A stretch of 64,000 bases of DNA. Origin: Desulfitobacterium dichloroeliminans LMG P-21439. GTDB taxonomy: Bacteria > Bacillota > Desulfitobacteriia > Desulfitobacteriales > Desulfitobacteriaceae. This document shows positions 1-64,000 of this stretch, one piece after another. Where the stretch lies: assembly GCF_000243135.2 (NCBI RefSeq), contig NC_019903.1:3014001-3078000 (forward strand), in the 5' to 3' direction. The first letter of the stretch is position 1. The number at the start of each line of letters is the position of its first letter. The translations under genes were made by a program, and so were the position numbers. Under the pieces are notes generated by a model that did not search any database, had not been told where the DNA came from, and saw only the letters and a program-made list of their open reading frames with translations.

Positions 1-403
1 AGCAATACACCATGATCGTTTTGTCTTTGGGTAAGTTCACCAAGTTTTGGGCTATAGCCTCACCCCAAGGCATGTTAACCGCTCCTTTGATATGACCTGC
101 ATCATAATCCTTCGCTTGGCGTACGTCCACGATAAAGAGATCTTCACCAGCTTTAACTTTAGCTACAAAATCTTTCTCAGGAATTTTGTAAACATCTGCA
201 GGCATGTTAGCAAAGTAAGCTTCCGCTGCCTCTTCAACCACATTCACTTCAGGTGCGGGGGGCTGAGCAGGCTCAGTCGGTGCCGGTTGGGTGGATGCCG
301 CTGGTTGGGTCGTAGCTGGAGTACTGGAAGAAGTGGAACATCCTGTAAGAACGAGAGACAAAACCAAGAGCACTTCAATTGATAAAAGACCTAGCTTTTT
401 CAT
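1..403 (-). CDS. Rhodanese-domain lipoprotein, 3' end cut by window edge
   Basis: The reading frame opens at an ATG at 403 behind a GGGGAGG ribosome site and runs off the left edge. The visible N-terminus is a lipoprotein signal peptide with a Leu-Thr-Gly-Cys lipobox (Cys about residue 22), a Pro/Thr/Ala-rich linker, then the start of a rhodanese domain (VDVRQAKDYDAGHIKGAVN) up to the loop MVYC that carries the catalytic Cys. It is a close paralogue of the next gene: from the domain start onward the DNA is almost identical to 1111-1350, while the linkers differ. Family knowledge suggests an extracytoplasmic membrane-anchored sulfurtransferase or sulfide-handling protein; the substrate is not visible. 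Only the N-terminal third or so is present. Confidence 0.85.
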   Translation of the reverse strand, partial: MKKLGLLSIEVLLVLSLVLTGCSTSSSTPATTQPAASTQPAPTEPAQPPAPEVNVVEEAAEAYFANMPADVYKIPEKDFVAKVKAGEDLFIVDVRQAKDYDAGHIKGAVNMPWGEAIAQNLVNLPKDKTIMVYC

Positions 404-451
404 AAATTTAAAACCTCCCCATATTTTTAAATCGCCCTATATAATGTGAAC

Positions 452-1498
452 TTAAGAATGATCCCCTGCATTAGGTTGAGGCTGAGCACCTGAAGGTTGG
501 CTACCGGAAGAACCTTGAGGCGGTGCAGCATTTTCTATTCCAACCACTGGGAATCCTTTATTCGCCCATCCAGAACCGGGAGTAGAAGGCATACCCATAC
601 CAGAGTTTAACGAGACTGCGTCATAACCGAGTAAGCGGAGAATGGCCACAGTCTGACCAGCCGTTTGACCGGTATAACAGTAGGCTACTATTTTTTTGTC
701 CTGAGGAAGCAGCATCCCAAAATAGGCTTGCATTCCCTTTGCAAAAGGAAGATTAATCGCCCCTTCAATATGGCCTTTGTTAAAGTCGTCTGCTTTTCTT
801 AAGGATAAGAACATAACGTTCGGGTCTTTAGCATCTAACGCTTTTTTTGCATCATCTTCACTGATTTTATAATTGGCATAGGTTGTGCCTTTCAGCTCAG
901 CCATTTTCGAGAAGTATTCGGTAATGGCAGTTTGGACTTCTGGCTTGATCTCTGCCTTTCCTGCCGGAATAACGTTCGCTGTGGTTTCAGTCACATCAGC
1001 GACCCCTTCAACTTTAGAGATCCCAAGATTCCAGCCCAGATTCACTGATTTTGCATTGAAACCAGCCACGTTTAAGAGAGCAACGGTCTGACCTGCAGTT
1101 TGGCCGGTATAGCAATACACCATGATCGTTTTGTCCTTGGGTAAGTTCACTAGGTTTTGGGCGATAGCCTCACCCCAAGGAATGTTAACCGCTCCTTTAA
1201 TGTGACCTGCATCATAATCCTTTGCTTGTCGTACGTCCATGATAAACAGATCTTCGCCGGCTTTGACTTTAGCTACAAAATCTTTCTCAGGGATTTTGTA
1301 AACATCTGCCGGCATTTTAGCGAAGTAAGCTTCGGCAGCCTCTCGTACTACATCCACTTGAGGTGTCTGGGGAGCCTGAGCCACGGGCTGTTGGGTAATA
1401 GCTGTTGCCGAAACACCAGATGAAGAAGTAGCGGAGCACCCAGAAAGTACAAGAGATAAACCAAGGAGAACCGTGAGAGATAACCTTATCCTTTTCAT
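452..1498 (-). CDS. Tandem double-rhodanese lipoprotein
   Basis: 348 aa. Residues 1-21 form a lipoprotein signal ending LVLSGC (lipid-modified Cys21), followed by a Ser/Gln/Pro-rich linker. Two rhodanese domains follow, about residues 65-170 and 190-325, each with the CYTGQTAGQTV active-site loop (Cys129 and Cys274), so both look catalytically competent. The C-terminal 25 residues are a low-complexity Gly/Ser/Pro/Gln tail. By family it should act outside the membrane on thiosulfate, sulfide or persulfide donors; this role is inferred. It lies 48 bp upstream, in transcription order, of a paralogue (1-403), so the pair is a tandem duplication and probably one transcript. Confidence 0.9.
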   Translation of the reverse strand: MKRIRLSLTVLLGLSLVLSGCSATSSSGVSATAITQQPVAQAPQTPQVDVVREAAEAYFAKMPADVYKIPEKDFVAKVKAGEDLFIMDVRQAKDYDAGHIKGAVNIPWGEAIAQNLVNLPKDKTIMVYCYTGQTAGQTVALLNVAGFNAKSVNLGWNLGISKVEGVADVTETTANVIPAGKAEIKPEVQTAITEYFSKMAELKGTTYANYKISEDDAKKALDAKDPNVMFLSLRKADDFNKGHIEGAINLPFAKGMQAYFGMLLPQDKKIVAYCYTGQTAGQTVAILRLLGYDAVSLNSGMGMPSTPGSGWANKGFPVVGIENAAPPQGSSGSQPSGAQPQPNAGDHS

Positions 1499-1691
1499 GA
1501 AACTAAATCAACCTCCCTCAATTTGTCTGTAAAATTTTTATTTGTTAAAATTTATACAAACTTATTATAAGGGAAGAATCCAAATCTGTGTTATAAGACA
1601 TTACTATATACCCTATCAAAACATTTGATATCCTTCCCTTCTATGACTTCGTGATATTTGATAGAATAAAAGGAAAAAGCAGTTCTATGAA
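1499..1691. other. Divergent intergenic region
   Basis: This AT-rich gap separates the minus-strand rhodanese gene from the plus-strand glycosyltransferase, so it must carry promoters for both. A TATAAT-like box is readable on the minus strand near 1562-1568, but no convincing -35 partner was found at standard spacing. No hairpin or protein-coding frame is apparent. Confidence 0.4.
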
Positions 1692-3290
1692 ATGTTGAAA
1701 AAGCAAAGAATCAACGATGGCGGTGTGGAAATGAGAATACTAAAAAACTTCATTACCTCAAAATACAGCTATCTCCTTTTTACCTTTCTTTATATCTCGT
1801 GTCATATCATCCTTCTAACTCGCTTTCCCTTTGTTCATTCGGATGAAACCTGGTTAAGCGGTTTGTCTAGAAACATCATGGAGACAAATAGTTATGGCGT
1901 AACGGAATCCTTTTTTGATCTTTATCCCCGAAATCCTCACGCTATCAAGAGTATCTTCCATACCTTGCAAATCCTTTTCATCAAGCTGATGGGTTATGAA
2001 ATTTTTACAATCCGTTTATTATCCTTTATATTTGGCCTGCTCACTCTATTCTTTTTCTATAGGCTCTGTAACACTATTTTCAATTCCAAAAAAGCGGCTA
2101 CTCTTTCAACCCTGTTTTTGTCTATGGATATTCAATTCATTTATGCTTCACATTTTGCTCGGCAAGAAATAATTTTACTCTTTGTCTTGGTATTTTCCTT
2201 AAACTACTTTTTGTCTACCCTTTCAAACATGAAACTAATCCACCATGTCGTTCTGGGAAGTATCATCGGCCTTAGTATTGGTATCCATCCCAATAGCTTT
2301 ATCCTATGTCTGACTATACTTTTTCTTTATCTATTCCATATTCTTTTTACGAAAAAGCTCCCTATTTACGGGCTATTTACCTATCTTGCTACGGTAGGAG
2401 CTCTTGCCCTCAGTTTCATTGCTCTAAGTTTTTATTTTGATCCTAATTTCATTAGCAATTACACTCAATACGGAAGTCAATTTGGAGTTACAAATACTCT
2501 TATCGCAAAATTCTCAGCTATTCAGAACTTTTATCTAAAGCTCTACTATGGAGTAAGCGGAACTTATTATACCCCTGATATTAAGCTAGAGTTTTATCTT
2601 TTTGCTATAGCCTTGGCTGCATCCCTGCTCTTATTATTTAATGAAAAGCAAAAAACAAGGGAACTCCTTATAAGTATTATCCTTGCCCTTGTAGCTATCA
2701 ACGTAGGAATTCTATGGATCGGCCGCTTCAGCCAACCGAGTATAATCTTTCTATTTCCTTTGTTCTATATTTTGGTGACCTATGTGTTACTTCGTATGGG
2801 TAAAAACGCTAAAGTGTATTTAGCAATACTACTTTCTCTCATGATAAGCATGAGTAGCCTTGCCAATATTCTCCCTTATCTTAATCATTCCTATGAGAGC
2901 TATCTCCAAGAAATCGGGAAGGTCGTTAAAAAGGAGGACCTCGTCCTAGCTAATCTCAATGCCGAAATGTATTTTGATAATGGTAAACTTTACGATTATC
3001 GAAACCTAGCTTACCTTGAGGAAAGCAATCTGACTTTTGAACACTATATCGATAAACATGAAATCGCTTACATAATATATCCCGATGAAATGGATTTTAT
3101 TTTTGCCTACAGACCCGAATGGAACAATGTCTATGGAGATATTTCCTCATATTATGATGACATGCAAAGGTTTCTCCAAACAAAAACTCAATTAGTTTAC
3201 GAGTTTACTGAACCCACGTATGGAATGCGGATCGCTAGATATATTAACCAAAAGGAATGGAAGATTAAAATCTACAAAGTTAAAGAATAA
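1692..3290 (+). CDS. GT39/ArnT-like membrane glycosyltransferase
   Basis: 532 aa polytopic membrane protein, with about ten hydrophobic segments between residues 28 and 400 and a soluble C-terminal tail. The first large external loop holds HSDETWLSG, matching the catalytic-Asp loop of the GT-C fold (PMT/ArnT family 39), which uses polyprenyl-phosphate sugars. A second possible start is the ATG at 1731 (MRILKNF), just before the first membrane helix; neither start has a strong ribosome site. It is the only plus-strand gene in the first 55 kb and converges on the ABC transporter. The nearby sugar aminotransferase and GT2 gene suggest it moves an aminosugar to the cell surface, which is inference. 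Confidence 0.8.
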   Translation: MLKKQRINDGGVEMRILKNFITSKYSYLLFTFLYISCHIILLTRFPFVHSDETWLSGLSRNIMETNSYGVTESFFDLYPRNPHAIKSIFHTLQILFIKLMGYEIFTIRLLSFIFGLLTLFFFYRLCNTIFNSKKAATLSTLFLSMDIQFIYASHFARQEIILLFVLVFSLNYFLSTLSNMKLIHHVVLGSIIGLSIGIHPNSFILCLTILFLYLFHILFTKKLPIYGLFTYLATVGALALSFIALSFYFDPNFISNYTQYGSQFGVTNTLIAKFSAIQNFYLKLYYGVSGTYYTPDIKLEFYLFAIALAASLLLLFNEKQKTRELLISIILALVAINVGILWIGRFSQPSIIFLFPLFYILVTYVLLRMGKNAKVYLAILLSLMISMSSLANILPYLNHSYESYLQEIGKVVKKEDLVLANLNAEMYFDNGKLYDYRNLAYLEESNLTFEHYIDKHEIAYIIYPDEMDFIFAYRPEWNNVYGDISSYYDDMQRFLQTKTQLVYEFTEPTYGMRIARYINQKEWKIKIYKVKE

Positions 3291-3322
3291 GCCAGAGCTT
3301 CAGGGCTCTGGCTTACTTTTTT
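3289..3322 (+). terminator. Rho-independent terminator of the GT39 gene
   Basis: Ten-base perfect stem (3289-3298 with 3305-3314), 6-nt loop, followed by ACTTTTTT. It overlaps the last bases of the GT39 stop codon and separates it from the convergent ABC transporter gene. Confidence 0.85.
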
Positions 3323-3347
3323 CATAATCTAATTTATATCACTAAAC

Positions 3348-4121
3348 TCAATGCTCAGAATGGATATCCAATAACGAATAGACTTGATCATAAACTTCAG
3401 AATATCCCTCTGCCCCTACAGCCCTTGGTCTTGGCAGCTGATTAGGGATTATTCTTTTAATTCCCCCGCTCCCCCTCCCGCCCATGACTGCGATGCGATC
3501 TGAGAGTATTATTGCTTCTTGAATATCGTGGGTTACCAACACGATAGTAACCCCTGTCTCCCTCCAGACTTTCAGAAGCAAGTTCTGGAGAGATAACCGT
3601 GTTAACGCATCCAAGCTCCCGAAAGGCTCATCCATGAGTAAAACCTTCGGTTTAATTACCAAAGCCCTTGCCATGGCAGCTTTTTGCTTCATACCTCCCG
3701 AAAGCTGATGTGGATAACTGTCTTCGAATCCACTTAACTCTACTAAATTAAGATACTTAAGGGCAATCTCACGGCGTGTCGCTTCGCTATCCCCAAGACG
3801 GTTCACCTGCAAGGGGTAGATTGTATTCTGAATTACGGTTTTCCAAGGAAAGAGCTGGTTAAAATCCTGAAAAATCATCATCCTCTTCACTTCTGGTTTC
3901 GCAATCTCTTGGCCATCCATGAATACACCACCCGAACTAGGGTGGTCAAACCCAGCAATTTGCCTTAATAGTGTGGTTTTACCACACCCTGAAGGCCCTA
4001 AAATAGCTAAAATCTCTCCCTGCTGAATATGGAGATTGATATTCTCCAGTACTTTTAGGGTTTTGCTTGATCCTCGATAATATTTTTCGACGGACTTAAG
4101 TTGTATTAGATCATTCCCCAT
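3348..4121 (-). CDS. ABC transporter ATPase, nitrate/sulfonate/taurine type
   Basis: 257 aa ATPase of the SsuB/TauB/ThiZ group. Walker A GPSGCGKT at residues 42-49, Q-loop in MIFQDFNQLFPW, ABC signature LSGGMKQ at 140-146, Walker B LLMDEP at 161-166, and the switch His in LVTHDIQEA. It powers import through the permease encoded immediately upstream, whose 3' end it overlaps by 16 bp, indicating translational coupling. The substrate cannot be read from the sequence; relatives carry sulfonates, nitrate, bicarbonate or thiamine precursors. Confidence 0.9.
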   Translation of the reverse strand: MGNDLIQLKSVEKYYRGSSKTLKVLENINLHIQQGEILAILGPSGCGKTTLLRQIAGFDHPSSGGVFMDGQEIAKPEVKRMMIFQDFNQLFPWKTVIQNTIYPLQVNRLGDSEATRREIALKYLNLVELSGFEDSYPHQLSGGMKQKAAMARALVIKPKVLLMDEPFGSLDALTRLSLQNLLLKVWRETGVTIVLVTHDIQEAIILSDRIAVMGGRGSGGIKRIIPNQLPRPRAVGAEGYSEVYDQVYSLLDIHSEH

Positions 4122-4888
4122 TTTTTAATGGTCCTTTCTTCAATAACTGCAAAGAAAAAGTCCTCGACGATAATTCCGATTAGGACAATCACAAAGAGTC
4201 CGGCAAAGAGACCTGGGGTATCCATAAAAACTCTTTGCTTGAAAATATACCATCCCAAGCCACCGTTGGCGCCCACGGCACCAAAGATCATTTCCGCGCT
4301 GATTAACGCTCGCCACGCCCTAGCCCAACCGATCCGCAACCCGGATAGTGCATAAGGCAAGGAGGCTGGAATCAAGATATCCTTAATGATACGAAAACGA
4401 TTTAAGCCTAGGTTCAAACCAACTTCTTTGTAGATGGGCGGTATAGATCGAAAACCAGTCATCATATTCAAAATCAGCGGCCAAATCACCGAATGAATGA
4501 TAATTACGAGAATGGAGACCGTTCCGGTGCCAAACCAAATAATAATTAAAGGCAATAAAGCTATTCCCGGCAAAGGATGGGCAATCGCGACTAGGGTATC
4601 CACAAGACCGTCAACCACTTTATTACTGATAGCCAGAGAGCTTATCATAATTGCCGCCAACAGACTAATCAGAAGTCCCTGGAGGATTAAAGCTAAGGAA
4701 AAACCCGTCTGAATGATAATTTCTCCACGGACAACCGAATCACCTAAGGCCCTTACAATAACCAACAAGGATGGAAAAATGGATGTTGGAAAGACACCAC
4801 TTTGGGCGGTCATCTCCCACGCAGCTAGGATGGCTATCATCCAAAATAATCTGGTCTTCAATTTGCGATACGAGCCGGTATTCATCAT
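4106..4888 (-). CDS. ABC transporter permease, SsuC/TauC type
   Basis: 260 aa inner-membrane permease with about six helices and the BPD_transp_1 cytoplasmic loop (EVGLNLGLNRFRIIKDILIPASLPYALSGLRIG), the EAA motif that contacts the ATPase. It overlaps the upstream binding-protein gene by 4 bp and the downstream ATPase gene by 16 bp, giving the order binding protein-permease-ATPase in one operon. Family and operon architecture support an importer of a small anionic or heterocyclic compound. Confidence 0.9.
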   Translation of the reverse strand: MMNTGSYRKLKTRLFWMIAILAAWEMTAQSGVFPTSIFPSLLVIVRALGDSVVRGEIIIQTGFSLALILQGLLISLLAAIMISSLAISNKVVDGLVDTLVAIAHPLPGIALLPLIIIWFGTGTVSILVIIIHSVIWPLILNMMTGFRSIPPIYKEVGLNLGLNRFRIIKDILIPASLPYALSGLRIGWARAWRALISAEMIFGAVGANGGLGWYIFKQRVFMDTPGLFAGLFVIVLIGIIVEDFFFAVIEERTIKKWGMI

Positions 4889-5850
4889 TTCCTATCCCAT
4901 ATTACTTCCTCTAGATTGGCAGGTTGACTCTTGATAAGTCCATATTTCTGCATGAAGTCGGCAAATTCCATAACCCCTTGAACTTCAAGACCATAGGCGG
5001 TATCCGAACGCTCCAGATAATTTACTAACTCCGCCTCATCCATCTGATACGCCTTGGCTAGTATCTCCACTGTTTCTGTTGGATTACTTTCCATAAAGTT
5101 CAAAGCATCAGCCAACGCCTCAAGAAATGCTTCATAGACCGCCGGCTGCTCTTCATAGAACTTCTCCGAGGTGACACCCACTGAAAAAGTAAAGTCTTCC
5201 CCCATAACCTCTTTGCCATCCAGAATTTGATGGATTCCCGGTTCCTCAAGTTCCATAAATAAATAGGGTGGCGTCGTAAAATGGGCGCTAATTTCACTGC
5301 GTGCCAAAAGTGCGTTCATACCATCAGGATGATCGAGGGTGACCAGTTGATTGTCTAGCCTCTTGGAATCCCCCCATAGTTTGTCAGAAGCCATGGCCAG
5401 CAAAATATGCTGGATGCTCCCCGGCTGAGGTAAGGCTATCCTATCTTCCGGAGTAAAATCCTCAATGGATTGAATCGAATCCTTATTGACTACCAGCCCG
5501 ATGGGAGTGGTGGAAAGCCCGCAAGCAATCTTCCATTCCATACCTTTATCCCAACCGATCAAAAAAGGTGGAATGGCCATAAAGCCTACATCCAATTCCT
5601 CTGCCAGCATAGCTTCCCGAATGGCCGTTGTGTTGCCGAGTTGCCGCCAGCTCACCTCAATGCCGGGTAATTTGCTTTCTAAGAGCTGTTTCTCTTTCAT
5701 AATCTGTAACGGAGCATAAGCAAGACCATATTGCTCGGCAATTTTTATTTGAAGCTTATTCGCCTGAACTTCACTTGAAGTATTACAGCCCACTAAGATC
5801 AAGCAAAGAAATGTTATGACAAGGATAGCCAAAAAAAATTTCCTCTTCAT
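4885..5850 (-). CDS. NMT1/THI5-like substrate-binding lipoprotein
   Basis: About 321 aa. I place the start at the ATG at 5850 (MKRKFFLA) because GGAGGTG lies 6-7 nt upstream; a GTG at 5865 would put that site inside the coding region. The lipoprotein signal ends LVGCN. The mature part is an SsuA/NMT1 periplasmic-binding fold with AYAPLQIMKEKQLLE near the start and PQPGSIQHILLAMA in the hinge region. It is the receptor of the ABC importer encoded downstream. The 62-bp gap to the ATP-grasp gene upstream allows co-transcription, so it may serve the same pathway; that link is inference. Confidence 0.88.
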   Translation of the reverse strand: MKRKFFLAILVITFLCLILVGCNTSSEVQANKLQIKIAEQYGLAYAPLQIMKEKQLLESKLPGIEVSWRQLGNTTAIREAMLAEELDVGFMAIPPFLIGWDKGMEWKIACGLSTTPIGLVVNKDSIQSIEDFTPEDRIALPQPGSIQHILLAMASDKLWGDSKRLDNQLVTLDHPDGMNALLARSEISAHFTTPPYLFMELEEPGIHQILDGKEVMGEDFTFSVGVTSEKFYEEQPAVYEAFLEALADALNFMESNPTETVEILAKAYQMDEAELVNYLERSDTAYGLEVQGVMEFADFMQKYGLIKSQPANLEEVIWDRK

Positions 5851-5912
5851 ACAATTCACCTCCACTAGTGTTCGTCATGGCACCTATTTCCGGATTTTTG
5901 ACACCTACCGAT

Positions 5913-7163
5913 TCATTTCTGACAATGCAAATCCACGAGCATATTCTTTCCCTGTATATCTCTAATCTCCAGACATGCAAGGGCTTTCTCTATCTTAGTT
6001 TTTAAACCAGTGGCAGAATCACCTTGAAATAGCATATACCCCACCCGTTGGGTAGCATTTTGGATTTCTTGAATCGTACTCCCCACATCATAATTAAACC
6101 CACCTGTAATCGCTCCCGACCTAACCACTATTCCCTCCATCGGTGCCATCCTACCGATGGTTCCCGGCTTGGTAAAAATCATTTGGACAGAGGCGTGGTT
6201 TGTATTATTTTTAAGTTCGTAGTGTTCAAGGGCAGTATAGTCAACGTCTTGCCCTGAAGCATGAAGAATCAGCATTTCGAGAATATCTACCCCCGTAATC
6301 ACCGGTAATAATTCATCCTCATAAGCTCCTCCGATCCTACAAGCAATCTCATTCACCTTGATCCCTTCCGAGCCAATCAGCATTTGAAAATAAATGGGTC
6401 CGCATTGAATATCAAAAGCCTGTACTATTTTGTCTGTAAGCTCTTCTATCTCCTTTGCATATTCGGCAAGATATTTTGAAGGAAAATGATGAGCAATACA
6501 AATACCGATGTGTTGACCGTTTGCAATGGTTTGTCTGTCGGTCACCGTCAGGATATGAGCTTTGCGGTCTCGAACCCAGCCGCTTAGGGTGATCTCTTCA
6601 CTCGGATAAAATTCTTCAATTAGAATTTCATCTTCTCTGGAGTAGCTTAACACATCAGGCAATAAACTTCGTATTTGTTGTAAAGACTCGACTTTATAAA
6701 CTCCACGTTGCCCTTGGCTATCTAGGGGTTTCATGACCGCTGGGAATCTTATAGCCCCAAGCTCTGCTTCCTCAAAATCCTTCTGGATAAGTCGATACTC
6801 GGCGCTGGGAATTTCATTTTCTTTAAATATCTTCTTCATTACTTTTTTATGAGTTACAGCTTGTGCCTGCTCACTATCTAAAAAAGATGGAAGCCCTAAT
6901 TCATTCGCTACTTTTGCACAAGTCAGAACGGGTTGATCCGTGCCAACGGTCAAAATACCATCTATTTTATACTTGCGCGCAACAGCTAGGCACCCTTGTG
7001 CATCAAAGGTACTGGTCAACTCGCTGTAATCAGCGAACTTTTTCCCAGGCGCGTCATCTAAATAGTCGGCAACTATCACCATATGCCCTTTTTCTTTAGC
7101 CCGTAGTATAGCATTAATCTGAATATTACTACCACCTAAAATCAGCAACCTAGCCAGAGTCAT
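5913..7163 (-). CDS. ATP-grasp ligase of unknown substrate
   Basis: 416 aa. N-terminal Rossmann-like preATP-grasp domain (LLILGGSNIQINAILRAKEKG), central ATP-grasp domain (FPAVMKPLDSQGQRGV for the nucleotide lysine; EILIEEFYPSEEITLSGW) and a metal-binding end (IKVNEIACRIGGAYEDELL) resembling carbamoyl-phosphate synthase large-chain and BtrJ/BacD-type carboxylate-amine ligases. Such enzymes activate a carboxylate as acyl phosphate and join it to an amine. The adjacent WecE-type aminotransferase would supply an amino-sugar, so N-acylation of that amine by an amino acid is an attractive but unproven role. The AGGAGG site lies only about 2 nt from the ATG, so translation may begin a few codons later. 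Confidence 0.82.
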   Translation of the reverse strand: MTLARLLILGGSNIQINAILRAKEKGHMVIVADYLDDAPGKKFADYSELTSTFDAQGCLAVARKYKIDGILTVGTDQPVLTCAKVANELGLPSFLDSEQAQAVTHKKVMKKIFKENEIPSAEYRLIQKDFEEAELGAIRFPAVMKPLDSQGQRGVYKVESLQQIRSLLPDVLSYSREDEILIEEFYPSEEITLSGWVRDRKAHILTVTDRQTIANGQHIGICIAHHFPSKYLAEYAKEIEELTDKIVQAFDIQCGPIYFQMLIGSEGIKVNEIACRIGGAYEDELLPVITGVDILEMLILHASGQDVDYTALEHYELKNNTNHASVQMIFTKPGTIGRMAPMEGIVVRSGAITGGFNYDVGSTIQEIQNATQRVGYMLFQGDSATGLKTKIEKALACLEIRDIQGKNMLVDLHCQK

Positions 7164-7220
7164 TCCCTCCTAACACATCATGAATATCTTTTAGATAGTC
7201 TTCAAACTCGAAATGATAGC

Positions 7221-7961
7221 TTATAGTTTATTATTCGCTATTTCGTATTGTGGGCGAGTGGTCCTTGCGAACTTGGATATCCCCGGGCCATAGTTCAGCA
7301 GAATCTTTAAATAAAGCCTCACTAATTTTAAGATGCTGTAGTTGGAATGACCAGATTCCCTTTTATGGTGATTGACCTCAATGTTTGCTACTTTAACTCG
7401 GTGTTTGAAGATGATCGCCGAGATATAGACAAAGGAAGTCCGATCCACAATAATTTTGGCAAGTAAATTTTTATGAAGAATACGAAAACTGCTCACCTTG
7501 ATGCCGGCCGGTTTATTGATCATGAGGTTGAAGAGCAGATCTCTCAGCACTGCACCCCAATATCGATACCTTTGATCCTTTTTAGCGGCCAGCGACGGCA
7601 ATCCATAAACTACGTCGTAACCCTCTCGAATCTTCTGCCAGAGCTTAACAATCTCCTCAGGAGGATTCTGCAGATCATCATCCATGATAACTGTATATGT
7701 CCCAGTGGCATAACGCAAACCGCACATAATAGCATTTTGTTGACCATAATTTCTCTTAAGTTGGATTATCTTGATACGTGGCTCCATCCTATGCAGATCA
7801 AGCATTTTGCTAAAGCTGTCATCTTTGCTGCCATCATCAACTAAAATGATTTCAAAATCAAGGTTTAGTTTATTCAAGGTTTCCTGAAGATAGTAACAAA
7901 GCATCCCTAAGGTCTTTTGACTATTATAAACAGGAACCACAACACTTATCTTTTCCATCAT
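7221..7961 (-). CDS. GT2 glycosyltransferase, ArnC/GtrB/DPM1-like, no membrane anchor
   Basis: 246 aa GT-A fold transferase. SVVVPVYNSQ at the N-terminus, LVDDGSKDDS binding the nucleotide, and DDDLQNPPEEI, a DXD motif in the form typical of polyprenyl-phosphate sugar transferases (ArnC, GtrB, DPM1). ArnC and GtrB continue into two C-terminal membrane helices; this protein stops just where those should begin (residues about 215-246 are not hydrophobic enough), so it is either soluble like DPM1 or truncated. It starts 2 bp after the stop of the aminotransferase gene and clearly belongs to the same transcript. Likely role: placing a sugar on undecaprenyl phosphate. Confidence 0.85.
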   Translation of the reverse strand: MMEKISVVVPVYNSQKTLGMLCYYLQETLNKLNLDFEIILVDDGSKDDSFSKMLDLHRMEPRIKIIQLKRNYGQQNAIMCGLRYATGTYTVIMDDDLQNPPEEIVKLWQKIREGYDVVYGLPSLAAKKDQRYRYWGAVLRDLLFNLMINKPAGIKVSSFRILHKNLLAKIIVDRTSFVYISAIIFKHRVKVANIEVNHHKRESGHSNYSILKLVRLYLKILLNYGPGISKFARTTRPQYEIANNKL

Positions 7962-7962
7962 A

Positions 7963-9105
7963 TCACAATCCGCCGATAACGGCTTCTGTCGTCTTAATAA
8001 CGTAGTGATACTCGCCTTCCGTCATTCCGGCATAAAGTGGCAAACGCAGCAAACCTTGCGCTGATTTCTCCGTAACTGGCAAATCACTCGGCTGATATCC
8101 CATTTTTCTACCCATTGGAGAACTATGGAGAGGTAGAAAATGAAAAGAAGCCGCCACTCCCCTACTTTTTAATTCTGCCAAAACGAAATCTCTGATAACT
8201 TGTCTATCGAACATAACCCAGAAGATATGATAATTAGATTCACACTCTGGAGGAATCTCCATCACTTTCAGAATCCCCTGCTTCTCATAAGGCTCAAAAG
8301 CATTACGATACAAGGTATAAATAGCTTTCCTCTGCTCCGTAATCTCCTGCATCACCTCAAGCTGGGCTAACAATACAGCCATCAGCAGATCGGAAGGAGA
8401 ATAGCTTGACCCCTGATCAAGCCAATTGTAGTTATGCACATCACCCCGCAAAAACTGACTACGATTGGTGCCCTTTTGCCGGCTGATCTCGGCTTTCTCA
8501 ATAATTTGTGTGTTTTTTTCATGGATAAGCAAGGCCCCACCCTCACCACAGGTATAGTTCTTTGTGCCATGAAAACTATAACAGCCAAAGTCGCCGATGG
8601 TCCCTAGATACTGCCCCCGATATTTTGCATTTACTCCTTGAGCAGCATCCTCGATAACCTGCAAATGATGGTTCGCAGCAATTGTCATGAGTCTGTCCAT
8701 ATCACAAGCTACTCCAGCATAATGAACTGGGATTATGGCTTTCGTCTTTGCCGTAATCTTTCTCTCTAAATCTACGGGATCAATATTTAAGGTGTCCGCT
8801 TTTACTTCAATAAAGACCGGCTTCGCTCCCCTTAATAATACAGCGTTGGCCGTTGAAGAAAAGGTAAAGGAAGGCATAATAACCTCGTCATCAGGTCCAA
8901 GGTCGGCAAGGATCACCGCCAGCTCCAAGGCATGTGTGCCTGATGTCATCATCAGAGCCTTGCTTGCCTTAAAGCTCTTCTCGATAAAAGCTACAACTCT
9001 CTCAGTGTAAAATCCATCCCCGCTTATTTGACCTCTTTCCAAGGCATCAATAACATACGTCTTTTCTTTTTCTGACACATATGGCTTATAGCTTGGAATA
9101 TTCAT
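7963..9105 (-). CDS. wecE: dTDP-4-amino-4,6-dideoxygalactose transaminase (WecE-like)
   Basis: 380 aa DegT/DnrJ/EryC1/StrS family PLP aminotransferase. Many stretches match E. coli WecE/RffA as I recall it: EVIMPSFTFSSTANA, IIPVHYAGVACDMD, VIEDAAQGVN, and SFHGTKNYTCGEGG with the PLP-linking Lys, followed by KGTNRSQFLRG. WecE converts dTDP-4-keto-6-deoxyglucose to dTDP-4-amino-4,6-dideoxygalactose (TDP-Fuc4N), a donor for cell-surface glycans. It is first in a minus-strand run with the GT2 and ATP-grasp genes. No rml genes for the keto-sugar precursor are in the window, so that must come from elsewhere. Start ATG preceded by AAGGGAT. Confidence 0.88.
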   Translation of the reverse strand: MNIPSYKPYVSEKEKTYVIDALERGQISGDGFYTERVVAFIEKSFKASKALMMTSGTHALELAVILADLGPDDEVIMPSFTFSSTANAVLLRGAKPVFIEVKADTLNIDPVDLERKITAKTKAIIPVHYAGVACDMDRLMTIAANHHLQVIEDAAQGVNAKYRGQYLGTIGDFGCYSFHGTKNYTCGEGGALLIHEKNTQIIEKAEISRQKGTNRSQFLRGDVHNYNWLDQGSSYSPSDLLMAVLLAQLEVMQEITEQRKAIYTLYRNAFEPYEKQGILKVMEIPPECESNYHIFWVMFDRQVIRDFVLAELKSRGVAASFHFLPLHSSPMGRKMGYQPSDLPVTEKSAQGLLRLPLYAGMTEGEYHYVIKTTEAVIGGL

Positions 9106-9205
9106 AAAAGATCCCTTCTGTTCATGTCCGTACTTTTCTCAATCTTATTCTATTATATAGTGTACTTAGCTTGTTTCAAGAGACTTTGATTCATTCTTTG
9201 ATGCA

Positions 9206-11108
9206 ATCGGGTAGGAGGCCACCCATTATTTGAGTGGCCGACCTCCCACAGCACCGTACGTACCGTTCGGTATACGGCGCTTCCAAAGTTTACGCGTTAC
9301 TACGCAGAATAACATTCACTAAAACTGAGATATCCAATCCGTTTGAAACGTTCGTTGGATAGGGCTTTTGTCAAGATAGGGCTATGGGCTGTTCGCCAAT
9401 AGCCTTTTCTTGTGTTTGCCCACATCCATGCTTGTTCCCTAGCAATTCCTGTTTTCTTTAGGTTTTCAAAACGTGTCCGGACTTTCTTCCATCGTTTCCA
9501 AGTAACCATCCTTATTCGACTTCTTAGCCACTCATCTACGTTCTTGAGCAGGGTCTTTGCATCCGCTAGTTTGAAGTAATTCGTCCATCCTCGAACCACT
9601 TGGTTGAGTTTTATTCGGCGTTCTTCGATTCCCATTCCGTTGCTACGCCCAGTCACTTCCCGGACTTTGTCCTTGAGTTTCTGAATGCTCTTGGGATGGA
9701 TTCTTAAACGTCCCTCTCCTCGATAGATGTAAAAGCTATATCCCAAATACTTTACATACCTTACATGTGCAACCTTCGTTTTCTCCCGATTCACCTTTAG
9801 CAATAATTTTCCTTCGATGAACGGAAGTATGTGGTCGAGCGTTCGCTGCGCCGCTTTCTTGCTTTTGCAGAAAATCATCATATCGTCTGCATAGCGTACA
9901 AATCGATGCCCACGCTTTTCCAGTTCGTGGTCGCACTCATTAAGCATTATGTTTCCAAGTAAGGGACTCAGGGGGCCGCCTTGTGGCACGCCTTCTGGAC
10001 TTTCCTCGAACAGCCCGTCAGCCATAACTCCTGCTCTTAGGAATTTATGGATCAGTGAGATGACTCGTCCATCTCTTATTGTCTCAGATAGCATTTGAAT
10101 CAATTTACTTTGGTTAACCGTGTCAAAATATTTCTCTAAATCCATGTCTACTACATACTTGTACCCTTCTGTAATATGGATCTGGCATTTCTGTAGCGCA
10201 TCATGGGCACTTCGGTGCGGTCGGAACCCAAAGCTGTTATCTGAGAATTGTTTTTCAAAGATTGGACTTAGGACTTGAGTTATCGCTTGTTGGATTAACC
10301 TGTCTACGACTGTTGGTATTCCCAGTTTTCTAGTCTTCCCGTTCTCTTTAGGTATCTCTACCCTCCGCACGGGTTTTGGATGGTATTTGCCATCCCAGAG
10401 GGATTGCAAGAGTTCGTTCTTGTGGTCTTTCAGGAAGGGTAGAAGTTCATCCACCTGCATACCATCGATTCCACCTGCACCTTTATTCCTCTTTACCTGT
10501 TTATAAGCTTGGTTAAGGTTTTCGGCACTAAGAATCTGCTCAAGCAAACCTTCCATCTGCTCGTTCGTGTTGGTGCTGTCGGTTTCAGTCATCTTAGCTG
10601 GCGCGCACACTTCCGCATACTCTCTCTGTTCCGCAGATACCCTTTGCAGATAGTCTTCCAATCGAAGTTGTCTGTGTTTTGAATTACCACTTTCAGTAAC
10701 TTTCATTGACCCGCACCTCCTTTGGTTCAGCCCTTTCGTCGGTGTCTAGACCACCTCTGTACTATGGCTTCTGCTGACTCCTCACGACAAATCTTGTTTC
10801 AACCGGGTTTCTTACTCTGTTTCCACCCGTCCGTGAGGCCTCCCACGGTAAGACGATTCACTTTCATTCCATGTACCCGCATCATTTACGCTGACGTGTC
10901 TGTGTAGCTTTTGGGCTTCAACTTGTTAAGCAGTCTTACCCCACGTTTCGCGCCTGATGATGTTTGTGTTCCTCGGGCCGGAACTTTGCTGCCGGCTTCC
11001 TTCAGATTCCACCTCGCGATGGACACCCTTGCCTTAGGCTAATGGTTGGTCGCTACATACCCCCATAACGGACTTTCACCGTCTAGTTAATCATCATGCA
11101 TGGCGCAC
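9206..11108 (-). mobile_element. Group IIC intron, complete
   Basis: Read on the minus strand, the element begins with the group II 5' consensus GTGCG at 11108, has a long structured domain I-III region (about 11108-10707, noncoding), the maturase ORF, and then domain V at 9250-9281, a 34-nt-class hairpin with 2-nt CG bulge and the catalytic triad written CGC, the form known from class IIC. Domain VI follows (GGTCGGCCACTC / TGGGTGGCCTCC arms) and the intron ends at CCGAT, 9206. Total about 1.9 kb. It sits 4-5 nt after a 15-bp hairpin downstream of selB, the target type class IIC introns use. Boundaries are inferred from consensus ends. Confidence 0.85.
9300..10706 (-). CDS. ltrA: Group II intron reverse transcriptase/maturase
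   Basis: 468 aa. Reverse transcriptase blocks in order: RNKGAGGIDGM (RT0-1), PKENGKTRKLGIPTVVDRLIQQ, SFGFRPHRSAHDAL, VVDMDLEKYFDTVN, GVPQGGPLSPLLGNIML, and the catalytic FVRYADD (YADD). The maturase X/thumb region follows (RRIKLNQVVRGWTNYFKLAD) and a short end GYWRTAHSPILTKAL. There is no HNH endonuclease domain, as usual for class IIC. It splices and mobilises the surrounding intron. Start ATG at 10706 preceded by AAAGGAGGTG. The frame is intact, so the intron may be active. Confidence 0.95.
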   Translation of the reverse strand: MKVTESGNSKHRQLRLEDYLQRVSAEQREYAEVCAPAKMTETDSTNTNEQMEGLLEQILSAENLNQAYKQVKRNKGAGGIDGMQVDELLPFLKDHKNELLQSLWDGKYHPKPVRRVEIPKENGKTRKLGIPTVVDRLIQQAITQVLSPIFEKQFSDNSFGFRPHRSAHDALQKCQIHITEGYKYVVDMDLEKYFDTVNQSKLIQMLSETIRDGRVISLIHKFLRAGVMADGLFEESPEGVPQGGPLSPLLGNIMLNECDHELEKRGHRFVRYADDMMIFCKSKKAAQRTLDHILPFIEGKLLLKVNREKTKVAHVRYVKYLGYSFYIYRGEGRLRIHPKSIQKLKDKVREVTGRSNGMGIEERRIKLNQVVRGWTNYFKLADAKTLLKNVDEWLRSRIRMVTWKRWKKVRTRFENLKKTGIAREQAWMWANTRKGYWRTAHSPILTKALSNERFKRIGYLSFSECYSA

Positions 11109-11112
11109 TTAG

Positions 11113-11145
11113 AAGGCTTCGATGAGAATTTCTCATCGAAGCCTT
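11113..11145 (-). terminator. selB: Hairpin downstream of selB, intron target
   Basis: Perfect 15-bp inverted repeat (11113-11127 with 11131-11145) about 95 bp after the selB stop. On the minus strand the U-tract is poor (TTCTAA, then the intron starts at 11108); on the plus strand it is followed by TTTT. It is probably the selB terminator whose tail was displaced by the group IIC intron. Confidence 0.75.
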
Positions 11146-11239
11146 TTGGCATTCTTTACGATGTATTGTCCTTCTAAAAGCAGCTTTGACCTCTGCGATA
11201 CTGCTCAATGCTGGATAGCAGCTTAATTTTACAAAAACC

Positions 11240-13144
11240 CTAGTAGTTAGGGCCCGGTATGCGAACATCTTCTTTTCTGAGAGTAATCTTTAGCTTGTCA
11301 AAATACTCCAGATAAGCAACAACGGTCTTTCTGCCGGTCTGAAGAGCATCTCGGACTTCCGCCACGCTAATGGTTCCTTGGGCATCCATTAAGGAGCGAA
11401 TGGTCTGCAAGACCTTTTCAAAAGCTTCTTTATGGACGAGGATTCCTTGACCCAGATCCACAAGTTGGCCCGATTTGAGAAAGAATTTGACAATCTCCTC
11501 GATGTCACCGGGTTTCATATTGATATCTTTGGCAACCTGCAGAGTACTCCCTGTATTCACACCATAAGTTAAGAACGCCTTCTCCATAAGAGCTATTTCC
11601 TTAGAAGCTAGTATTCTTTCTAAGGCAATACCGTTCGGTTCAGATAAGAAATTGCCATCTAATCTAAGCCGCTGATTAACGATAAAGTGATTGAGCAGAG
11701 CGGCAAAGTCTTTCGAGTCTATCACCTGAAAAATGCCGCTTTTCATTTCTTCCTTATCAATTTGATAACGATAAGGATATTTATTATACATTTTTCTAAA
11801 AGCAGCAATTGCTTTGGTATAATATTTTTCTAATTGAAGGTGACTTAGGTATTTATTCGTTTCCTTCAGTAAAATGAGCTTTCCTGATGTAACTTCTCTA
11901 TCTAGAGTTTCCTGGACTTGACTCCTATCTGTATTCAGAGCTTGCCCCAACTCATCTAGCCCGAGAGGTTTTTCTGAAGAATTTAATACCAAGGAGATCA
12001 ACTCTTCTAGGGTACCATTTTCGCCGATGTCCATAGCCTGCATGGTTTCCGGTGCAAATCGTTGCCTGTTTTTGGTCGTATGATACAGTATCCAGCCACC
12101 ACCAATAGTCACTTCCGGTGAATAGCTACGGATAATAAATCGGTCTTTACGCAGAATCACGACTGGTTCTTCAAAACGCAGCTGGACATATCCTTTACTT
12201 CCTTCAGTAATCTCATCAGTTCCTAAAAGTCTGACCCGAGCCAGAACCTCCTTCGTTCCGCTGTGCAGATGCACTCTTTGATTATGAATCAAGCTGCCTT
12301 TGCCTTTGACAGTGTAGACAAGGGCATCGGCAATGCGGATTGGATTCAGGGTCCCTTCGTGTGCCGCAGTATCTCCGCGTTTGATTTCTGATTTTTCGAT
12401 TCCTGTGAGATTTAAAGCGCAGCGGTCACCTGCGGTAGCTTCATCAACACCGGTATTATGCACTTGAATTCCCTTGACACGTGCTGTCAGCCCCGCAGGG
12501 TATATTTCTAAGGTATCTCCTTTGTTTACTTTGCCCCCTGTTATCGTTCCGGTGATGACGGTCCCGTGGCCGGTCATGGAAAACACTCTGTCAATGGGCA
12601 ACCGAAATATTTCTCGTCCCTCTCTGGCGTGCACCTTTAAGGCAAGTTGGTCTAAAACTTCTAACAGTTGAGGGATTCCTTCACCCGTTACAGAAGAGAC
12701 TGGGACGATAGGGCTTCCTCCCAGTGTCGTCCCCTGAACCGCATTCTTAATATCTTCAAAGACCATTTCCAGCCATTCAGCATCGACAAGATCGGTCTTC
12801 GTTAAAGCAATGACACCGGATTCGACATTGAGTAGATTTAGAATATCCAAGTGTTCCCTGGTTTGCGGCATAATTCCTTCATCAGCTGCAATGACCAACA
12901 TGACCAGGTCGATACCCGTAGCACCGGCCACCATGGTCTTGACAAATTTCTCATGTCCGGGAACATCGATGATGGACAGCATCTGGCCGGAAGGTAGCGT
13001 CAAGGCAGCAAAGCCCAGTTCAATGGTCATGCCGCGGCGTCTTTCTTCCTCAAGACGATCTGTGTCGACATCGGTTAATCTTTTTACTAGAGATGTTTTG
13101 CCGTGGTCAATATGGCCAGCTGTTCCTAAAACAATCTTTTTCAT
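11240..13144 (-). CDS. selB: Selenocysteine-specific elongation factor SelB
   Basis: 634 aa. N-terminal EF-Tu-like GTPase with GTAGHIDHGKTSL (P-loop), DVPGHEKF (G3) and TKTD (G4) in the first 150 residues, then beta-barrel domains, then a C-terminal third made of winged-helix repeats that bind SECIS hairpins in mRNA. It delivers Sec-tRNA-Sec to UGA codons. The gene begins 4 bp after selA ends and shares its transcript. The client is visible in the same locus: fdnG with an internal UGA at 19695-19697. ATG start preceded by GGGGTGA. Confidence 0.97.
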   Translation of the reverse strand: MKKIVLGTAGHIDHGKTSLVKRLTDVDTDRLEEERRRGMTIELGFAALTLPSGQMLSIIDVPGHEKFVKTMVAGATGIDLVMLVIAADEGIMPQTREHLDILNLLNVESGVIALTKTDLVDAEWLEMVFEDIKNAVQGTTLGGSPIVPVSSVTGEGIPQLLEVLDQLALKVHAREGREIFRLPIDRVFSMTGHGTVITGTITGGKVNKGDTLEIYPAGLTARVKGIQVHNTGVDEATAGDRCALNLTGIEKSEIKRGDTAAHEGTLNPIRIADALVYTVKGKGSLIHNQRVHLHSGTKEVLARVRLLGTDEITEGSKGYVQLRFEEPVVILRKDRFIIRSYSPEVTIGGGWILYHTTKNRQRFAPETMQAMDIGENGTLEELISLVLNSSEKPLGLDELGQALNTDRSQVQETLDREVTSGKLILLKETNKYLSHLQLEKYYTKAIAAFRKMYNKYPYRYQIDKEEMKSGIFQVIDSKDFAALLNHFIVNQRLRLDGNFLSEPNGIALERILASKEIALMEKAFLTYGVNTGSTLQVAKDINMKPGDIEEIVKFFLKSGQLVDLGQGILVHKEAFEKVLQTIRSLMDAQGTISVAEVRDALQTGRKTVVAYLEYFDKLKITLRKEDVRIPGPNY

Positions 13145-13148
13145 TCAT

Positions 13149-14576
13149 TCACCCCACGATGCCCTGTAAGGTCTGCGTAATCACCGGAAATTCGGTTGCT
13201 AATATCGTTCGAACATTCAACAGAACTTTGTCCTTATGGATTCTGCCAATAATTGGTGTGGTCGCCTTTCTGAGAAGGATCTGCAGCTCATTGGCAGACA
13301 AACCCTCTATGGTCAAAGATATGGCTTTACCCTTTAGCAGAACATCCGGCAAAGAGCCACCCCCTGCTTCATCTTCGACATCCACAATTTCCGTTTGGCA
13401 TCGATCACCTAGCACAGCAAGCAGTTGTCGATCGAGTTCCTGTGCTCTCAGCAACAAATCTTCTTGACTTAAATCCAACATGTTTAAGGCCGGAATTTGC
13501 TCAACAGCCTTTTCTGGGTTCAAATAGATAGTCAATACCGCAGTCAAAGCCGCAATTGAACTTTTGTCACAGCGGACAATGCGGGCCAGAGGGTTCTTTT
13601 TGATTTTATCTATCAAGGCCTTCTTGCCGACGATTACCCCAACCTGTGGGCCTCCTAACAATTTATCTCCGCTAAAAGTGACGAGATCCACCCCGCTAGC
13701 GATAACTTCCTGAACTGTAGGCTCATAGGGCAATCCAATTTGGGTCAAATCATAGAGGCAACCGCTACCCAAATCCTCCATGACCAGTACATCCTTTTCC
13801 CTGCCCAGTCCCACTAAATCCTGACGTGAGACTTCTGCAGTAAAGCCGGAGATTTTGTAGTTGCTAGTGTGCACTTTCAACAAAACTGCCGTATTTTCGG
13901 AAAGGGCTTGGGCGTAATCCTTGTCTTTCGTTTTATTCGTGGTCCCGACTTCGATCATAGTACAGCCGCTGGAGGAAATAATATCCGGTATGCGAAAGCT
14001 TCCCCCAATTTCGACCAGCTGTCCTCTGGAAACGATGACTTCTCCCTGGTTGGCCAAAGTATTCAGACTTAAGAACACTGCTGCTGCGTTATTGTTGACG
14101 ACCATCGCACTTTCGGCACCGGTCAAACGGGTAATCAACGGCTCAATATGAGCGTGACGAGAACCGCGGTGGCCGCTTTCGAGGTCGAACTCCAGGTTAC
14201 TGTAGCCTTCATTGACTTTATGTATCTGAACGATTGCCTCATAGGGCAGAGGTGCTCTTCCCAAATTGGTATGAAGAACAATGCCTGTTGCATTGATTAC
14301 TTTCTTTAGTCCAGTATTCTTTTCTTCACTAATTTTACTTTTAATCTTCTCAATTAAGTAGGTAGTAATCTTCTGACGATCGAGGAGGGACATTGATTCT
14401 GTAAATAATGAATCGGTGTGCAACTGTTGTCTATATTCACCTATGACCTGCGTTAGTATATCCATAAGCAGAGGCTTTCCAATCGTGTGCAGCAAAGCCA
14501 CAACTTCAGCGTGCTCGAGAATTTCATTCATCGGAGTGATGGTTCGCAGCGCCTTGTGTAGTTGATCCTTCTCCAA
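13149..14576 (-). CDS. selA: L-seryl-tRNA(Sec) selenium transferase SelA
   Basis: 475 aa PLP enzyme that converts Ser-tRNA-Sec to Sec-tRNA-Sec with selenophosphate. Family signatures: VINATGIVLHTNLGRAPLP, NLEFDLESGHRGSR, NNNAAAVFL, and the PLP-lysine loop FSGDKLLGGPQVG. The start is a TTG at 14576, chosen because GGGAGG lies 7 nt upstream. It sits between selC and selB in the same direction, so tRNA, charging enzyme and elongation factor form one unit. No selD (selenophosphate synthetase) is in the window. Confidence 0.97.
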   Translation of the reverse strand: MEKDQLHKALRTITPMNEILEHAEVVALLHTIGKPLLMDILTQVIGEYRQQLHTDSLFTESMSLLDRQKITTYLIEKIKSKISEEKNTGLKKVINATGIVLHTNLGRAPLPYEAIVQIHKVNEGYSNLEFDLESGHRGSRHAHIEPLITRLTGAESAMVVNNNAAAVFLSLNTLANQGEVIVSRGQLVEIGGSFRIPDIISSSGCTMIEVGTTNKTKDKDYAQALSENTAVLLKVHTSNYKISGFTAEVSRQDLVGLGREKDVLVMEDLGSGCLYDLTQIGLPYEPTVQEVIASGVDLVTFSGDKLLGGPQVGVIVGKKALIDKIKKNPLARIVRCDKSSIAALTAVLTIYLNPEKAVEQIPALNMLDLSQEDLLLRAQELDRQLLAVLGDRCQTEIVDVEDEAGGGSLPDVLLKGKAISLTIEGLSANELQILLRKATTPIIGRIHKDKVLLNVRTILATEFPVITQTLQGIVG

Positions 14577-14660
14577 AACAATGCCTCCCTATGTAAAGGG
14601 ACATGAATTCCGCAGCCTCAGCCGCTTGCTCATGCCCATCGCAATCATTACCATGTTTGT

Positions 14661-14757
14661 TGGCGGGAATGTGTAGGAGTCGAACCTACCTCGGCCGGAT
14701 CACCCACCCGACAACGGATTTGAAGTCCGCGGAACCCACCGGGATCCATCCATCCCC
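14661..14757 (-). tRNA. selC: Selenocysteine tRNA, anticodon UCA
   Basis: 97 nt including an encoded CCA. Anticodon arm CGGA-CTTCAAA-TCCG (anticodon TCA reading UGA), a long variable arm typical of tRNA-Sec, T arm GTAGG-TTCGACT-CCTAC, and an extended acceptor stem of about eight pairs starting GGGGATGG (the eighth pair is G.A). It lies directly upstream of selA in the same orientation. Confidence 0.93.
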
Positions 14758-14764
14758 AATAATA

Positions 14765-14792
14765 GTTATACCATATCTAATATAATTTTCAA
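14765..14792 (-). promoter_or_regulatory. selC: Likely selC-selA-selB promoter
   Basis: On the minus strand TTGAAA (14787-14792), a 16-nt spacer and TATAAC (14765-14770). The expected transcription start, about 7 nt on, falls at the first base of the tRNA (14757), which supports the assignment. Confidence 0.6.
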
Positions 14793-14826
14793 ATAATTAT
14801 ATTATTAGCTCTACTAATTGTTTTTA

Positions 14827-15555
14827 TTAGTTCCACCCTTTTTGTCCGGCTAGCCATTGTTCTGCTGCATAATTGAGAGGCATCGTGCGGATGTCTTCCC
14901 AAACCAAATCTTGGGTGTTCAATTCTCGCAAATCTACCTGTTTAAAATATGAACCACAATCAGAGCAAACACCAATCTCGATGCCAGGGTATTTTTCAGA
15001 TTTAAGATAGGTCTGCTTTTTGGCATCCTCACTGCCACAGCTTGCGCAACCGGAAGCACCGACAGGTCTTTGATAGCTGCAGACCAGACATTTCTGGTAG
15101 CGTTTGCCTAAGGGTCGTGCCAAAACGGTCATAAAATGCTTTTCTCCGCAGACTGGGCAAGTTCCAAACGACTGGTTTTCCTCGCTGGGGGTATTAATGC
15201 TCGTTTGACAAATCAGCTGGGCAATACCCGCGAGAGCTAACTGCAGCCGAGCGGCATTAGCATCCTCCAAAGTCTCCCCATCCTTGAACTTGTGTAGGAG
15301 TATGCGCAAAACAGCAGCTTCCTGGGGCTCACCTGCAACTTGATTGAGCCTTTGCCACAACTCAACGATGCTATCTTCGGGTAAACTATCCAAAGTAAAA
15401 TATGGCGAGGTCTGGGCAAGCTGGACTCCTGCCACCACCTCTGGAGCCTGACTTTCTTGCCAAAGCTGTATTTCTGCTTGTAATTTTAGATAATTCTCCC
15501 TAACTGCTGATAAATGCAGTTCATTCAGCTCATTATTCAAAATGTTCGTCTGCAC
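14827..15555 (-). CDS. fdhE: Formate dehydrogenase accessory protein FdhE
   Basis: 242 aa. N-terminal helical half, then a C-terminal half with four CxxC knuckles: CPVCGEKH, CLVCSYQRP, CASCGSED, CSDCGSY, the rubredoxin-like iron/zinc sites of FdhE. The family is needed to make active respiratory formate dehydrogenase and binds the catalytic subunit. GTG start at 15555 preceded by AAGGAGGGTG. It is the last gene of the fdnG-fdnH-fdnI-fdhE run, separated from fdnI by a 165-bp gap holding a long hairpin. Confidence 0.92.
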   Translation of the reverse strand: MQTNILNNELNELHLSAVRENYLKLQAEIQLWQESQAPEVVAGVQLAQTSPYFTLDSLPEDSIVELWQRLNQVAGEPQEAAVLRILLHKFKDGETLEDANAARLQLALAGIAQLICQTSINTPSEENQSFGTCPVCGEKHFMTVLARPLGKRYQKCLVCSYQRPVGASGCASCGSEDAKKQTYLKSEKYPGIEIGVCSDCGSYFKQVDLRELNTQDLVWEDIRTMPLNYAAEQWLAGQKGWN

Positions 15556-15649
15556 AATTCACCCTCCTTACAGAAAACCTGACTTCGCAGAGATGCGACG
15601 TCAATAGTTCTCAGATGCGTCATAAAATCACTCAATAATGCGTTAAAGG

Positions 15650-15702
15650 AAGTCTGCTGCAAACCCTGAGCATGGAATTTCTTCAGGGCCTGCAACAGAC
15701 TT
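15650..15702 (-). other. Long imperfect hairpin between fdnI and fdhE
   Basis: Two 20-nt arms (15650-15669 and 15683-15702) pair at 17 of 20 positions around a 13-nt loop. No U-tract follows on the minus strand, so it does not look like a simple terminator; it may stabilise the upstream mRNA or lower fdhE expression. Confidence 0.6.
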
Positions 15703-15720
15703 AATAATACCACAGAACAA

Positions 15721-16398
15721 TTAGGATTTCTCTTGCTTTTGAATCTCCTCATACCAAGCCCCATGATGGGTCTTAGCAAAGGATTCGGGAACATGACCCT
15801 TTACCATCCCCTGCAAGGCGACCCGTGATTCTGGGTGCAATAGCGAAAGGTACATATGCCCAATCAAGGCCGCTGTCATAAAGATCATGGACAAATCATG
15901 AATGGGGTAGGCAAATCGCACCAGTCCGATGGGGAAATATTGGGGGAACCACATAATAACCCCACTTAGAGTTATAAAGACTGTACCGAAGATGGTGATT
16001 AGAGAGTTGATTTTTTCCCCTCCGTTATACTTTGCTTGAGGAGGGTAATTGCCATGGCCACCAAAAAACTCAACAGCAAAAGCCTTCACATGCATCGCAT
16101 CGGCTTTCGTCCAGACAAATACAGAACGTAACCAGGACCAGTGATGCTTTCGTTCACCGATGAAGAACAGCAGTCCTACAATGACCACAAAGACTATCGC
16201 AAAAACACGGTGGATGATTCGTGCATTGTCAATGCCACCCACGATCGCCATGACCGGTCGGAAAGTCACTGACATAACAGCTAGACCTGTAAAGAGGAGA
16301 ATCAAGTAGGAAAAAGCATGAACCCAGTGGCTCAACCGTTCTCCTCCGGTGAATCTAAGAACTTTTCCTTCAGGGACTTGCTTTAAATTCTCTGCCAT
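15721..16398 (-). CDS. fdnI: Formate dehydrogenase cytochrome b subunit
   Basis: 225 aa. Four membrane helices with the cytochrome b556 pattern: RLSHWVHAFSYLILLFTGL (heme His in helix 1), IHRVFAIVFVVIVGLLFF, ITIFGTVFITLSGVIMWF, and IHDLSMIFMTAALIGHMYLSLLHPE with further histidines. It passes electrons from the iron-sulfur subunit to the quinone pool. It overlaps fdnH by one base (stop/start), showing coupling. Length and helix count match the FdnI/FdoI family. Confidence 0.93.
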   Translation of the reverse strand: MAENLKQVPEGKVLRFTGGERLSHWVHAFSYLILLFTGLAVMSVTFRPVMAIVGGIDNARIIHRVFAIVFVVIVGLLFFIGERKHHWSWLRSVFVWTKADAMHVKAFAVEFFGGHGNYPPQAKYNGGEKINSLITIFGTVFITLSGVIMWFPQYFPIGLVRFAYPIHDLSMIFMTAALIGHMYLSLLHPESRVALQGMVKGHVPESFAKTHHGAWYEEIQKQEKS

Positions 16399-17213
16399 TA
16401 TACTGCCCCTCCTTTCCCTTGGTGGTCATCATCAACAAAATGTTCCTTGCTGTAATTGCCTTTAGCCACATTGACTAAAGTTCCAACAAGAACTGCTGCA
16501 GCCGCACCACCGCAAGCAATCGCACCCAGCGGGCGAGCGATATCTTTCCATAGGGTCAGGGTAAAGGGTACCGTAGGGTTGGCCGGTAAACCATAAGATT
16601 CCGGAGTATCGAGCAGAATATACTTATAGAGTGTTCCGCCGACAACATCTTTGCCGTAGAGATTCGCCTTGGGATAGTTTGTTTTGAGCTCAGCCAGACG
16701 CTGTTCAGCTTTTGGCATCATCTCAGAGTCATCACCAACGGTAAGGGTTCCTGGCTGACAGATGGCAACGCAAGCTGGTTCCAAACCATTTTCCACCCGT
16801 TCCCAACAACCGGTGCACTTCGTCGCTTTTTTAGTACTCTGATCAACCCTGGGAATGTCAAAGGGGCAGTTCGTTACACAATAGCCACAGCCAATGCATT
16901 TGTCTTTGTCGATGATCGTAAATCCCGTCTCGGTTTTGGAGATGGCTTCGGAAGTGCAAGCCTTTAGACAAGCAGCATCAGCACAATGAAAGCATTGGGC
17001 TTTCCGCATCATCCAAAGCATTTTGTTATTTTCATACTTTTCATCAAAAGCAACATAGGTGTAAGTGTTGGGATCCAAGTCCTTCGTAGACTGGTAACTT
17101 TTAACCAAAGTCGTTTTAACCGCCGGTAACTCATTCCATTCTTTGCAAGCTGCAGAACAGGCTTTACAGCCGGTACATTTGGAGGTGTCGACTAAAATCA
17201 TTTTTTTACTCAT
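16398..17213 (-). CDS. fdnH: Formate dehydrogenase iron-sulfur subunit
   Basis: 271 aa. Four 4Fe-4S motifs: CTGCKACSAACKEW, CFHCADAACLKAC, CIGCGYCVTNCPF and CTGCWERVENGLEPACVAIC. A single C-terminal membrane helix (about residues 226-250, GAIACGGAAAAVLVGTLVNVA) anchors it, as in FdnH. It wires the catalytic subunit to the cytochrome b. It begins 3 bp after the fdnG stop with a GGAGGGCG ribosome site. Confidence 0.95.
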   Translation of the reverse strand: MSKKMILVDTSKCTGCKACSAACKEWNELPAVKTTLVKSYQSTKDLDPNTYTYVAFDEKYENNKMLWMMRKAQCFHCADAACLKACTSEAISKTETGFTIIDKDKCIGCGYCVTNCPFDIPRVDQSTKKATKCTGCWERVENGLEPACVAICQPGTLTVGDDSEMMPKAEQRLAELKTNYPKANLYGKDVVGGTLYKYILLDTPESYGLPANPTVPFTLTLWKDIARPLGAIACGGAAAAVLVGTLVNVAKGNYSKEHFVDDDHQGKGGAV

Positions 17214-17216
17214 CGC

Positions 17217-20200
17217 CTACGCCCTCCTTATGTTGACTAGACAGCACTTATATTCTGGTGTGCCTGCCGTCGGGTCAATAGCACTAATTGTGAGGTTGTT
17301 AGTGCTTGGTCCGGGACTGAGAGACGCGAAGCCCCAGCTCCAGGGCATACCAATGGTCTCGGAATCCTGACCGTTGATTTTTAAGGTCTGAATTCTGTCC
17401 GTTACCAAGGCAACCACCTGGACTTTACCCCGAGCAGAAGATACTTCTACCATGTCGCCCTCTTTAACACCAATTTTCCGAGCCAAATTTTTGCTGATCT
17501 CAGCAAAGGGCTGCGGCATCAACTCGTTGAGCATAGGGATATTTCTAGTGATACCTCCGGCGCAGAAATGTTCGACCATACCATAAGTTGTTAATACGTA
17601 AGGAAAATCTTCCTTTGTCCCATGGTTCGTGATCCCGGGTAGATAGTTAGGGATTGAAACCGTGGGATTGGAATTCACATTCTTGTGTAGCGCATTTTCC
17701 GTCGGGCTTTCGACGGGCTCATAAAATTCAGGCAGCGGACCATCATTGCATTGACCGGCAATCCGTACCCCAATGGGTGGCAGTCCGTCAGCAGGGGGAG
17801 TTGCAGGAATTCCACTAAAATACTTAGCGGCGAAGAGACGACCTACTCCTTCTGGATTCATACGGAAAGAAAGTTTTCCCTGCGGTGTATCCGGTCCTTT
17901 GGTCTTATCAGGAACATCGGCACCGTCGTTTCCTTCCCAAGAATTCTTGGCAGCATCCCACCAAATCAGCTTGAGCTTGTCATCAAGAGGCTTACCGTTC
18001 ATATCACAGGAGGCACGATTATAGAGGATGCGGATATTACCAGGCCAAGAGAAGCTCCAATTCCGGTAAAGACCGAGCCCCGAAGGATCCTCGTTATTAC
18101 GTCGAGCAGTGAGATTGCCATTACCTGTAGCGCCGGCATAAATCCAACAGCCTGATGAGGCTGTTCCGATAGGGGCTTTAAGGTAGTCCCCTATCGTCGG
18201 CAACAATTTACCGGTTGTTTCATCATAACCACTGATTTCCTGGAGAACTTTCAGCGGGTCCGGATGTTGCCCATAATCCCAGCGAGCATTAAGAATCGGG
18301 GCATCTTTGGGATCCGTGCTACCGGCGTAGAGATCTTTGAGCTTGCGATAGATGAGATCCAGCATATCCAAATCCGGCTTGGATTCGCCCAGAGGCTTCA
18401 ACGCAGCATCTTTCCACTGAATCCAACGACCTGAGTTAGATAAGGTGCCCCCTTTTTCGTAAACAAAAGCAGCAGGGAGCATTATAACTTCCGTGTTAAT
18501 CTTTGACGGATCGACGAGGGGCTCGCCAGTGGTCGGATCTTTTTCTCGCCAGAATTGTGCGGTTTCGATCTCGTAAAGATCGGCCACGACCAGCATATCT
18601 AGCTTAGCCAGGCCTTCACGCACGATTTGTCGGTTGGGGATAGATACCATGGAGTTCGATCCAAAGTTGAGTAAAATCTTAAATTGATCCCCATTCATAT
18701 ATTCCCAGAGCTTTAACATGCTGTAGTTTTTGGTTGAGTTGTATCTAGGCAGGTAATCGAAGCAATAATCATTATCCTTAGTTGCTTTATCACCAAACCA
18801 AGCCTTCAATTGAGCAACAATATGTTTCTCAAAGAAAGAACCACTGCGGACCAAATAACTACGAAGATCTTTATCCGTATGAATCGGAGCCGGCAGATAG
18901 CCTGGTAAATTAGCAAATAGATTGGCCATATCGGTAGAGCCCTGAACATTGGGTTCACCACGAAGAGCCTGGATCCCGCTACCGGCTTTGCCTACATTGC
19001 CCAGAAGCAGCTGGATAATCGCATAGCATCGTATGCCCTGAACGCCGGTAGTATGTTGGGTCATGCCCAGCGCATAGAGGATACTACCCGGTCTGGTGTT
19101 ACAGAATGTATCGGCTATTTCCTTAATTTTTTCAGCTGGAATACCACTTATATCCGCAGCAGTTTCTAGGGTATAGCGGGAGAAATGCTCCTTCATTTTG
19201 CTAAAGACAGTATCCGGATCCTCTAAGCTTTCAGCTATAGCCGGCTTGTTCTCATCATCGAGTTGGTAAGCCCAGCTATCAAATTTATATTTTTTGGTCT
19301 CCGCATCGAAGCCAGAAAATAGACCCTCCTCAAACTTGAAGTCCTTGCTAATTTTATATTGTGCATTCGTGAAGTTAAGGATATAGTCCTCATCGTAAAG
19401 CTTGTTATCGATGATGTATTTAATGATTGCGCCTAAATAAGCAATATCAGCACCAGGTCGAACCTGAGCGAAGATATCGGCTTGTGAAGCGGTACGAGTA
19501 AACCGTGGATCGACCACAATTACCTTAGCACCGTTTTCTTTTGCCTTGTTGATCCAGCGCATAGCTATGGGATGGTTTTCAGCGCAATTACTACCCGCAA
19601 TCAGGAAGCATTTTGTGTTTTGCATATCCGTCCATGAGTTGGTCATGGCTCCGCGACCAAATGAAGGTGACAAACTTGCCACCGTGGGAGCGTGTCATAT
19701 CCGGGCCTGATGTTCGTTATAGGGTGTTCCGATCAACTCGGATAGTTTTTTAATGAGGTAGGATTCTTCGTTATCGACTTCTGCTGAACCTAGGACAGCA
19801 ATGCCGTCAGCGCGATTCACTTCATAAGTTTTACCACCAATTTCTTCAGTAGCCACCCAGGTGGTGTCACGAACTTCCTTGATTTTTGAGGCAATCTTAT
19901 TGATGGCATCATCCCAGGAAATCTCTTGCCAATCACTCGCTCCGGGTGCTCTGTATCTCGGCTTAAGGACACGGTTGCTGTCTTCGGCAATATGGCTTAG
20001 ACTAGCACCTTTAGGACAAAGGGCACCGGAGTTTACCGGATTATCCGGATCTCCATCCAAATAAACAATCTTCTCATCTTTGATGTGAAGCAGTAATCCG
20101 CATCCGCCGGAACAGAAATGACAGATGCTAGGAATCTTTGTGGTTCCTTCAATTCTGAGCGCAAAGCCTTGAGCTTGGGCTATTTGTGGATCAAATCCAA

Positions 20201-20267
20201 GACCAGAAGCCAAAGCAATTAAAGATGCCCCAGAAATTTTAAGAAACCCACGACGAGTTACTTCCAT
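17217..20267 (-). CDS. fdnG: Formate dehydrogenase catalytic subunit, selenoprotein
   Basis: 1016 residues when the in-frame TGA at 19695-19697 is read as selenocysteine (residue 191). The N-terminus has a twin-arginine signal (TRRGFLKISG, residues 4-13), so the enzyme is exported folded. A 4Fe-4S site uses Cys49, Cys52, Cys56 and Cys84, followed by molybdopterin-binding domains and a C-terminal molydopterin-dinucleotide domain. The context of the Sec, NEHQARI-Sec-HAPTVASLSPSFGRGAMTN, matches the FDH-N active site. It oxidises formate to CO2 outside the membrane and feeds electrons to fdnH-fdnI. A plain ORF search splits it into two pieces (19695-20267 and 17217-19682), but the frame is continuous. 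GGGGGAGAG precedes the ATG. Confidence 0.97.
19666..19683 (-). promoter_or_regulatory. fdnG: SECIS hairpin of fdnG
   Basis: Minus strand GGTGGCAAGTTTGTCACC folds with six to eight pairs and a small apical loop containing GU. It starts 11 nt after the UGA at 19695-19697, the same spacing as in E. coli fdhF/fdnG, and is the expected SelB-binding element. Confidence 0.85.
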
Positions 20268-20337
20268 CTACTCTCCCCCTCTATTTATTTTAGTAAGCGA
20301 AAAATATCTATCATCAATTGTGTCATGTCAAACAAAA

Positions 20338-20359
20338 ATTGTCAAACTATTTTGACAAT
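20338..20359. promoter_or_regulatory. fdnG: Perfect palindrome upstream of fdnG
   Basis: ATTGTCAAA-N4-TTTGACAAT, 9-bp perfect arms, 71 bp before the fdnG start. A TTGACA lies in its right arm and another TTGACA about 15 nt further on, so it overlaps a probable promoter. The form suits a dimeric regulator, possibly CRP/FNR family; the regulator is unknown. Confidence 0.6.
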
Positions 20360-20394
20360 AAAGAAAGTAAGAACTTTCCTTTACTTTTAGTCAC

Positions 20395-20438
20395 AAAAAA
20401 AGAAGGCTTCAGAGAATTTTTATTTCTCCAAAGCCTTC
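20395..20438 (-). terminator. Terminator after the 153-aa gene
   Basis: Stem 20402-20416 with 20424-20438 (one or two mismatches) followed on the minus strand by seven T residues. It ends the recO/UBA-protein transcript and insulates the fdn promoter. Confidence 0.85.
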
Positions 20439-20450
20439 CCTTTATAATCT

Positions 20451-20912
20451 CTATTGGAGCCCGAGCTCTCCCTCAGCATAGGTCATTGGGTGAGTTGCCT
20501 GAAAGTGAGGTTCAAAGTCCTTCACTTCCGTCATCGATTCCAGTTCCATTTCATAATTTTGCATAGCTGCTGCGGCTACTCCCATCAGTCCGAGTACACG
20601 CAGAGCTGGTCGCCTCCAGATCATATAGCCTATAGCAATGCCCAGAGGAGCAGAGACACTAAATACTGTGCGTTGATTATGCTTGATTTTAACCTGACTT
20701 TGCCACATCCGATTAAACTGATGCTTAGTACCGTTCCACAACTTGCCGACTTTTCCGTTTTCAAGCTCCATTTCTTTTTCACAATCAGCTAAAGCCTGAA
20801 TCACATCCCCGTGAGCCCTTTTTAAGGCTTGGTTTGCTTCTTCGTAAGTAAGATTTAAGCGGTCACATAGAACATCAATTTTCTCCAGTTCGGTCCACAA
20901 CGCTTCGCTCAT
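20451..20912 (-). CDS. UBA/TS-N and DUF4342-type small membrane-associated protein
   Basis: 153 aa. N-terminal three-helix UBA-like segment (residues about 8-45, LNLTYEEANQALKRAHGDVIQALAD), a basic middle, and a hydrophobic stretch (about residues 88-115, APLGIAIGYMIWRRPALRVLGLMGVAAAA) characteristic of DUF4342 proteins. Function unknown. Its start lies inside the 3' end of recO (38-bp overlap), so the two genes are coupled; a strong terminator follows it. Confidence 0.8.
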   Translation of the reverse strand: MSEALWTELEKIDVLCDRLNLTYEEANQALKRAHGDVIQALADCEKEMELENGKVGKLWNGTKHQFNRMWQSQVKIKHNQRTVFSVSAPLGIAIGYMIWRRPALRVLGLMGVAAAAMQNYEMELESMTEVKDFEPHFQATHPMTYAEGELGLQ

Positions 20913-21699
20913 GATTTAGATCATCCTTTCCGCTTGGGTTTTGTCCCACGTTCACCAAGCGGATCCCCATACTCCAAGATTTTAATTGTCTATCTAGGGT
21001 TTGTTCACAAAAAAACTGTAAGGTATCAAGAATTTCTTTCTTCATCCACTCATTCCAACGCAACCGACTGATTTTCTCCAAATCCCCTTTCAGAAGTTGC
21101 CTCATCAGCCCTAGACTTCCTCCACTTACCCATCGCCCTATGATTGAAGTACCGGCTTGAGTTTGACAGGTCCGGCAAACCACCCCTCCTGATTCAGGAC
21201 TAAAAAGGTGGCGTTCTCCTTGAATCTTTTGCCCACACTCCGCACATTCCATGAAGCGAGGGCGATAACCGAGCTGGGTCATAAGCTTCAAGGTATACGC
21301 ACTCTGAACGAGAGCCGGGTCACAGGTTTCCACGAGGAATAGACTGGAAAAAATAAGGGTGAACAGTTCTGGATGGGGCTGCCCGGGAATCGTGGCTAAA
21401 TCCAGCAGCTCGGCCATGGCTGTGGCCGCCATGCTCATATCTAAGTCCGTCCACAAATGAGGAAAACTCTCCTTGGGGCTGACCTGATTGATTGTGTCTA
21501 GTGTTTTACCCTTATGTATTAAGTATTCTGCATAGGTAAACAGCTGGGCACCTGCTCTTTGGCGGCTTTTGGGCTTACGGACTCCCTTAGCAATGGCTTG
21601 GATTTTCCCGTACTCTCTGGAAAATAAAGTGAGCAAACGGTCAGATTCCCCGTACTCTCGGCTTCGAATCACCAGAGCATCGGCGTGGTAAACACCCAC
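20875..21699 (-). CDS. recO: DNA repair protein RecO
   Basis: 274 aa. N-terminal OB fold (ADALVIRSREYGESDRLLTLFSREYGKIQAIAKGVRKPKS) and a helical C-terminal part with a zinc site of two Cys pairs (CAECGQ and CRTCQ). RecO anneals single-stranded DNA and loads RecA with RecF/RecR. GTG start at 21699 behind GAGGTGAGGAT. It follows deoC by 35 bp in the era-deoC-recO run. Confidence 0.95.
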   Translation of the reverse strand: MGVYHADALVIRSREYGESDRLLTLFSREYGKIQAIAKGVRKPKSRQRAGAQLFTYAEYLIHKGKTLDTINQVSPKESFPHLWTDLDMSMAATAMAELLDLATIPGQPHPELFTLIFSSLFLVETCDPALVQSAYTLKLMTQLGYRPRFMECAECGQKIQGERHLFSPESGGVVCRTCQTQAGTSIIGRWVSGGSLGLMRQLLKGDLEKISRLRWNEWMKKEILDTLQFFCEQTLDRQLKSWSMGIRLVNVGQNPSGKDDLNHERSVVDRTGEN

Positions 21700-21734
21700 A
21701 TCCTCACCTCTTAGTCTTTGTAAAAATCTTGTTC

Positions 21735-22382
21735 TTATTCCTTAATCAATTGCACCCCGGAACTTGTTCCTAGGCGGTCCGCTCCAGCCTCTACCAGCTG
21801 CAACGCAAACTCTCGGGACCGTATACCCCCTGAAGCTTTTACCTTCACAGATTCACCCACCCAAGCTTTTAGCTTGCGAACATCTTCTACCGTCGCACCG
21901 CCACCGGCAAAGCCCGTGGAAGTCTTAATATATTCTGCACCAGATGCTTTGACGATCTGAGCAGCTTTTTGCTTCTCTTCTTCCGCAAGCAAAATGGTTT
22001 CAATGATGATTTTAACAGTAACACCACAACAATGGGCTGCCTCAACAGCCCGGGAAATATCTTTCTCGACTGCTTCCCAATTTCCTGACTTGGCCCAACC
22101 GATATTCATAACTATATCCACTTCCCGAGCTCCATGAGCTTTAGCGGCGAAGATCTCTTGGACCTTGATCTCTGTCATAGTCGCACCGAGTGGAAAGCCG
22201 ATGACTGTAGCTACACCCACACCACTCCCATGCAAGAGCTTGGCAGCAGTACATATATAGGCCGGATTAATACACACGGTAGCGAACTTATGTTGCTTCG
22301 CTTCATGACATAAATTGACGATATCCTTTTCCGTAGCATCCGGTTTTAAAATGGTGTGATCAATCATTCCCGCAAGGTTCAT
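21735..22382 (-). CDS. deoC: Deoxyribose-phosphate aldolase
   Basis: 215 aa class I aldolase splitting 2-deoxyribose-5-phosphate into glyceraldehyde-3-phosphate and acetaldehyde. Signatures: MIDHTILKPDAT, VCINPAY, VIGFPLGA, EVDIVMNIG, and the Schiff-base loop YIKTSTGFAGGGAT. I favour the ATG at 22382 over 22391 because AAAGG is 9 nt upstream of the former and abuts the latter. Its insertion between era and recO is unusual relative to Bacillus, where cdd-era-recO are adjacent; with cdd it suggests nucleoside salvage. Confidence 0.94.
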   Translation of the reverse strand: MNLAGMIDHTILKPDATEKDIVNLCHEAKQHKFATVCINPAYICTAAKLLHGSGVGVATVIGFPLGATMTEIKVQEIFAAKAHGAREVDIVMNIGWAKSGNWEAVEKDISRAVEAAHCCGVTVKIIIETILLAEEEKQKAAQIVKASGAEYIKTSTGFAGGGATVEDVRKLKAWVGESVKVKASGGIRSREFALQLVEAGADRLGTSSGVQLIKE

Positions 22383-22396
22383 GATCCTCATCCTTT

Positions 22397-23317
22397 CTAG
22401 CTTCGATTAGTGTATCCGAATTCCCGAAGGCTTCTTCCTCGGTTTCGCCAATCCTTCTCTACTTTGACAAATAGTTCAAGGAAAACTTTACTGCCCAGCA
22501 GTTTTTCAATATCTTGACGAGCCAGACTACCGATTTCCTTAAGGACTTTTCCCTCATGGCCAATAATAATCCCCTTTTGGGAGTCGCGTTCCACCACAAT
22601 AACTGCACGAACCTTAACTAGTGTCTTCTTTTCCTCCACGCTTTCCACTAAAACAGCAATCGAGTGGGGAACTTCATCTCGCGTAAGCTGAAGCACCTTT
22701 TCTCGCACTAGCTCGGCCATAATAAAACGCTCGGGCTGATCTGTAACTTCATCCTCTGGATAATACATGGGCCCTTTCGGCAGTTCCTTAAAAATAATCT
22801 TCAGAAGCTCTTCTTTATTTTCTCCTGTTTTAGCAGAGAGAGGGATGATAGCTAGAAAATCCTTTAAGGCGGAAAAATCCTTGATTTTCTTTAATAGTTT
22901 ATCCTTCTCAATCAGATCGATCTTATTCAACACTAGAATGCATGGCGTCTTAATTTGCTTAAGATTTTCTAATATATATTCCTCGCCCGGCCCGAATTCT
23001 GCCGTAACGTCCACCATGTAAAGAATCAGGTCCACTTCCCGGAGCGATTCCAAGGCCGAATCGACCATGAATTCTCCGAGCTTATGCTTCGGTTTATGAA
23101 TTCCCGGTGTGTCGAGAAAGATAACCTGTCCCCGTTCTTCGGTTAATATGCAATGTATCTTATTCCTTGTGGTCTGGGGTTTATCGGACATGATTAATAT
23201 TTTTTGCCCAAGCAGTTGATTAAGCAAGGTGGATTTCCCAGCATTTGGGCGACCTATGACTGTGACAAATCCCGATCGAAATTCTTCATTAGGTTTACTA
23301 CCTAGCAAATTACTCAC
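22397..23317 (-). CDS. era: Ribosome-assembly GTPase Era
   Basis: 306 aa. GTPase motifs GRPNAGKST (G1), DTPGIHKPKH (G3) and NKID (G4), then a C-terminal KH domain with KGIIIGHEGKVLKEIG that binds the 3' end of 16S rRNA during 30S maturation. GTG start at 23317 with AAGGAA immediately upstream, a tight spacing; a TTG three codons later is possible. Position between cdd and recO is the conserved Firmicutes arrangement. Confidence 0.96.
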   Translation of the reverse strand: MSNLLGSKPNEEFRSGFVTVIGRPNAGKSTLLNQLLGQKILIMSDKPQTTRNKIHCILTEERGQVIFLDTPGIHKPKHKLGEFMVDSALESLREVDLILYMVDVTAEFGPGEEYILENLKQIKTPCILVLNKIDLIEKDKLLKKIKDFSALKDFLAIIPLSAKTGENKEELLKIIFKELPKGPMYYPEDEVTDQPERFIMAELVREKVLQLTRDEVPHSIAVLVESVEEKKTLVKVRAVIVVERDSQKGIIIGHEGKVLKEIGSLARQDIEKLLGSKVFLELFVKVEKDWRNRGRSLREFGYTNRS

Positions 23318-23374
23318 TTCCTTATTTCATGAATGTAGCTAACAACGCGTATTTTAAAAGGTCAAGCTTTAAGC

Positions 23375-23794
23375 TTAACCTAAGAATTCCGGTCCAAAAG
23401 AATCAGGGAGCAAGACACTTAGTCGAGTGAATTTAGTTTGTCCCTTCTCATTGACTAAAATAACCAAACAATCCCGAGAAAATTCTCGTAATACCTGACG
23501 GCAAGCTCCACAGGGTGATGGGAAAGCATCGGTGGGTACAGCAATAGCCACCGCCTTCAGGCGTCGCTCCCCATGAAAGGTAGCATGAAAAACTGCATTG
23601 CGCTCAGCACAAAGTGTTAACCCAAAACTGGCATTCTCAACATTGCAACCGGAGACAATTCTCCCCGATTCCCAGAGAGTGGCAGCCCCTACAGGGTAGT
23701 GCGAATAGGGTACGTAGGCATTTTTATAGGCCTCTTGAGCCTCATGTATTAAAGTTTCTATTTGTTCCTGGGAAATTTCCTGAACTGAATCCAT
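23375..23794 (-). CDS. cdd: Cytidine deaminase
   Basis: 139 aa homotetrameric-type enzyme deaminating cytidine and deoxycytidine. Zinc and catalytic motifs CAERNAVFHA (Cys zinc ligand and catalytic Glu) and PCGACRQVL (two Cys ligands). ATG start behind AAAGGAGG. Sits upstream of era in the conserved block. Confidence 0.96.
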   Translation of the reverse strand: MDSVQEISQEQIETLIHEAQEAYKNAYVPYSHYPVGAATLWESGRIVSGCNVENASFGLTLCAERNAVFHATFHGERRLKAVAIAVPTDAFPSPCGACRQVLREFSRDCLVILVNEKGQTKFTRLSVLLPDSFGPEFLG

Positions 23795-23854
23795 AGGGCC
23801 TCCTTTCGTCTGCTTTGGTCTTTAGGTCAGCATTAATCGTGGCATCCGCCTCGG

Positions 23855-23879
23855 CGAAAATGTCCACTGGACACTTTCG
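23855..23879. repeat. Intergenic palindrome with GTCC-ACT-GGAC core
   Basis: Arms 23855-23865 and 23869-23879 pair at 10 of 11 positions around ACT. It lies in the 163-bp cdd-dgkA gap, which has no gene; the compact GTCC...GGAC core resembles dispersed palindromic repeats. Confidence 0.5.
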
Positions 23880-23957
23880 TAGCCCATACGACCCTTCGTT
23901 GCAATGGGTTCTCTCCTATACGTAAAGCTACGCTTTTGAGCTTTTTTCGAGGCTTCT

Positions 23958-24344
23958 TTAAAGTAGTAAACCAAGTAGCTTGGCTAAGGGTGGTCCGAAT
24001 AATAGAATCCCCACCCCAACAGCCATAATGACCGCGATCAGTACAGCCCCAGCAGCGACATCCTTTGCCAACCCAGCTAATGGGTGAACATTAGGTTCTG
24101 CTAAATCCACCGTAATTTCCACAGCTGTATTAATAGCCTCCGCCGTCAGCACGCTGCTAATGGTCAGGAATAAGATTGCCCATTCCCAACGTTCTAACCC
24201 CAGCCAATAGGCCGTCAAGAGGACTACTATTGTGACGAAGAGATGAATGCGAAAGTGCTTCTGAGTTTTTACGTTATAGAATATTCCTCGGAAAGCATTT
24301 CGAAAACTTCCCCACTCAGAATTCCTCTGATGATGCTGACCCAT
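23958..24344 (-). CDS. dgkA: Undecaprenol/diacylglycerol kinase
   Basis: 128 aa integral membrane kinase of the DgkA/UdpK family: three membrane helices, the signature EAINTAVEITVDL (metal- and ATP-binding glutamates) after the second helix, and an amphipathic N-terminus (FRNAFRGIFYNVKTQKHFRIH). In Gram-positives it phosphorylates undecaprenol for recycling the cell-wall carrier lipid. ATG behind AAGGAAG. Confidence 0.93.
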   Translation of the reverse strand: MGQHHQRNSEWGSFRNAFRGIFYNVKTQKHFRIHLFVTIVVLLTAYWLGLERWEWAILFLTISSVLTAEAINTAVEITVDLAEPNVHPLAGLAKDVAAGAVLIAVIMAVGVGILLFGPPLAKLLGLLL

Positions 24345-24367
24345 ATTAAATCTTCCTTCATCTTTCT

Positions 24368-24394
24368 AACGGCTTTAATCAAGGGGCCTGACCC
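24368..24394. repeat. REP-like GGGG-N5-CCCC core at the ybeY-dgkA junction
   Basis: GGGGCCTGACCCC at 24373-24385 is flanked by AATCAA on one side and ATTGTTCAA on the other, which do not pair with each other. It sits just past the ybeY stop codon (24401). Confidence 0.45.
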
Positions 24395-24400
24395 CATTGT

Positions 24401-24874
24401 TCAACGCACCAAACCGATTTCACCCATGATTGCTTCCTCTTGTTTACGCATTTCTGCTTGTTCCTCTTCCTCCATATGGTCATAGCCTTGGAGATGAAGT
24501 GTCCCATGAACGGCTAAATATATCAACTCCCGCTCAAAGGAGTGTCCATATTCCGTAGCCTGAGCTCGAGCACGTTCTACAGAAATGATAATATCCCCCA
24601 ACAGATCGTCCTCATAACCCAAGATATCCGGTTCTTCATCCACTTCTTCTTGCAATGCGAAGGATAAGACATCCGTTGGTCGGTCCACCCCGCGATAGTC
24701 GCGGTTCAGTTCATGGATTCTTACATCGTCTACTAAAGTAAGACTTACCTCAGCTTCCTCTGAACCACCGGTCATGGTGATAGCTTTTTCGATCCCTTGC
24801 TTCAGGAGCCCCAAAAGTCTTTCACGATCTTCCAACAGGATGGTGTCTTCTTCCCAATTAATATCCAAAATCAT
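24401..24874 (-). CDS. ybeY: Endoribonuclease YbeY (rRNA maturation)
   Basis: 157 aa. The metal-binding [11 protein letters not shown] motif (three His) near the C-terminus identifies the UPF0054 RNase needed for 16S 3'-end processing and 70S quality control. Start ambiguous: ATG at 24874 ([10 protein letters not shown]) fits the family N-terminus but lacks a close ribosome site; a GTG at 24904 is ten codons upstream. GGAGTCGCC and GCGGCTCC upstream of the ATG can pair, hiding the only GGAG. Position between pgpH and dgkA is conserved. Confidence 0.94.
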
Positions 24875-24955
24875 TGGTGCGGAGCCGCATAGGCGACTCC
24901 TCACCCCCTTCCGTTACCATGATATCCTCACTAAAAGCTAAACAGACAAAGCCTA

Positions 24956-27286
24956 CTATGAATGATTCTTTGCGCCAGACTCATCTTGGTCAAACGAATC
25001 TTGAGCTATCGTATTATCTGTTACTGGCGTTTCGGTCTGTTCTGAGTGAGCTGTCTCTGAGTCGACTGTCTCAGAATCAGCTTTGTCCGAACCAGTTCTC
25101 TCTAAATCAATCTCATCAGTATCTTCCCCTTCCCCAAGCAGCATAGCTGATTCCAGTTCTTGTTTCGGCTGCAGTTCAGGATACTCTACTCGGGAATGGA
25201 AAATACCACTCAGAATGCGAACGAAGGATGTAGCAATCTTATCCAAATCCTGAAAGGTCAAATTACACTGGCTGAGCTGATCATCATTAAGCTTGTCCTT
25301 AATAATCTTGCGGACCAAACCTTCAATACGTCCAGGCGTAGGTTGCTTCATAGCACGAACCGCTGCTTCTACACTATCCGCCAAAAGTACCAGGGCCGCC
25401 TCCTTCGTCTGAGGCTTTGGACCTTCATAATGAAAGGCTTCTTCAGGAATGCTCGCATTGTCCTCCAAAGCTTTATGGTAAAAAAAACTCACAACACTAT
25501 CGCCATGATGTTGGGCAATTATGTCCTGAATAACTTGGGGTAGCTTTTCTTCCTTGGCCATCTCCAGACCATCCTTAAGATGGGAAGTGATAATCAAGGC
25601 ACTAAGAGTCGGGGCAATCTTATCATGCGGGTTATCTTGAGCAAATTGATTCTCAATAAAGAAATAGGGTCGTTTCAATTTACCGATATCATGGTACAAG
25701 GCTCCCACCCGAACCAAGATAGCATTGGCTTGAACCTCTTCCGCCGCAGCCTCAGCAAGATTACCCACCAATATGCTGTGATGATAGGTCCCCGGAGCCT
25801 CCATTAACAGCCTCTTCAACAAAGGTCGGTTCGGATTGGAAAGCTCTAATAGCCGAATGGCTGATGTGATACCGAAGCCTGACTCAAACCAATGTAGTGT
25901 TCCAACCGCAAGGACTGAGGCGAAAACCCCATTCACAAGACCAAGACCTACGCTGATTAGCCAAGTAGCAATGCGCATTCCCGAAACCATGGCAATACCA
26001 CTGACTGTTATGACGTTGACCGCCGCAATATAAATTCCCGCACGTGCTAGATCTACTCTCTGGCTTAATAAGGATACACTGTGTACTCCCACTAAACCTC
26101 CGAATAATGCAACGAGAGAAATCTGCCAGCCTGTGGTCGTTGAAATAGACGGATCCGCCAATAAGCCTACAAACACAGACAAAATAGCAGCAGAAAAATA
26201 GGCAATTTCCACATCCACCAGAATGGCAATGGTCATAGTAGCCCAGGCCACAGGAATTAAGATACCGGCCAAAGCACTATATTCGGCCTCCCCCAAATTC
26301 AAGGCGATGACACCCTTGCCCATGGCGAGTACCAAGAGCATCATCAAAGCAATCAGCACTAACTTTTTGGCTAAACGATCAACCTGTCTTCGATATTGAT
26401 AGGCATAGAAAAGCAGAGTTCCCATACTAGCAATCACAATCAGCGCGATTCCGGCAACCGACCGCCAAGGCGAACGGTTTTCCACTAAGCCGTAGGCCGC
26501 GAGAACTTGCATGATTTCCTCATCCACAATCTCTCCCGGTCCAACAATCTTCTGTTGAGCTTTATAGCGGTGCACATCCAGGCGGACCGATGCTCGAGCA
26601 TTCTGCCTTAAGCTTTCCGTAGTTTCACTGTCCTCAATCAAAGTGGGTTGTGTGATTTTCGCATCGACAAATTCACTAAGGAAAAGCTTGTACTCATCAG
26701 GAAAAGGAGCATTATCGATATCCCGCTTCATTTGCTGACGAAGGGCTGAAGTTTCCTCCTTGCTACGGGCACCCGACTCATCATTGCGAGCATTACCATT
26801 GATAATCTCTGTCGCCCTCTGTTCTTTTTCGTCCAAAAGATCAGCAGAAGTACTCATAAGCCTCAAGAGTACATCCTGAGACAAAGCATCAAAAGGAACA
26901 ATTTTGCGAATAGTATTTAAGCGACTAGCTTGATCCTCATTGCCCGTGATCCCTTCCTCTAAAGCCATAAAAGCTGTACTCAAGTCACGAGCAATGCTTG
27001 TAAGGTGGCTTTCATCTGGTTTAAAGACAGGCTCCACGGCTTTGGCCGCCGCCTCTTGATCCTCATAATATCCATCTAAATCCTCGATGTTTTTTTCATA
27101 GGGTGCTGTCACAAGCTGGGGACTAGGGTCTCCAAGCTCAAGGTTCAGCTTAGAGATAAAAAGTCCCGAAGAGAGTATACCTATGAACAGCAGAAAACAC
27201 ACCACTAGTGCAGCAATTTGTCGCCAAGTGGTGTTGATATTAGAAAAATGTTTTAGGAAATCTAAACCGCGAATTTTCAAACGCAT
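24956..27286 (-). CDS. pgpH: 7TM-HD cyclic-di-AMP phosphodiesterase PgpH
   Basis: 776 aa. One N-terminal helix (about residues 27-49), an extracellular 7TMR-HDED domain (about 50-280), seven transmembrane helices (about 285-490) and a cytoplasmic HD domain whose metal motifs include GTYHHSILVGNLAEAAA, YHDIGKLKRP and IAQHHGD. This architecture is PgpH, which hydrolyses the second messenger c-di-AMP. The tail (last about 60 residues) is an acidic Asp/Glu/Ser/Thr-rich low-complexity extension. ATG 2-3 nt after GAGGG. Confidence 0.94.
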   Translation of the reverse strand: MRLKIRGLDFLKHFSNINTTWRQIAALVVCFLLFIGILSSGLFISKLNLELGDPSPQLVTAPYEKNIEDLDGYYEDQEAAAKAVEPVFKPDESHLTSIARDLSTAFMALEEGITGNEDQASRLNTIRKIVPFDALSQDVLLRLMSTSADLLDEKEQRATEIINGNARNDESGARSKEETSALRQQMKRDIDNAPFPDEYKLFLSEFVDAKITQPTLIEDSETTESLRQNARASVRLDVHRYKAQQKIVGPGEIVDEEIMQVLAAYGLVENRSPWRSVAGIALIVIASMGTLLFYAYQYRRQVDRLAKKLVLIALMMLLVLAMGKGVIALNLGEAEYSALAGILIPVAWATMTIAILVDVEIAYFSAAILSVFVGLLADPSISTTTGWQISLVALFGGLVGVHSVSLLSQRVDLARAGIYIAAVNVITVSGIAMVSGMRIATWLISVGLGLVNGVFASVLAVGTLHWFESGFGITSAIRLLELSNPNRPLLKRLLMEAPGTYHHSILVGNLAEAAAEEVQANAILVRVGALYHDIGKLKRPYFFIENQFAQDNPHDKIAPTLSALIITSHLKDGLEMAKEEKLPQVIQDIIAQHHGDSVVSFFYHKALEDNASIPEEAFHYEGPKPQTKEAALVLLADSVEAAVRAMKQPTPGRIEGLVRKIIKDKLNDDQLSQCNLTFQDLDKIATSFVRILSGIFHSRVEYPELQPKQELESAMLLGEGEDTDEIDLERTGSDKADSETVDSETAHSEQTETPVTDNTIAQDSFDQDESGAKNHS

Positions 27287-27293
27287 CCCTCTT

Positions 27294-28265
27294 TCACTGA
27301 CCCGTTCCCAATTTCTCTTCAGCCTTTTCGTATGCTTGAATAATCTTTTGAACGAGAGGATTGCGCACTACATCAGCAGCAGTAAAATAGTGGAAGGCTA
27401 TATCCGGTATACCTTTAAGGATATTTTGAACTTCCTTTAGGCCTGAGTAATGACCACGGGGTAAATCCACTTGGGTCACATCTCCTGTGACCACCGCATG
27501 GGAACCATACCCTATGCGGGTCAGGAACATTTTCATTTGCTCAGGAGTTGTATTCTGCGCCTCATCGAGAATCATGAAGGAGTCATCGAGGGTCCGTCCG
27601 CGCATATAGGCCAACGGGGCAATCTCAATGGTTCCCTTTTCAACATAGCGTTGAGTCGTTTCCGGACCGAGCAGATCATAAAGCGCATCGTAGAGGGGTC
27701 GCAAATAAGGATCGATTTTCTCTTGCAAATCTCCCGGCAGGAAACCCAGCTTTTCACCCGCTTCAACCGCAGGACGAGTTAAGACGATACGGTTGACTTC
27801 TTTAGCTCGCAAAGCTAAAACAGCCATCACAACCGCTAGATAGGTCTTCCCTGTGCCTGCCGGCCCAATCCCAAAGACAATAGAATTCTTCTCTAAGTCT
27901 TCAAGATATTTCGCCTGGCCCAAGGTCTTAGCTTTAATCGGACGTCCTCGATGGGTTGTCGCAATCACCTTCGCAAGGGCATTAGCCATTCCCAAACCAT
28001 GACCTTCTTCCACTTGGGATATGACATAGCTAACACCAGCAGCCGTCAGATGATGCCCTTGACGGACCATATCAAGCAATTCCTTCACTACGGTTTCCAT
28101 ACGTTCAACTTCTGCAGCACTTCCGGTGATGCTCATCTCTTCACCCCGGACCACTAGACGTGCTCCGAGATGTTCCTCCAATAATTTTAAATGAGCATCT
28201 TCGGGCCCAAGTAAATTCATTGCTTCAGTCGCATTTTGCAAATACAGCTTTGATTCTTTCGTCAA
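27294..28265 (-). CDS. phoH: PhoH-family ATPase
   Basis: 323 aa. N-terminal KH-like segment, then P-loop ATPase with GPAGTGKTYLAV (Walker A), FMILDEAQNTTPEQMK (Walker B) and TGDVTQVDLP (sensor), the standard PhoH/PhoL set. Function likely in RNA or ribosome metabolism alongside the adjacent ybeY. TTG start at 28265 supported by GGGGGCG 6 nt upstream. Confidence 0.94.
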   Translation of the reverse strand: MTKESKLYLQNATEAMNLLGPEDAHLKLLEEHLGARLVVRGEEMSITGSAAEVERMETVVKELLDMVRQGHHLTAAGVSYVISQVEEGHGLGMANALAKVIATTHRGRPIKAKTLGQAKYLEDLEKNSIVFGIGPAGTGKTYLAVVMAVLALRAKEVNRIVLTRPAVEAGEKLGFLPGDLQEKIDPYLRPLYDALYDLLGPETTQRYVEKGTIEIAPLAYMRGRTLDDSFMILDEAQNTTPEQMKMFLTRIGYGSHAVVTGDVTQVDLPRGHYSGLKEVQNILKGIPDIAFHYFTAADVVRNPLVQKIIQAYEKAEEKLGTGQ

Positions 28266-28297
28266 TTTTTCGCCCCCTGGTGCATGAAACTCCTTAT

Positions 28298-29512
28298 TTA
28301 TCCACTGTGTGGATATACTGCTAAATCCTCGTACGCTTCCACTTCAATACGTACGCGCTCACCATCGTTGCTTTCCAGAACACGAACCTTCTCCTCCAGA
28401 ACATGGGCTCCGGGGGTAATGGCCTTATGTACCTCAGTTCGCGCTCGTTCCTCCGCCGCTTGACGAGCTTCAACTTCAGTTCGTTCAACCTGAAGCTTTG
28501 CTAACTCTTTATAGTGAATAGATACTATTTCGACAGGAAGACGCCAATTCCTCCATAGGTCAACCCCATGATATTGAACTTCCTCATTAACTAGCGGATA
28601 AGGAGATTCCGGTATTGTTACCATTATGACTCGTGTGCCAAATTTTATACCCCAGCCCTTAGCAACTTTTCCACTCTCCTCAATCAGTTCCTCTTGATAG
28701 GGAACAGTAGCCTCCGCGCTGTACCAAACCCTCCCACGCACAAAACCCTTAGCCGCCGGAACGGTTTCTGGAATAAAATCCTTTTGTTGAAGTTGACGAT
28801 CCGTCCGGGGGGTGGCACTGAGATTTTCGACTGTTGCCGGAGCCTGAATGAGCACTTGCCCCGGTTTGACAATTTCCCCTTCATGAATTAGAGGGGTCCC
28901 TTGAATCACCATGACTTGCTGAACTAACCCCGCCTTACTAGCCACTAGATTACCCGCTTCCCCAGGGACCTGAGGACGAATCTTTTGCACCACTTTAATT
29001 TCCACGCGGGTCCCATAACGCCTAATCCCAATCCAAGCCGCATCTGGAAATTCTTCAACAAGAGTTTTAGAGACCTTACTCAAGTCTACAGAATCCTGCC
29101 AAGTCCAAGTCCTTAAACCATGTTTCTCCGCACTATCAAAAATTTCTACGCTGGAGATGGTCGTATTACCGGAAACGGATATCGAAAGAATCATCTGCGA
29201 TAGAATGGCTAAAGTTATGCCGATTAACAAAATTCCGCCTAAGAGGAACTTTCTCCGCCACCACCGCGCCGCGATGAAGGGCCATCCGTATTTTGCTATG
29301 ATATGCACTCGAGTATGCGTCAGACGCGCCGGTCCCTTCAGCCGAGCAAAATCCTGGATTCTGATTTGGGCTCTTAAGCCCCTTTCTGAGCGCTGGGTTC
29401 TATAAAAAACGATGCCTTGGCGTATACTTTCGTTCATGAAACGGGCAAGCTCCTTGCCTCGGGCCACAAAAAACACTCTTCCTTGCAGGAACGCTCTAAG
29501 CTTTGCGATCAT
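28298..29512 (-). CDS. yqfD: Sporulation protein YqfD
   Basis: 404 aa. One membrane helix (about residues 90-112, LLGGILLIGITLAILSQMILSI) and a large extracytoplasmic region characteristic of YqfD; C-terminal half rich in charged heptad-like sequence. Required in sporulation of Bacillus relatives with undefined biochemical role. The ATG overlaps the yqfC stop codon (ATGA), so the pair is translationally coupled. Confidence 0.9.
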   Translation of the reverse strand: MIAKLRAFLQGRVFFVARGKELARFMNESIRQGIVFYRTQRSERGLRAQIRIQDFARLKGPARLTHTRVHIIAKYGWPFIAARWWRRKFLLGGILLIGITLAILSQMILSISVSGNTTISSVEIFDSAEKHGLRTWTWQDSVDLSKVSKTLVEEFPDAAWIGIRRYGTRVEIKVVQKIRPQVPGEAGNLVASKAGLVQQVMVIQGTPLIHEGEIVKPGQVLIQAPATVENLSATPRTDRQLQQKDFIPETVPAAKGFVRGRVWYSAEATVPYQEELIEESGKVAKGWGIKFGTRVIMVTIPESPYPLVNEEVQYHGVDLWRNWRLPVEIVSIHYKELAKLQVERTEVEARQAAEERARTEVHKAITPGAHVLEEKVRVLESNDGERVRIEVEAYEDLAVYPHSG

Positions 29513-29790
29513 TTGGAGTCCCCTCCCCCATAATACAAGGAAATAAATTGTCCTTCAATCCTCAACTCACTAGATAATACCGTCTTCAACACGAGTTCTT
29601 TTCCAGTAATGGTTAAAACACCTTCTGTTGTATTTAAAAGAATCTCTTCTGCAGTAAACTCGACGATTTCTAAATAGTTCTCCACAAAAACTTCTTGGCG
29701 GCCAGTGATTGTAATGCGCGGCCCTTTTCCTGCAACGTCCGGTGGGAAATCCAACACTTCCCCTACAGTTTTAGTGAGTTTATCCAACAT
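29509..29790 (-). CDS. yqfC: Sporulation protein YqfC
   Basis: 93 aa. A longer open frame extends to 29961, but the gene starts at the ATG at 29790 (MLDKLTKTVGEVLDFPPDVA): GGGAGGAGG lies just upstream and the N-terminus matches the YqfC family. Contains the family core PRITITGRQEVFVENY. The Shine-Dalgarno is buried in the 3' arm of the hydrogenase operon terminator, so its translation may depend on hairpin state. Confidence 0.9.
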   Translation of the reverse strand: MLDKLTKTVGEVLDFPPDVAGKGPRITITGRQEVFVENYLEIVEFTAEEILLNTTEGVLTITGKELVLKTVLSSELRIEGQFISLYYGGGDSK

Positions 29791-29836
29791 AAAAAGCCTC
29801 CTCCCTTCTAAAGAATATTTATGAAGGAAGGAGGCT
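29791..29836 (-). terminator. yqfC: Hydrogenase operon terminator overlapping the yqfC ribosome site
   Basis: Arms 29795-29808 and 29823-29836 pair at 13 of 14 positions; the minus strand then reads TTTT and immediately the yqfC ATG (29790). The descending arm contains GGGAGGAGG, the yqfC Shine-Dalgarno. Confidence 0.8.
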
Positions 29837-29872
29837 AAATAGTCCAAGCTTGACGGACAAAGTATTAAGAAC

Positions 29873-30364
29873 TTAAACCGATGGGGCCATGTCCTTACGG
29901 TTGAGCTGAAGCAAAGCACGGAGGATGTCGTCCGGAGAGGGCGGACATCCTGGTATTGCAATATCCACTGTTAGAGCTTGACCTACACCGCTACCTGCTG
30001 CATATCCTTCTTTAAACACACCCCCATTGATGGCGCAATCGCCCACAGCGATGACCCATTTCGGCTGGGGTGTGGCTTCATTGGTTGCTTTTGCTGCTTG
30101 GTTCAACTGGGTGGACATGGGACCCGTACACATAAGCAGATCTGCATGCCGGGGCGAGGCGACAAAGTCAAAGCCAAACCGCTGTAGATCATAGATAGGA
30201 TTCAGTAGGGCGGACATTTCCCAATCACAGCCGTTGCAGGAACCGCAATCCAGATGCCTAATATGCCAGGATTGCCGAAAGGAATGAAGATGAGCTGCAT
30301 CTTGATCTAACCGTTTTTCACTTAATCGTCCTCGTTTCAAACTTCGCCTTAGTAGATTCCACAT
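29873..30364 (-). CDS. hyfI: Group 4 [NiFe]-hydrogenase small subunit
   Basis: 163 aa, HycG/HyfI/NuoB family. The proximal 4Fe-4S cluster ligands are visible: CGSCNGCDWE, CTGP, GDCAINGG and GCPPSPDDI. It relays electrons between the [NiFe] site and the ferredoxin side. Last gene of the hyf operon, 18 bp after the large-subunit gene, with GGAGGGAGG before the ATG. Confidence 0.92.
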   Translation of the reverse strand: MWNLLRRSLKRGRLSEKRLDQDAAHLHSFRQSWHIRHLDCGSCNGCDWEMSALLNPIYDLQRFGFDFVASPRHADLLMCTGPMSTQLNQAAKATNEATPQPKWVIAVGDCAINGGVFKEGYAAGSGVGQALTVDIAIPGCPPSPDDILRALLQLNRKDMAPSV

Positions 30365-30382
30365 AATGCTCTTCCTCCCTCC

Positions 30383-31999
30383 TTAACGATCACAGCAGCT
30401 GTAACACAGTTCAAAACTCTTATTAATCAGCGGAAAATCTGGAACAATATTCCCAAGTACCGCTAAGGGCACAGCGGGCCAATTCGCATAGGAAGCCGAG
30501 CGAATTCGACAACGATAAATCTTGCCTTCACGGTCTAACATCAGCCATATGACATCCGTTCCACGCGGTGATTCAGCACATCCCCAAGCAAACTCATAAG
30601 GTCGAACTTCCTCTAGATTTTTTACGGGAGTGGCTTGATGAGCGTTCGTTACTACTGTCTGATCATTGAGCAGTTGATTAAGGAGGGCATAACTCTGCCT
30701 CGTTTCGCGAACTCGAACCATAAGGCGGGCCCACACGTCTCCCTCCAGCTCCACTTGGGGCTCTACATTAAGCTCAGGATAGAGAAGATAGCCATGACAG
30801 GAACGCCAGTCCTGCGCTACTCCGGAAGCACGAACTGCGGGACCTGTGACCCCCAGATCTAAGGCACTTTGCTTATGAAGGACCCCTGTGGTTATAGCCC
30901 GCTGACGGAATCCATCGTGCTCCAGAATCAGAGGAATCCACTCTTCAAAATCCTTTTCAAGCTCAGCCAGCCTTGCCAGCAAATGAGCTATTCTTTCCTG
31001 CGCGGGACGCTTGGCTTTTCCGACCGTCACCGTTCCACGCAGAAAACGGTGTCCGAAAAGTTCCTGATTCAGACGTTGGAGCTGTTCCTTATGCTGTAAA
31101 CCATTGCTATTACCGAGGGCGAAGCCCACGCCGGCGCAAAGGTTGCCGATATCTCCCACATGGTTATAAAGCCTTTCTAGCTCTGCCAGTACCGTACGCC
31201 AGCCCAAGACTTCGCGAGAAACCTGTAGACCACCTAGCTTTTCCACAGCCTGACAATAAGCTAAGGCATGACTGACCGTGCACACCCCACAGACCCGCTC
31301 CACAATCTTTAAGCCTTCTTCGATACTCTTTCCTTCCAGAAGTCTTTCCACCCCTTTGTGGGTATAGAAAAGCTGAGCATCAAGGTGAAGAATCGTCTCC
31401 CCGACGGTTTGAAAACGAAAATGACCCGGTTCAATAATACCTGCGTGAATAGGACCCACCGGTATTTCAAAAGTCCCTTCGCCTATGGCTGCCGTGAAAG
31501 AAAGAGGCTGGGAAACAAATGCTTCGGCTTCTCTCTCTCCCGTAGTCCTTGGCTTAGATTTTCGCAACGGATGAAAATCCGCGGGCCAACCCGGATGCAA
31601 GACCAAGGAGCGCGTATCAGGATGCCCCTCAGGGGTTAGGCCCATAAGGTCCTTGAGCTCTCGCTCTGCCCAATTTAAGGCCGGGCAAAGAATCGTTAAA
31701 GAAGGGTAACTGTCTTTAATGCCGCGAGCTACCAAGGTGAGGGTGAAATCCCCCGGAAAATGGAAGAGCAGGTAGAGCGCAAAGTCATGCCCTAACTCAC
31801 GTTCATCATTTCCTACATGAGTCAGAAGCATGGGACGGGTCGTTGCTTCTACCCAGATATGCTGAATGACCTCGGGCAGGCACTGAGAATCCAATAAAAC
31901 CAGTCCCTCGTTTTTTGTCCAGGTGGCCACCGCATAGCCTTCAGGGTTTTCCTTCACCCGTTCCTCAAAATACACTTGTAAGTTTAATAATTTCTCCAT
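30383..31999 (-). CDS. hyfG: Group 4 [NiFe]-hydrogenase large subunit, NuoC-NuoD fusion
   Basis: About 538 aa. N-terminal 30-kDa-subunit (NuoC-like) domain to about residue 150, with LNWAERELKDLMGLTPEGHPD, then the large-subunit domain. Both pairs of Ni-Fe cysteines are present: RVCGVCTVSHA and the terminal CYSC, so this is a hydrogenase, not a complex-I-like paralogue. The protein ends at CYSCCDR-stop, exactly where the HycI protease cuts E. coli HycE, so there is no C-terminal extension to remove. ATG 31999 is preferred over GTG 32008 because GGGAGGAGG is about 8 nt upstream. Overlaps hyfF by 35 bp. Confidence 0.93.
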   Translation of the reverse strand: MEKLLNLQVYFEERVKENPEGYAVATWTKNEGLVLLDSQCLPEVIQHIWVEATTRPMLLTHVGNDERELGHDFALYLLFHFPGDFTLTLVARGIKDSYPSLTILCPALNWAERELKDLMGLTPEGHPDTRSLVLHPGWPADFHPLRKSKPRTTGEREAEAFVSQPLSFTAAIGEGTFEIPVGPIHAGIIEPGHFRFQTVGETILHLDAQLFYTHKGVERLLEGKSIEEGLKIVERVCGVCTVSHALAYCQAVEKLGGLQVSREVLGWRTVLAELERLYNHVGDIGNLCAGVGFALGNSNGLQHKEQLQRLNQELFGHRFLRGTVTVGKAKRPAQERIAHLLARLAELEKDFEEWIPLILEHDGFRQRAITTGVLHKQSALDLGVTGPAVRASGVAQDWRSCHGYLLYPELNVEPQVELEGDVWARLMVRVRETRQSYALLNQLLNDQTVVTNAHQATPVKNLEEVRPYEFAWGCAESPRGTDVIWLMLDREGKIYRCRIRSASYANWPAVPLAVLGNIVPDFPLINKSFELCYSCCDR

Positions 32000-33464
32000 A
32001 CTCTCCACCTCCTCCCAGAATCAATTCAACAACCTGATTCAAGGCCTGATTAAGGGGTTCTGGCACAACCACACCCAAAATGAGAACAAGCGCTAGAGGT
32101 AGGGCTAGCCAAAGCATAGCCGATCCCTCTCCCCTTTCTTCAAGGTGGCGTTCATTAGGCTTGCCGAAAAGCATCCCCAAAAAGTGATATAGAAAGCCGG
32201 CAAAGATCACGGACAAGAACAAAGCAGTTAAAAATCCCAAGAAAGGATGGCCCGCCTGGAAAAGGCCAGCCATAATATTAATCTCTGAGCGAAAGGTTCC
32301 AAAAGGCGGGGTACCCGTAATGGCAAGTAAGCCCATGAGTAGCATCCCTCCTGTATAAGGCCATAAACTCAGGATACCTCTCATCTTGGGGATCTGCCGG
32401 GTACCCATCATCTGTACCACACGCCCCACAGCGACAAAAAGATTGGCTTTAGTCAAGGCATGCAGAATCAGGTGAAAACAAGCCCCCCAAACCGCAAGAG
32501 GTGTCCCTATCCCAAAACCTAAAGCGATAATCCCCATATGCTCAACGCTGGAATAAGCTAAGAGTCGCTTAATATCCTTCTGCAAAAGAATAAAGGCCAC
32601 CATAGCGCCTAAAGAAAGAAGACCAAAAATAATAAGAAGGTTTCCTGAAAAATCCGGGCCAAGACTGGTTTGGCGAACGAGAATATGCCAACGCAGGATA
32701 GCATATAAGGCACAGTTTAAAAGCACCCCAGATAATAAGGCGCTGACGGGGGAAGGAGCTTGACTATGGGCATCCGGTAACCAAGGATGCATAGGAACAA
32801 AGCCCACTTTGGCCCCATAGCCGATAAAGGCAAAGACAAAGCCCAGCTTTACCAAAGCTGGATCCAATTGGTTGGCCAGGTTCACAAGTAGTCGCCAATC
32901 CAAGGCTGCTAAGCTGTATCCATTAACCCTGCCTGAGGCAGCATAAAGAATCATGGTTCCTAACAAAGCGAAACTAATTCCTACCGTGCACAGGACGATA
33001 TATTTCCAGGCGGCTTCAACAGCCGGTTTCTCTCGATAAAAACCCACCAAAAGGGCAGTAGCTAAGGTGGTACCTTCGATTCCGACCCAAAGCAAGCCAA
33101 GATTCGGGGTGCTCACCACCCAAAGCATGGTACCAATAAACATCCAGATCCAAAAATAGTACCAAGGCAACCGGCTTTGCGGGACTTTATCTGCTTCCAC
33201 CTCGTGTTCCATATAGGAAAAGGAGTATAAAACCACGTAAGCAGCGATTACCGCAATGACAGTGAGAAGCAAGGCGCTTAGAGCATCCCAAGTAAAGAAT
33301 CCTCCCCAGATGCTTTGCGGTCCTTGAGTATACACTCGCCAGATCATATCTCCGGCCAAACCCAATAAAGCCAAAACCGCTAGGCTATTGATGGTCCTTA
33401 AAACTTGATTCCGGGAAGAGATGAGCATACAGAGAGCTGCGAGAAAAGCCACGACTATAAACAT
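31965..33464 (-). CDS. hyfF: Hydrogenase membrane subunit, antiporter-like (HyfF)
   Basis: 499 aa, about 14 membrane helices. Proton_antipo_M/NuoL-N-like core with GYGAKVGFVPMHPWLPDAHSQAPSPVSALLSG (lysine and histidine of the half channel) and QKDIKRLLAYSSVEHMG. HyfF/HycC-type subunits are thought to pump protons or sodium during electron flow to the hydrogenase. In the operon between hyfE and hyfG, overlapping the latter. Confidence 0.9.
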   Translation of the reverse strand: MFIVVAFLAALCMLISSRNQVLRTINSLAVLALLGLAGDMIWRVYTQGPQSIWGGFFTWDALSALLLTVIAVIAAYVVLYSFSYMEHEVEADKVPQSRLPWYYFWIWMFIGTMLWVVSTPNLGLLWVGIEGTTLATALLVGFYREKPAVEAAWKYIVLCTVGISFALLGTMILYAASGRVNGYSLAALDWRLLVNLANQLDPALVKLGFVFAFIGYGAKVGFVPMHPWLPDAHSQAPSPVSALLSGVLLNCALYAILRWHILVRQTSLGPDFSGNLLIIFGLLSLGAMVAFILLQKDIKRLLAYSSVEHMGIIALGFGIGTPLAVWGACFHLILHALTKANLFVAVGRVVQMMGTRQIPKMRGILSLWPYTGGMLLMGLLAITGTPPFGTFRSEINIMAGLFQAGHPFLGFLTALFLSVIFAGFLYHFLGMLFGKPNERHLEERGEGSAMLWLALPLALVLILGVVVPEPLNQALNQVVELILGGGGEYGEIIKLTSVF

Positions 33465-33473
33465 CTTAGTTTC

Positions 33474-34130
33474 CTAACCTTTCAAAGAATTGAGATGCTC
33501 TACATTCAATGAGTCAAACTTCTGAATCATTCGCTGAGCGAGAACCCCTAAGATTAACACCCCGATCAATATATCAAAGATGACCCCAACTTCGACTAGA
33601 AGAGGCATACCATTCGTTAGTAGGAAACCCGCCAAGAAAATGCCATTATCAATAATTAAAATTCCCACCACTTGAATTAAAGCTACTTTGCGAATTACCA
33701 TGAGCAATAACCCGTAAAAGAGTAAAGCGAACGCGATCGCTAAGCCGTTACGTAGAGAAGGCTCCACTAAGGATAAGAGAGGTTGGGTGATAGCATAAGC
33801 AAGAATTGTCAGAGCCGCAGCCACTACCAAAGAAGAGTTGCGTCGCAGAAACACTTCCCCTACCCATTGGGTATGAGATAATCTCGCCGTCCGCCGGAGA
33901 ACCCAAGGAATCACTCCACCCTTGACCACTAAGGTGAGGAGGGCAATTGCCATCATCTCCAACTCTTTTTCTTTAATTCCCTCCAGTAAGATGAGCAGAG
34001 AAAGGAATACAGCTTGCCAAGTCCAAGCCTGCAAGGCCTTCTTCAATTTTGAGCAGCCAACAATATACAAACCTGTAGCCAAGAGAATAAAGAGTACTAG
34101 TTGTTGGAGATTTTCCATGGTTCCTTCCAT
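33474..34130 (-). CDS. hyfE: Hydrogenase membrane subunit HyfE
   Basis: 218 aa with six to seven membrane helices; the C-terminal part resembles NuoK/MrpC (FLLTNGMPLLVEVGVIFDILIGVLILG). HyfE is the membrane component that distinguishes Hyf from Hyc hydrogenases. It starts 1 bp after hyfC ends and lies 9 bp from hyfF. ATG behind AAGGAGGG. Confidence 0.85.
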   Translation of the reverse strand: MEGTMENLQQLVLFILLATGLYIVGCSKLKKALQAWTWQAVFLSLLILLEGIKEKELEMMAIALLTLVVKGGVIPWVLRRTARLSHTQWVGEVFLRRNSSLVVAAALTILAYAITQPLLSLVEPSLRNGLAIAFALLFYGLLLMVIRKVALIQVVGILIIDNGIFLAGFLLTNGMPLLVEVGVIFDILIGVLILGVLAQRMIQKFDSLNVEHLNSLKG

Positions 34131-34131
34131 C

Positions 34132-35118
34132 CTAGATCCCTCCTTTCGTAATCCAAAGTGTCAATAGAGCCAAGATGGCCGCAGCTAAACCAACCGCCAA
34201 AAAATTAGGAATCCGGAATAGGCGCACCTTGACATGGATACTTTCGATCGTGGCAAAAAGAGCTCCCAGTAGAGTCACCATTCCTAACTGCAAGACACTT
34301 TGAGTCATGAGAGTCCCGAACTGAATTCCGCCACCTTGGGTATAAAGTAGATTCATATTCACGGGCACAATCAATAAGGCGAGAAGTTGAAGGAGAATCA
34401 GCTGCTTGAGTTGTTCCGCCCAATGCAAAAAGCCCAACGAACGTCCCGAATAATCGAGAAGCATTCCTTCATGAATCATGGTCAACTCCAGATGAGTATC
34501 GGGGTTATCCACCGGGATCCTTCCCATCTCAGCAATAGAAATCAGCACAAGAGCAAGCAAGGCCAGTATCCGTGGCGTCTCGAATATGGATATGCTTTGG
34601 AGTTCAGCTATCATTCCTGTAAGAGAGGTGGTCCCCGTTATCAGGGCCAGTACAACCAAACTTAAAATGAAGGCCGGCTCAACGAGAGCCGCTACAAACA
34701 CTTCCCTGCTACTACCCATGCCTCCGAAAGTCCCCCCTGCGTCCAAACCCGCGAGCGCAAGGAAAAACCGAGCCAGTGCAAAGCTGGCTACCAGCCAGAA
34801 CAAAGACCCCATCCCCTGAATTGGTGCACTTCCCCAGGGACCGGGAATGACCAGACTAGCCAGTAGTGTGCTACCCAAAGCAATAGAAGGGGTAATCAAT
34901 AAGATCCATGAGGAATGCTCAGAAATAACCTCTTCCTTACCCATATACTTACGCAGATCACGATAAGGTTGTAAAAGGGAAGGCCCTTTACGCATCTGCC
35001 AAAAAGCCTTTACCTTTTTTATCCACCCTTGAAGTAATGGCGCGGCTAGTAAAAAGAGTAATAAATGAAAGCAGGAAAAGACGATTATCTTCCAATCCAG
35101 TTGCCAAACCATAGACAT
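34132..35118 (-). CDS. hyfC: Hydrogenase membrane subunit HyfC (NuoH-like)
   Basis: 328 aa, about eight helices, HycD/HyfC/NuoH family. Conserved loop RKGPSLLQPYRDLRKYMGKEEV at the N-terminal side and IAEMGRIPVDNPDTHLELTMIHEGMLLDYSG, the acidic loop that couples the peripheral arm to ion movement. ATG behind GGGAGG, 14 bp after hyfB. Confidence 0.92.
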   Translation of the reverse strand: MSMVWQLDWKIIVFSCFHLLLFLLAAPLLQGWIKKVKAFWQMRKGPSLLQPYRDLRKYMGKEEVISEHSSWILLITPSIALGSTLLASLVIPGPWGSAPIQGMGSLFWLVASFALARFFLALAGLDAGGTFGGMGSSREVFVAALVEPAFILSLVVLALITGTTSLTGMIAELQSISIFETPRILALLALVLISIAEMGRIPVDNPDTHLELTMIHEGMLLDYSGRSLGFLHWAEQLKQLILLQLLALLIVPVNMNLLYTQGGGIQFGTLMTQSVLQLGMVTLLGALFATIESIHVKVRLFRIPNFLAVGLAAAILALLTLWITKGGI

Positions 35119-35131
35119 CTCTTTTTCCTCC

Positions 35132-37042
35132 CTACATTGTCCAAATTAAGACGACAACCAAAGTTACGAGAGTATAAGCCAGATAGATATGGATACTCCC
35201 CGTTTGTAAGATGCGAATTCGATCTGCACACCACAAAAGCAGCTTCATGGTCGGCCGATAAATAACATCCTCCACCATCTCACGAATACGACTATGATAT
35301 TGCAAAGACCGCAATATATAACGATTTCCTCCATACTCCTTATCAATCTTGGGGTGGAAGGCTAGAATCCTTTTAAATACGATCCGCAAAGGCATGGTAA
35401 TACCTAAGCTAGTGTATTGCATACGAGAAGTCAGGGGAACGCCACAATTCCAAGTCCCTGAAGTTCTTCTCTGTTTTCCTTTAGATAAAAGAAACAGTGT
35501 TCCAGTAAATAGCAGCATCAGCAGCGCATAAGGGGTAATCAGATGATATAAGTCAGCAAAGATGGGCAGGGCCACCGAGTTCGTGGTAGGTAGGGCAGGC
35601 AAACTCAAGACCCCAATAGGTGCGTTAAAAATTGCCAAGAGACCTTGGGGCCAAAGGACGGGAAGAAAAGTCAGACACAGGGCAATTCCCATAGCTGTGG
35701 TCTGTGGCCAGGCTAGCTCTTGGGCAACTTCTGCTTGGGGAGAACGAGCTTGCCCGAGAAAAGCCCCGGCAAACCACTTTACCATAGTTGCCAAAGCTAG
35801 GGCCGAGACAAACGCTATTATAGCAATGATTAAGGGTAGCACAAGCTTAAGCATCCCCCCACCGACTTGCACGGAAGTCTTCCACAAAGAGTGGAATAAC
35901 AACCATTCTCCCCAAAACCCACCCAAAGGCGGCAACGCCGAAAGCCCCATGGCTCCTCCAAGAGCCCACAAGCCAGTTCTAGGCATTTTTTTGAGCAGGC
36001 CACCCAGTTGATCCAAGCGCCGTGTATGGGTTGCTTGAATGATATTCCCGGCTGCCATAAAGAGTGTCGATTTAAAGAGCAGATGATGGAGTCCATGCCA
36101 GAAAAAAGCAGCCAGCGCGAGGACGACAATCTCGGAGTAACCCAAAGTCTGGGCAATCATAGCCGTCCCCAAAGCCGTGACCAGAATCCCAATATTCTCA
36201 ACCGTAGAATAGGCTAGCAAACGTTTGACGTCCTGTGCAATCGAGGCGTAGAGTATGCCGACGAAGGCTGAAAGCACCCCCAGAACAAGCAGAACAACTC
36301 CCCACCATATCTCCATAGGGGTGAGGGTTAACCAGACCAGTCTCATCATCATATAAAGAGCAATTTTCACCATCACTCCCGACATCAGCGCCGAGACAGG
36401 AGAAGGTGCCACTGGATGAGCATAGGGAAGCCAAATATGAAAAGGCACGAGCCCTGCCTTAGTCCCAAAGCCTATAAGCAAGAAAACAAATAGGAAGCTC
36501 CTCTCTCCTTGGCTTAAAACAGGAGCGTAAGCAGCCCAATCTGTATAAGCAAAGCTTCCTGTCTTGCTATATAAATAAAGAATCGCAGCTGTCAAAAAAA
36601 CCGTACCCACATGGGTCATCACGAAATAAATAAAAGCTGCTGTGCGATTTGATGCTTCCTCATGTTCAAAGATTACAAGAAAAAAGGAGAAAAGGGACAT
36701 GAGCTCCCAGAGAAAAAGAAAATAGAAACCCTGGTCGACTATCAAGACACCCGTCATGCTACCGAGAAATCCCAGCCAGGCCAGAGAAAAAGAGACTAAC
36801 GATTTCTTCCCCTCATATTCTTTCATATAGCTCATCCCATAGAGTGAAGCAATTCCTTGCCCGAGAAAAAGCAAAAATAGAAAGAAGGCCGTTAACCCAT
36901 CAAAAGTAAGTCCGGCTATCTGCCACTGGCCTTCATCTCCCCCCGGGAAATTCCAACCAAGGAAAACTATCCCAATGATTGCCGCTACCATTGTTAATCC
37001 CATCGTCCCGACCCGAAGCCCTCGCTCCATTCCCATGATCAT
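35132..37042 (-). CDS. hyfB: Hydrogenase membrane subunit HyfB (NuoL-like)
   Basis: About 636 aa, some 16 helices. Antiporter core with GFGTKAGLVPFHIWLPYAHPVAPSPVSALMSG and QDVKRLLAYSTVENIGI, plus a long C-terminal extension. First recognised gene of the hyf operon. I take the ATG at 37042 because GGAGGAG lies 5 nt upstream; an open frame reaches 37063. No ferredoxin-like HyfA or HyfH gene accompanies it. Confidence 0.9.
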   Translation of the reverse strand: MIMGMERGLRVGTMGLTMVAAIIGIVFLGWNFPGGDEGQWQIAGLTFDGLTAFFLFLLFLGQGIASLYGMSYMKEYEGKKSLVSFSLAWLGFLGSMTGVLIVDQGFYFLFLWELMSLFSFFLVIFEHEEASNRTAAFIYFVMTHVGTVFLTAAILYLYSKTGSFAYTDWAAYAPVLSQGERSFLFVFLLIGFGTKAGLVPFHIWLPYAHPVAPSPVSALMSGVMVKIALYMMMRLVWLTLTPMEIWWGVVLLVLGVLSAFVGILYASIAQDVKRLLAYSTVENIGILVTALGTAMIAQTLGYSEIVVLALAAFFWHGLHHLLFKSTLFMAAGNIIQATHTRRLDQLGGLLKKMPRTGLWALGGAMGLSALPPLGGFWGEWLLFHSLWKTSVQVGGGMLKLVLPLIIAIIAFVSALALATMVKWFAGAFLGQARSPQAEVAQELAWPQTTAMGIALCLTFLPVLWPQGLLAIFNAPIGVLSLPALPTTNSVALPIFADLYHLITPYALLMLLFTGTLFLLSKGKQRRTSGTWNCGVPLTSRMQYTSLGITMPLRIVFKRILAFHPKIDKEYGGNRYILRSLQYHSRIREMVEDVIYRPTMKLLLWCADRIRILQTGSIHIYLAYTLVTLVVVLIWTM

Positions 37043-37123
37043 TTTCTCTCCTCCATCATACAATGCTTGTACTATAACACACGCAACTTCCGCTGCTATT
37101 TAAGTTGTCTGTTGTCTATTGTT

Positions 37124-37255
37124 CTATAACACGCACTTCCTAATCTTACTCCTCTTTCGCATCCATACACAAGTTGCATGATTATGCATTTCTTCATCTA
37201 AACTGGCAAATTTGTTCACCAATCGCAATTGCTCATCAAATACTTGGGAATACCT
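37124..37255 (-). CDS. Possible small hypothetical protein before hyfB
   Basis: The frame spans 37124-37387, but its upstream part runs through a strong terminator (37322-37357), so only a shorter product is plausible: the ATG at about 37255 gives about 43 aa (MRYSQVFDEQLRLVNKF...) with an AGGA 3 nt upstream. No recognised domain; a helical segment with His/Cys (HNHATCVW) is seen. It could be a leader peptide of the hyf transcript or chance. Confidence 0.25.
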   Translation of the reverse strand, partial: RYSQVFDEQLRLVNKFASLDEEMHNHATCVWMRKRSKIRKCVL

Positions 37256-37321
37256 CATATCCTGACTTCTTTCACCCATGCTTGAACTTAAATCATCCCA
37301 GCAACGGCATTGTTCACTAGT

Positions 37322-37357
37322 AAAAAGATGTATCGACATCATCGTCGATACATCTTT
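37322..37357 (-). terminator. Terminator of the GDSL esterase gene
   Basis: Perfect 14-bp arms (37324-37337 with 37344-37357), loop ATCATC read on plus, and TTTTTA on the minus strand. Lies 40 bp past the stop of the esterase gene and separates it from the hyf operon. Confidence 0.88.
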
Positions 37358-37396
37358 GTGTTTCATGCATTTTTTATTTTTGCTCATTAACAGCTC

Positions 37397-38023
37397 TTAA
37401 TACCGCAGAAAACATTCTGCCATGACTTGATGCCCTAGCATACTCGGATGGAGCTGGTCAGATCCCAGCATTAACTGCTCTTTTCCTTTAAATGCTTTAG
37501 CTATTGGAACCACAATTCCCCTATAGGCACTCGCCATTTGCTTCACACCATGATTAGCTTCTTTAACCAAGGTTCTTGCTAAAGCGTTCGTTTGTCGGTC
37601 CCCATCAGGTAGGGGATTGTAGATGCTCGCTAGTTTAAGAATTGCCGTAGGGTTAGCACTACGGATCCTCTCCCCCAGGGCCATAAGATTATGGTGAAAT
37701 TCTCCAAAGGTCAAATTTATATTTGCCCTCTGACCTGCTACTAACCCCTTGCCAATGGCTAACAGGTCATTGGAACCAATGGTTATAGTGATAAACTGTG
37801 CCTGAGAGATCATTCGATACATCGTGCTTTGCTCGATCATATTCACCAATTGGCCACTTGTCAGACCGTTCACTCCACTATTCTCATACCTCAGCCTCGG
37901 AAAGCTGGACAACAAGCCTGCATAGTAGAGAGTGGCAAACGATCGATTGAAGCCAACTCCATAACCCGTTGTCAGCGAATCACCTAAGGCTAAATATATT
38001 CCATTCGTAATGCTTATCACCAC
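37397..38023 (-). CDS. SGNH/GDSL-family lipase or esterase
   Basis: 208 aa. Block I LALGDSLTTGYG (catalytic Ser), block III TIGSNDLL and block V DQLHPSMLGHQVMA (Asp-His). No signal peptide, so probably cytoplasmic; substrate unknown. The only in-frame starts are two GTG codons (38023, 38020) that abut the GAGGTG ribosome site. Monocistronic between a 38.1-kb gene and the terminator at 37322. Confidence 0.88.
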   Translation of the reverse strand: MVISITNGIYLALGDSLTTGYGVGFNRSFATLYYAGLLSSFPRLRYENSGVNGLTSGQLVNMIEQSTMYRMISQAQFITITIGSNDLLAIGKGLVAGQRANINLTFGEFHHNLMALGERIRSANPTAILKLASIYNPLPDGDRQTNALARTLVKEANHGVKQMASAYRGIVVPIAKAFKGKEQLMLGSDQLHPSMLGHQVMAECFLRY

Positions 38024-38111
38024 CTCGCTGGGCTTCTATGTATATACATTATGCGAACGATGTATAGTTTGATATACCTCTATCTCCTCGGGATGGGAAA
38101 GTGAATGTCGC

Positions 38112-38570
38112 TCACCCTTGAGCTACGTCCACCCAATCCGTCGCCACCAGCTCTTCCAATTCCTCCACAGCCAGTTTGACAGCAGCATCAGGAGCACCCG
38201 CCGCGGGAAACACTTCCTCATATTGTTTTAAGGACTTATCTAAATACACGGGAATCGCTTGCCTTAAACCAAAAGGGCAGACCCCTCCGACTGGATGTCC
38301 TGTCACTTCCAAAACCTGCTCTAAGGCAGGCATTTTGGCTTTACCTTTAAAGGTATCTTTAAACTTTCGATTATCGAGCTTTTTATCTCCTGCCATCATC
38401 ACTATGATAAAATCATCATTGACTTTCAAAAGGAGAGATTTTGCAATCTCACCGGGAGTTACCCCCAAAGATTCTGCCGCCTTAGCTACTGTACTAATAT
38501 CCTCAAATTTAAGGATTGGAAACTCCTTTTCCTTCCTTAGAAAATATTCCTTTACTGCTTCAACTGACAT
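38112..38570 (-). CDS. YbaK/EbsC-type aminoacyl-tRNA deacylase
   Basis: 152 aa. YbaK/ProX-like editing fold: SLLLKVNDDFIIVMMAGDKKLDNRKF, and GHPVGGVCPFGL, the loop typical of trans-editing proteins that hydrolyse mischarged tRNA (e.g. Cys-tRNA-Pro). ATG at 38570 with GGAGG 7 nt upstream; a TTG one codon earlier is less likely. Follows yqeY after a hairpin, same strand. Confidence 0.9.
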   Translation of the reverse strand: MSVEAVKEYFLRKEKEFPILKFEDISTVAKAAESLGVTPGEIAKSLLLKVNDDFIIVMMAGDKKLDNRKFKDTFKGKAKMPALEQVLEVTGHPVGGVCPFGLRQAIPVYLDKSLKQYEEVFPAAGAPDAAVKLAVEELEELVATDWVDVAQG

Positions 38571-38610
38571 CAAATAACCTCCAACTTTAACAAAAAACTT
38601 TCAGATAGTG

Positions 38611-38644
38611 CAAAGACCTGACTGCATAATGCAATCAGGTCTTT
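38611..38644 (-). terminator. yqeY: Hairpin after yqeY
   Basis: AAAGACCTGA...TCAGGTCTTT arms with an inner TGCA/TGCA pair and 3-nt loop, about 5 bp past the yqeY stop (38650). The U-tract is only TTT, so it may be a weak terminator. Confidence 0.6.
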
Positions 38645-38649
38645 CTGAG

Positions 38650-39102
38650 CTAAGATCCTAGAAGTTCACGCACGATCTGGTTTACCAGTTTGCCGTCAGC
38701 GCGTCCTTTTGTCTTCGGAGTAATTTTGCCCATCACTTTGCCGAGATCCTTCGGTCCTTGAGCACCGACTTCGGCAATCGTTTCTTGGGCTAACTGGCGA
38801 ATTTCCCCCTCAGAAAGCTGCTGAGGAAGGTATTCCATGAGTACGGAGATTTCCTCTTCCAGGGCTTTCACTGTATCGGGGCGATTCGCCTTCGAAAACT
38901 CTTCCATCGAATCACGACGCATTTTAACTTCTCTAGCTAAGACTTCGATGACTTGTTCATCGGAAAATTCAATTCTCTTATCTATTTCAGCATTTTTAAT
39001 GGCAGCCCGAGCCATACGGATGACGGAAAGTCTAACCTTCCCCTCCTCTTTGGCCTTCATGGCAACCTTCATATCCTCAACGAGGCGATCTTTAAGGGAC
39101 AA
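38650..39102 (-). CDS. yqeY: YqeY, GatB/YqeY-domain protein
   Basis: 150 aa all-helical protein with the GatB/YqeY tail (DLGKVMGKITPKTKGRADGKLVNQIVRELL), similar to the tRNA-binding end of GatB; role in tRNA amidation or mischarged tRNA handling is inferred. TTG start at 39102 with AAGGAG 10 nt upstream. Directly follows rpsU as in Bacillus. Confidence 0.93.
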   Translation of the reverse strand: MSLKDRLVEDMKVAMKAKEEGKVRLSVIRMARAAIKNAEIDKRIEFSDEQVIEVLAREVKMRRDSMEEFSKANRPDTVKALEEEISVLMEYLPQQLSEGEIRQLAQETIAEVGAQGPKDLGKVMGKITPKTKGRADGKLVNQIVRELLGS

Positions 39103-39116
39103 TTCAGTGCAACTCC

Positions 39117-39293
39117 TTACTTGAACTTACGTTTCCGTGCAGCTTCAGACTTTTTCTTCCGCTTTACACTAGGCTTTTCATAGGCCTCATGCTTACGAGC
39201 CTCTGATAATACGCCTGAACGCTGACAAGTGCGCTTGAACCGGCGGAGTGCGCTATCTAGGGATTCGTTTTTACCGACTTTAATTTCGCTCAT
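39117..39293 (-). CDS. rpsU: 30S ribosomal protein S21
   Basis: 58 aa, very basic: [40 protein letters not shown] and the C-terminal [15 protein letters not shown]. This matches bS21 of Firmicutes in length and sequence. S21 binds near the mRNA exit of the 30S subunit. ATG at 39293 preceded by GGAGGGA; 14 bp upstream of yqeY, forming the usual rpsU-yqeY pair. Confidence 0.97.
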
Positions 39294-39439
39294 TATCTTA
39301 TCCCTCCCTCCACTGGATCATGTACAGATATACTAGATTATTATAATGGATGTGATGGAGTGAGTCAAGTTCTTGTGGGTCACCCTTTGGCACTTATTGG
39401 TCAATTATAAAGATTTTATTTCGTTCTTCGGCATTTCTA

Positions 39440-39784
39440 CTAACAAATGTGAATACCTAACCGTTTTCCGCCAATCAGATGGAAATGTAAATGCTTCACC
39501 ACTTGGCCGCCATCATCACCACAATTGTTAACCAAGCGATAACCCGAATCAGCTATTCCTAGTTCTTTGGCTAATCGTGTGGCCACGATTATCAGGTGCC
39601 CAACTAGAGCTTCATCCTCCGGGCTAAGATCATTTAAGCTTTCACTATGTTTCTTAGGAATGATCAACACATGTACCGGCGCTACAGGATTAATATCCTT
39701 AAAGGCCAGGACGACTTCATCTTCATAGACCACCTCACTGGGGATTTCCTTATTAATAATTTTGCAAAAGATGCAATCTGACAT
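39440..39784 (-). CDS. HIT-family nucleotide-binding hydrolase
   Basis: 114 aa HinT-like protein. SDCIFCKIINKEIPSEVVYEDE at the start (CxxC), HVLIIPKKH, and the histidine triad HLHFHLIGGKRLG near the end. Such proteins hydrolyse aminoacyl- or lysyl-adenylates and phosphoramidates. ATG behind AGGAGGG. Between mtaB and rpsU. Confidence 0.95.
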   Translation of the reverse strand: MSDCIFCKIINKEIPSEVVYEDEVVLAFKDINPVAPVHVLIIPKKHSESLNDLSPEDEALVGHLIIVATRLAKELGIADSGYRLVNNCGDDGGQVVKHLHFHLIGGKRLGIHIC

Positions 39785-39829
39785 AAAAACCCTCCTGTAT
39801 GTTTATATGCAATGTGCGTTGCCCTTGTG

Positions 39830-41194
39830 CTAGGGCAATCGTAGGTAGCTTTCTTCAAGCACACATTCAACTAATTCGCCACTTTCCCAGGGTTTCCCTT
39901 CTCGGGGTGGCAAATGTACTTGAAGGTAATTCCGCGTATGACCTGTGGCTATTCCCTCGGAATTAACCCATTCAACAAGTACTTCAATCGCTTGCCCTAA
40001 AAATTGGTTAACATACTCTTCGTGACTTTCCTTTGCCACCTTCATAAGGTCCTTAACGCGCTGCTCCTTGATTTTATTGGAGAGCTGATCAGGATATTTA
40101 GCAGCAGGGGTTCCTTTCCGCTTGGAATAAGGAAAGACATGGACCCCGGAAAAGCCACAAGAACGAACAGTTTCTAATGATTCTTGAAAGTTCTCCTCCG
40201 TCTCGCCGGGGAAACCGACGATCACGTCGGTCGTTATTGCAATGCCCGGCAAAAGACCCTGTAAGCGGTGAATCAGCTCTTTGAACTCACTTACTGTGTA
40301 TGGCCTTTTCATACGAGTCAAAATAGCATCGCTACCACATTGGAGAGGAATATGGAGATGAGGGCAAACCGTTGGGGTAGTGATGATGATCTCGATTAAC
40401 TCTGGTGTAAATTCCATCGGCTCAATAGAGCTTAGGCGCAAACGATGTAAGCCCTTGACCTGAGCAATCTCTTTTACTAATCGGGCAAGATTCCAATCTT
40501 CACCAAGATCTTCTCCATAGGATCCAGTATGGATTCCAGTTAATACTATTTCTTTGTAACCGGCAGCAACGAGCTTCTCCGCTTCAGAGAGTGCATTTTC
40601 AGGAATACGGCTTCTTACAGGCCCACGAGCATAGGGAATGATGCAATAGGTACAAAACTTATTACACCCTTCTTGAATTTTTAGGGTTGCCCGTGTTCTG
40701 CTCTCTTCTTCGATTAAGGGTAATTCCTCAAATTCCTTAGCATCCCAGATGGTGTGTACACTGCTCTTAGGCTGCTGTTCCCGCCGCACTTGGTCAATCC
40801 ACTCTAAGATTTTTCCTCGATCCTGAGTCCCTAGAACCAGATCCACACCCTCAATATCGAGAATCTCACCCGGTGCTGTCTGAGCATAACAACCCATGAC
40901 GACCACAAAGGCATCCGGGTGTGCCTTGACCATACGCCGGATGGTTTGACGCGACTTAGCATCGCCCGTATTGGTTACCGTACAGGTGTTGACGACGACT
41001 ACATCAGCCTTCTCAGTGGTCGACACTACCTTATAGCCATTATTTCGAAAGAGCTGCCCTAGGGCTTCACTCTCAGTCTGATTGACTTTACACCCAAGGG
41101 TGACGAAACAAACCCCGGGGGTCCGTGGATCTAAGTTGTCGCCGCAGCATTCGGATATGGACGACGGATTAGCTTCCTGTAGAATATCTGACAT
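39830..41194 (-). CDS. mtaB: tRNA t6A37 methylthiotransferase MtaB
   Basis: 454 aa radical-SAM methylthiotransferase making ms2t6A37. N-terminal UPF0004 domain with Cys ligands (FVTLGCKVN, VVVNTCTVT, GCYAQ), radical SAM motif CNKFCTYCIIP, and a C-terminal TRAM domain (RNYLQVHLPP). The CTVTNTGDAKSRQTIRR context fits MtaB/YqeV rather than MiaB. Its place between rsmE and rpsU agrees with Bacillus yqeV. Confidence 0.95.
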   Translation of the reverse strand: MSDILQEANPSSISECCGDNLDPRTPGVCFVTLGCKVNQTESEALGQLFRNNGYKVVSTTEKADVVVVNTCTVTNTGDAKSRQTIRRMVKAHPDAFVVVMGCYAQTAPGEILDIEGVDLVLGTQDRGKILEWIDQVRREQQPKSSVHTIWDAKEFEELPLIEEESRTRATLKIQEGCNKFCTYCIIPYARGPVRSRIPENALSEAEKLVAAGYKEIVLTGIHTGSYGEDLGEDWNLARLVKEIAQVKGLHRLRLSSIEPMEFTPELIEIIITTPTVCPHLHIPLQCGSDAILTRMKRPYTVSEFKELIHRLQGLLPGIAITTDVIVGFPGETEENFQESLETVRSCGFSGVHVFPYSKRKGTPAAKYPDQLSNKIKEQRVKDLMKVAKESHEEYVNQFLGQAIEVLVEWVNSEGIATGHTRNYLQVHLPPREGKPWESGELVECVLEESYLRLP

Positions 41195-41310
41195 TGGGGC
41201 ACCCCCGTTTCGGAATTAATTAATTGATCGATGTAGAAATATTGACGTTTCTCCAGCAAATCCTCAGAAGCTACCCAAGGATTTTGATTTACAGCACAAG
41301 CCGAGGCTCA

Positions 41311-42048
41311 TTATCCCAAGTCTCCGTAGTAGCCCAACACCAGGGTAAGCGTCGCAATAGCCGCCGTTTCCGCTCGCAGAATGCGGGGTCCTAGAGAAAC
41401 ACTTTGAGCCTGTAGGGTGTTTTGGGCCAAGAGAACTTCAGATTCCTCGAAGCCTCCTTCAGGTCCAATTAAGATGGCTATCGGTTCTTGAGGATTGAAC
41501 TCCTTAAGCACCGAACGGAGCGTCATAGACTTCTCATTCTCATAGGGTATGATCCACTGAGTCGTTGGCGGGAGCAAATCCTTTAGCTCTTTCCAGTCAG
41601 CGACCGGATAGACTTTAGACTCCCGAACCCGATGGGATTGCTTTGCCGCTTCTCCGCAGATCTTCTGCCAACGTTCCACACGGTCTTTTGCTTTGTTCCC
41701 CTCTAGTTTCATCACAGCCCGTTTGGTGCGCAGGGGAATTAAGCCAGCCATGCCTAGCTCTGTTCCTTTTTGAATGACCCACTCCATCTTTTCGCCTTTA
41801 GAGAGGCCAGTTACTAAGTAAACTTGTGTCCGCGCTTCAACTTCCGGATAGTCCTGCTCCAGGATACCACAGGTAACACTATGATCCCCAACTGTGTTGA
41901 CGACTGCTTTGTACTCAGCTCCAGAGTTATCAAAGCCAATAATTTCATCACCGGGGGATAGCCGCAAAACTCGGACCAGATGATCGCGTTCCGGGCCCTG
42001 CAGCCAGAACACATTTCGGCCTAGTTCTGATATTTTAAAGCGATGCAT
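41311..42048 (-). CDS. rsmE: 16S rRNA m3U1498 methyltransferase RsmE
   Basis: 245 aa SPOUT methyltransferase. N-terminal PUA-like barrel ([18 protein letters not shown]), knot motifs [13 protein letters not shown] and [13 protein letters not shown] binding AdoMet. Overlaps the end of prmA by 14 bp, so the two are translationally coupled. Modifies U1498 of 16S rRNA. Confidence 0.95.
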
Positions 42049-42976
42049 GACGTTGCCACCTCGCCCGTAAAAGCACCCATCCCGAATCCTCTCTCTTTTC
42101 GATGACTTCTAAACCGTGCTCGCGCATACCTTCTTCCACATCGGGCGAACGATGTTCAATAATCCCCGATGCCAGAAATTCACCATCATCCTTGAGAATT
42201 CGCTTCAAATCCGGCAGTAGCATCAATATGACATCAGCAATAATATTGGCGATGACTAGATCGGCTTGCCCCGTTAATACAGAGCCTAAATCACCCTTTT
42301 GGACCCTGACTTGATCTGCGACCTGATTGAGTTCCACATTTTCTTGGGCTACTTTTACAGCAACTGAATCTAAATCGATGGCCTCTACCTGAGCACCGAG
42401 TTTAGCTGCAGCGATGGCTAAGATTCCCGAACCTGTACCCAGATCGAACACTCGCGTTCTAGGCCGCACGATTTCCTCTAAAGCCTCGAGACATAAAGAT
42501 GTGGTAGCATGAGTTCCGGTGCCAAAGGCCATGCCGGGATCCAGCTCAAGAATTATATCAGTCGGAATCGGGACCACATCTTCCCAAGTGGGCTTAATTA
42601 AAAAGCGTTGACCGATACGGGTCGGCTTAAAATAAGCCTTCCAGGAGGTGGCCCAATCTTCCTCCTGGACTGTCAAGCCTTTCACTTGGAGAACCCAGTC
42701 CGGAAAGCTCCGGAGCAATTCTTTAAGACCTTCATCGAGCTGCCGAAGTTTAGCCTGAAGTTCTTCATCTTCGCAGATATAGCCTTTGACTACAGAAGTT
42801 CCTGTTAAAGCCACTTCTCCGAAATCATGGTAATCCCAAGTCCCTGACTCTACGTAGCTCCTCAAAAGTTCCGGATCTTCTATACTCACCCCAGGACAGC
42901 CGAGCTGATAAAAAAGATCGGCAACAGCTTCCTCACCTGCCGATGAAACAGTTACCCCAATTTCGCGCCAATTCAT
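42035..42976 (-). CDS. prmA: Ribosomal protein L11 methyltransferase PrmA
   Basis: 313 aa. N-terminal L11-recognition domain, then class I AdoMet methyltransferase with [33 protein letters not shown] (motif I) and [13 protein letters not shown]. Follows dnaJ after a 136-bp gap that holds a palindromic repeat; conserved position. Confidence 0.95.
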
Positions 42977-43072
42977 GAATCAGACCCCTTTTCAGCGTGC
43001 AGTATCCCTTCCTCATCAAAGGGCTAATGCACTACGATTATAACCTTATTACTACCCCGCAAAAATGAATAG

Positions 43073-43105
43073 AGTGAATAACGGGACCTGTCCCCATTAT
43101 TCACT
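43073..43105. repeat. REP-like palindrome between dnaJ and prmA
   Basis: AGTGAATAA ... TTATTCACT (9-bp arms) enclosing GGGAC-CT-GTCCC (5-bp arms), separated by a one-by-two-base bulge. No long U-tract. Core resembles the hairpin at 56355-56385 and the core at 24373-24385. Confidence 0.7.
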
Positions 43106-43112
43106 TTACTCC

Positions 43113-44237
43113 TTATAAGTCGATGGCATCTCGGATATTATCTTTAACCTTCTCGAAAAAGGATTTCTTGCCCATTTGTTGTTGATCGCTGGTAACATCA
43201 CCAAATTCACGGAGCAATTCCTTTTGCCGATCGGTGAGCTTTGTTGGTGTAGCCACGACGACCTTCACATGTTGATCCCCTCGTCCATTGCCACGGCGGT
43301 AAGGGATGCCATGTCCTCGGAGGCGGAAAATGGTGCCCGTCTGAGTCCCTTCAGGCACTTTCATCTTGACTCTCCCATCCAAGGTTGGAATATCAATTTC
43401 CGAGCCCAGAGCAGCCTGAACAAAGGTTATAGGCATCTCGCAATAAACGTCGTTTCCTTCCCTTTCAAAGAGTTTATGGGGTTTGACATTCAAAACTACA
43501 TAAAGATCCCCTGCCGGGCCACCGCGTAATCCGGCTTCCCCGCTGCCGCTAAAACGAAGATTAAGACCATCCTCTGAGCCAGCCGGGACATTGACTTTGA
43601 TGGTTTTGACTTGGCGAGTGGTGCCCCTGCCGCTACATTCTTTGCAAGGGGAGGATATAAATTGTCCCGAGCCATTACAGGTCGGACAAGTTTTGGCTGT
43701 TTGTATCGCTCCAAAGGGAGTCCGTTGCGTGGTTTTGACCTGCCCTGTTCCATGACATTGACTACACGTGGTCGGATGTGTTCCGGAAGCTGCGCCTGAA
43801 CCTTGACATTCCGTACAGGTCTCTTGTCGTGGAACTTGAATCTCCTTTTCGATACCGAAGGCAGCTTCTTCAAAGGCAATGGTCATATCATACCGCAGAT
43901 CGTTTCCTCGAGTGGGGCCATTACGACGCTGACCGCCGCCGCCACCACCAAAGAACATATCGAAGATATCACCAAACCCACCAAAATCCGCACCGCCAAA
44001 GCCAGCCTGGTTCGGATCAAAGGCAGCATGACCCATCTGATCGTATTTAGCTCGTTTTTCCGAATCACTTAAGACATCATAGGCTTCGGTCGCCTCTTTG
44101 AACTTGTCTTCTGCCTCTTTATCACCAGGGTTAACATCCGGGTGATATTTGCGGGCTAATTTTCGATAGGCTTTTTTAACTTCTTGTTCGTCCGCTCCCT
44201 TAGAGACTCCCAAAACTTCATAATAATCGCGTTTCAT
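43113..44237 (-). CDS. dnaJ: Chaperone DnaJ (Hsp40)
   Basis: 374 aa from the ATG at 44237 ([10 protein letters not shown]), which has GGAGG 5 nt upstream; the frame reaches 44303 but that adds a non-family leader. J domain with HPD (YHPDVNPG), Gly/Phe-rich region, four CxxCxGxG zinc repeats ([33 protein letters not shown]), and C-terminal substrate domains. It stimulates DnaK ATPase. Last of hrcA-grpE-dnaK-dnaJ. Confidence 0.97.
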
Positions 44238-44379
44238 TGTTTCCTCCATCACTCCTAATTCACCCTCCGAAGCATGCGCCTTCAGTACATGATGATTGGG
44301 CACAGGGAAAACCCTGCACCCAATCTTCTTTTCTTAGATTCTAACTTTAGCACCCGCAGCATCTATAACTTTGCTGTGC

Positions 44380-46224
44380 CTATTTATCATCCTTGTTCAC
44401 TTCAGTATATTCTGCATCAACGACATTGTCATCAGCTTTGGCTTGACCGGCTCCTGGGTCTGTCCCCATGTCCGGACCTCCTGCTTCCCCACCCGTCTGT
44501 TGGTACATTTTCTCAATGATCGGATAAAGCACTTTAGTTACTGCTTCGGTCTTCTCCTTGATAGCTTCAAGATTTTCTCCCGCAGCAGCGGTCTTTAATT
44601 CTTCAAGCGCCTTCTTGATCGGTTCTACTTCATTTTCGGCAATCTTGCCTTCGAAGTCCTTCAAGGTTTTCTCAGTTTGGTAAACCGTCGAATCCGCTTG
44701 GTTCTTAGCATCGATTAACTCTTTGCGTTGCTTATCTTCTTCAGCATGAGCTTCGGCATCTTTTTTCATCTTTTCGATCTCATCTTGGCTTAGGCCTGTC
44801 GAGGCTGTGATGGTAACCTTTTGCTCATTGCCTGTAGCCATATCCTTAGCCGAGACATGCACGATACCGTTGGCATCAATATCGAATTTAACCTCGATTT
44901 GCGGAATACCGCGTGGAGCAGGAGGAATTCCAGAAAGCTGGAATCTTCCCAATGTCTTGTTATAGGCAGCCATTTCCCGCTCACCTTGGAGAACGTGGAT
45001 ATCTACAGAAGTTTGGCTATCTGCTGCCGTAGAGAAGGTCTGGCTCTTGGTGGTTGGAACTGTTGTATTCCGTTCAATAATCCGTGTGAATACTCCACCT
45101 AAAGTCTCAATGCCCAGAGAAAGAGGAGTTACGTCTACGAGAATGATATCCTTCACTTCGCCGGCGAGAACCCCACCTTGAATAGCTGCTCCTAAAGCAA
45201 CCACTTCATCGGGGTTGACACCCTTATGAGGCTCTTTGCCGCTCAATTTTTTAATGGCGTCTTGAACAGCAGGAATCCGTGTCGATCCACCCACTAGGAT
45301 AACTTGATGAACATCGCTCCAAGACAATTTAGCATCGGCTAAGGCTTGACGAGTTGGTCCAAGACTTGCCTCAACTAGATCTGCCGTCAACTCTTCGAAC
45401 TTAGACTTTGTAATATTCATATCTAAGTGGGCGGGGCCTTCAGCAGTCATAGTAATAAAGGGCAGATTCACATTGGAAGTGCTCACTCCGGAAAGCTCAA
45501 TCTTGGCTTTCTCGGCAGCTTCTTTTAAGCGTTGCAGAGCAACACGGTCTTTGCCCAGATCCACCCCTTGTTCCTTCTTGAATTCAGCTACCATATGATC
45601 AATTAGACGTTGGTCAAAATCATCCCCACCGAGTTTATTATTCCCGCTGGTCGCTTTAACCTCAACCATCCCTTGGCTCAGTTCAAGAACCGAAACATCG
45701 AAGGTTCCACCGCCTAAGTCGAAAACCAAAACGGTTTGATCCTCTTGCTTATCTAAGCCATAGGCCAAAGCTGCTGCTGTGGGTTCGTTAATAATCCGCT
45801 TAACTTCCAAACCAGCGATGGTTCCGGCATCTTTAGTCGCTTGACGCTGAGCATCAGTGAAGTACGCAGGTACAGTGATGACTGCCTCAGTAACGGTTTG
45901 CCCTAGATAAGCTTCAGCATCAGTTTTAAGTTTGCCTAAAATCATTGCCGAAATTTCTTGGGGTGAGTAGTTCTTATCATCGATCTTCACTTTGAAATCG
46001 GTACCCATATGCCGTTTCACGGAGAGTACTGTTTTATCTGCATTAGAAACCGCCTGCCGTTTGGCCACTTGGCCGACTAAGCGTTCGCCTGTTTTGGAAA
46101 ACCCTACCACGGAGGGTGTCGTGCGATTACCTTCTGCGTTCGTAATAACGACCGCTTCGCCGCCTTCCATAACTGCTACGCAGGAGTTTGTGGTCCCTAA
46201 ATCAATACCTATCACTTTACCCAT
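44380..46224 (-). CDS. dnaK: Chaperone DnaK (Hsp70)
   Basis: 614 aa. [17 protein letters not shown] and [15 protein letters not shown] phosphate loops, [11 protein letters not shown], substrate domain, helical lid and acidic C-terminus. The usual order and length for a Gram-positive Hsp70. ATG behind AAGGAGGAAG, 25 bp after grpE. Confidence 0.98.
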
Positions 46225-46249
46225 ATTAAATACTTCCTCCTTATTACAC

Positions 46250-46885
46250 CTAACAGGAAACTTTAACCATGCTAGGGCGTATTACTTTTTCTTTAAGATA
46301 ATATCCTTTTTGTAATTCTTCAACAACCGTATTTTCCGGATACTCATCTGACTCCACTTGAAGCACCGCTTCATGCATATTGGGATCAAAAGGTTGCCCT
46401 ACAGCTTCAATAGCCGCCAGCCCTTCTTTGGCTAGGGTCGTTTGCATCTGCTTGAAGATCATGTCGACCCCCTGAGCAAAGGACATGAAATCTTGATTGG
46501 TTTTAGAGGCCAGAAGAGCTCTTTCGAAATTATCCAGCACCGGAAGTAGTCCTTCGACGACACGCTCAGAGGCATATTTTAAGTAGTCATCCTTTTCCTT
46601 TACTGTCCGCTTACGATAATTGTCAAAATCAGCTTGCAGGCGTTGCAAATGTGCATAATACTCATCGGCTTGATTCTTGCTTTGCTCAAGTGCAGCTTGC
46701 AGAGTAAGTACTCTTTCCTCTAAAGATACATCTTGATTCCCGGAAGACTTCCTGCCCTCAGCCTCACTCTCCCCCAGAATTTCTTCGACAGTATCCGTTA
46801 GATTTTCAGATTGGTCTTGTCTGCCTTCTTTGTTTTCCCATCCAGACTGAGCTGATGGAGGGGTTTTCCCGCCCCAATTCACCAT
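46250..46885 (-). CDS. grpE: Nucleotide exchange factor GrpE
   Basis: 211 aa from the ATG at 46885, supported by GGAGAGGTGG about 9 nt upstream; an alternative GTG lies at 46897. Acidic Ser/Gln-rich N-terminus, long helix ([35 protein letters not shown]), and the beta domain with [21 protein letters not shown] and [17 protein letters not shown]. Exchanges ADP on DnaK. Follows hrcA by 17 bp. Confidence 0.96.
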
Positions 46886-46902
46886 GATTGAAACCACCTC
46901 TC

Positions 46903-47946
46903 CTATTTCCTTCGTCGCTTGGTAAGAAGCTCAGTGAGCGTTCTTGTCATGTATTCCACCATCGCCATCGACTTACCATAATCCATTCGTGTGGGTCCGA
47001 TAAGTCCAATCGTACCCAACGGTTCACCTTCAACACAATAAATCCCAGTAATCACGCTGCAATCTTTAAGTTCCTTCATGATATTCTCGCCACCGATGGT
47101 AACCGTGATACCCTCGAGCTTCGGACGCAAAAACTGCTTAATCTGATCTCCCTCTTCGAAAACTTGAAAAAGATTTTTGATCTTTTCAACATCCTGGAAT
47201 TCAGGCTGGTTTAGCATGTTGAGTGTTCCGCCAAGATAAACTTTATTGGTCTCTTTAGGTTTGCTGTCTAAAATAGCAGTTAGGAGTTCTAAGGCATGAT
47301 CAATAAGATAACGCTGACGTGATAGTTCGCTGTAGATTTCATGCAGGAAATCCCGTTTTACTTCAGTCATGGAATGTCCCCGCATCTTATGATTAAACAC
47401 GTTCGCGATTCTTTGTAGTTCCTCAGCAGTTACATTTTCTCCAATCTCAACAATCTGATTCTCAACCACTCCATTTTCCTTGACAACGACCATAATGGCC
47501 TTGCCTGACTGATAAGGAAGGAAGTGCATTTGGTTAAATACACTGTTACCTTTGTCTGGCCCTACGACAATACTGGTCAAATGGGTAAGCTCAGAGAGAA
47601 GTTTGCTGGAATGAGAAATGACGCTTTGAATCTCGGCGATCCGCTGAGTGGTCTCCCTTTCGATAACTTCCTTTTCGTCCTCAGAAACCTTGGTCTTTTC
47701 CATCAGGCAATCCACATAGTAACGATAACCAGCATCCGATGGAATACGACCCGATGAGGTATGGGGCTGTTCAATCAATCCCAAATCTTCTATATCGGAC
47801 ATTTCATTACGAATCGTGGCCGGCGAGATACCTAAGTCAAACTTCCGGGCGATTGTCCTGGAGCCGACTGGCTCAGCTGTATTGACATAATCCTGAACAA
47901 TGGCTCTCAGGATTTTTTTCTTTCGCTCATCCATTTGCATACTCAT
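46903..47946 (-). CDS. hrcA: Heat-shock repressor HrcA
   Basis: 347 aa. N-terminal winged helix (KKKILRAIVQDYVNTAEPVGSRTIARKFDLGISPATIRNEMSDIEDLG) and HrcA effector domain. Binds CIRCE, which is present 28 bp upstream of its own start (47974-48000), so the operon is autoregulated and induced by heat. First gene of hrcA-grpE-dnaK-dnaJ. Confidence 0.97.
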   Translation of the reverse strand: MSMQMDERKKKILRAIVQDYVNTAEPVGSRTIARKFDLGISPATIRNEMSDIEDLGLIEQPHTSSGRIPSDAGYRYYVDCLMEKTKVSEDEKEVIERETTQRIAEIQSVISHSSKLLSELTHLTSIVVGPDKGNSVFNQMHFLPYQSGKAIMVVVKENGVVENQIVEIGENVTAEELQRIANVFNHKMRGHSMTEVKRDFLHEIYSELSRQRYLIDHALELLTAILDSKPKETNKVYLGGTLNMLNQPEFQDVEKIKNLFQVFEEGDQIKQFLRPKLEGITVTIGGENIMKELKDCSVITGIYCVEGEPLGTIGLIGPTRMDYGKSMAMVEYMTRTLTELLTKRRRK

Positions 47947-47973
47947 AACCGCCCTTCCACGTTCGTTTCGTTG

Positions 47974-48000
47974 TTAGCACTCAACCTTAATGAGTGCTAA
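47974..48000. promoter_or_regulatory. hrcA: CIRCE operator
   Basis: Perfect TTAGCACTC-N9-GAGTGCTAA, the consensus HrcA site, between the hrcA start and its promoter. Confidence 0.98.
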
Positions 48001-48011
48001 CGATTTATGAT

Positions 48012-48043
48012 ATTATAGTACCGCTCACTTTCGCGATTGTCAA
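48012..48043 (-). promoter_or_regulatory. hrcA: SigA-type promoter of the hrcA operon
   Basis: TTGACA at 48038-48043; TATAAT at 48012-48017 gives a 20-nt spacer, while an overlapping TACTAT would give 17. CIRCE lies just downstream, at the likely transcript start. Confidence 0.65.
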
Positions 48044-48078
48044 GTATCTGACAACCTATAAAGTGATTCTTTGCTGAC

Positions 48079-49209
48079 TTATACAAATTCTTGCAGCACC
48101 GAATTCGCCACAAACCAGAACTCTGGATTCATTTTGAGAAATTTTCCTTCCTCAACACGTAGTACGCCACGGTTTATATAACGTTCTAAAGCTGTGGGAT
48201 AAAGTTCAAAAAGATCAACGCGAAACTCTTTTTTAAAATTCTCCAGATTGATCCCTTCGGCAAGACGCAGTCCTAAAATGATCCGTTCTGATCTTTGCTG
48301 ATCGTTCGTCAGACTTTCATCTTCCAAACTATCGATAGGCAAATCTTCTCGATTAAGCTTTTCCCGATACAAAGCCAAATCCTCACAATTTTTCCGGCGA
48401 CGATTCTTCAGGCAAGACACCGCACCGGGACCAAGGCCGAGGTACTCTTCCCCATGCCAATAACCAAGATTATGTCGGCATTCATGGCCCGGCAAGGCAT
48501 AATTTGAAGTTTCATAGTGGAGGTATCCCGCCTTGGTTAACATTTCTTGCCCTAATTCATACATTTCTGCTTGGGCATCATCTCCCGGCAGGTCCTTCAG
48601 CAAATCTGTGTCTAATTCCAGAGGTGTATTCTCCTCAATCATCAATCCATAGATAGACAAATGCTCTGGTTGAATTTCAATCGCCTCTGCTAAGGTCTTT
48701 TGCCAATCCTCTAAGGACTGTCCCGGCAAACCAAACATTAAATCCAGATTGAGATTATGGAATCCTGCTTCGCGAACCATCTTCACCCCATCATGGATAT
48801 CCTGAGCACCATGGATTCGCCCAATGCGTTTTAGCAAAGTATCATTGAAGGATTGAACACCCAAAGATATCCGATTGATACCATGGTCCTTTAATACATG
48901 AAGCTTTCCTGCCGTTAGGGTACCGGGATTAGCTTCAATAGTTTTCTCCGCCGAAGCCGCAAAATTAAATCTTTGCTTAAGCAAGCTGAAGACGGTTTCA
49001 AGCTCTATCTCACTCAAAGCGGTAGGAGTACCACCTCCCATAAATAGGGTAGATACTTCCTCGGGAATTTCCTCTTGCCGCAAGGCAATTTCCTGATTTA
49101 GGCCTTTCAAATAGTCTTCAACTTTAGCCCTTTGCAGAGGAACAGAATAAAAGGCACAGTAGGCACATTTTCGAATACAAAAAGGGACATGGACATAAAG
49201 CGATGGCAT
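48079..49209 (-). CDS. hemW: Heme chaperone HemW (radical SAM)
   Basis: 376 aa. YVHVPFCIRKCAYCAFYS with CxxxCxxC minus the extra Cys typical of true HemN, FMGGGTPTALSE, and the HemN C-terminal domain. By family it is a heme-transfer protein, not coproporphyrinogen oxidase. ATG behind GAGGTG. Located between lepA and hrcA as in Bacillus. Confidence 0.94.
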   Translation of the reverse strand: MPSLYVHVPFCIRKCAYCAFYSVPLQRAKVEDYLKGLNQEIALRQEEIPEEVSTLFMGGGTPTALSEIELETVFSLLKQRFNFAASAEKTIEANPGTLTAGKLHVLKDHGINRISLGVQSFNDTLLKRIGRIHGAQDIHDGVKMVREAGFHNLNLDLMFGLPGQSLEDWQKTLAEAIEIQPEHLSIYGLMIEENTPLELDTDLLKDLPGDDAQAEMYELGQEMLTKAGYLHYETSNYALPGHECRHNLGYWHGEEYLGLGPGAVSCLKNRRRKNCEDLALYREKLNREDLPIDSLEDESLTNDQQRSERIILGLRLAEGINLENFKKEFRVDLFELYPTALERYINRGVLRVEEGKFLKMNPEFWFVANSVLQEFV

Positions 49210-49330
49210 AGTTGCACCTCTTTCTTAGGAAGGATCTGCCCATCCCATCTCAAAAATCGCCGCTAACAACAAATATACCCAATCCAAACGCATATCAACC
49301 GCACCTAAACTTTCTCCTGAATAATAAGGG

Positions 49331-49371
49331 AGCGAACCCCATGCTTCACTATATCGCATGATTGGTTCGCT
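49331..49371 (-). terminator. lepA: Likely lepA terminator
   Basis: AGCGAACC (49331-49338) pairs with GGTTCGCT (49364-49371), with an inner CATGC/GCATG stem. The minus strand then reads CCCTTATTATT, a weak U-tract. Confidence 0.55.
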
Positions 49372-49404
49372 TCAAGCTAGTCTACGTTAGTTTATGAGGG
49401 AGTC

Positions 49405-51210
49405 TTAATCGTCGATCTTCAGTACCGCCATAAAAGCATCCTGAGGAATCTCTACACTCCCTACTTGCTTCATCCGCTTTTTACCCTCTTTTTGTTTCTC
49501 TAAGAGTTTCCTCTTACGGGAAATGTCCCCACCATAACATTTGGCTAAGACATCTTTCCGCATGGCTTTCACACTTTCTCGCGCGATGACTTTCTGACCA
49601 ATAACTGCTTGGATCGGCACTTCAAACATTTGACGGGGGATAATCTCCCGCAACTTCTCTACTAAGCGGCGACCGCGTGCATAGGATTTTTCCTTATGAA
49701 CGATAAAGGAAAGGGCATCCACCAGCTCGCTATTTAGAAGAACGTCTAGCTTAACTAATTGAGCTGCTCTATAGCCCGCTAATTCATAATCCAAGGAGGC
49801 ATAGCCTTTGGTCCGGGATTTTAATTGATCAAAATAATCATAAACGATCTCGCTCAAGGGCAATTCATAGACTAAGCTAACTCGGTTAGCGGAGAGATAG
49901 CTCATATTGAGATAATTACCGCGCTTTTCCTGGTTCAACTCCATAATCGCCCCCACATACTCTGAAGGCACCATAATTGTTGCTTTAACGATAGGCTCTT
50001 CAATGCTTTCAATCTCATCCGTCTTGGGAAGATTGGAGGGATTATCAATTTTCAATACTTCCCCGTCGGTTTTATTAACCCGATAGACTACGCTTGGTGC
50101 TGTAGTAATTAAGTTCAGGTCATATTCCCGCTCCAGACGTTCTTGAATGACATCCATATGCAAAAGCCCTAAGAAACCACACCGATAGCCAAAGCCAAGG
50201 GCACTGGATGTTTCCGGTTCAAAGACTAAGCTAGAATCATTTAGATGAAGCTTTTCCAAAGCATCCTTCAACCGGGTATAGTCGTTGGACTCCACCGGGT
50301 ACAAGCCGCAAAAGACCATAGGGGTCGCCTTACGATATCCCGGTAGGGGATAGAGGGCGGAGTTTTCAGCATCGGTAATGGTATCCCCGACTTGAGTATC
50401 CCTGACATTTTTGATGCTAGCAGCAATATAGCCAACCTGACCTGCTCTTATATCTGTCATGGGTCTTAATCCTGGGTTAAGCATGCCCACTTCCGTGACA
50501 TCAAAAACTTTACCCGAGGACATCATTTTAATTTGCGTTCCTTTAGTTACATGGCCTTCCATCACTCGAACATAGGAAATAGCACCTTTATAGGCATCAA
50601 AATAAGAATCGAAAATCAAAGCCTTTAAAGGAGTATTGTCATCACCCTGAGGAGGAGGAATCTTGGCTACTACAGCCTCCAGAATCTCTTCAATCCCTAT
50701 TCCCGCCTTGGCTGAAGCTAAGATGGCCTCACTGGCATCTAGTCCAATGACATCTTCAATCTCCTGCTTTACGCGCTCCGGTTCAGCACTGGGCAAATCA
50801 ATTTTGTTGATGACTGGGATGATCTCCAAGTTATTTTCCAAAGCCAAATAGACATTGGCCAAGGTCTGGGCTTCAATACCCTGGGCTGCATCCACAATCA
50901 AAAGCGCTCCTTCACAGGCAGCTAGACTACGGGACACTTCATAGGTAAAATCCACATGGCCCGGAGTATCGATGAGATTCAGTTCATAAACTTGTCCGTC
51001 TTTAGCGGGGTATTGCAAACGAACGGTCTGCAATTTAATCGTGATTCCCCGCTCTCTCTCCAAATCCATGTTATCTAAAACTTGAGCTTCCATTTCCCGC
51101 TTGCTTAGTGCACCAGTATATTCGATCAAACGGTCGGCAAGTGTCGACTTACCATGGTCAATATGTGCAATGATAGAAAAGTTTCTAATTCGTTGTGAGG
51201 CCTGTGCCAC
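49405..51210 (-). CDS. lepA: Elongation factor 4 (LepA)
   Basis: 601 aa from a GTG at 51210, chosen because AGGGG lies 7 nt upstream and it gives the family length; frames reaching 51333 would add about 40 non-family residues. GTPase [26 protein letters not shown], then EF-G-like domains and the LepA C-terminal domain ([25 protein letters not shown]). Back-translocates ribosomes or aids 30S assembly. Confidence 0.96.
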
Positions 51211-51341
51211 AGTTTTACCCCTCATTTCAGCAAAATCCAGTGTGATTCCCTGAAAAACTCTCTCTTTTTCGAGGATACACTCTAAACAATTATTATACTG
51301 CCAATGATTTATTTCAGCAAGAAAATGAGGCAAAAAACTTC

Positions 51342-52412
51342 CTATCGCTCTAAACGTTCCAGTCTTTTTTGGCGAAAATCCCCACTCAATCCTTCTTCCC
51401 TCATGACGATGAAGGCGGAAGGCACTTCCCGCGGCCCATACTGACTGCTGGGCTTGTTCTTTACTTCTCCCTGGTACACCAAGGTAGAAGATGAGCCTCC
51501 GTCCAAATTTGCCCCATTTACCGCCCCATGCTCTAAAAGAATATCTTGTACATCCCTCAATGTGGCGCCAATGCTTCCCAACTGCCTGCCATCGATGACT
51601 AGCAGGAGGATCGTACCGTCTCTAGTTTGTCCGATTGCCGTGCGGGGGGCAATCCCCCAACCTCCATCACCAGCCTTGATCATCGGCTCTCCGTTGACGA
51701 TGAGAAAGGGGGCAAAGGAAACTGCATCCCGAATTCCCAATTCTTCAATCTGTTCTAAAGTATAACGACCTAGTACTAAGACATGATTTTTATCCAAACC
51801 GATTAAATTATAAACCTCTAAAGGATCTTTGTGGATGATTCTTCCGCCAGTCATGAGAATTCCCGTCGGTGTCCCTCCATGGCTCACTCCACCAGGGTCT
51901 GAAAAACCGCCGGCGTTAATTCCTGCCACAGCTTGATGATTCGCCACAAATTCCGCAACCTTCAAACCAAGACTCCCCAGTTGCTCTGTCGCGACTAACT
52001 GCACACGCTGTGGATCACCGACTTTCAGCAGATACCCCTTATAGCCTTTTCCCGAGACTTCAATGAATTCCAGAGCAGGTTTCTCCTTCTCCAGAGGCTT
52101 AAGGACTGCCACTGCTTTTTCATCCGTGTTTACTTTAGGCTCCGGTACTTTATTTTTTACCATGATGGCAGCAATTTCTTCATCGCTGACAAACCAATGG
52201 GCTAAATACTGGTGGGTATAGGTCGTCATGGCCGTTGTCACATAGAGTTCTTTTAATTCAGTGAATGGTCCGTGAAAAATTAATATAAAAGCTGTGCCGA
52301 AGGCCATCAAACAAAAAACAGCAATACCCAAAATAAGTTTACCCAGAAAAGAGAAGATACGTTTCTTCCCCTGATGAGCTGATCGTCCTAATTCAGTACT
52401 TATTACCAACAC
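51342..52412 (-). CDS. Phosphodiester glycosidase-family membrane-anchored protein
   Basis: About 356 aa. N-terminal membrane helix ([25 protein letters not shown]) then an extracellular NAGPA-like domain: [60 protein letters not shown]. Such domains remove or remodel sugar phosphodiesters and are linked to exopolysaccharide or wall polymers. Start uncertain: the open frame reaches a TTG at 52436 inside a terminator-like hairpin, so I prefer the GTG at 52412 next to GGGGG. Confidence 0.85.
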
Positions 52413-52419
52413 CCCCCAT

Positions 52420-52457
52420 AAAGAAAAAAGAAGCAATAGCTCGCTTCTTCTTTCTTT
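52420..52457 (-). terminator. murJ: murJ terminator
   Basis: AAAGAAGAAGC / GCTTCTTTTTTCTTT arms around a GAGCTATT loop on the minus strand, ending in T-rich sequence. It overlaps the upstream edge of the next gene's frame. Confidence 0.6.
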
Positions 52458-52604
52458 CTATGCGGTTTTTAACAATTATAGCACATTTACTTCTGACGAC
52501 AAACCATAAAAGATTCTACTATGCAAATGCCAAGGGTAGCCCTCAGGATTCCGTCAACTGTTGCACCTTGATGATTGGTTGTAGGAAAACCTTTGAGCTC
52601 TGGT

Positions 52605-54182
52605 TTATATTTCGTGACCATTCCTCTTAAGGCGTTTCTGAACAAGCCCTAAGGTCTGCTCAAACTCTTCCATACCCATGATCTTAGTTATGACCGCAAA
52701 AATCAACGCACCCATGAAGGTTCCCGCAATTAAGACAAAAGTCGAGGCGAGTTTCCCCACCCCCCAAAGTGTGGTGAGCCACTGACCCCCAAGCCAAACG
52801 CCAATCCCCATCACACCGGATGCCACTAAAGTCTTCAGGGAGGTGTTCAGCATTCTCCACCCATCAATCCTCTTTAAGCGTTTGCGCAGGAGATGTAGGA
52901 GTAAAATCATATTGAGCATAGCGGCTAAGGAAGTTGCGAAAGCCAAACCACCCGTTTGCAAGGGTTTGACCAAAAGAAACATAAAGCCTACATTAGCTAG
53001 CATCGAAATAATACCGATAATAACAGGAGTCCAGGTATCTTGAAGGGCATAGAACATGCGCGGCAGGATTTGGATGACGGACTGAGCGGAGATTCCGACA
53101 GCAAAATAGAAAAGAGGAATCGCGGTGGCCAAGGTATCCTCAGACGTAAAGGCTCCATGCTCAAATAGGACGCGAATCAAAGGATAGCGCAAAGCGATCA
53201 TGCCTACCGATATGGGCAGAGTAATAAAAATAACCATCCGGACTGCTCTTGATGAGGTATGGATGAATTCCTTCCATTTCTTCAACGTAGCATGCTCATT
53301 CAAGGTCGGAAACACCGCCACAGCGATAGCTAGGGCAAAGATACCCACGGGTAATTGGAATAACCGATATGAATACCAAACTGCCGTCAAGCTACCCTCA
53401 ATGAGGTGGGAACCTAGGTTAGAGTTCACCACGACTTGGATTTGGTTCAATGAGTAGCTAAGAATAATGGGTATAGCTAAAACAGCAATTTTCCGAACCC
53501 CAGGATGCCGCCAATCGATAATGGGATAGTAACGAAGGCCTTGACGTTTCAAAGCTGGAATCTGCACGAGAAAATTCAGCAAAGCCCCTACTACTACCCC
53601 AATCGCAAACCCGGAAATGGTCTCCGGTTCATCAGGACGGGCAAGCAAGACTCCAAACAAAATCACACTGGCGTTATAAAGCACTGTACCTAGAGCACTA
53701 GGCCAAAATATCTTATAGGAATTTAAGATTCCCATGGTGATGCCGCTCAGTGCCAGAAGCAGTGGTTGGATGAGAATAATCCTCGTCAATTGAATTGTTA
53801 GGGCTTGGTTTTCTGTCGAAAAGCCTGGAACCTGCAGCTTTACAAATTGGGGGGTAAAAATTAGCGCTAAGATCACCAAGACGCTTAAGAGCAAAAGAAT
53901 CAAATTAATAAAGGAGCTCGCTACCCGCCACCCCTCCTCTTCATTGCCCTTATGAATATATTGAGAGAATACAGGAATAAAGGCAGAACTTAATACTCCG
54001 CCCACTAAAAGCCAGTATATTAAATCCGGAAGGATAAATGCTGTTTGATACGCATCAGTCACTCCCGTTTTACCATAAAAATTCGCCATCAAAGATTCTC
54101 TTAAGAAACCTAGAATTCTTGATGCGAGTTGAGTTAGCATTAAGAGCCCGGCCGCCATGGCTACCGTCCGCGTACCTGACAT
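52605..54182 (-). CDS. murJ: Lipid II flippase MurJ
   Basis: 525 aa, 14 predicted helices, MATE-like MVN fold. Start MSGTRTVAMAAGLLMLTQLASRILGFLRESLMANFYG matches the MurJ N-terminus with its conserved Arg. Flips peptidoglycan precursor to the outer leaflet. ATG behind AAAGGGGCG. Confidence 0.93.
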   Translation of the reverse strand: MSGTRTVAMAAGLLMLTQLASRILGFLRESLMANFYGKTGVTDAYQTAFILPDLIYWLLVGGVLSSAFIPVFSQYIHKGNEEEGWRVASSFINLILLLLSVLVILALIFTPQFVKLQVPGFSTENQALTIQLTRIILIQPLLLALSGITMGILNSYKIFWPSALGTVLYNASVILFGVLLARPDEPETISGFAIGVVVGALLNFLVQIPALKRQGLRYYPIIDWRHPGVRKIAVLAIPIILSYSLNQIQVVVNSNLGSHLIEGSLTAVWYSYRLFQLPVGIFALAIAVAVFPTLNEHATLKKWKEFIHTSSRAVRMVIFITLPISVGMIALRYPLIRVLFEHGAFTSEDTLATAIPLFYFAVGISAQSVIQILPRMFYALQDTWTPVIIGIISMLANVGFMFLLVKPLQTGGLAFATSLAAMLNMILLLHLLRKRLKRIDGWRMLNTSLKTLVASGVMGIGVWLGGQWLTTLWGVGKLASTFVLIAGTFMGALIFAVITKIMGMEEFEQTLGLVQKRLKRNGHEI

Positions 54183-54292
54183 AGTTTCGCCCCTTTAATA
54201 GTTCGTCCTGGTGTGAAAATTCTCTAATATCGAATTATACCATTTTTCTATACAAGGGGAAAGACAAACCCCAGGCAACACATTCTTACTCA

Positions 54293-55360
54293 TCAGGTTT
54301 TTTTGATCCACTCAGCCAAAAGATCTCCCAGTACTTCCGCTGTCCCTTTCGCTTCACCGAAGGTATTGAGCTGGCTGCCAATTTCTAAAAGAATCGCTCC
54401 ATCTAAGAGATGCTGGTTATAACGAGCATCTGAGGCATAGGTTATTTTAGGGATAAATAGCCCTGGGTAACGAGCTTCCGCGAATGCCATAAGCTCTTCA
54501 GCCAATGCTTCATTTTCTTTCCAATGAGGATTTTTCTGTCCAATTACTATCATCACACGCCCTACTTCTTTTCCCTCGACCATTACAGTGGATTTATTGA
54601 CCCCCAGTAGTCCATCCCTATGCACGTCTAAAAGAAGTTTTATGGATGGATAATTTCGAACCAACGCAGTGGCTGTATACACAGATTTGCTGTAGGCTTT
54701 ATTAAAATCATCAAGTTCATGTGCGTCTAAAGCCTGTACTGCCCGTATACCATTGCTTTCCAGACTTTCTTTTAACGTATCACCTACGCCCATAATTTCC
54801 CCATTACCACCCTTGTCTCGTTCCCCACCTCCATCTCCCGCATAACTCTCCGCATTATGCGTATGGTAAATCCCGACCAACACTTCATCATCGAGAGGTA
54901 GAGCTGGCTTCTCAACTCCCTCTTCCCCTTGGCTGGGGTTAAGCGGAATCTCCTCTAGCTCAGGGATTTCCCCCTCATACTCTGGATCCCCAGGATTATA
55001 AGCCCAGCCTATCCAGGCCGGCCCATCCGGTGGAGGTGTAAAATAACTTAAGAAATAGGTACGAGCATCCGCGATATTGACCCCAGTCAATAAAAACGTC
55101 CCCAAAGAAACACCTTGAGCTCTGACTTGATTGAGATGCTCTCGTTCCGGCAACGAATATCCGGGGATTCCCTCTAAGATGATCGCTTCAAAAGGAAAGC
55201 TCTGTTGAGTCATAACACGGATTAATTCTCGAGAGGTTCCTTTTTGCATAGTATAAAAGAACAGGCTGAGAAAAAGCAGAGTCAGCAAAATAAACAGAAA
55301 ACCCCGAGCCCATCGGGAGGAGGGCCAAAAACTCCAGCGCAACTTCTTAGTATAGAACAT
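54293..55360 (-). CDS. spoIIP: Stage II sporulation protein P
   Basis: 355 aa from the ATG at 55360 (MFYTKKLRW) with GAAGGAGG 3-4 nt upstream; longer frame to 55438 crosses a terminator. One N-terminal helix (about residues 14-34), then the amidase/endopeptidase domain: YHTHNAESYAG, LLLDVHRDG, VIGQKNPHWKENEALAEEL and ILLEIGSQLN (zinc-ligand positions). Acts with SpoIID/SpoIIM to degrade septal peptidoglycan during engulfment. Confidence 0.93.
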   Translation of the reverse strand: MFYTKKLRWSFWPSSRWARGFLFILLTLLFLSLFFYTMQKGTSRELIRVMTQQSFPFEAIILEGIPGYSLPEREHLNQVRAQGVSLGTFLLTGVNIADARTYFLSYFTPPPDGPAWIGWAYNPGDPEYEGEIPELEEIPLNPSQGEEGVEKPALPLDDEVLVGIYHTHNAESYAGDGGGERDKGGNGEIMGVGDTLKESLESNGIRAVQALDAHELDDFNKAYSKSVYTATALVRNYPSIKLLLDVHRDGLLGVNKSTVMVEGKEVGRVMIVIGQKNPHWKENEALAEELMAFAEARYPGLFIPKITYASDARYNQHLLDGAILLEIGSQLNTFGEAKGTAEVLGDLLAEWIKKT

Positions 55361-55373
55361 TTCCTCCTTCAAC

Positions 55374-55427
55374 AAAAACTTGTCCCCCTTTCCTTCTTTA
55401 CTAAAGAAATATGAGGGACAAGTTTTT
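55374..55427 (-). terminator. Terminator after the small membrane protein
   Basis: Perfect 13-bp outer arms AAAAACTTGTCCC (55374-55386) and GGGACAAGTTTTT (55415-55427), with a TTTCTTT/AAAGAA inner stem. Ends the 55.5-kb gene transcript; T-rich on both strands. The spoIIP ribosome site follows 7 nt on. Confidence 0.8.
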
Positions 55428-55491
55428 CTTAGAACCATATGTTTTTTTAGTCCGCGATACCTAAATTAAGTAGTGCCTTGTTGCTCATTAA

Positions 55492-55824
55492 TTAGCGTAA
55501 TTCTGTCGGCACAAAAGAATCGACGATGCCGATGACCAAAGAAGCCAGCAAAGCACCCCAGATGGTGACGTTAATGGAACCGGGCACGATAAATTGACTT
55601 ACATAAATGACTACAGCAGATACTAAAAATCCGACGATACCCCGACTCATCCGGGTAATCTTTTCGCGACCGAAAGCTAATTCTACTACGTATCCCAAAA
55701 CAGCAATGACAACTGCCGCGATGAGTGCCCCTGTAAAGCCAGCCACTTGAAGACCGGGTACTAAGTAACTAACCAACAGAAGAACTACAGCTGAAACAAG
55801 AAATCGTACAATCATTCCTAACAT
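55492..55824 (-). CDS. Small four-helix membrane protein, phage-holin-4-superfamily (YvlD-like)
   Basis: 110 aa, ATG at 55824 with GGAGGAAACCAA upstream. Four hydrophobic helices with Gly-rich turns (IVRFLVSAVVLLLVSYLVPGLQVAG; ALLASLVIGIVDSFVPTELR). The family name comes from holin similarity, but it is a chromosomal housekeeping membrane protein in many Firmicutes; no phage genes are nearby. Confidence 0.85.
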   Translation of the reverse strand: MLGMIVRFLVSAVVLLLVSYLVPGLQVAGFTGALIAAVVIAVLGYVVELAFGREKITRMSRGIVGFLVSAVVIYVSQFIVPGSINVTIWGALLASLVIGIVDSFVPTELR

Positions 55825-55932
55825 TTGGTTTCCTCCATTCAAAATTGATTGTAGGCTTATGTGCCTAAATACATACTATAGTTTGAGCAACTTCTCCAAA
55901 TATTATTTATCTGATTTATTCGGAATAATTTC

Positions 55933-55961
55933 TTGTAAATTTTAGGATTCAATGTTAAAAT
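55933..55961 (+). promoter_or_regulatory. rpsT: rpsT promoter
   Basis: TTGTAA (55933-55938), 17-nt spacer, TAAAAT (55956-55961) ahead of the rpsT leader. Confidence 0.65.
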
Positions 55962-56012
55962 AGTCTTTGCGTATTATGTTAGGAAGATTCGATCCAAAGG
56001 GGGTGACCAAAA

Positions 56013-56285
56013 GTGCCGAATATTAAGTCCGCAATCAAACGAGTTGAGGTGGCCAAAGCCCGTACCATTAAAAATGCGGCTGCAAAATCAACTTTACGCA
56101 CAACGATTCGTCGTTTTGAAGAATCTTTAAGTACGGACGCCGAGACCGCTAAAATCGCGTTGAATAAAGCTACCCGCGCTTTGGATAAAGCTTCTTCCAA
56201 AGGTTTAGTGCATCAAAACACGGCTTCCCGTAAGAAATCTCGCTTAACCAAGCGTTTTGCGAAGCATTTCGCTCAAGTGGGCTAA
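56013..56285 (+). CDS. rpsT: 30S ribosomal protein S20
   Basis: 90 aa, basic helical bundle: PNIKSAIKRVEVAKARTIKN, AKSTLRTTIRRFEES, KNTASRKKSRLTKRF (the last as HQNTASRKKSR). GTG start at 56013 behind GGGGGTGA. It is the only plus-strand gene in the second half of the window; a promoter and terminator frame it as a single-gene unit. Confidence 0.97.
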   Translation: MPNIKSAIKRVEVAKARTIKNAAAKSTLRTTIRRFEESLSTDAETAKIALNKATRALDKASSKGLVHQNTASRKKSRLTKRFAKHFAQVG

Positions 56286-56318
56286 GCCCTGTTCTACTCA
56301 CATAAAGAAACGACATAG

Positions 56319-56346
56319 AAAAAGAGCAGCATCGCTGCTCTTTTTT
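56319..56346 (+). terminator. rpsT: rpsT terminator
   Basis: AAAGAGCAGC-ATC-GCTGCTCTTT (56321-56343) followed by TTTTTT. Confidence 0.92.
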
Positions 56347-56354
56347 GTATGCAC

Positions 56355-56385
56355 ATGAATCAAAGGGACAAGCCCCTTGATTCAT
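56355..56385. repeat. REP-like palindrome downstream of rpsT
   Basis: ATGAATCAA (56355-56363) pairs with TTGATTCAT (56377-56385), enclosing GGG...CCC around ACAAG. Adjacent to the 54-bp palindrome. Confidence 0.65.
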
Positions 56386-56387
56386 TA

Positions 56388-56441
56388 AGCCATACTTGTC
56401 CCAAATTCCCAAGCGCTTGGGAATTTGGGACAAGTATGGCT
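56388..56441. repeat. Perfect 54-bp palindrome
   Basis: Two 27-nt arms (56388-56414 and 56415-56441) are exact reverse complements with no spacer; centre AAGCGCTT. Contains ACTTGTCCC/GGGACAAGT, also in the 55374-55427 hairpin. It precedes the holA stop and has no flanking U-tract. Confidence 0.95.
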
Positions 56442-56463
56442 GTACTGCGTTAATTTCCCGGCC

Positions 56464-57462
56464 TCATGCTTCGCAGAACTTCGTAATCATCAGTTCCAAC
56501 AAAAACTCCGGATCTCCTTTACCCGTCTTGATTGCTACATCAGTCTCCAGACACTCCTGCAAGGCCCAGGCTAATTGTTCCCAAGTCAATTGGCTTGATT
56601 TCTGCCAGATTTTTTGCGCTTCAAAAGGTTTGATACTCAAAAGCCGGGAAGCTTCTTCCACCCCTTTACCCTGTTGACGCATAGCTCTTGAGCCAAGCAG
56701 TAAACGCACCTGTCTCGAAAGCATGGTCAAAACTTTTAGAGGATGCTCCTGACGCAGAACCTGCTGAAGTTTTTGCACCGCTACTTTGGTCGAACGGGCA
56801 GCCACTGCATCCAAGAGTTCAAACACGGTAGCCTCTACCGCTTGGGGAACTATACTTTGCACATCTTCAGCCCGAATCTCTCGGCCTTGCACATAGAGGG
56901 CGAGTTTGTCCAACTCTTGGCTTAAGATTCCGACTTGGTGCCCTCCCCATTCAATGAAGAGTGTTTTTACTTGAGGCTTCATAGTTTTATTCCGGGACGC
57001 TAATTCCCGATCCAGCCAAGCCATCCATTCTTGCAGACGTTTCGGACTCCCGAATTCCAGTACTGCCCCGGCTTTATCAATGGCTTTATAGAACTTTCGT
57101 CCACGATTCACGCTTTGCGCCAGAAAAACTAAACAAACCCCAGGATTGGGATTTTCGAAATAGCCGAAGAAAGGCTCAAGAGCATCCCCTTGTCCATCCT
57201 GAAAATAAGGAATATCCTCGACAATAATCAGTTTACCCCCAAAAAAGGATACTGTGTTGGCTATTTCCACAATCTGCTCCGGGTTACTACCCTTCCCGGA
57301 CAAAACTTCTATACTACTACCCGAAGGGTCTTGGGCAAGATAACTCTTTTTTAAGAGATGAAGAGCTTCTTGAATAAAAAAACGCTCCTCGCCAAACCAA
57401 AGACTGACGGGAGGAACTTGATTATTAGCGATTGCTTGCCTTACTTGGTCAACTTCCAACAT
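56464..57462 (-). CDS. holA: DNA polymerase III delta subunit
   Basis: 332 aa clamp-loader delta subunit. N-terminal AAA-like fold with LWFGEERFFIQEALHLLKK, IVEDIPYF, and a helical C-terminal domain (VFELLDAVAARSTKVAVQKLQQVLRQEHPLKVLTMLSRQVRLLL). It opens the sliding clamp. ATG behind AGGAGGGG. Located beside comEC as in Bacillus (yqeN). Confidence 0.93.
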   Translation of the reverse strand: MLEVDQVRQAIANNQVPPVSLWFGEERFFIQEALHLLKKSYLAQDPSGSSIEVLSGKGSNPEQIVEIANTVSFFGGKLIIVEDIPYFQDGQGDALEPFFGYFENPNPGVCLVFLAQSVNRGRKFYKAIDKAGAVLEFGSPKRLQEWMAWLDRELASRNKTMKPQVKTLFIEWGGHQVGILSQELDKLALYVQGREIRAEDVQSIVPQAVEATVFELLDAVAARSTKVAVQKLQQVLRQEHPLKVLTMLSRQVRLLLGSRAMRQQGKGVEEASRLLSIKPFEAQKIWQKSSQLTWEQLAWALQECLETDVAIKTGKGDPEFLLELMITKFCEA

Positions 57463-57519
57463 AGTACCCCTCCTATCCTCCTATTTTAACCAAGGTAGGA
57501 TAAGAAAGCAAAGAAAAGA

Positions 57520-57540
57520 CCCCTCCAAAAAATGAAGGGG
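57520..57540 (-). terminator. comEC: comEC terminator
   Basis: Minus strand CCCCTTCA-N5-TGGAGGGG followed by TCTTTTCTTT. About 85 bp after the comEC stop. Confidence 0.65.
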
Positions 57541-57624
57541 CAAAAGAAAGAGGAGGAGAAAAGAGATGTTCCTTCCTATTCTTACCACGTATAAAAGATT
57601 TATACCTAATACGGATTATTTTTT

Positions 57625-60234
57625 TTACTTTTCTCTTCCAGCGACTACCTCTATCGATTTCCCATCTAATTTCACTTGGATAGTACCGTCCTCATCCGTC
57701 CGAAAGACCGGAACGTGGCGCTCCTCCCAATAGCTGAGGACCTCTGAACTGGGGTGTCCGAAGGAGTTCCTCCCCACCGAAATAATAACCGCTTGAGGGT
57801 CAATCTGATCCAACAGGTCCGTCATCATCGAGTAGCGGCTGCCATGGTGAGGCACTTTAAACAAATCCGCGTCGTAAACCTGTCCCGATCGATAAAGCTC
57901 TCCCATCAATTCCTCTTCCATGTCCCCAGTGAACAACACACTCTGGCCTGCTTCATTCTCCAAACGCAAAACCAATGAATTATTATTCTCATCAGACTCT
58001 GTACCTGAGAGTATCGCTCCAGGAGCCAGCACTTTCAGCCTACTATTCGAATCCAAAACCAGGGTATCTCCACAGGTCAATCTTTCAATCGTCATCATCT
58101 CTAATACCCTAACCAGATTCCAATCCAATCCTACTTCTTCCCAGCCGTCCCACTGGCTTCCCCCTGAACCACTCTCCTCTGCTGAATCGAGACTTAACCA
58201 GTCTTTCCCATCCTCAGGAATGCCAACCCAACCTACCGGAATCGTCTCCAAGATTGCGCTCGCCCCTCCCACATGATCACTATGAGGATGAGTCAGAATC
58301 AGAGCATCTAATCTTTTGATTCCCTGTTGGAGAAGATAAGGCACAATAATTTGCTCCCCTGCATCGAAGCGATTGGTCTTGGGCCCAGCATCCACCATAA
58401 CCCGAGCACCCTTCGGCGTCTCAATGAGGATGCAATCGCCTTGTCCTACATCAATAAAGGTTACTTGAAGGACACTGGGAGTATTCCAAGGACTCCACAT
58501 AAAAAGCAGCAAGAGTAACACTATGAGTGCTCTTTGCCCATTAAACCCGAGTTTTTGCCCTGCGAACTTAAATACACCGTCATATTTCTTGGATTTCTTA
58601 TTTAATCCAGCAAACTTCCTTACCCTCATCCCAACCTCCCTGATGGAGGCTGGTACTTTCTCAACTAAGAGACTTATTTTCCGCCGTAGATTTCTGGCCC
58701 GCACACTGATAATAAAGCCAAGTTTGGCTTTGCTGACTAAGAGAACTAGTATCCAGCCATACCAACATAACCAAAAGAGAGCTCCTGGATTCACTACCCA
58801 CACATCAGCCCAGGGGAGCCCAGCTAAGTGAATAAGGAATTTGTTCACCCCATTCAATAGCCAGAGACTCACCTGAAATAAAGGCAAAGCAACCTGCGGG
58901 ATAAAGGAAAGGAAAGCACCGAGGATTCCCAGTTGAAAGATACTTCCCAGGATAAATAAGACCAATAAATTCGCTAAAAGGCCTATGATAGACAAACGAT
59001 GGAAGGCACTAATCATCAAGGGTAGAGTGGCGACTTGAGCAGCACAGGACATGGAAAAGGCACTTTTTATAAACTTGGGCCAGCTTCTAATCCCTTTCAC
59101 CTTTATTACAACAGGGCTGAGGACAATAATTCCCCAAGTGGCCATAAAGGATAGTTGAAAGCCAATATCTTCAAGAATCAAAGGCTGCCAAATGAATAAA
59201 AAGAAAGCTGCCAGCAAGAGCCCCCGTAGACTATTTCCTCTTCCTTTGCCCAATTTACCCAATAAAACAAAAACGACCATAATCGTCGCCCTTAGAATTG
59301 GTGGATTTCCTCCACATAGGATAGCGTAGAAAATCAATACCCCGATGGTTAATCCCACTCGTGGAAAACGATGCACAAGGAATAACATATTCCAACAAAG
59401 TAATAACAGGAAGGCTACATTAGAACCAGACGCGGAAAAGACATGATAAACTCCTGTAATCCGATAACTCTCCAGCGCTTCTTCAGGTATCCTCCTTGTA
59501 TCGCCAAACAATATCCCTTCTAAAAGACCCGTCTGAGCCAGAGAAAATGCCGCTAAATGTTCCCTGACCTGATTACGGACCAGCCAGCCTAAGGGCGGTT
59601 TTCCTGGGTTTAATAAATCTACCTTACCCTGAGCTGTTATTCCTCCAGAAAGGCCGCGAACCGCGTAATATAAGGGATAATCAAATTCTCCCGGTGTGCC
59701 AGGGGGTTTCGGCTGTTCAATCTTACCTGTATATTTGAGCTTATCTCCTGGGCGCACACCTTCCCAGCCCTCAGGCAGATTTCCCTCTGCATCAAAGTAA
59801 ACCCGAAGGCGATATTTTCTCTCAAGAAAGTCAATAGCCTTCGGGCTCTTCTTTGTACCGTTCTCCTGAGCAAGTGACGATTCAGGGATAGTGACAGGCT
59901 CAAGTATCTCGAATATCCCTATTGCCCCATCATCGTTAACAGACCAATCCTTCAACTCTCCTATTACTTGAACTTGGCTCATCGTAAGCGGAGGTGCTAA
60001 GTCATAGCTTGCCGTCTGTCCATAGACAAACCCCACAAGAATACTAGCACACAGGATGAAGACTTCAGGTCGTATGACAGGTCCAAAGAAATCCCGAGGC
60101 TTCCAAAAGGCAATACGAATAAGCACTAATAGAAAAATCCCCAAAACAATCCACCTCATGGACTCTGGGGTATAAACACCGATTAATCCGCCTATAAGTA
60201 GTGCCGATAAACGTTTAGCCCAAGTGTCTCTCAT
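57625..60234 (-). CDS. comEC: DNA uptake channel ComEC/Rec2
   Basis: 869 aa. N-terminal helices and DUF4131 OB-type region, Competence core (LLEGILFGDTRRIPEEALESYRITGVYHVFSASGSNVAFLL), about ten helices, and a C-terminal metallo-beta-lactamase domain (TFIDVGQGDCILIETPKG, LTHPHSDHVGGA, FKVPHHGSRYS). Single-stranded DNA channel with nuclease-like domain. Overlaps comEA by 4 bp (ATGA). Confidence 0.95.
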   Translation of the reverse strand: MRDTWAKRLSALLIGGLIGVYTPESMRWIVLGIFLLVLIRIAFWKPRDFFGPVIRPEVFILCASILVGFVYGQTASYDLAPPLTMSQVQVIGELKDWSVNDDGAIGIFEILEPVTIPESSLAQENGTKKSPKAIDFLERKYRLRVYFDAEGNLPEGWEGVRPGDKLKYTGKIEQPKPPGTPGEFDYPLYYAVRGLSGGITAQGKVDLLNPGKPPLGWLVRNQVREHLAAFSLAQTGLLEGILFGDTRRIPEEALESYRITGVYHVFSASGSNVAFLLLLCWNMLFLVHRFPRVGLTIGVLIFYAILCGGNPPILRATIMVVFVLLGKLGKGRGNSLRGLLLAAFFLFIWQPLILEDIGFQLSFMATWGIIVLSPVVIKVKGIRSWPKFIKSAFSMSCAAQVATLPLMISAFHRLSIIGLLANLLVLFILGSIFQLGILGAFLSFIPQVALPLFQVSLWLLNGVNKFLIHLAGLPWADVWVVNPGALFWLCWYGWILVLLVSKAKLGFIISVRARNLRRKISLLVEKVPASIREVGMRVRKFAGLNKKSKKYDGVFKFAGQKLGFNGQRALIVLLLLLFMWSPWNTPSVLQVTFIDVGQGDCILIETPKGARVMVDAGPKTNRFDAGEQIIVPYLLQQGIKRLDALILTHPHSDHVGGASAILETIPVGWVGIPEDGKDWLSLDSAEESGSGGSQWDGWEEVGLDWNLVRVLEMMTIERLTCGDTLVLDSNSRLKVLAPGAILSGTESDENNNSLVLRLENEAGQSVLFTGDMEEELMGELYRSGQVYDADLFKVPHHGSRYSMMTDLLDQIDPQAVIISVGRNSFGHPSSEVLSYWEERHVPVFRTDEDGTIQVKLDGKSIEVVAGREK

Positions 60235-60803
60235 GGTCCCACCGAAACCATATCAGCCATCTTTTCATAAGTCTTATCTCCAATACCGGAAACGTTTTTC
60301 AGATCCTCCGGCTGAAGAAAAAGACCATGCTCCATTCGATATTGAATAATCCGTTCAGCGAGCGCTGGCCCGATGCCCGGCAATTTATCTAATTCCCCAC
60401 CATCTGCTGTGTTAATATTGATGAGGTTAGAAGCTGCCTGAACAGGGTACTGGGTATTAGGTACAATTCCCGGTTGTTGGGCGACAGTTTGCGGCGCCGG
60501 CCTATAAGGAACAATGACTTTCTGACCGTCTTTAAGCTTTTCCGCAGGGTTAATCTGATCGATATTCGCTTCAGGCAAAGGGTTGACTTGTTTTAAAGCA
60601 TCATCTAAACGAGCATTCACCGGTAAATGAACCAGCCCGGGCTTCTCTACAGCACCGGATACATAGACGATGATCTCCCGATTTTCGCCAGTTCCCTCAA
60701 CTAAAACCTTGGAATTGTGAGGCAGGATAAACTTCCCGAGAGCCACCACAATCAAAAGCCCTAAGACTCCCCACCAAACATAGCGAATTTTCCGCTCCAA
60801 CAC
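60231..60803 (-). CDS. comEA: Competence DNA receptor ComEA
   Basis: About 190 aa. N-terminal membrane helix (VWWGVLGLLIVVALGKFI), SLBB domain (VYVSGAVEKPGLVHLP), linker, and a helix-hairpin-helix DNA-binding tail (LININTADGGELDKLPGIGPALAERIIQYR). Binds incoming DNA and passes it to ComEC. The GTG at 60803, with GGGGG 5 nt upstream, is preferred to the GTG at 60809. Confidence 0.93.
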   Translation of the reverse strand: MLERKIRYVWWGVLGLLIVVALGKFILPHNSKVLVEGTGENREIIVYVSGAVEKPGLVHLPVNARLDDALKQVNPLPEANIDQINPAEKLKDGQKVIVPYRPAPQTVAQQPGIVPNTQYPVQAASNLININTADGGELDKLPGIGPALAERIIQYRMEHGLFLQPEDLKNVSGIGDKTYEKMADMVSVGP

Positions 60804-60825
60804 AATCACCCCCTATTCCCTGAGA

Positions 60826-61056
60826 TTAATCGTATCTCGATGGTGATATGGGGTTTTTCTCCATATTTTCCTCTAATTCCTCTCTCGAATTTCGGCAAGG
60901 TTTGTCGAATCCGCAAAATACTGCTTTGCATAATGGCACATAAAATTTTTTCATTCTTGGAACCATTAAATCGTTATTACTGCCAATACGCTCTATACAG
61001 AAAAAACAGGCCGTTCCAGAGTGCACGACCTGTCCAAAATCTAGCTTTAACACCAT
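60826..61056 (-). CDS. Small Cys-rich hypothetical protein
   Basis: 76 aa. Two Cys clusters (CFFCIERIGSNN and PLCKAVFCGFDKPC) suggest a metal-binding knuckle; no family is recognised. The frame fills the 310-bp gap between leuS and comEA, same strand. The ATG at 61056 has only a weak GGG upstream. A real gene or chance cannot be decided from this sequence. Confidence 0.4.
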   Translation of the reverse strand: MVLKLDFGQVVHSGTACFFCIERIGSNNDLMVPRMKKFYVPLCKAVFCGFDKPCRNSREELEENMEKNPISPSRYD

Positions 61057-61121
61057 CCCAAGGATTTGTTTATAAAAGGGAACAACTTCAAAGCGAGCGG
61101 TAACCGTTCTTCGCGAAAAAC

Positions 61122-63623
61122 CTACTTAACAACCACATTAATCAATTTACCTGGCACGGTAATAATCTTAACAATCTGCTTTCCTTGAGTCCACTCCTCA
61201 AGCTTAGGCAACAGTCGAACCTGAGCTTCCAATTCTTCGGCAGAGATTTGGGCAGAAACCTGAATTCGGTCCTTAAGCTTGCCGTTGACTTGGAGTACTA
61301 CGGTGACTTCATCTTGAACAAGCGCCCTTTCATCCACCTTCGGCCACTCCATGCGATGAATACTTTCTTCGTGACCCAGTTGACTCCAAATCTCTTCCGT
61401 CATATGCGGGGCAAAAGGAGACAGGAGCAGGAGAACGCTTTCCATAGCTTCACTGGCAGCCGCTACGTTCACATTAGGCTGTTCTTTATAGAGATAAAGG
61501 GCATTGACCAGCTCCATGATTGAGCTGACTGCTGTGTTGAAGTTGAAGCGCACTCCAATATCCGAGGTCACCCTTTGAATCGCTTGGTGGGTTTGACGAC
61601 GCATATCCTTAGCAGCTTTATCCAATTCGCCAAAGTTGCGACCCTGAACACTAGCGGCCTCACCCGAAGATTGCCCTTTCAGGACGTCCTCATATTGAGC
61701 TGCCAGGCGCCACACCCGATTAAGGAAGCGGTAACAACCTTCTACTCCTTGATCACTCCACTCTAGGTCCCGATCGGGAGGAGCTGCGAAAAGAATGAAG
61801 AGGCGGGCTGTGTCTGCGCCATACTTGGAGATAATCTCCTCAGGGCTTACCACATTGCCCTTAGATTTGGACATCTTTGCCCCACCCAAGCAGACCATCC
61901 CTTGAGTTAAAAGATTTTCAAAGGGCTCATCAACTTTGAGGTAACCAAAATCACGCAATGCCTTGGTAAAGAAACGCGAATAAAGCAAGTGAAGAATAGC
62001 ATGCTCTACTCCGCCGACATATTGATCCACATTCATCCATTGATCTGCAGCCTCCTTGGAGAAAGGCAGCTTACTATTTTGCGGATCAGTATAGCGGAGG
62101 AAGTACCAAGAAGAGCACATAAAAGTATCCATAGTGTCAGTCTCACGTCGAGCCTTACCACCGCAGGTAGGGCAAGTGGTTTGCTTAAAGCTTTCGGAAG
62201 AGGTCAATGGATTTTCTCCGGCTTTAAAGACCACGTCATCAGGGAGCTGTACCGGTAGCTGATCCTGAGGGACAGGGACGATTCCACAATGGTCGCAATA
62301 CACCATCGGGATAGGCGCCCCCCAATAGCGCTGGCGAGAGATGAGCCAATCACGGAGGCGGAAGTTCACTTTCCGCTCCCCAAAGCCATCCTGTTCAGCT
62401 TGAGCGGACATTTTATCCCAAGCGTCCATGTTCTTCAGCCCATCATATTCTCCCGAATTCACCATGATTCCTTCACCAGTAAAAGCCACTTGAAGCGGAG
62501 CATCTTTCTCCGTTACAGAGGCGTCTTCGGGAAGAATAACCGTTTTTATAGGAAGCTTATATTTTGTTGCAAACTCAAAGTCCCGCTCATCATGTGCAGG
62601 TACGCCCATAACAGCTCCTGTTCCGTAATCAAACAGGACATAATTAGCAATCCAGATGGGAACCCTCTCACCACTATAAGGATTAAGACAATAGGCACCG
62701 GTAAACAAGCCTTCCTTCTCGGTTTCCGTGGAAGTTCGCGCAATCTCATTGAGGCCTTTCATCCGGCTAACAAAATTTTGCACCTCTTGTTCATATTCTG
62801 TACCCGCAATCAGCTCTTGAACCAAAGGGTGCTCTGGGGCTAAAACCACATAGCTCACCCCAAAAATCGTATCCACCCGTGTGGTGTAGACTCTGATCTT
62901 ATCCTCACGATTCTCAACCGTAAACTCTACTTCTGTCCCCTCGGAGCGACCAATCCAGTTCTTCTGCATGGTCTTGACCTTCTCAGGCCAGCCCTTTAGC
63001 TTCTCCAAATCATCCAGTAGCACTTGAGCGTAATCCGTAATCTTGAAGAACCATTGCTCCAAATCTTTTTTCGTTACTTCCGTATCACAACGTTCACAGG
63101 CCCCATCCACGACTTGCTCGTTGGCTAGTACAGTGGCACAGGAAGGACACCAATTGACGGCAGCTTTTCTCTTATATACCAAACCATGCTTATAAAACTC
63201 CAAAAACATCCACTGGGTGAACTTATAATAATCCGGATGGCAAGTGGCGAACTCCCGATCCCAGTCATAGGAAATCCCCATCTCTTGGAGCTGCCGCTTC
63301 ATATTCGCGATATTTTTCCAAGTCCATTCCGCTGGCGGTGTTTGATTCTTGATCGCTGCATTTTCGGCAGGTAAACCAAAGGAGTCCCAACCGATGGGAT
63401 GCAGGACATTAAAGCCCATCATCCGCTTAAATCGGGCAATGACATCCACGATGGAATAGTTACGAACGTGTCCCATATGAAGATTACCTGAAGGGTATGG
63501 AAACATAGCTAAAGCATAGTATTTCGGCTTATCGGAATGATTCTCAGCCTTGTAATCTTTTCTGTCCACCCATTGCTTCTGCCATCTGGATTCAATCTCC
63601 GAAAACAGATATTTCTCTTGCAT
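61122..63623 (-). CDS. leuS: Leucyl-tRNA synthetase
   Basis: 833 aa class I synthetase. HIGH-type motif [17 protein letters not shown], zinc knuckle CPSC...CERC, CP1 editing domain with the T-rich and [11 protein letters not shown] regions, KMSKS motif [10 protein letters not shown], anticodon-binding domain and C-terminal extension. Expression controlled by the T-box leader upstream. ATG behind GGGGGAAG. Confidence 0.98.
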
Positions 63624-63686
63624 AAAATACTTCCCCCTTAAATCCGAGCTTGCTTAATCGTTTTACTTAAAACTAAATTAAATAGC

Positions 63687-63940
63687 AAAAAACTCCCGTC
63701 CCCTAAAGGGACGAGAGCATAATCCCGCGGTACCACCCAATTTCAATAGCACTTTGCCGATCATAACGGTTCGTACCGGTACCCATTTTTACCTGGATAC
63801 AGCTCAGGGGTGAGAATTCACCAAGCCCTCAAACAACTTTCACCAGCCGTTGCTTCTCTAAAATGAGGACTATGAGATTGCTCCCCTTCATTGCCTTTAA
63901 CGCTCTTATTCTTCTCATTAACTAAAAATATAGCACGAAA
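63687..63940 (-). promoter_or_regulatory. leuS: T-box riboswitch leader of leuS (specifier CUC)
   Basis: Minus-strand leader with the T-box TGGTACCGCGG (63725-63735), a terminator hairpin at 63693-63717 followed by TTTTTT (63687-63692), and in stem I the specifier CTC (Leu) at 63812-63814, followed by a purine. Uncharged tRNA-Leu would stabilise the antiterminator and switch on leuS. This explains the gene-free stretch upstream of leuS. Confidence 0.93.
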
Positions 63941-63948
63941 TATATTTT

Positions 63949-63977
63949 ATACTATCCATAATTAATGAAAATGTCAA
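63949..63977 (-). promoter_or_regulatory. leuS: leuS promoter
   Basis: TTGACA (63972-63977), 17-nt spacer, TAGTAT (63949-63954), just ahead of the T-box leader. Confidence 0.7.
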
Positions 63978-64000
63978 GTTTTCTAAAATCTATCTGATCC

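Follow-up and report, generated by a model that had tools for sequence, protein, structure and literature searches.

Does a [NiFe]-hydrogenase large subunit that is encoded without a C-terminal extension mature without a protease, and does it still serve a hydrogenase? This question is raised by a gene in the 64,000-nucleotide stretch of Desulfitobacterium dichloroeliminans LMG P-21439 analysed here (the window; contig NC_019903.1, positions 3,014,001 to 3,078,000; Table 1). The open reading frame encodes 541 aa when read from a GTG at 32008 and 538 aa from an ATG at 31999, and its Pfam domains follow the order expected for a HycE-type fusion (Complex1_30kDa, NiFeSe_Hases, Complex1_49kDa). Among solved structures, the closest match is HycE of the formate hydrogenlyase (7z0s), of which residues 182-537 are the portion homologous to soluble large subunits (PMC9474812; this and the other papers are cited from excerpts). 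The protein ends in ...NKSFELCYSCCDR, that is, ...SFELCYSCCDR, followed by TAA, and an earlier note made from the letters of this DNA had placed this end at the position where HycI cuts E. coli HycE. Both comparisons bear this out: the phmmer alignment pairs residue 541 with residue 537 of HycE, the R that closes its mature CYSCTDR, and the AlphaFold2 model (mean pLDDT 91, with weaker final residues) superposes with residues 4-541 on residues 5-537 of 7z0s_E (Z 46.9, 520 residues, 32% identity). Past this point E. coli HycE and HyfG each run 32 residues further, and the tails of these two and of Firmicute group 4a enzymes comprise 32-33 extra residues. The encoded large subunit ends at the mature C-terminus, as the naturally tail-less [NiFe] subunits do.

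A sequencing or assembly error at the stop, or a recent truncation, would produce the same picture. The relatives refute this explanation, which we regard as practically negligible: the tail is absent from all 18 complete close orthologues (61-100% identity, window gene included), which stop at the same residue and all end in ...DR. This is the reverse of the outcome that the earlier note had named as fatal to its claim, namely orthologues that all carry tails. Two further genomes (G005 and G030) hold fragmented or cut copies only and stand outside this count. The local sequence argues in the same direction, as GGAGGGAGG, which probably serves the next gene as its ribosome-binding site, abuts the hyfG stop and hyfI starts 18 nt on, leaving no room for a tail.

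Table 1. Features of the hyf operon, with positions in the window
Feature	Position	Strand	Remarks
hyfI/hycG-like small subunit, 163 aa	29873..30364	(-)	proximal-cluster cysteines kept; ferredoxin domain absent
18-nt gap with likely hyfI ribosome-binding site, right behind the hyfG stop	30365..30382	(-)	read directly
C-terminal motif FELCYSCCDR and TAA stop	30383..30415	(-)	last residue opposite HycE residue 537
hyfG/hycE-like [NiFe]-hydrogenase large subunit	30383..32008	(-)	NuoC+NuoD-type fusion, 541 aa, no C-terminal extension
hyfF-like antiporter-type membrane subunit	31965..33464	(-)	
hyfE-like membrane subunit	33474..34130	(-)	NF008556, below curated cut-off
hyfC/hycD-like (NuoH-type) membrane subunit	34132..35118	(-)	
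hyfB/hycC-like antiporter-type membrane subunit	35132..37063	(-)	

The gene belongs to an operon of six genes, hyfB-hyfC-hyfE-hyfF-hyfG-hyfI (hyfBCEFGI). As expected of group 4, the operon encodes antiporter-like and NuoH-like membrane subunits together with a NuoB-like small subunit that matches PF01058 and has the proximal [4Fe-4S] cysteines in CNGCD, GDCA and GCPP; electron-transfer subunits of the HycB/HycF type, which mark group 4a, are not among the six genes. The HydDB label group 4f, which we use below, is transferred to the window gene from an operon of Desulfitobacterium hafniense. Most four-cysteine relatives beyond the window type have a small subunit with a ferredoxin domain at its N-terminus, in which 8-9 cysteines are usual; the 18 window-type small subunits are 154-180 aa long and have at most one cysteine ahead of the proximal-cluster motif. 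Their N-terminal stretch, of the kind MWNLLRRSLKRGRL, resembles the start of the ferredoxin-fused form, and we read the window-type subunit as a form that has probably lost its ferredoxin part internally. With that part lost, the electron donor would have to meet the proximal cluster either directly or via an unlinked protein.

A selenocysteine formate dehydrogenase in the window (15721-20267) was considered as a partner of the hydrogenase and not adopted, as it comes with FeS and cytochrome-b-like subunits of its own and starts with RRGFLK, on direct reading a twin-arginine-like leader. It is part of a selenocysteine cluster (11240-20267) in which the formate dehydrogenase gene with its in-frame TGA and the genes of its FeS and cytochrome-like subunits are accompanied by an FdhE-like gene, a tRNA-Sec (14661-14757) and SelA- and SelB-like genes, all named by inspection. 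The window further holds a group II intron (9206-11023, minus strand) with a reverse-transcriptase-like ORF (9300-10706) and a T-box leader (63704-63900) upstream of a leucyl-tRNA-synthetase-like gene. A promoter scan gave no more matches than shuffled sequence. The genes downstream of the hyf operon are presumably yqfC, yqfD, a phoH-like gene and others; the same order follows the operon in G003, G004 and G006, in the last with about 2 kb separating yqfC from hyfI.

The metal site of the window protein is largely that of a hydrogenase. All four Ni/Fe cysteines are present (C240, C243, C535 and C538), so that the loss of cysteine ligands that distinguishes Ehr is not seen, and the group 4 motifs RxCGxCxxxH and CxxCxxR occur as RVCGVCTVSH and CYSCCDR. 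The hydrogenase residues E193, R238, H247, R402, E479 and R482 are kept as well. Nevertheless, the site is not wholly canonical, because the usual DPC of the C-terminal motif is replaced by ELC and several residues that are invariant in 16 comparison hydrogenases have changed (R218K, R266E, S282N, F300N, G331K and M516A). Altered forms of the site occur among the relatives. An SGxC...SxxC form, represented by seven distinct sequences, has lost the first cysteine of each pair, which we take to be the terminal nickel ligand, and has kept the second. A tail-less paralogue of this form, with the first cysteines replaced by serine, is found in genomes of the window family (L041, L042 and L110-L114).

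The earlier note had also stated that no protease gene is nearby, which is right: the host genome, a single contig of 3,624,449 bases, contains one HycI/HyaD-family gene (the only PF01750 match). This gene adjoins a group-1-type large subunit at C1:1897626, over 1.1 Mb away from the window. The combination that characterizes group 4a, a C-terminal extension with a HycI-type protease in the operon, is missing here (tail of zero residues). HypC, HypD and HypF are all encoded in the genome, as expected for a group 4 enzyme. Three intact group-1-type (uptake-type) large subunits of the same genome show DPCxACAxH and tails of 15, 12 and 15 residues; therefore, one cell combines tailed subunits, a protease and a tail-less subunit. 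The genome also contains three copies, more than 99.9% identical, of a unit of about 3.2 kb (L010, L011 and L012, at about 3.48, 0.615 and 0.934 Mb of C1) that joins a transposase-like ORF to a hydrogenase small subunit and a large subunit in truncated form; it appears to be a broken hydrogenase that is mobile.

The presence of one HycI-family gene leaves room for the idea that the protein is encoded at its mature end and is gated in another way, either by this single protease elsewhere in the genome or by a Hyp protein that holds the N-terminus, a maturation role of the N-terminus having been reported for other large subunits (excerpt of PMC12134894). We consider this very improbable, as nothing past the mature end is left to cut and G374, a genome with a tail-less subunit of this type, has no HycI-family gene.

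How far the tail-less end extends was followed in a single scan of contigs from public genomes (41 loci) and in 398 genomes of the phylum. Matches at E 1e-20, complex I subunits among them, were obtained in 41 of 45 same-family genomes; the same-family and 398-genome matches were sampled in part, through automatically assigned loci and 40 chosen places. The ends were counted in 133 distinct sequences, all complete and no shorter than 300 aa, those cut by contig ends having been dropped beforehand. Every one of the 110 members of the 4f/Ehr clade stops at the same residue without a tail, 50 of them with the full set of four cysteines and 60 with changes in this set. The remainder comprises 22 sequences outside this clade, of which 15 have a tail and 7 (Ech and similar) have none, and one NuoD; this complex I subunit stops where the tail-less large subunits do. 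As far as these sequences represent it, the abrupt end is a trait of the whole 4f/Ehr clade and not an oddity of one gene. For nickel insertion in the window gene it is hardly informative, since relatives without nickel ligands share the same end, which is thus no evidence for nickel insertion without a protease. Accordingly, the absence of the tail from this large subunit stands as the earlier note had described it, whereas a working enzyme, which that note took for granted, does not follow from it, ligand-less relatives being equally tail-less.

The phylogeny (78 rows and 335 columns, from which the N-terminal cysteine motif and the C-terminal motif with all that follows it were excluded) unites the 60 tail-less 4f/Ehr rows in one clade (100/100), with the tail-bearing 4a rows as its sister group (fork 100/98). 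Three changes of the tail state are needed over the 78 rows, a count that cannot tell gain from loss. At least six changes of the four-cysteine state are needed inside the 4f/Ehr clade. A single clade of the 31 altered-cysteine rows was borderline rejected (AU p 0.043), the group having been named post hoc and long branches being present. Every change of the four-cysteine state lies outside the tail-bearing branches; however, these make up only 8.8% of the branch length, so that chance alone would readily give this confinement (P about 0.53), and a link between loss of the tail and loss of the cysteines was rejected.

These repeated changes bear on a different reading of the window gene, in which the complex is no longer a hydrogenase but an Ehr-like, complex-I-like redox pump whose cysteines are relics or hold another metal, with no need for NiFe(CN)2CO. 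The gene is nested in the very clade in which the four-cysteine state changed so often, and its C-terminal block PDFPLINKSF is common, slightly changed, to the relatives without cysteines. In addition, three of the 26 sampled genomes with a four-cysteine group 4f gene (G006, G368 and G432; loci L017 and L155, L099 and L156, and L096 and L157, respectively) contain no HypC, no HypD, no HypF above its cut-off and no HycI-family gene, which suggests that some of these complexes may work without a NiFe(CN)2CO site; such genes are either relics or parts of complexes that need none. G006 is a complete genome on one contig in which a close, intact four-cysteine orthologue (63-66% identical, with EHLCGVC where ERVCGVC is usual) persists without HypC, HypD and HypF. 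Its gene and the window gene are both open frames, and between them pN is 0.22 and pS 0.76, values that are mute on selection after the loss of the Hyp genes because the synonymous sites are saturated. In G368 and G432, IANTW follows CGACS and the usual histidine is missing. Candidates of group 4f in Clostridium acetogens were discarded after checks, according to the excerpt of PMC9431212. Two points speak against the pump: the window protein has kept RxCGxCxxxH, CxxC and the residues near them intact, and HypC is encoded in the window genome and in 22 others of the 26, although most of these HypC-bearing genomes also hold other [NiFe] hydrogenases by which their Hyp genes can be explained. 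HycI-family genes occur in 21 of the 26; in a genome that is 79% complete (G026), HypD was not found and HypF is present. On balance, we consider the pump a possible but rather unlikely account of the window gene.

The distribution of protease and Hyp genes over the 398 genomes offers a closer look at maturation. The HycI family was detected in 148 genomes and HypC in 164; 12 genomes have a HycI-family gene without HypC, and 28 have HypC without the HycI family. Within the latter, 23 have a group-4-like match (E 1e-40), many of these matches being of the short Ech size, and in each of the four genomes of the 23 in which a group-4-like large subunit was read to its end (G108, G151, G336 and G374) this subunit is tail-less. 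G374 is the clearest case: it encodes HypC, HypD and HypF, no HycI-family gene was found in it, and the only two large subunits found, one of Ech type (...CISCTER) and one of 4f type (...CYSCFDR), are both tail-less, which is what maturation without a protease predicts. G151 was rejected as a clean case of Hyp proteins without a protease, because a second, HoxH-like large subunit there (L172, at about 915.5 kb of G151 C1) carries a C-terminal tail in a genome without a HycI-family match. This tailed subunit may have a missed or a different protease, and the search by family may thus overlook a protease.

Taken together, the window gene probably encodes the catalytic subunit of a membrane-bound group 4 [NiFe] hydrogenase with six subunits. 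This large subunit is made directly at its mature length and lacks the tail by descent. To judge from the genes, the complex is likely a working [NiFe] hydrogenase, and its large subunit likely matures without a protease. HypCDEF would insert Fe(CN)2CO and HypAB nickel into the already tail-free subunit, the C-terminal CYSC would then fold in without a proteolytic trigger, and the matured HyfG would join HyfI. Electrons of a soluble donor would enter via the single proximal [4Fe-4S] cluster and reduce protons, and proton reduction may drive ion movement through HyfB/HyfF. The missing tail is inherited, as the state of the whole 4f/Ehr clade, with no event in the window gene itself.

This setting invites a broader, tentative proposal: loss of the tail may remove the check that couples assembly to nickel insertion, and the 4f/Ehr clade may be where hydrogenases assemble empty and drift toward a complex-I-like pump, with the window gene as a living member of the series. 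Its further members would be those that keep NiFe, the genes with four cysteines in genomes without Hyp proteins (G006, G368 and G432), the SGxC...SxxC forms and the many without the cysteines. What deserves attention is that nickel sites both intact and dismantled occur within one tail-less clade, in some genomes in the absence of Hyp machinery. The clade thereby provides a natural series, with and without nickel ligands, on the tail as a quality gate, and has a bearing on a possible origin of complex I from hydrogenases. Experiments summarized in the excerpt of PMC7294309 leave the role of the tail unsettled: HoxG with its tail removed still yields an active enzyme, and engineered removal gave an assembled but cofactor-free Hyd-2 in E. 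coli, yet an active MBH in R. eutropha.

Large subunits without a tail are not new. Groups 2b, 2d, 4c, 4e and 4g naturally lack the extension according to the excerpt of Hartmann et al. 2020 (PMC7294309), a 2025 review gives 2b, 2d, 4c and 4e (PMC12134894), and sensory and Ech enzymes are named in PMC6769069. Group 4f is absent from these lists as excerpted, and no statement that 4f lacks the tail was found in the excerpts of the literature on [NiFe] tails and on group 4f. The window gene adds another branch to the list. The comparison with CooH and other group 4 enzymes that the earlier note had proposed turned out divided: 4c (CooH), 4e (Ech) and 4g are likewise encoded at mature length, as are 2b and 2d, all in different clades, whereas group 4a has tails. 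The Ech-type sequences examined likewise stop at the CxxC..R motif, as in ...CISCTER. HycE and HyfG of E. coli (group 4a) share with the window protein the fold, the NuoC+NuoD-type fusion, the four cysteines and the mature end point, but have 32-residue tails that the window protein lacks; the Hyc and Hyf operons contain the additional electron subunits HycB/HyfA and HycF/HyfH, and Hyc also HycI, none of which is found in the window operon.

Desor_1267 of Desulfosporosinus orientis has been called group 4f and assigned to a formate hydrogenlyase (PMC7248197). In D. hafniense, an operon of this kind, Dhaf_4277-4288, has been described (PMC3306737), and a multi-subunit hydrogenase, ACL22288-93, is labelled group 4f (PMC9888536); from the descriptions in these excerpts we infer that the two are the same and orthologous to the window operon. 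By description, the neighbours of Dhaf_4277-4288 in strain DCB-2 are similar to the genes downstream in the window. The Ehr complexes, which were excluded from HydDB as not metabolising H2 (PMC5037454), belong to the same clade as the window protein and share its tail-less end and a similar gene order; unlike Ehr, which lacks the nickel-iron cysteines (PMC6349859), the window protein has all four.
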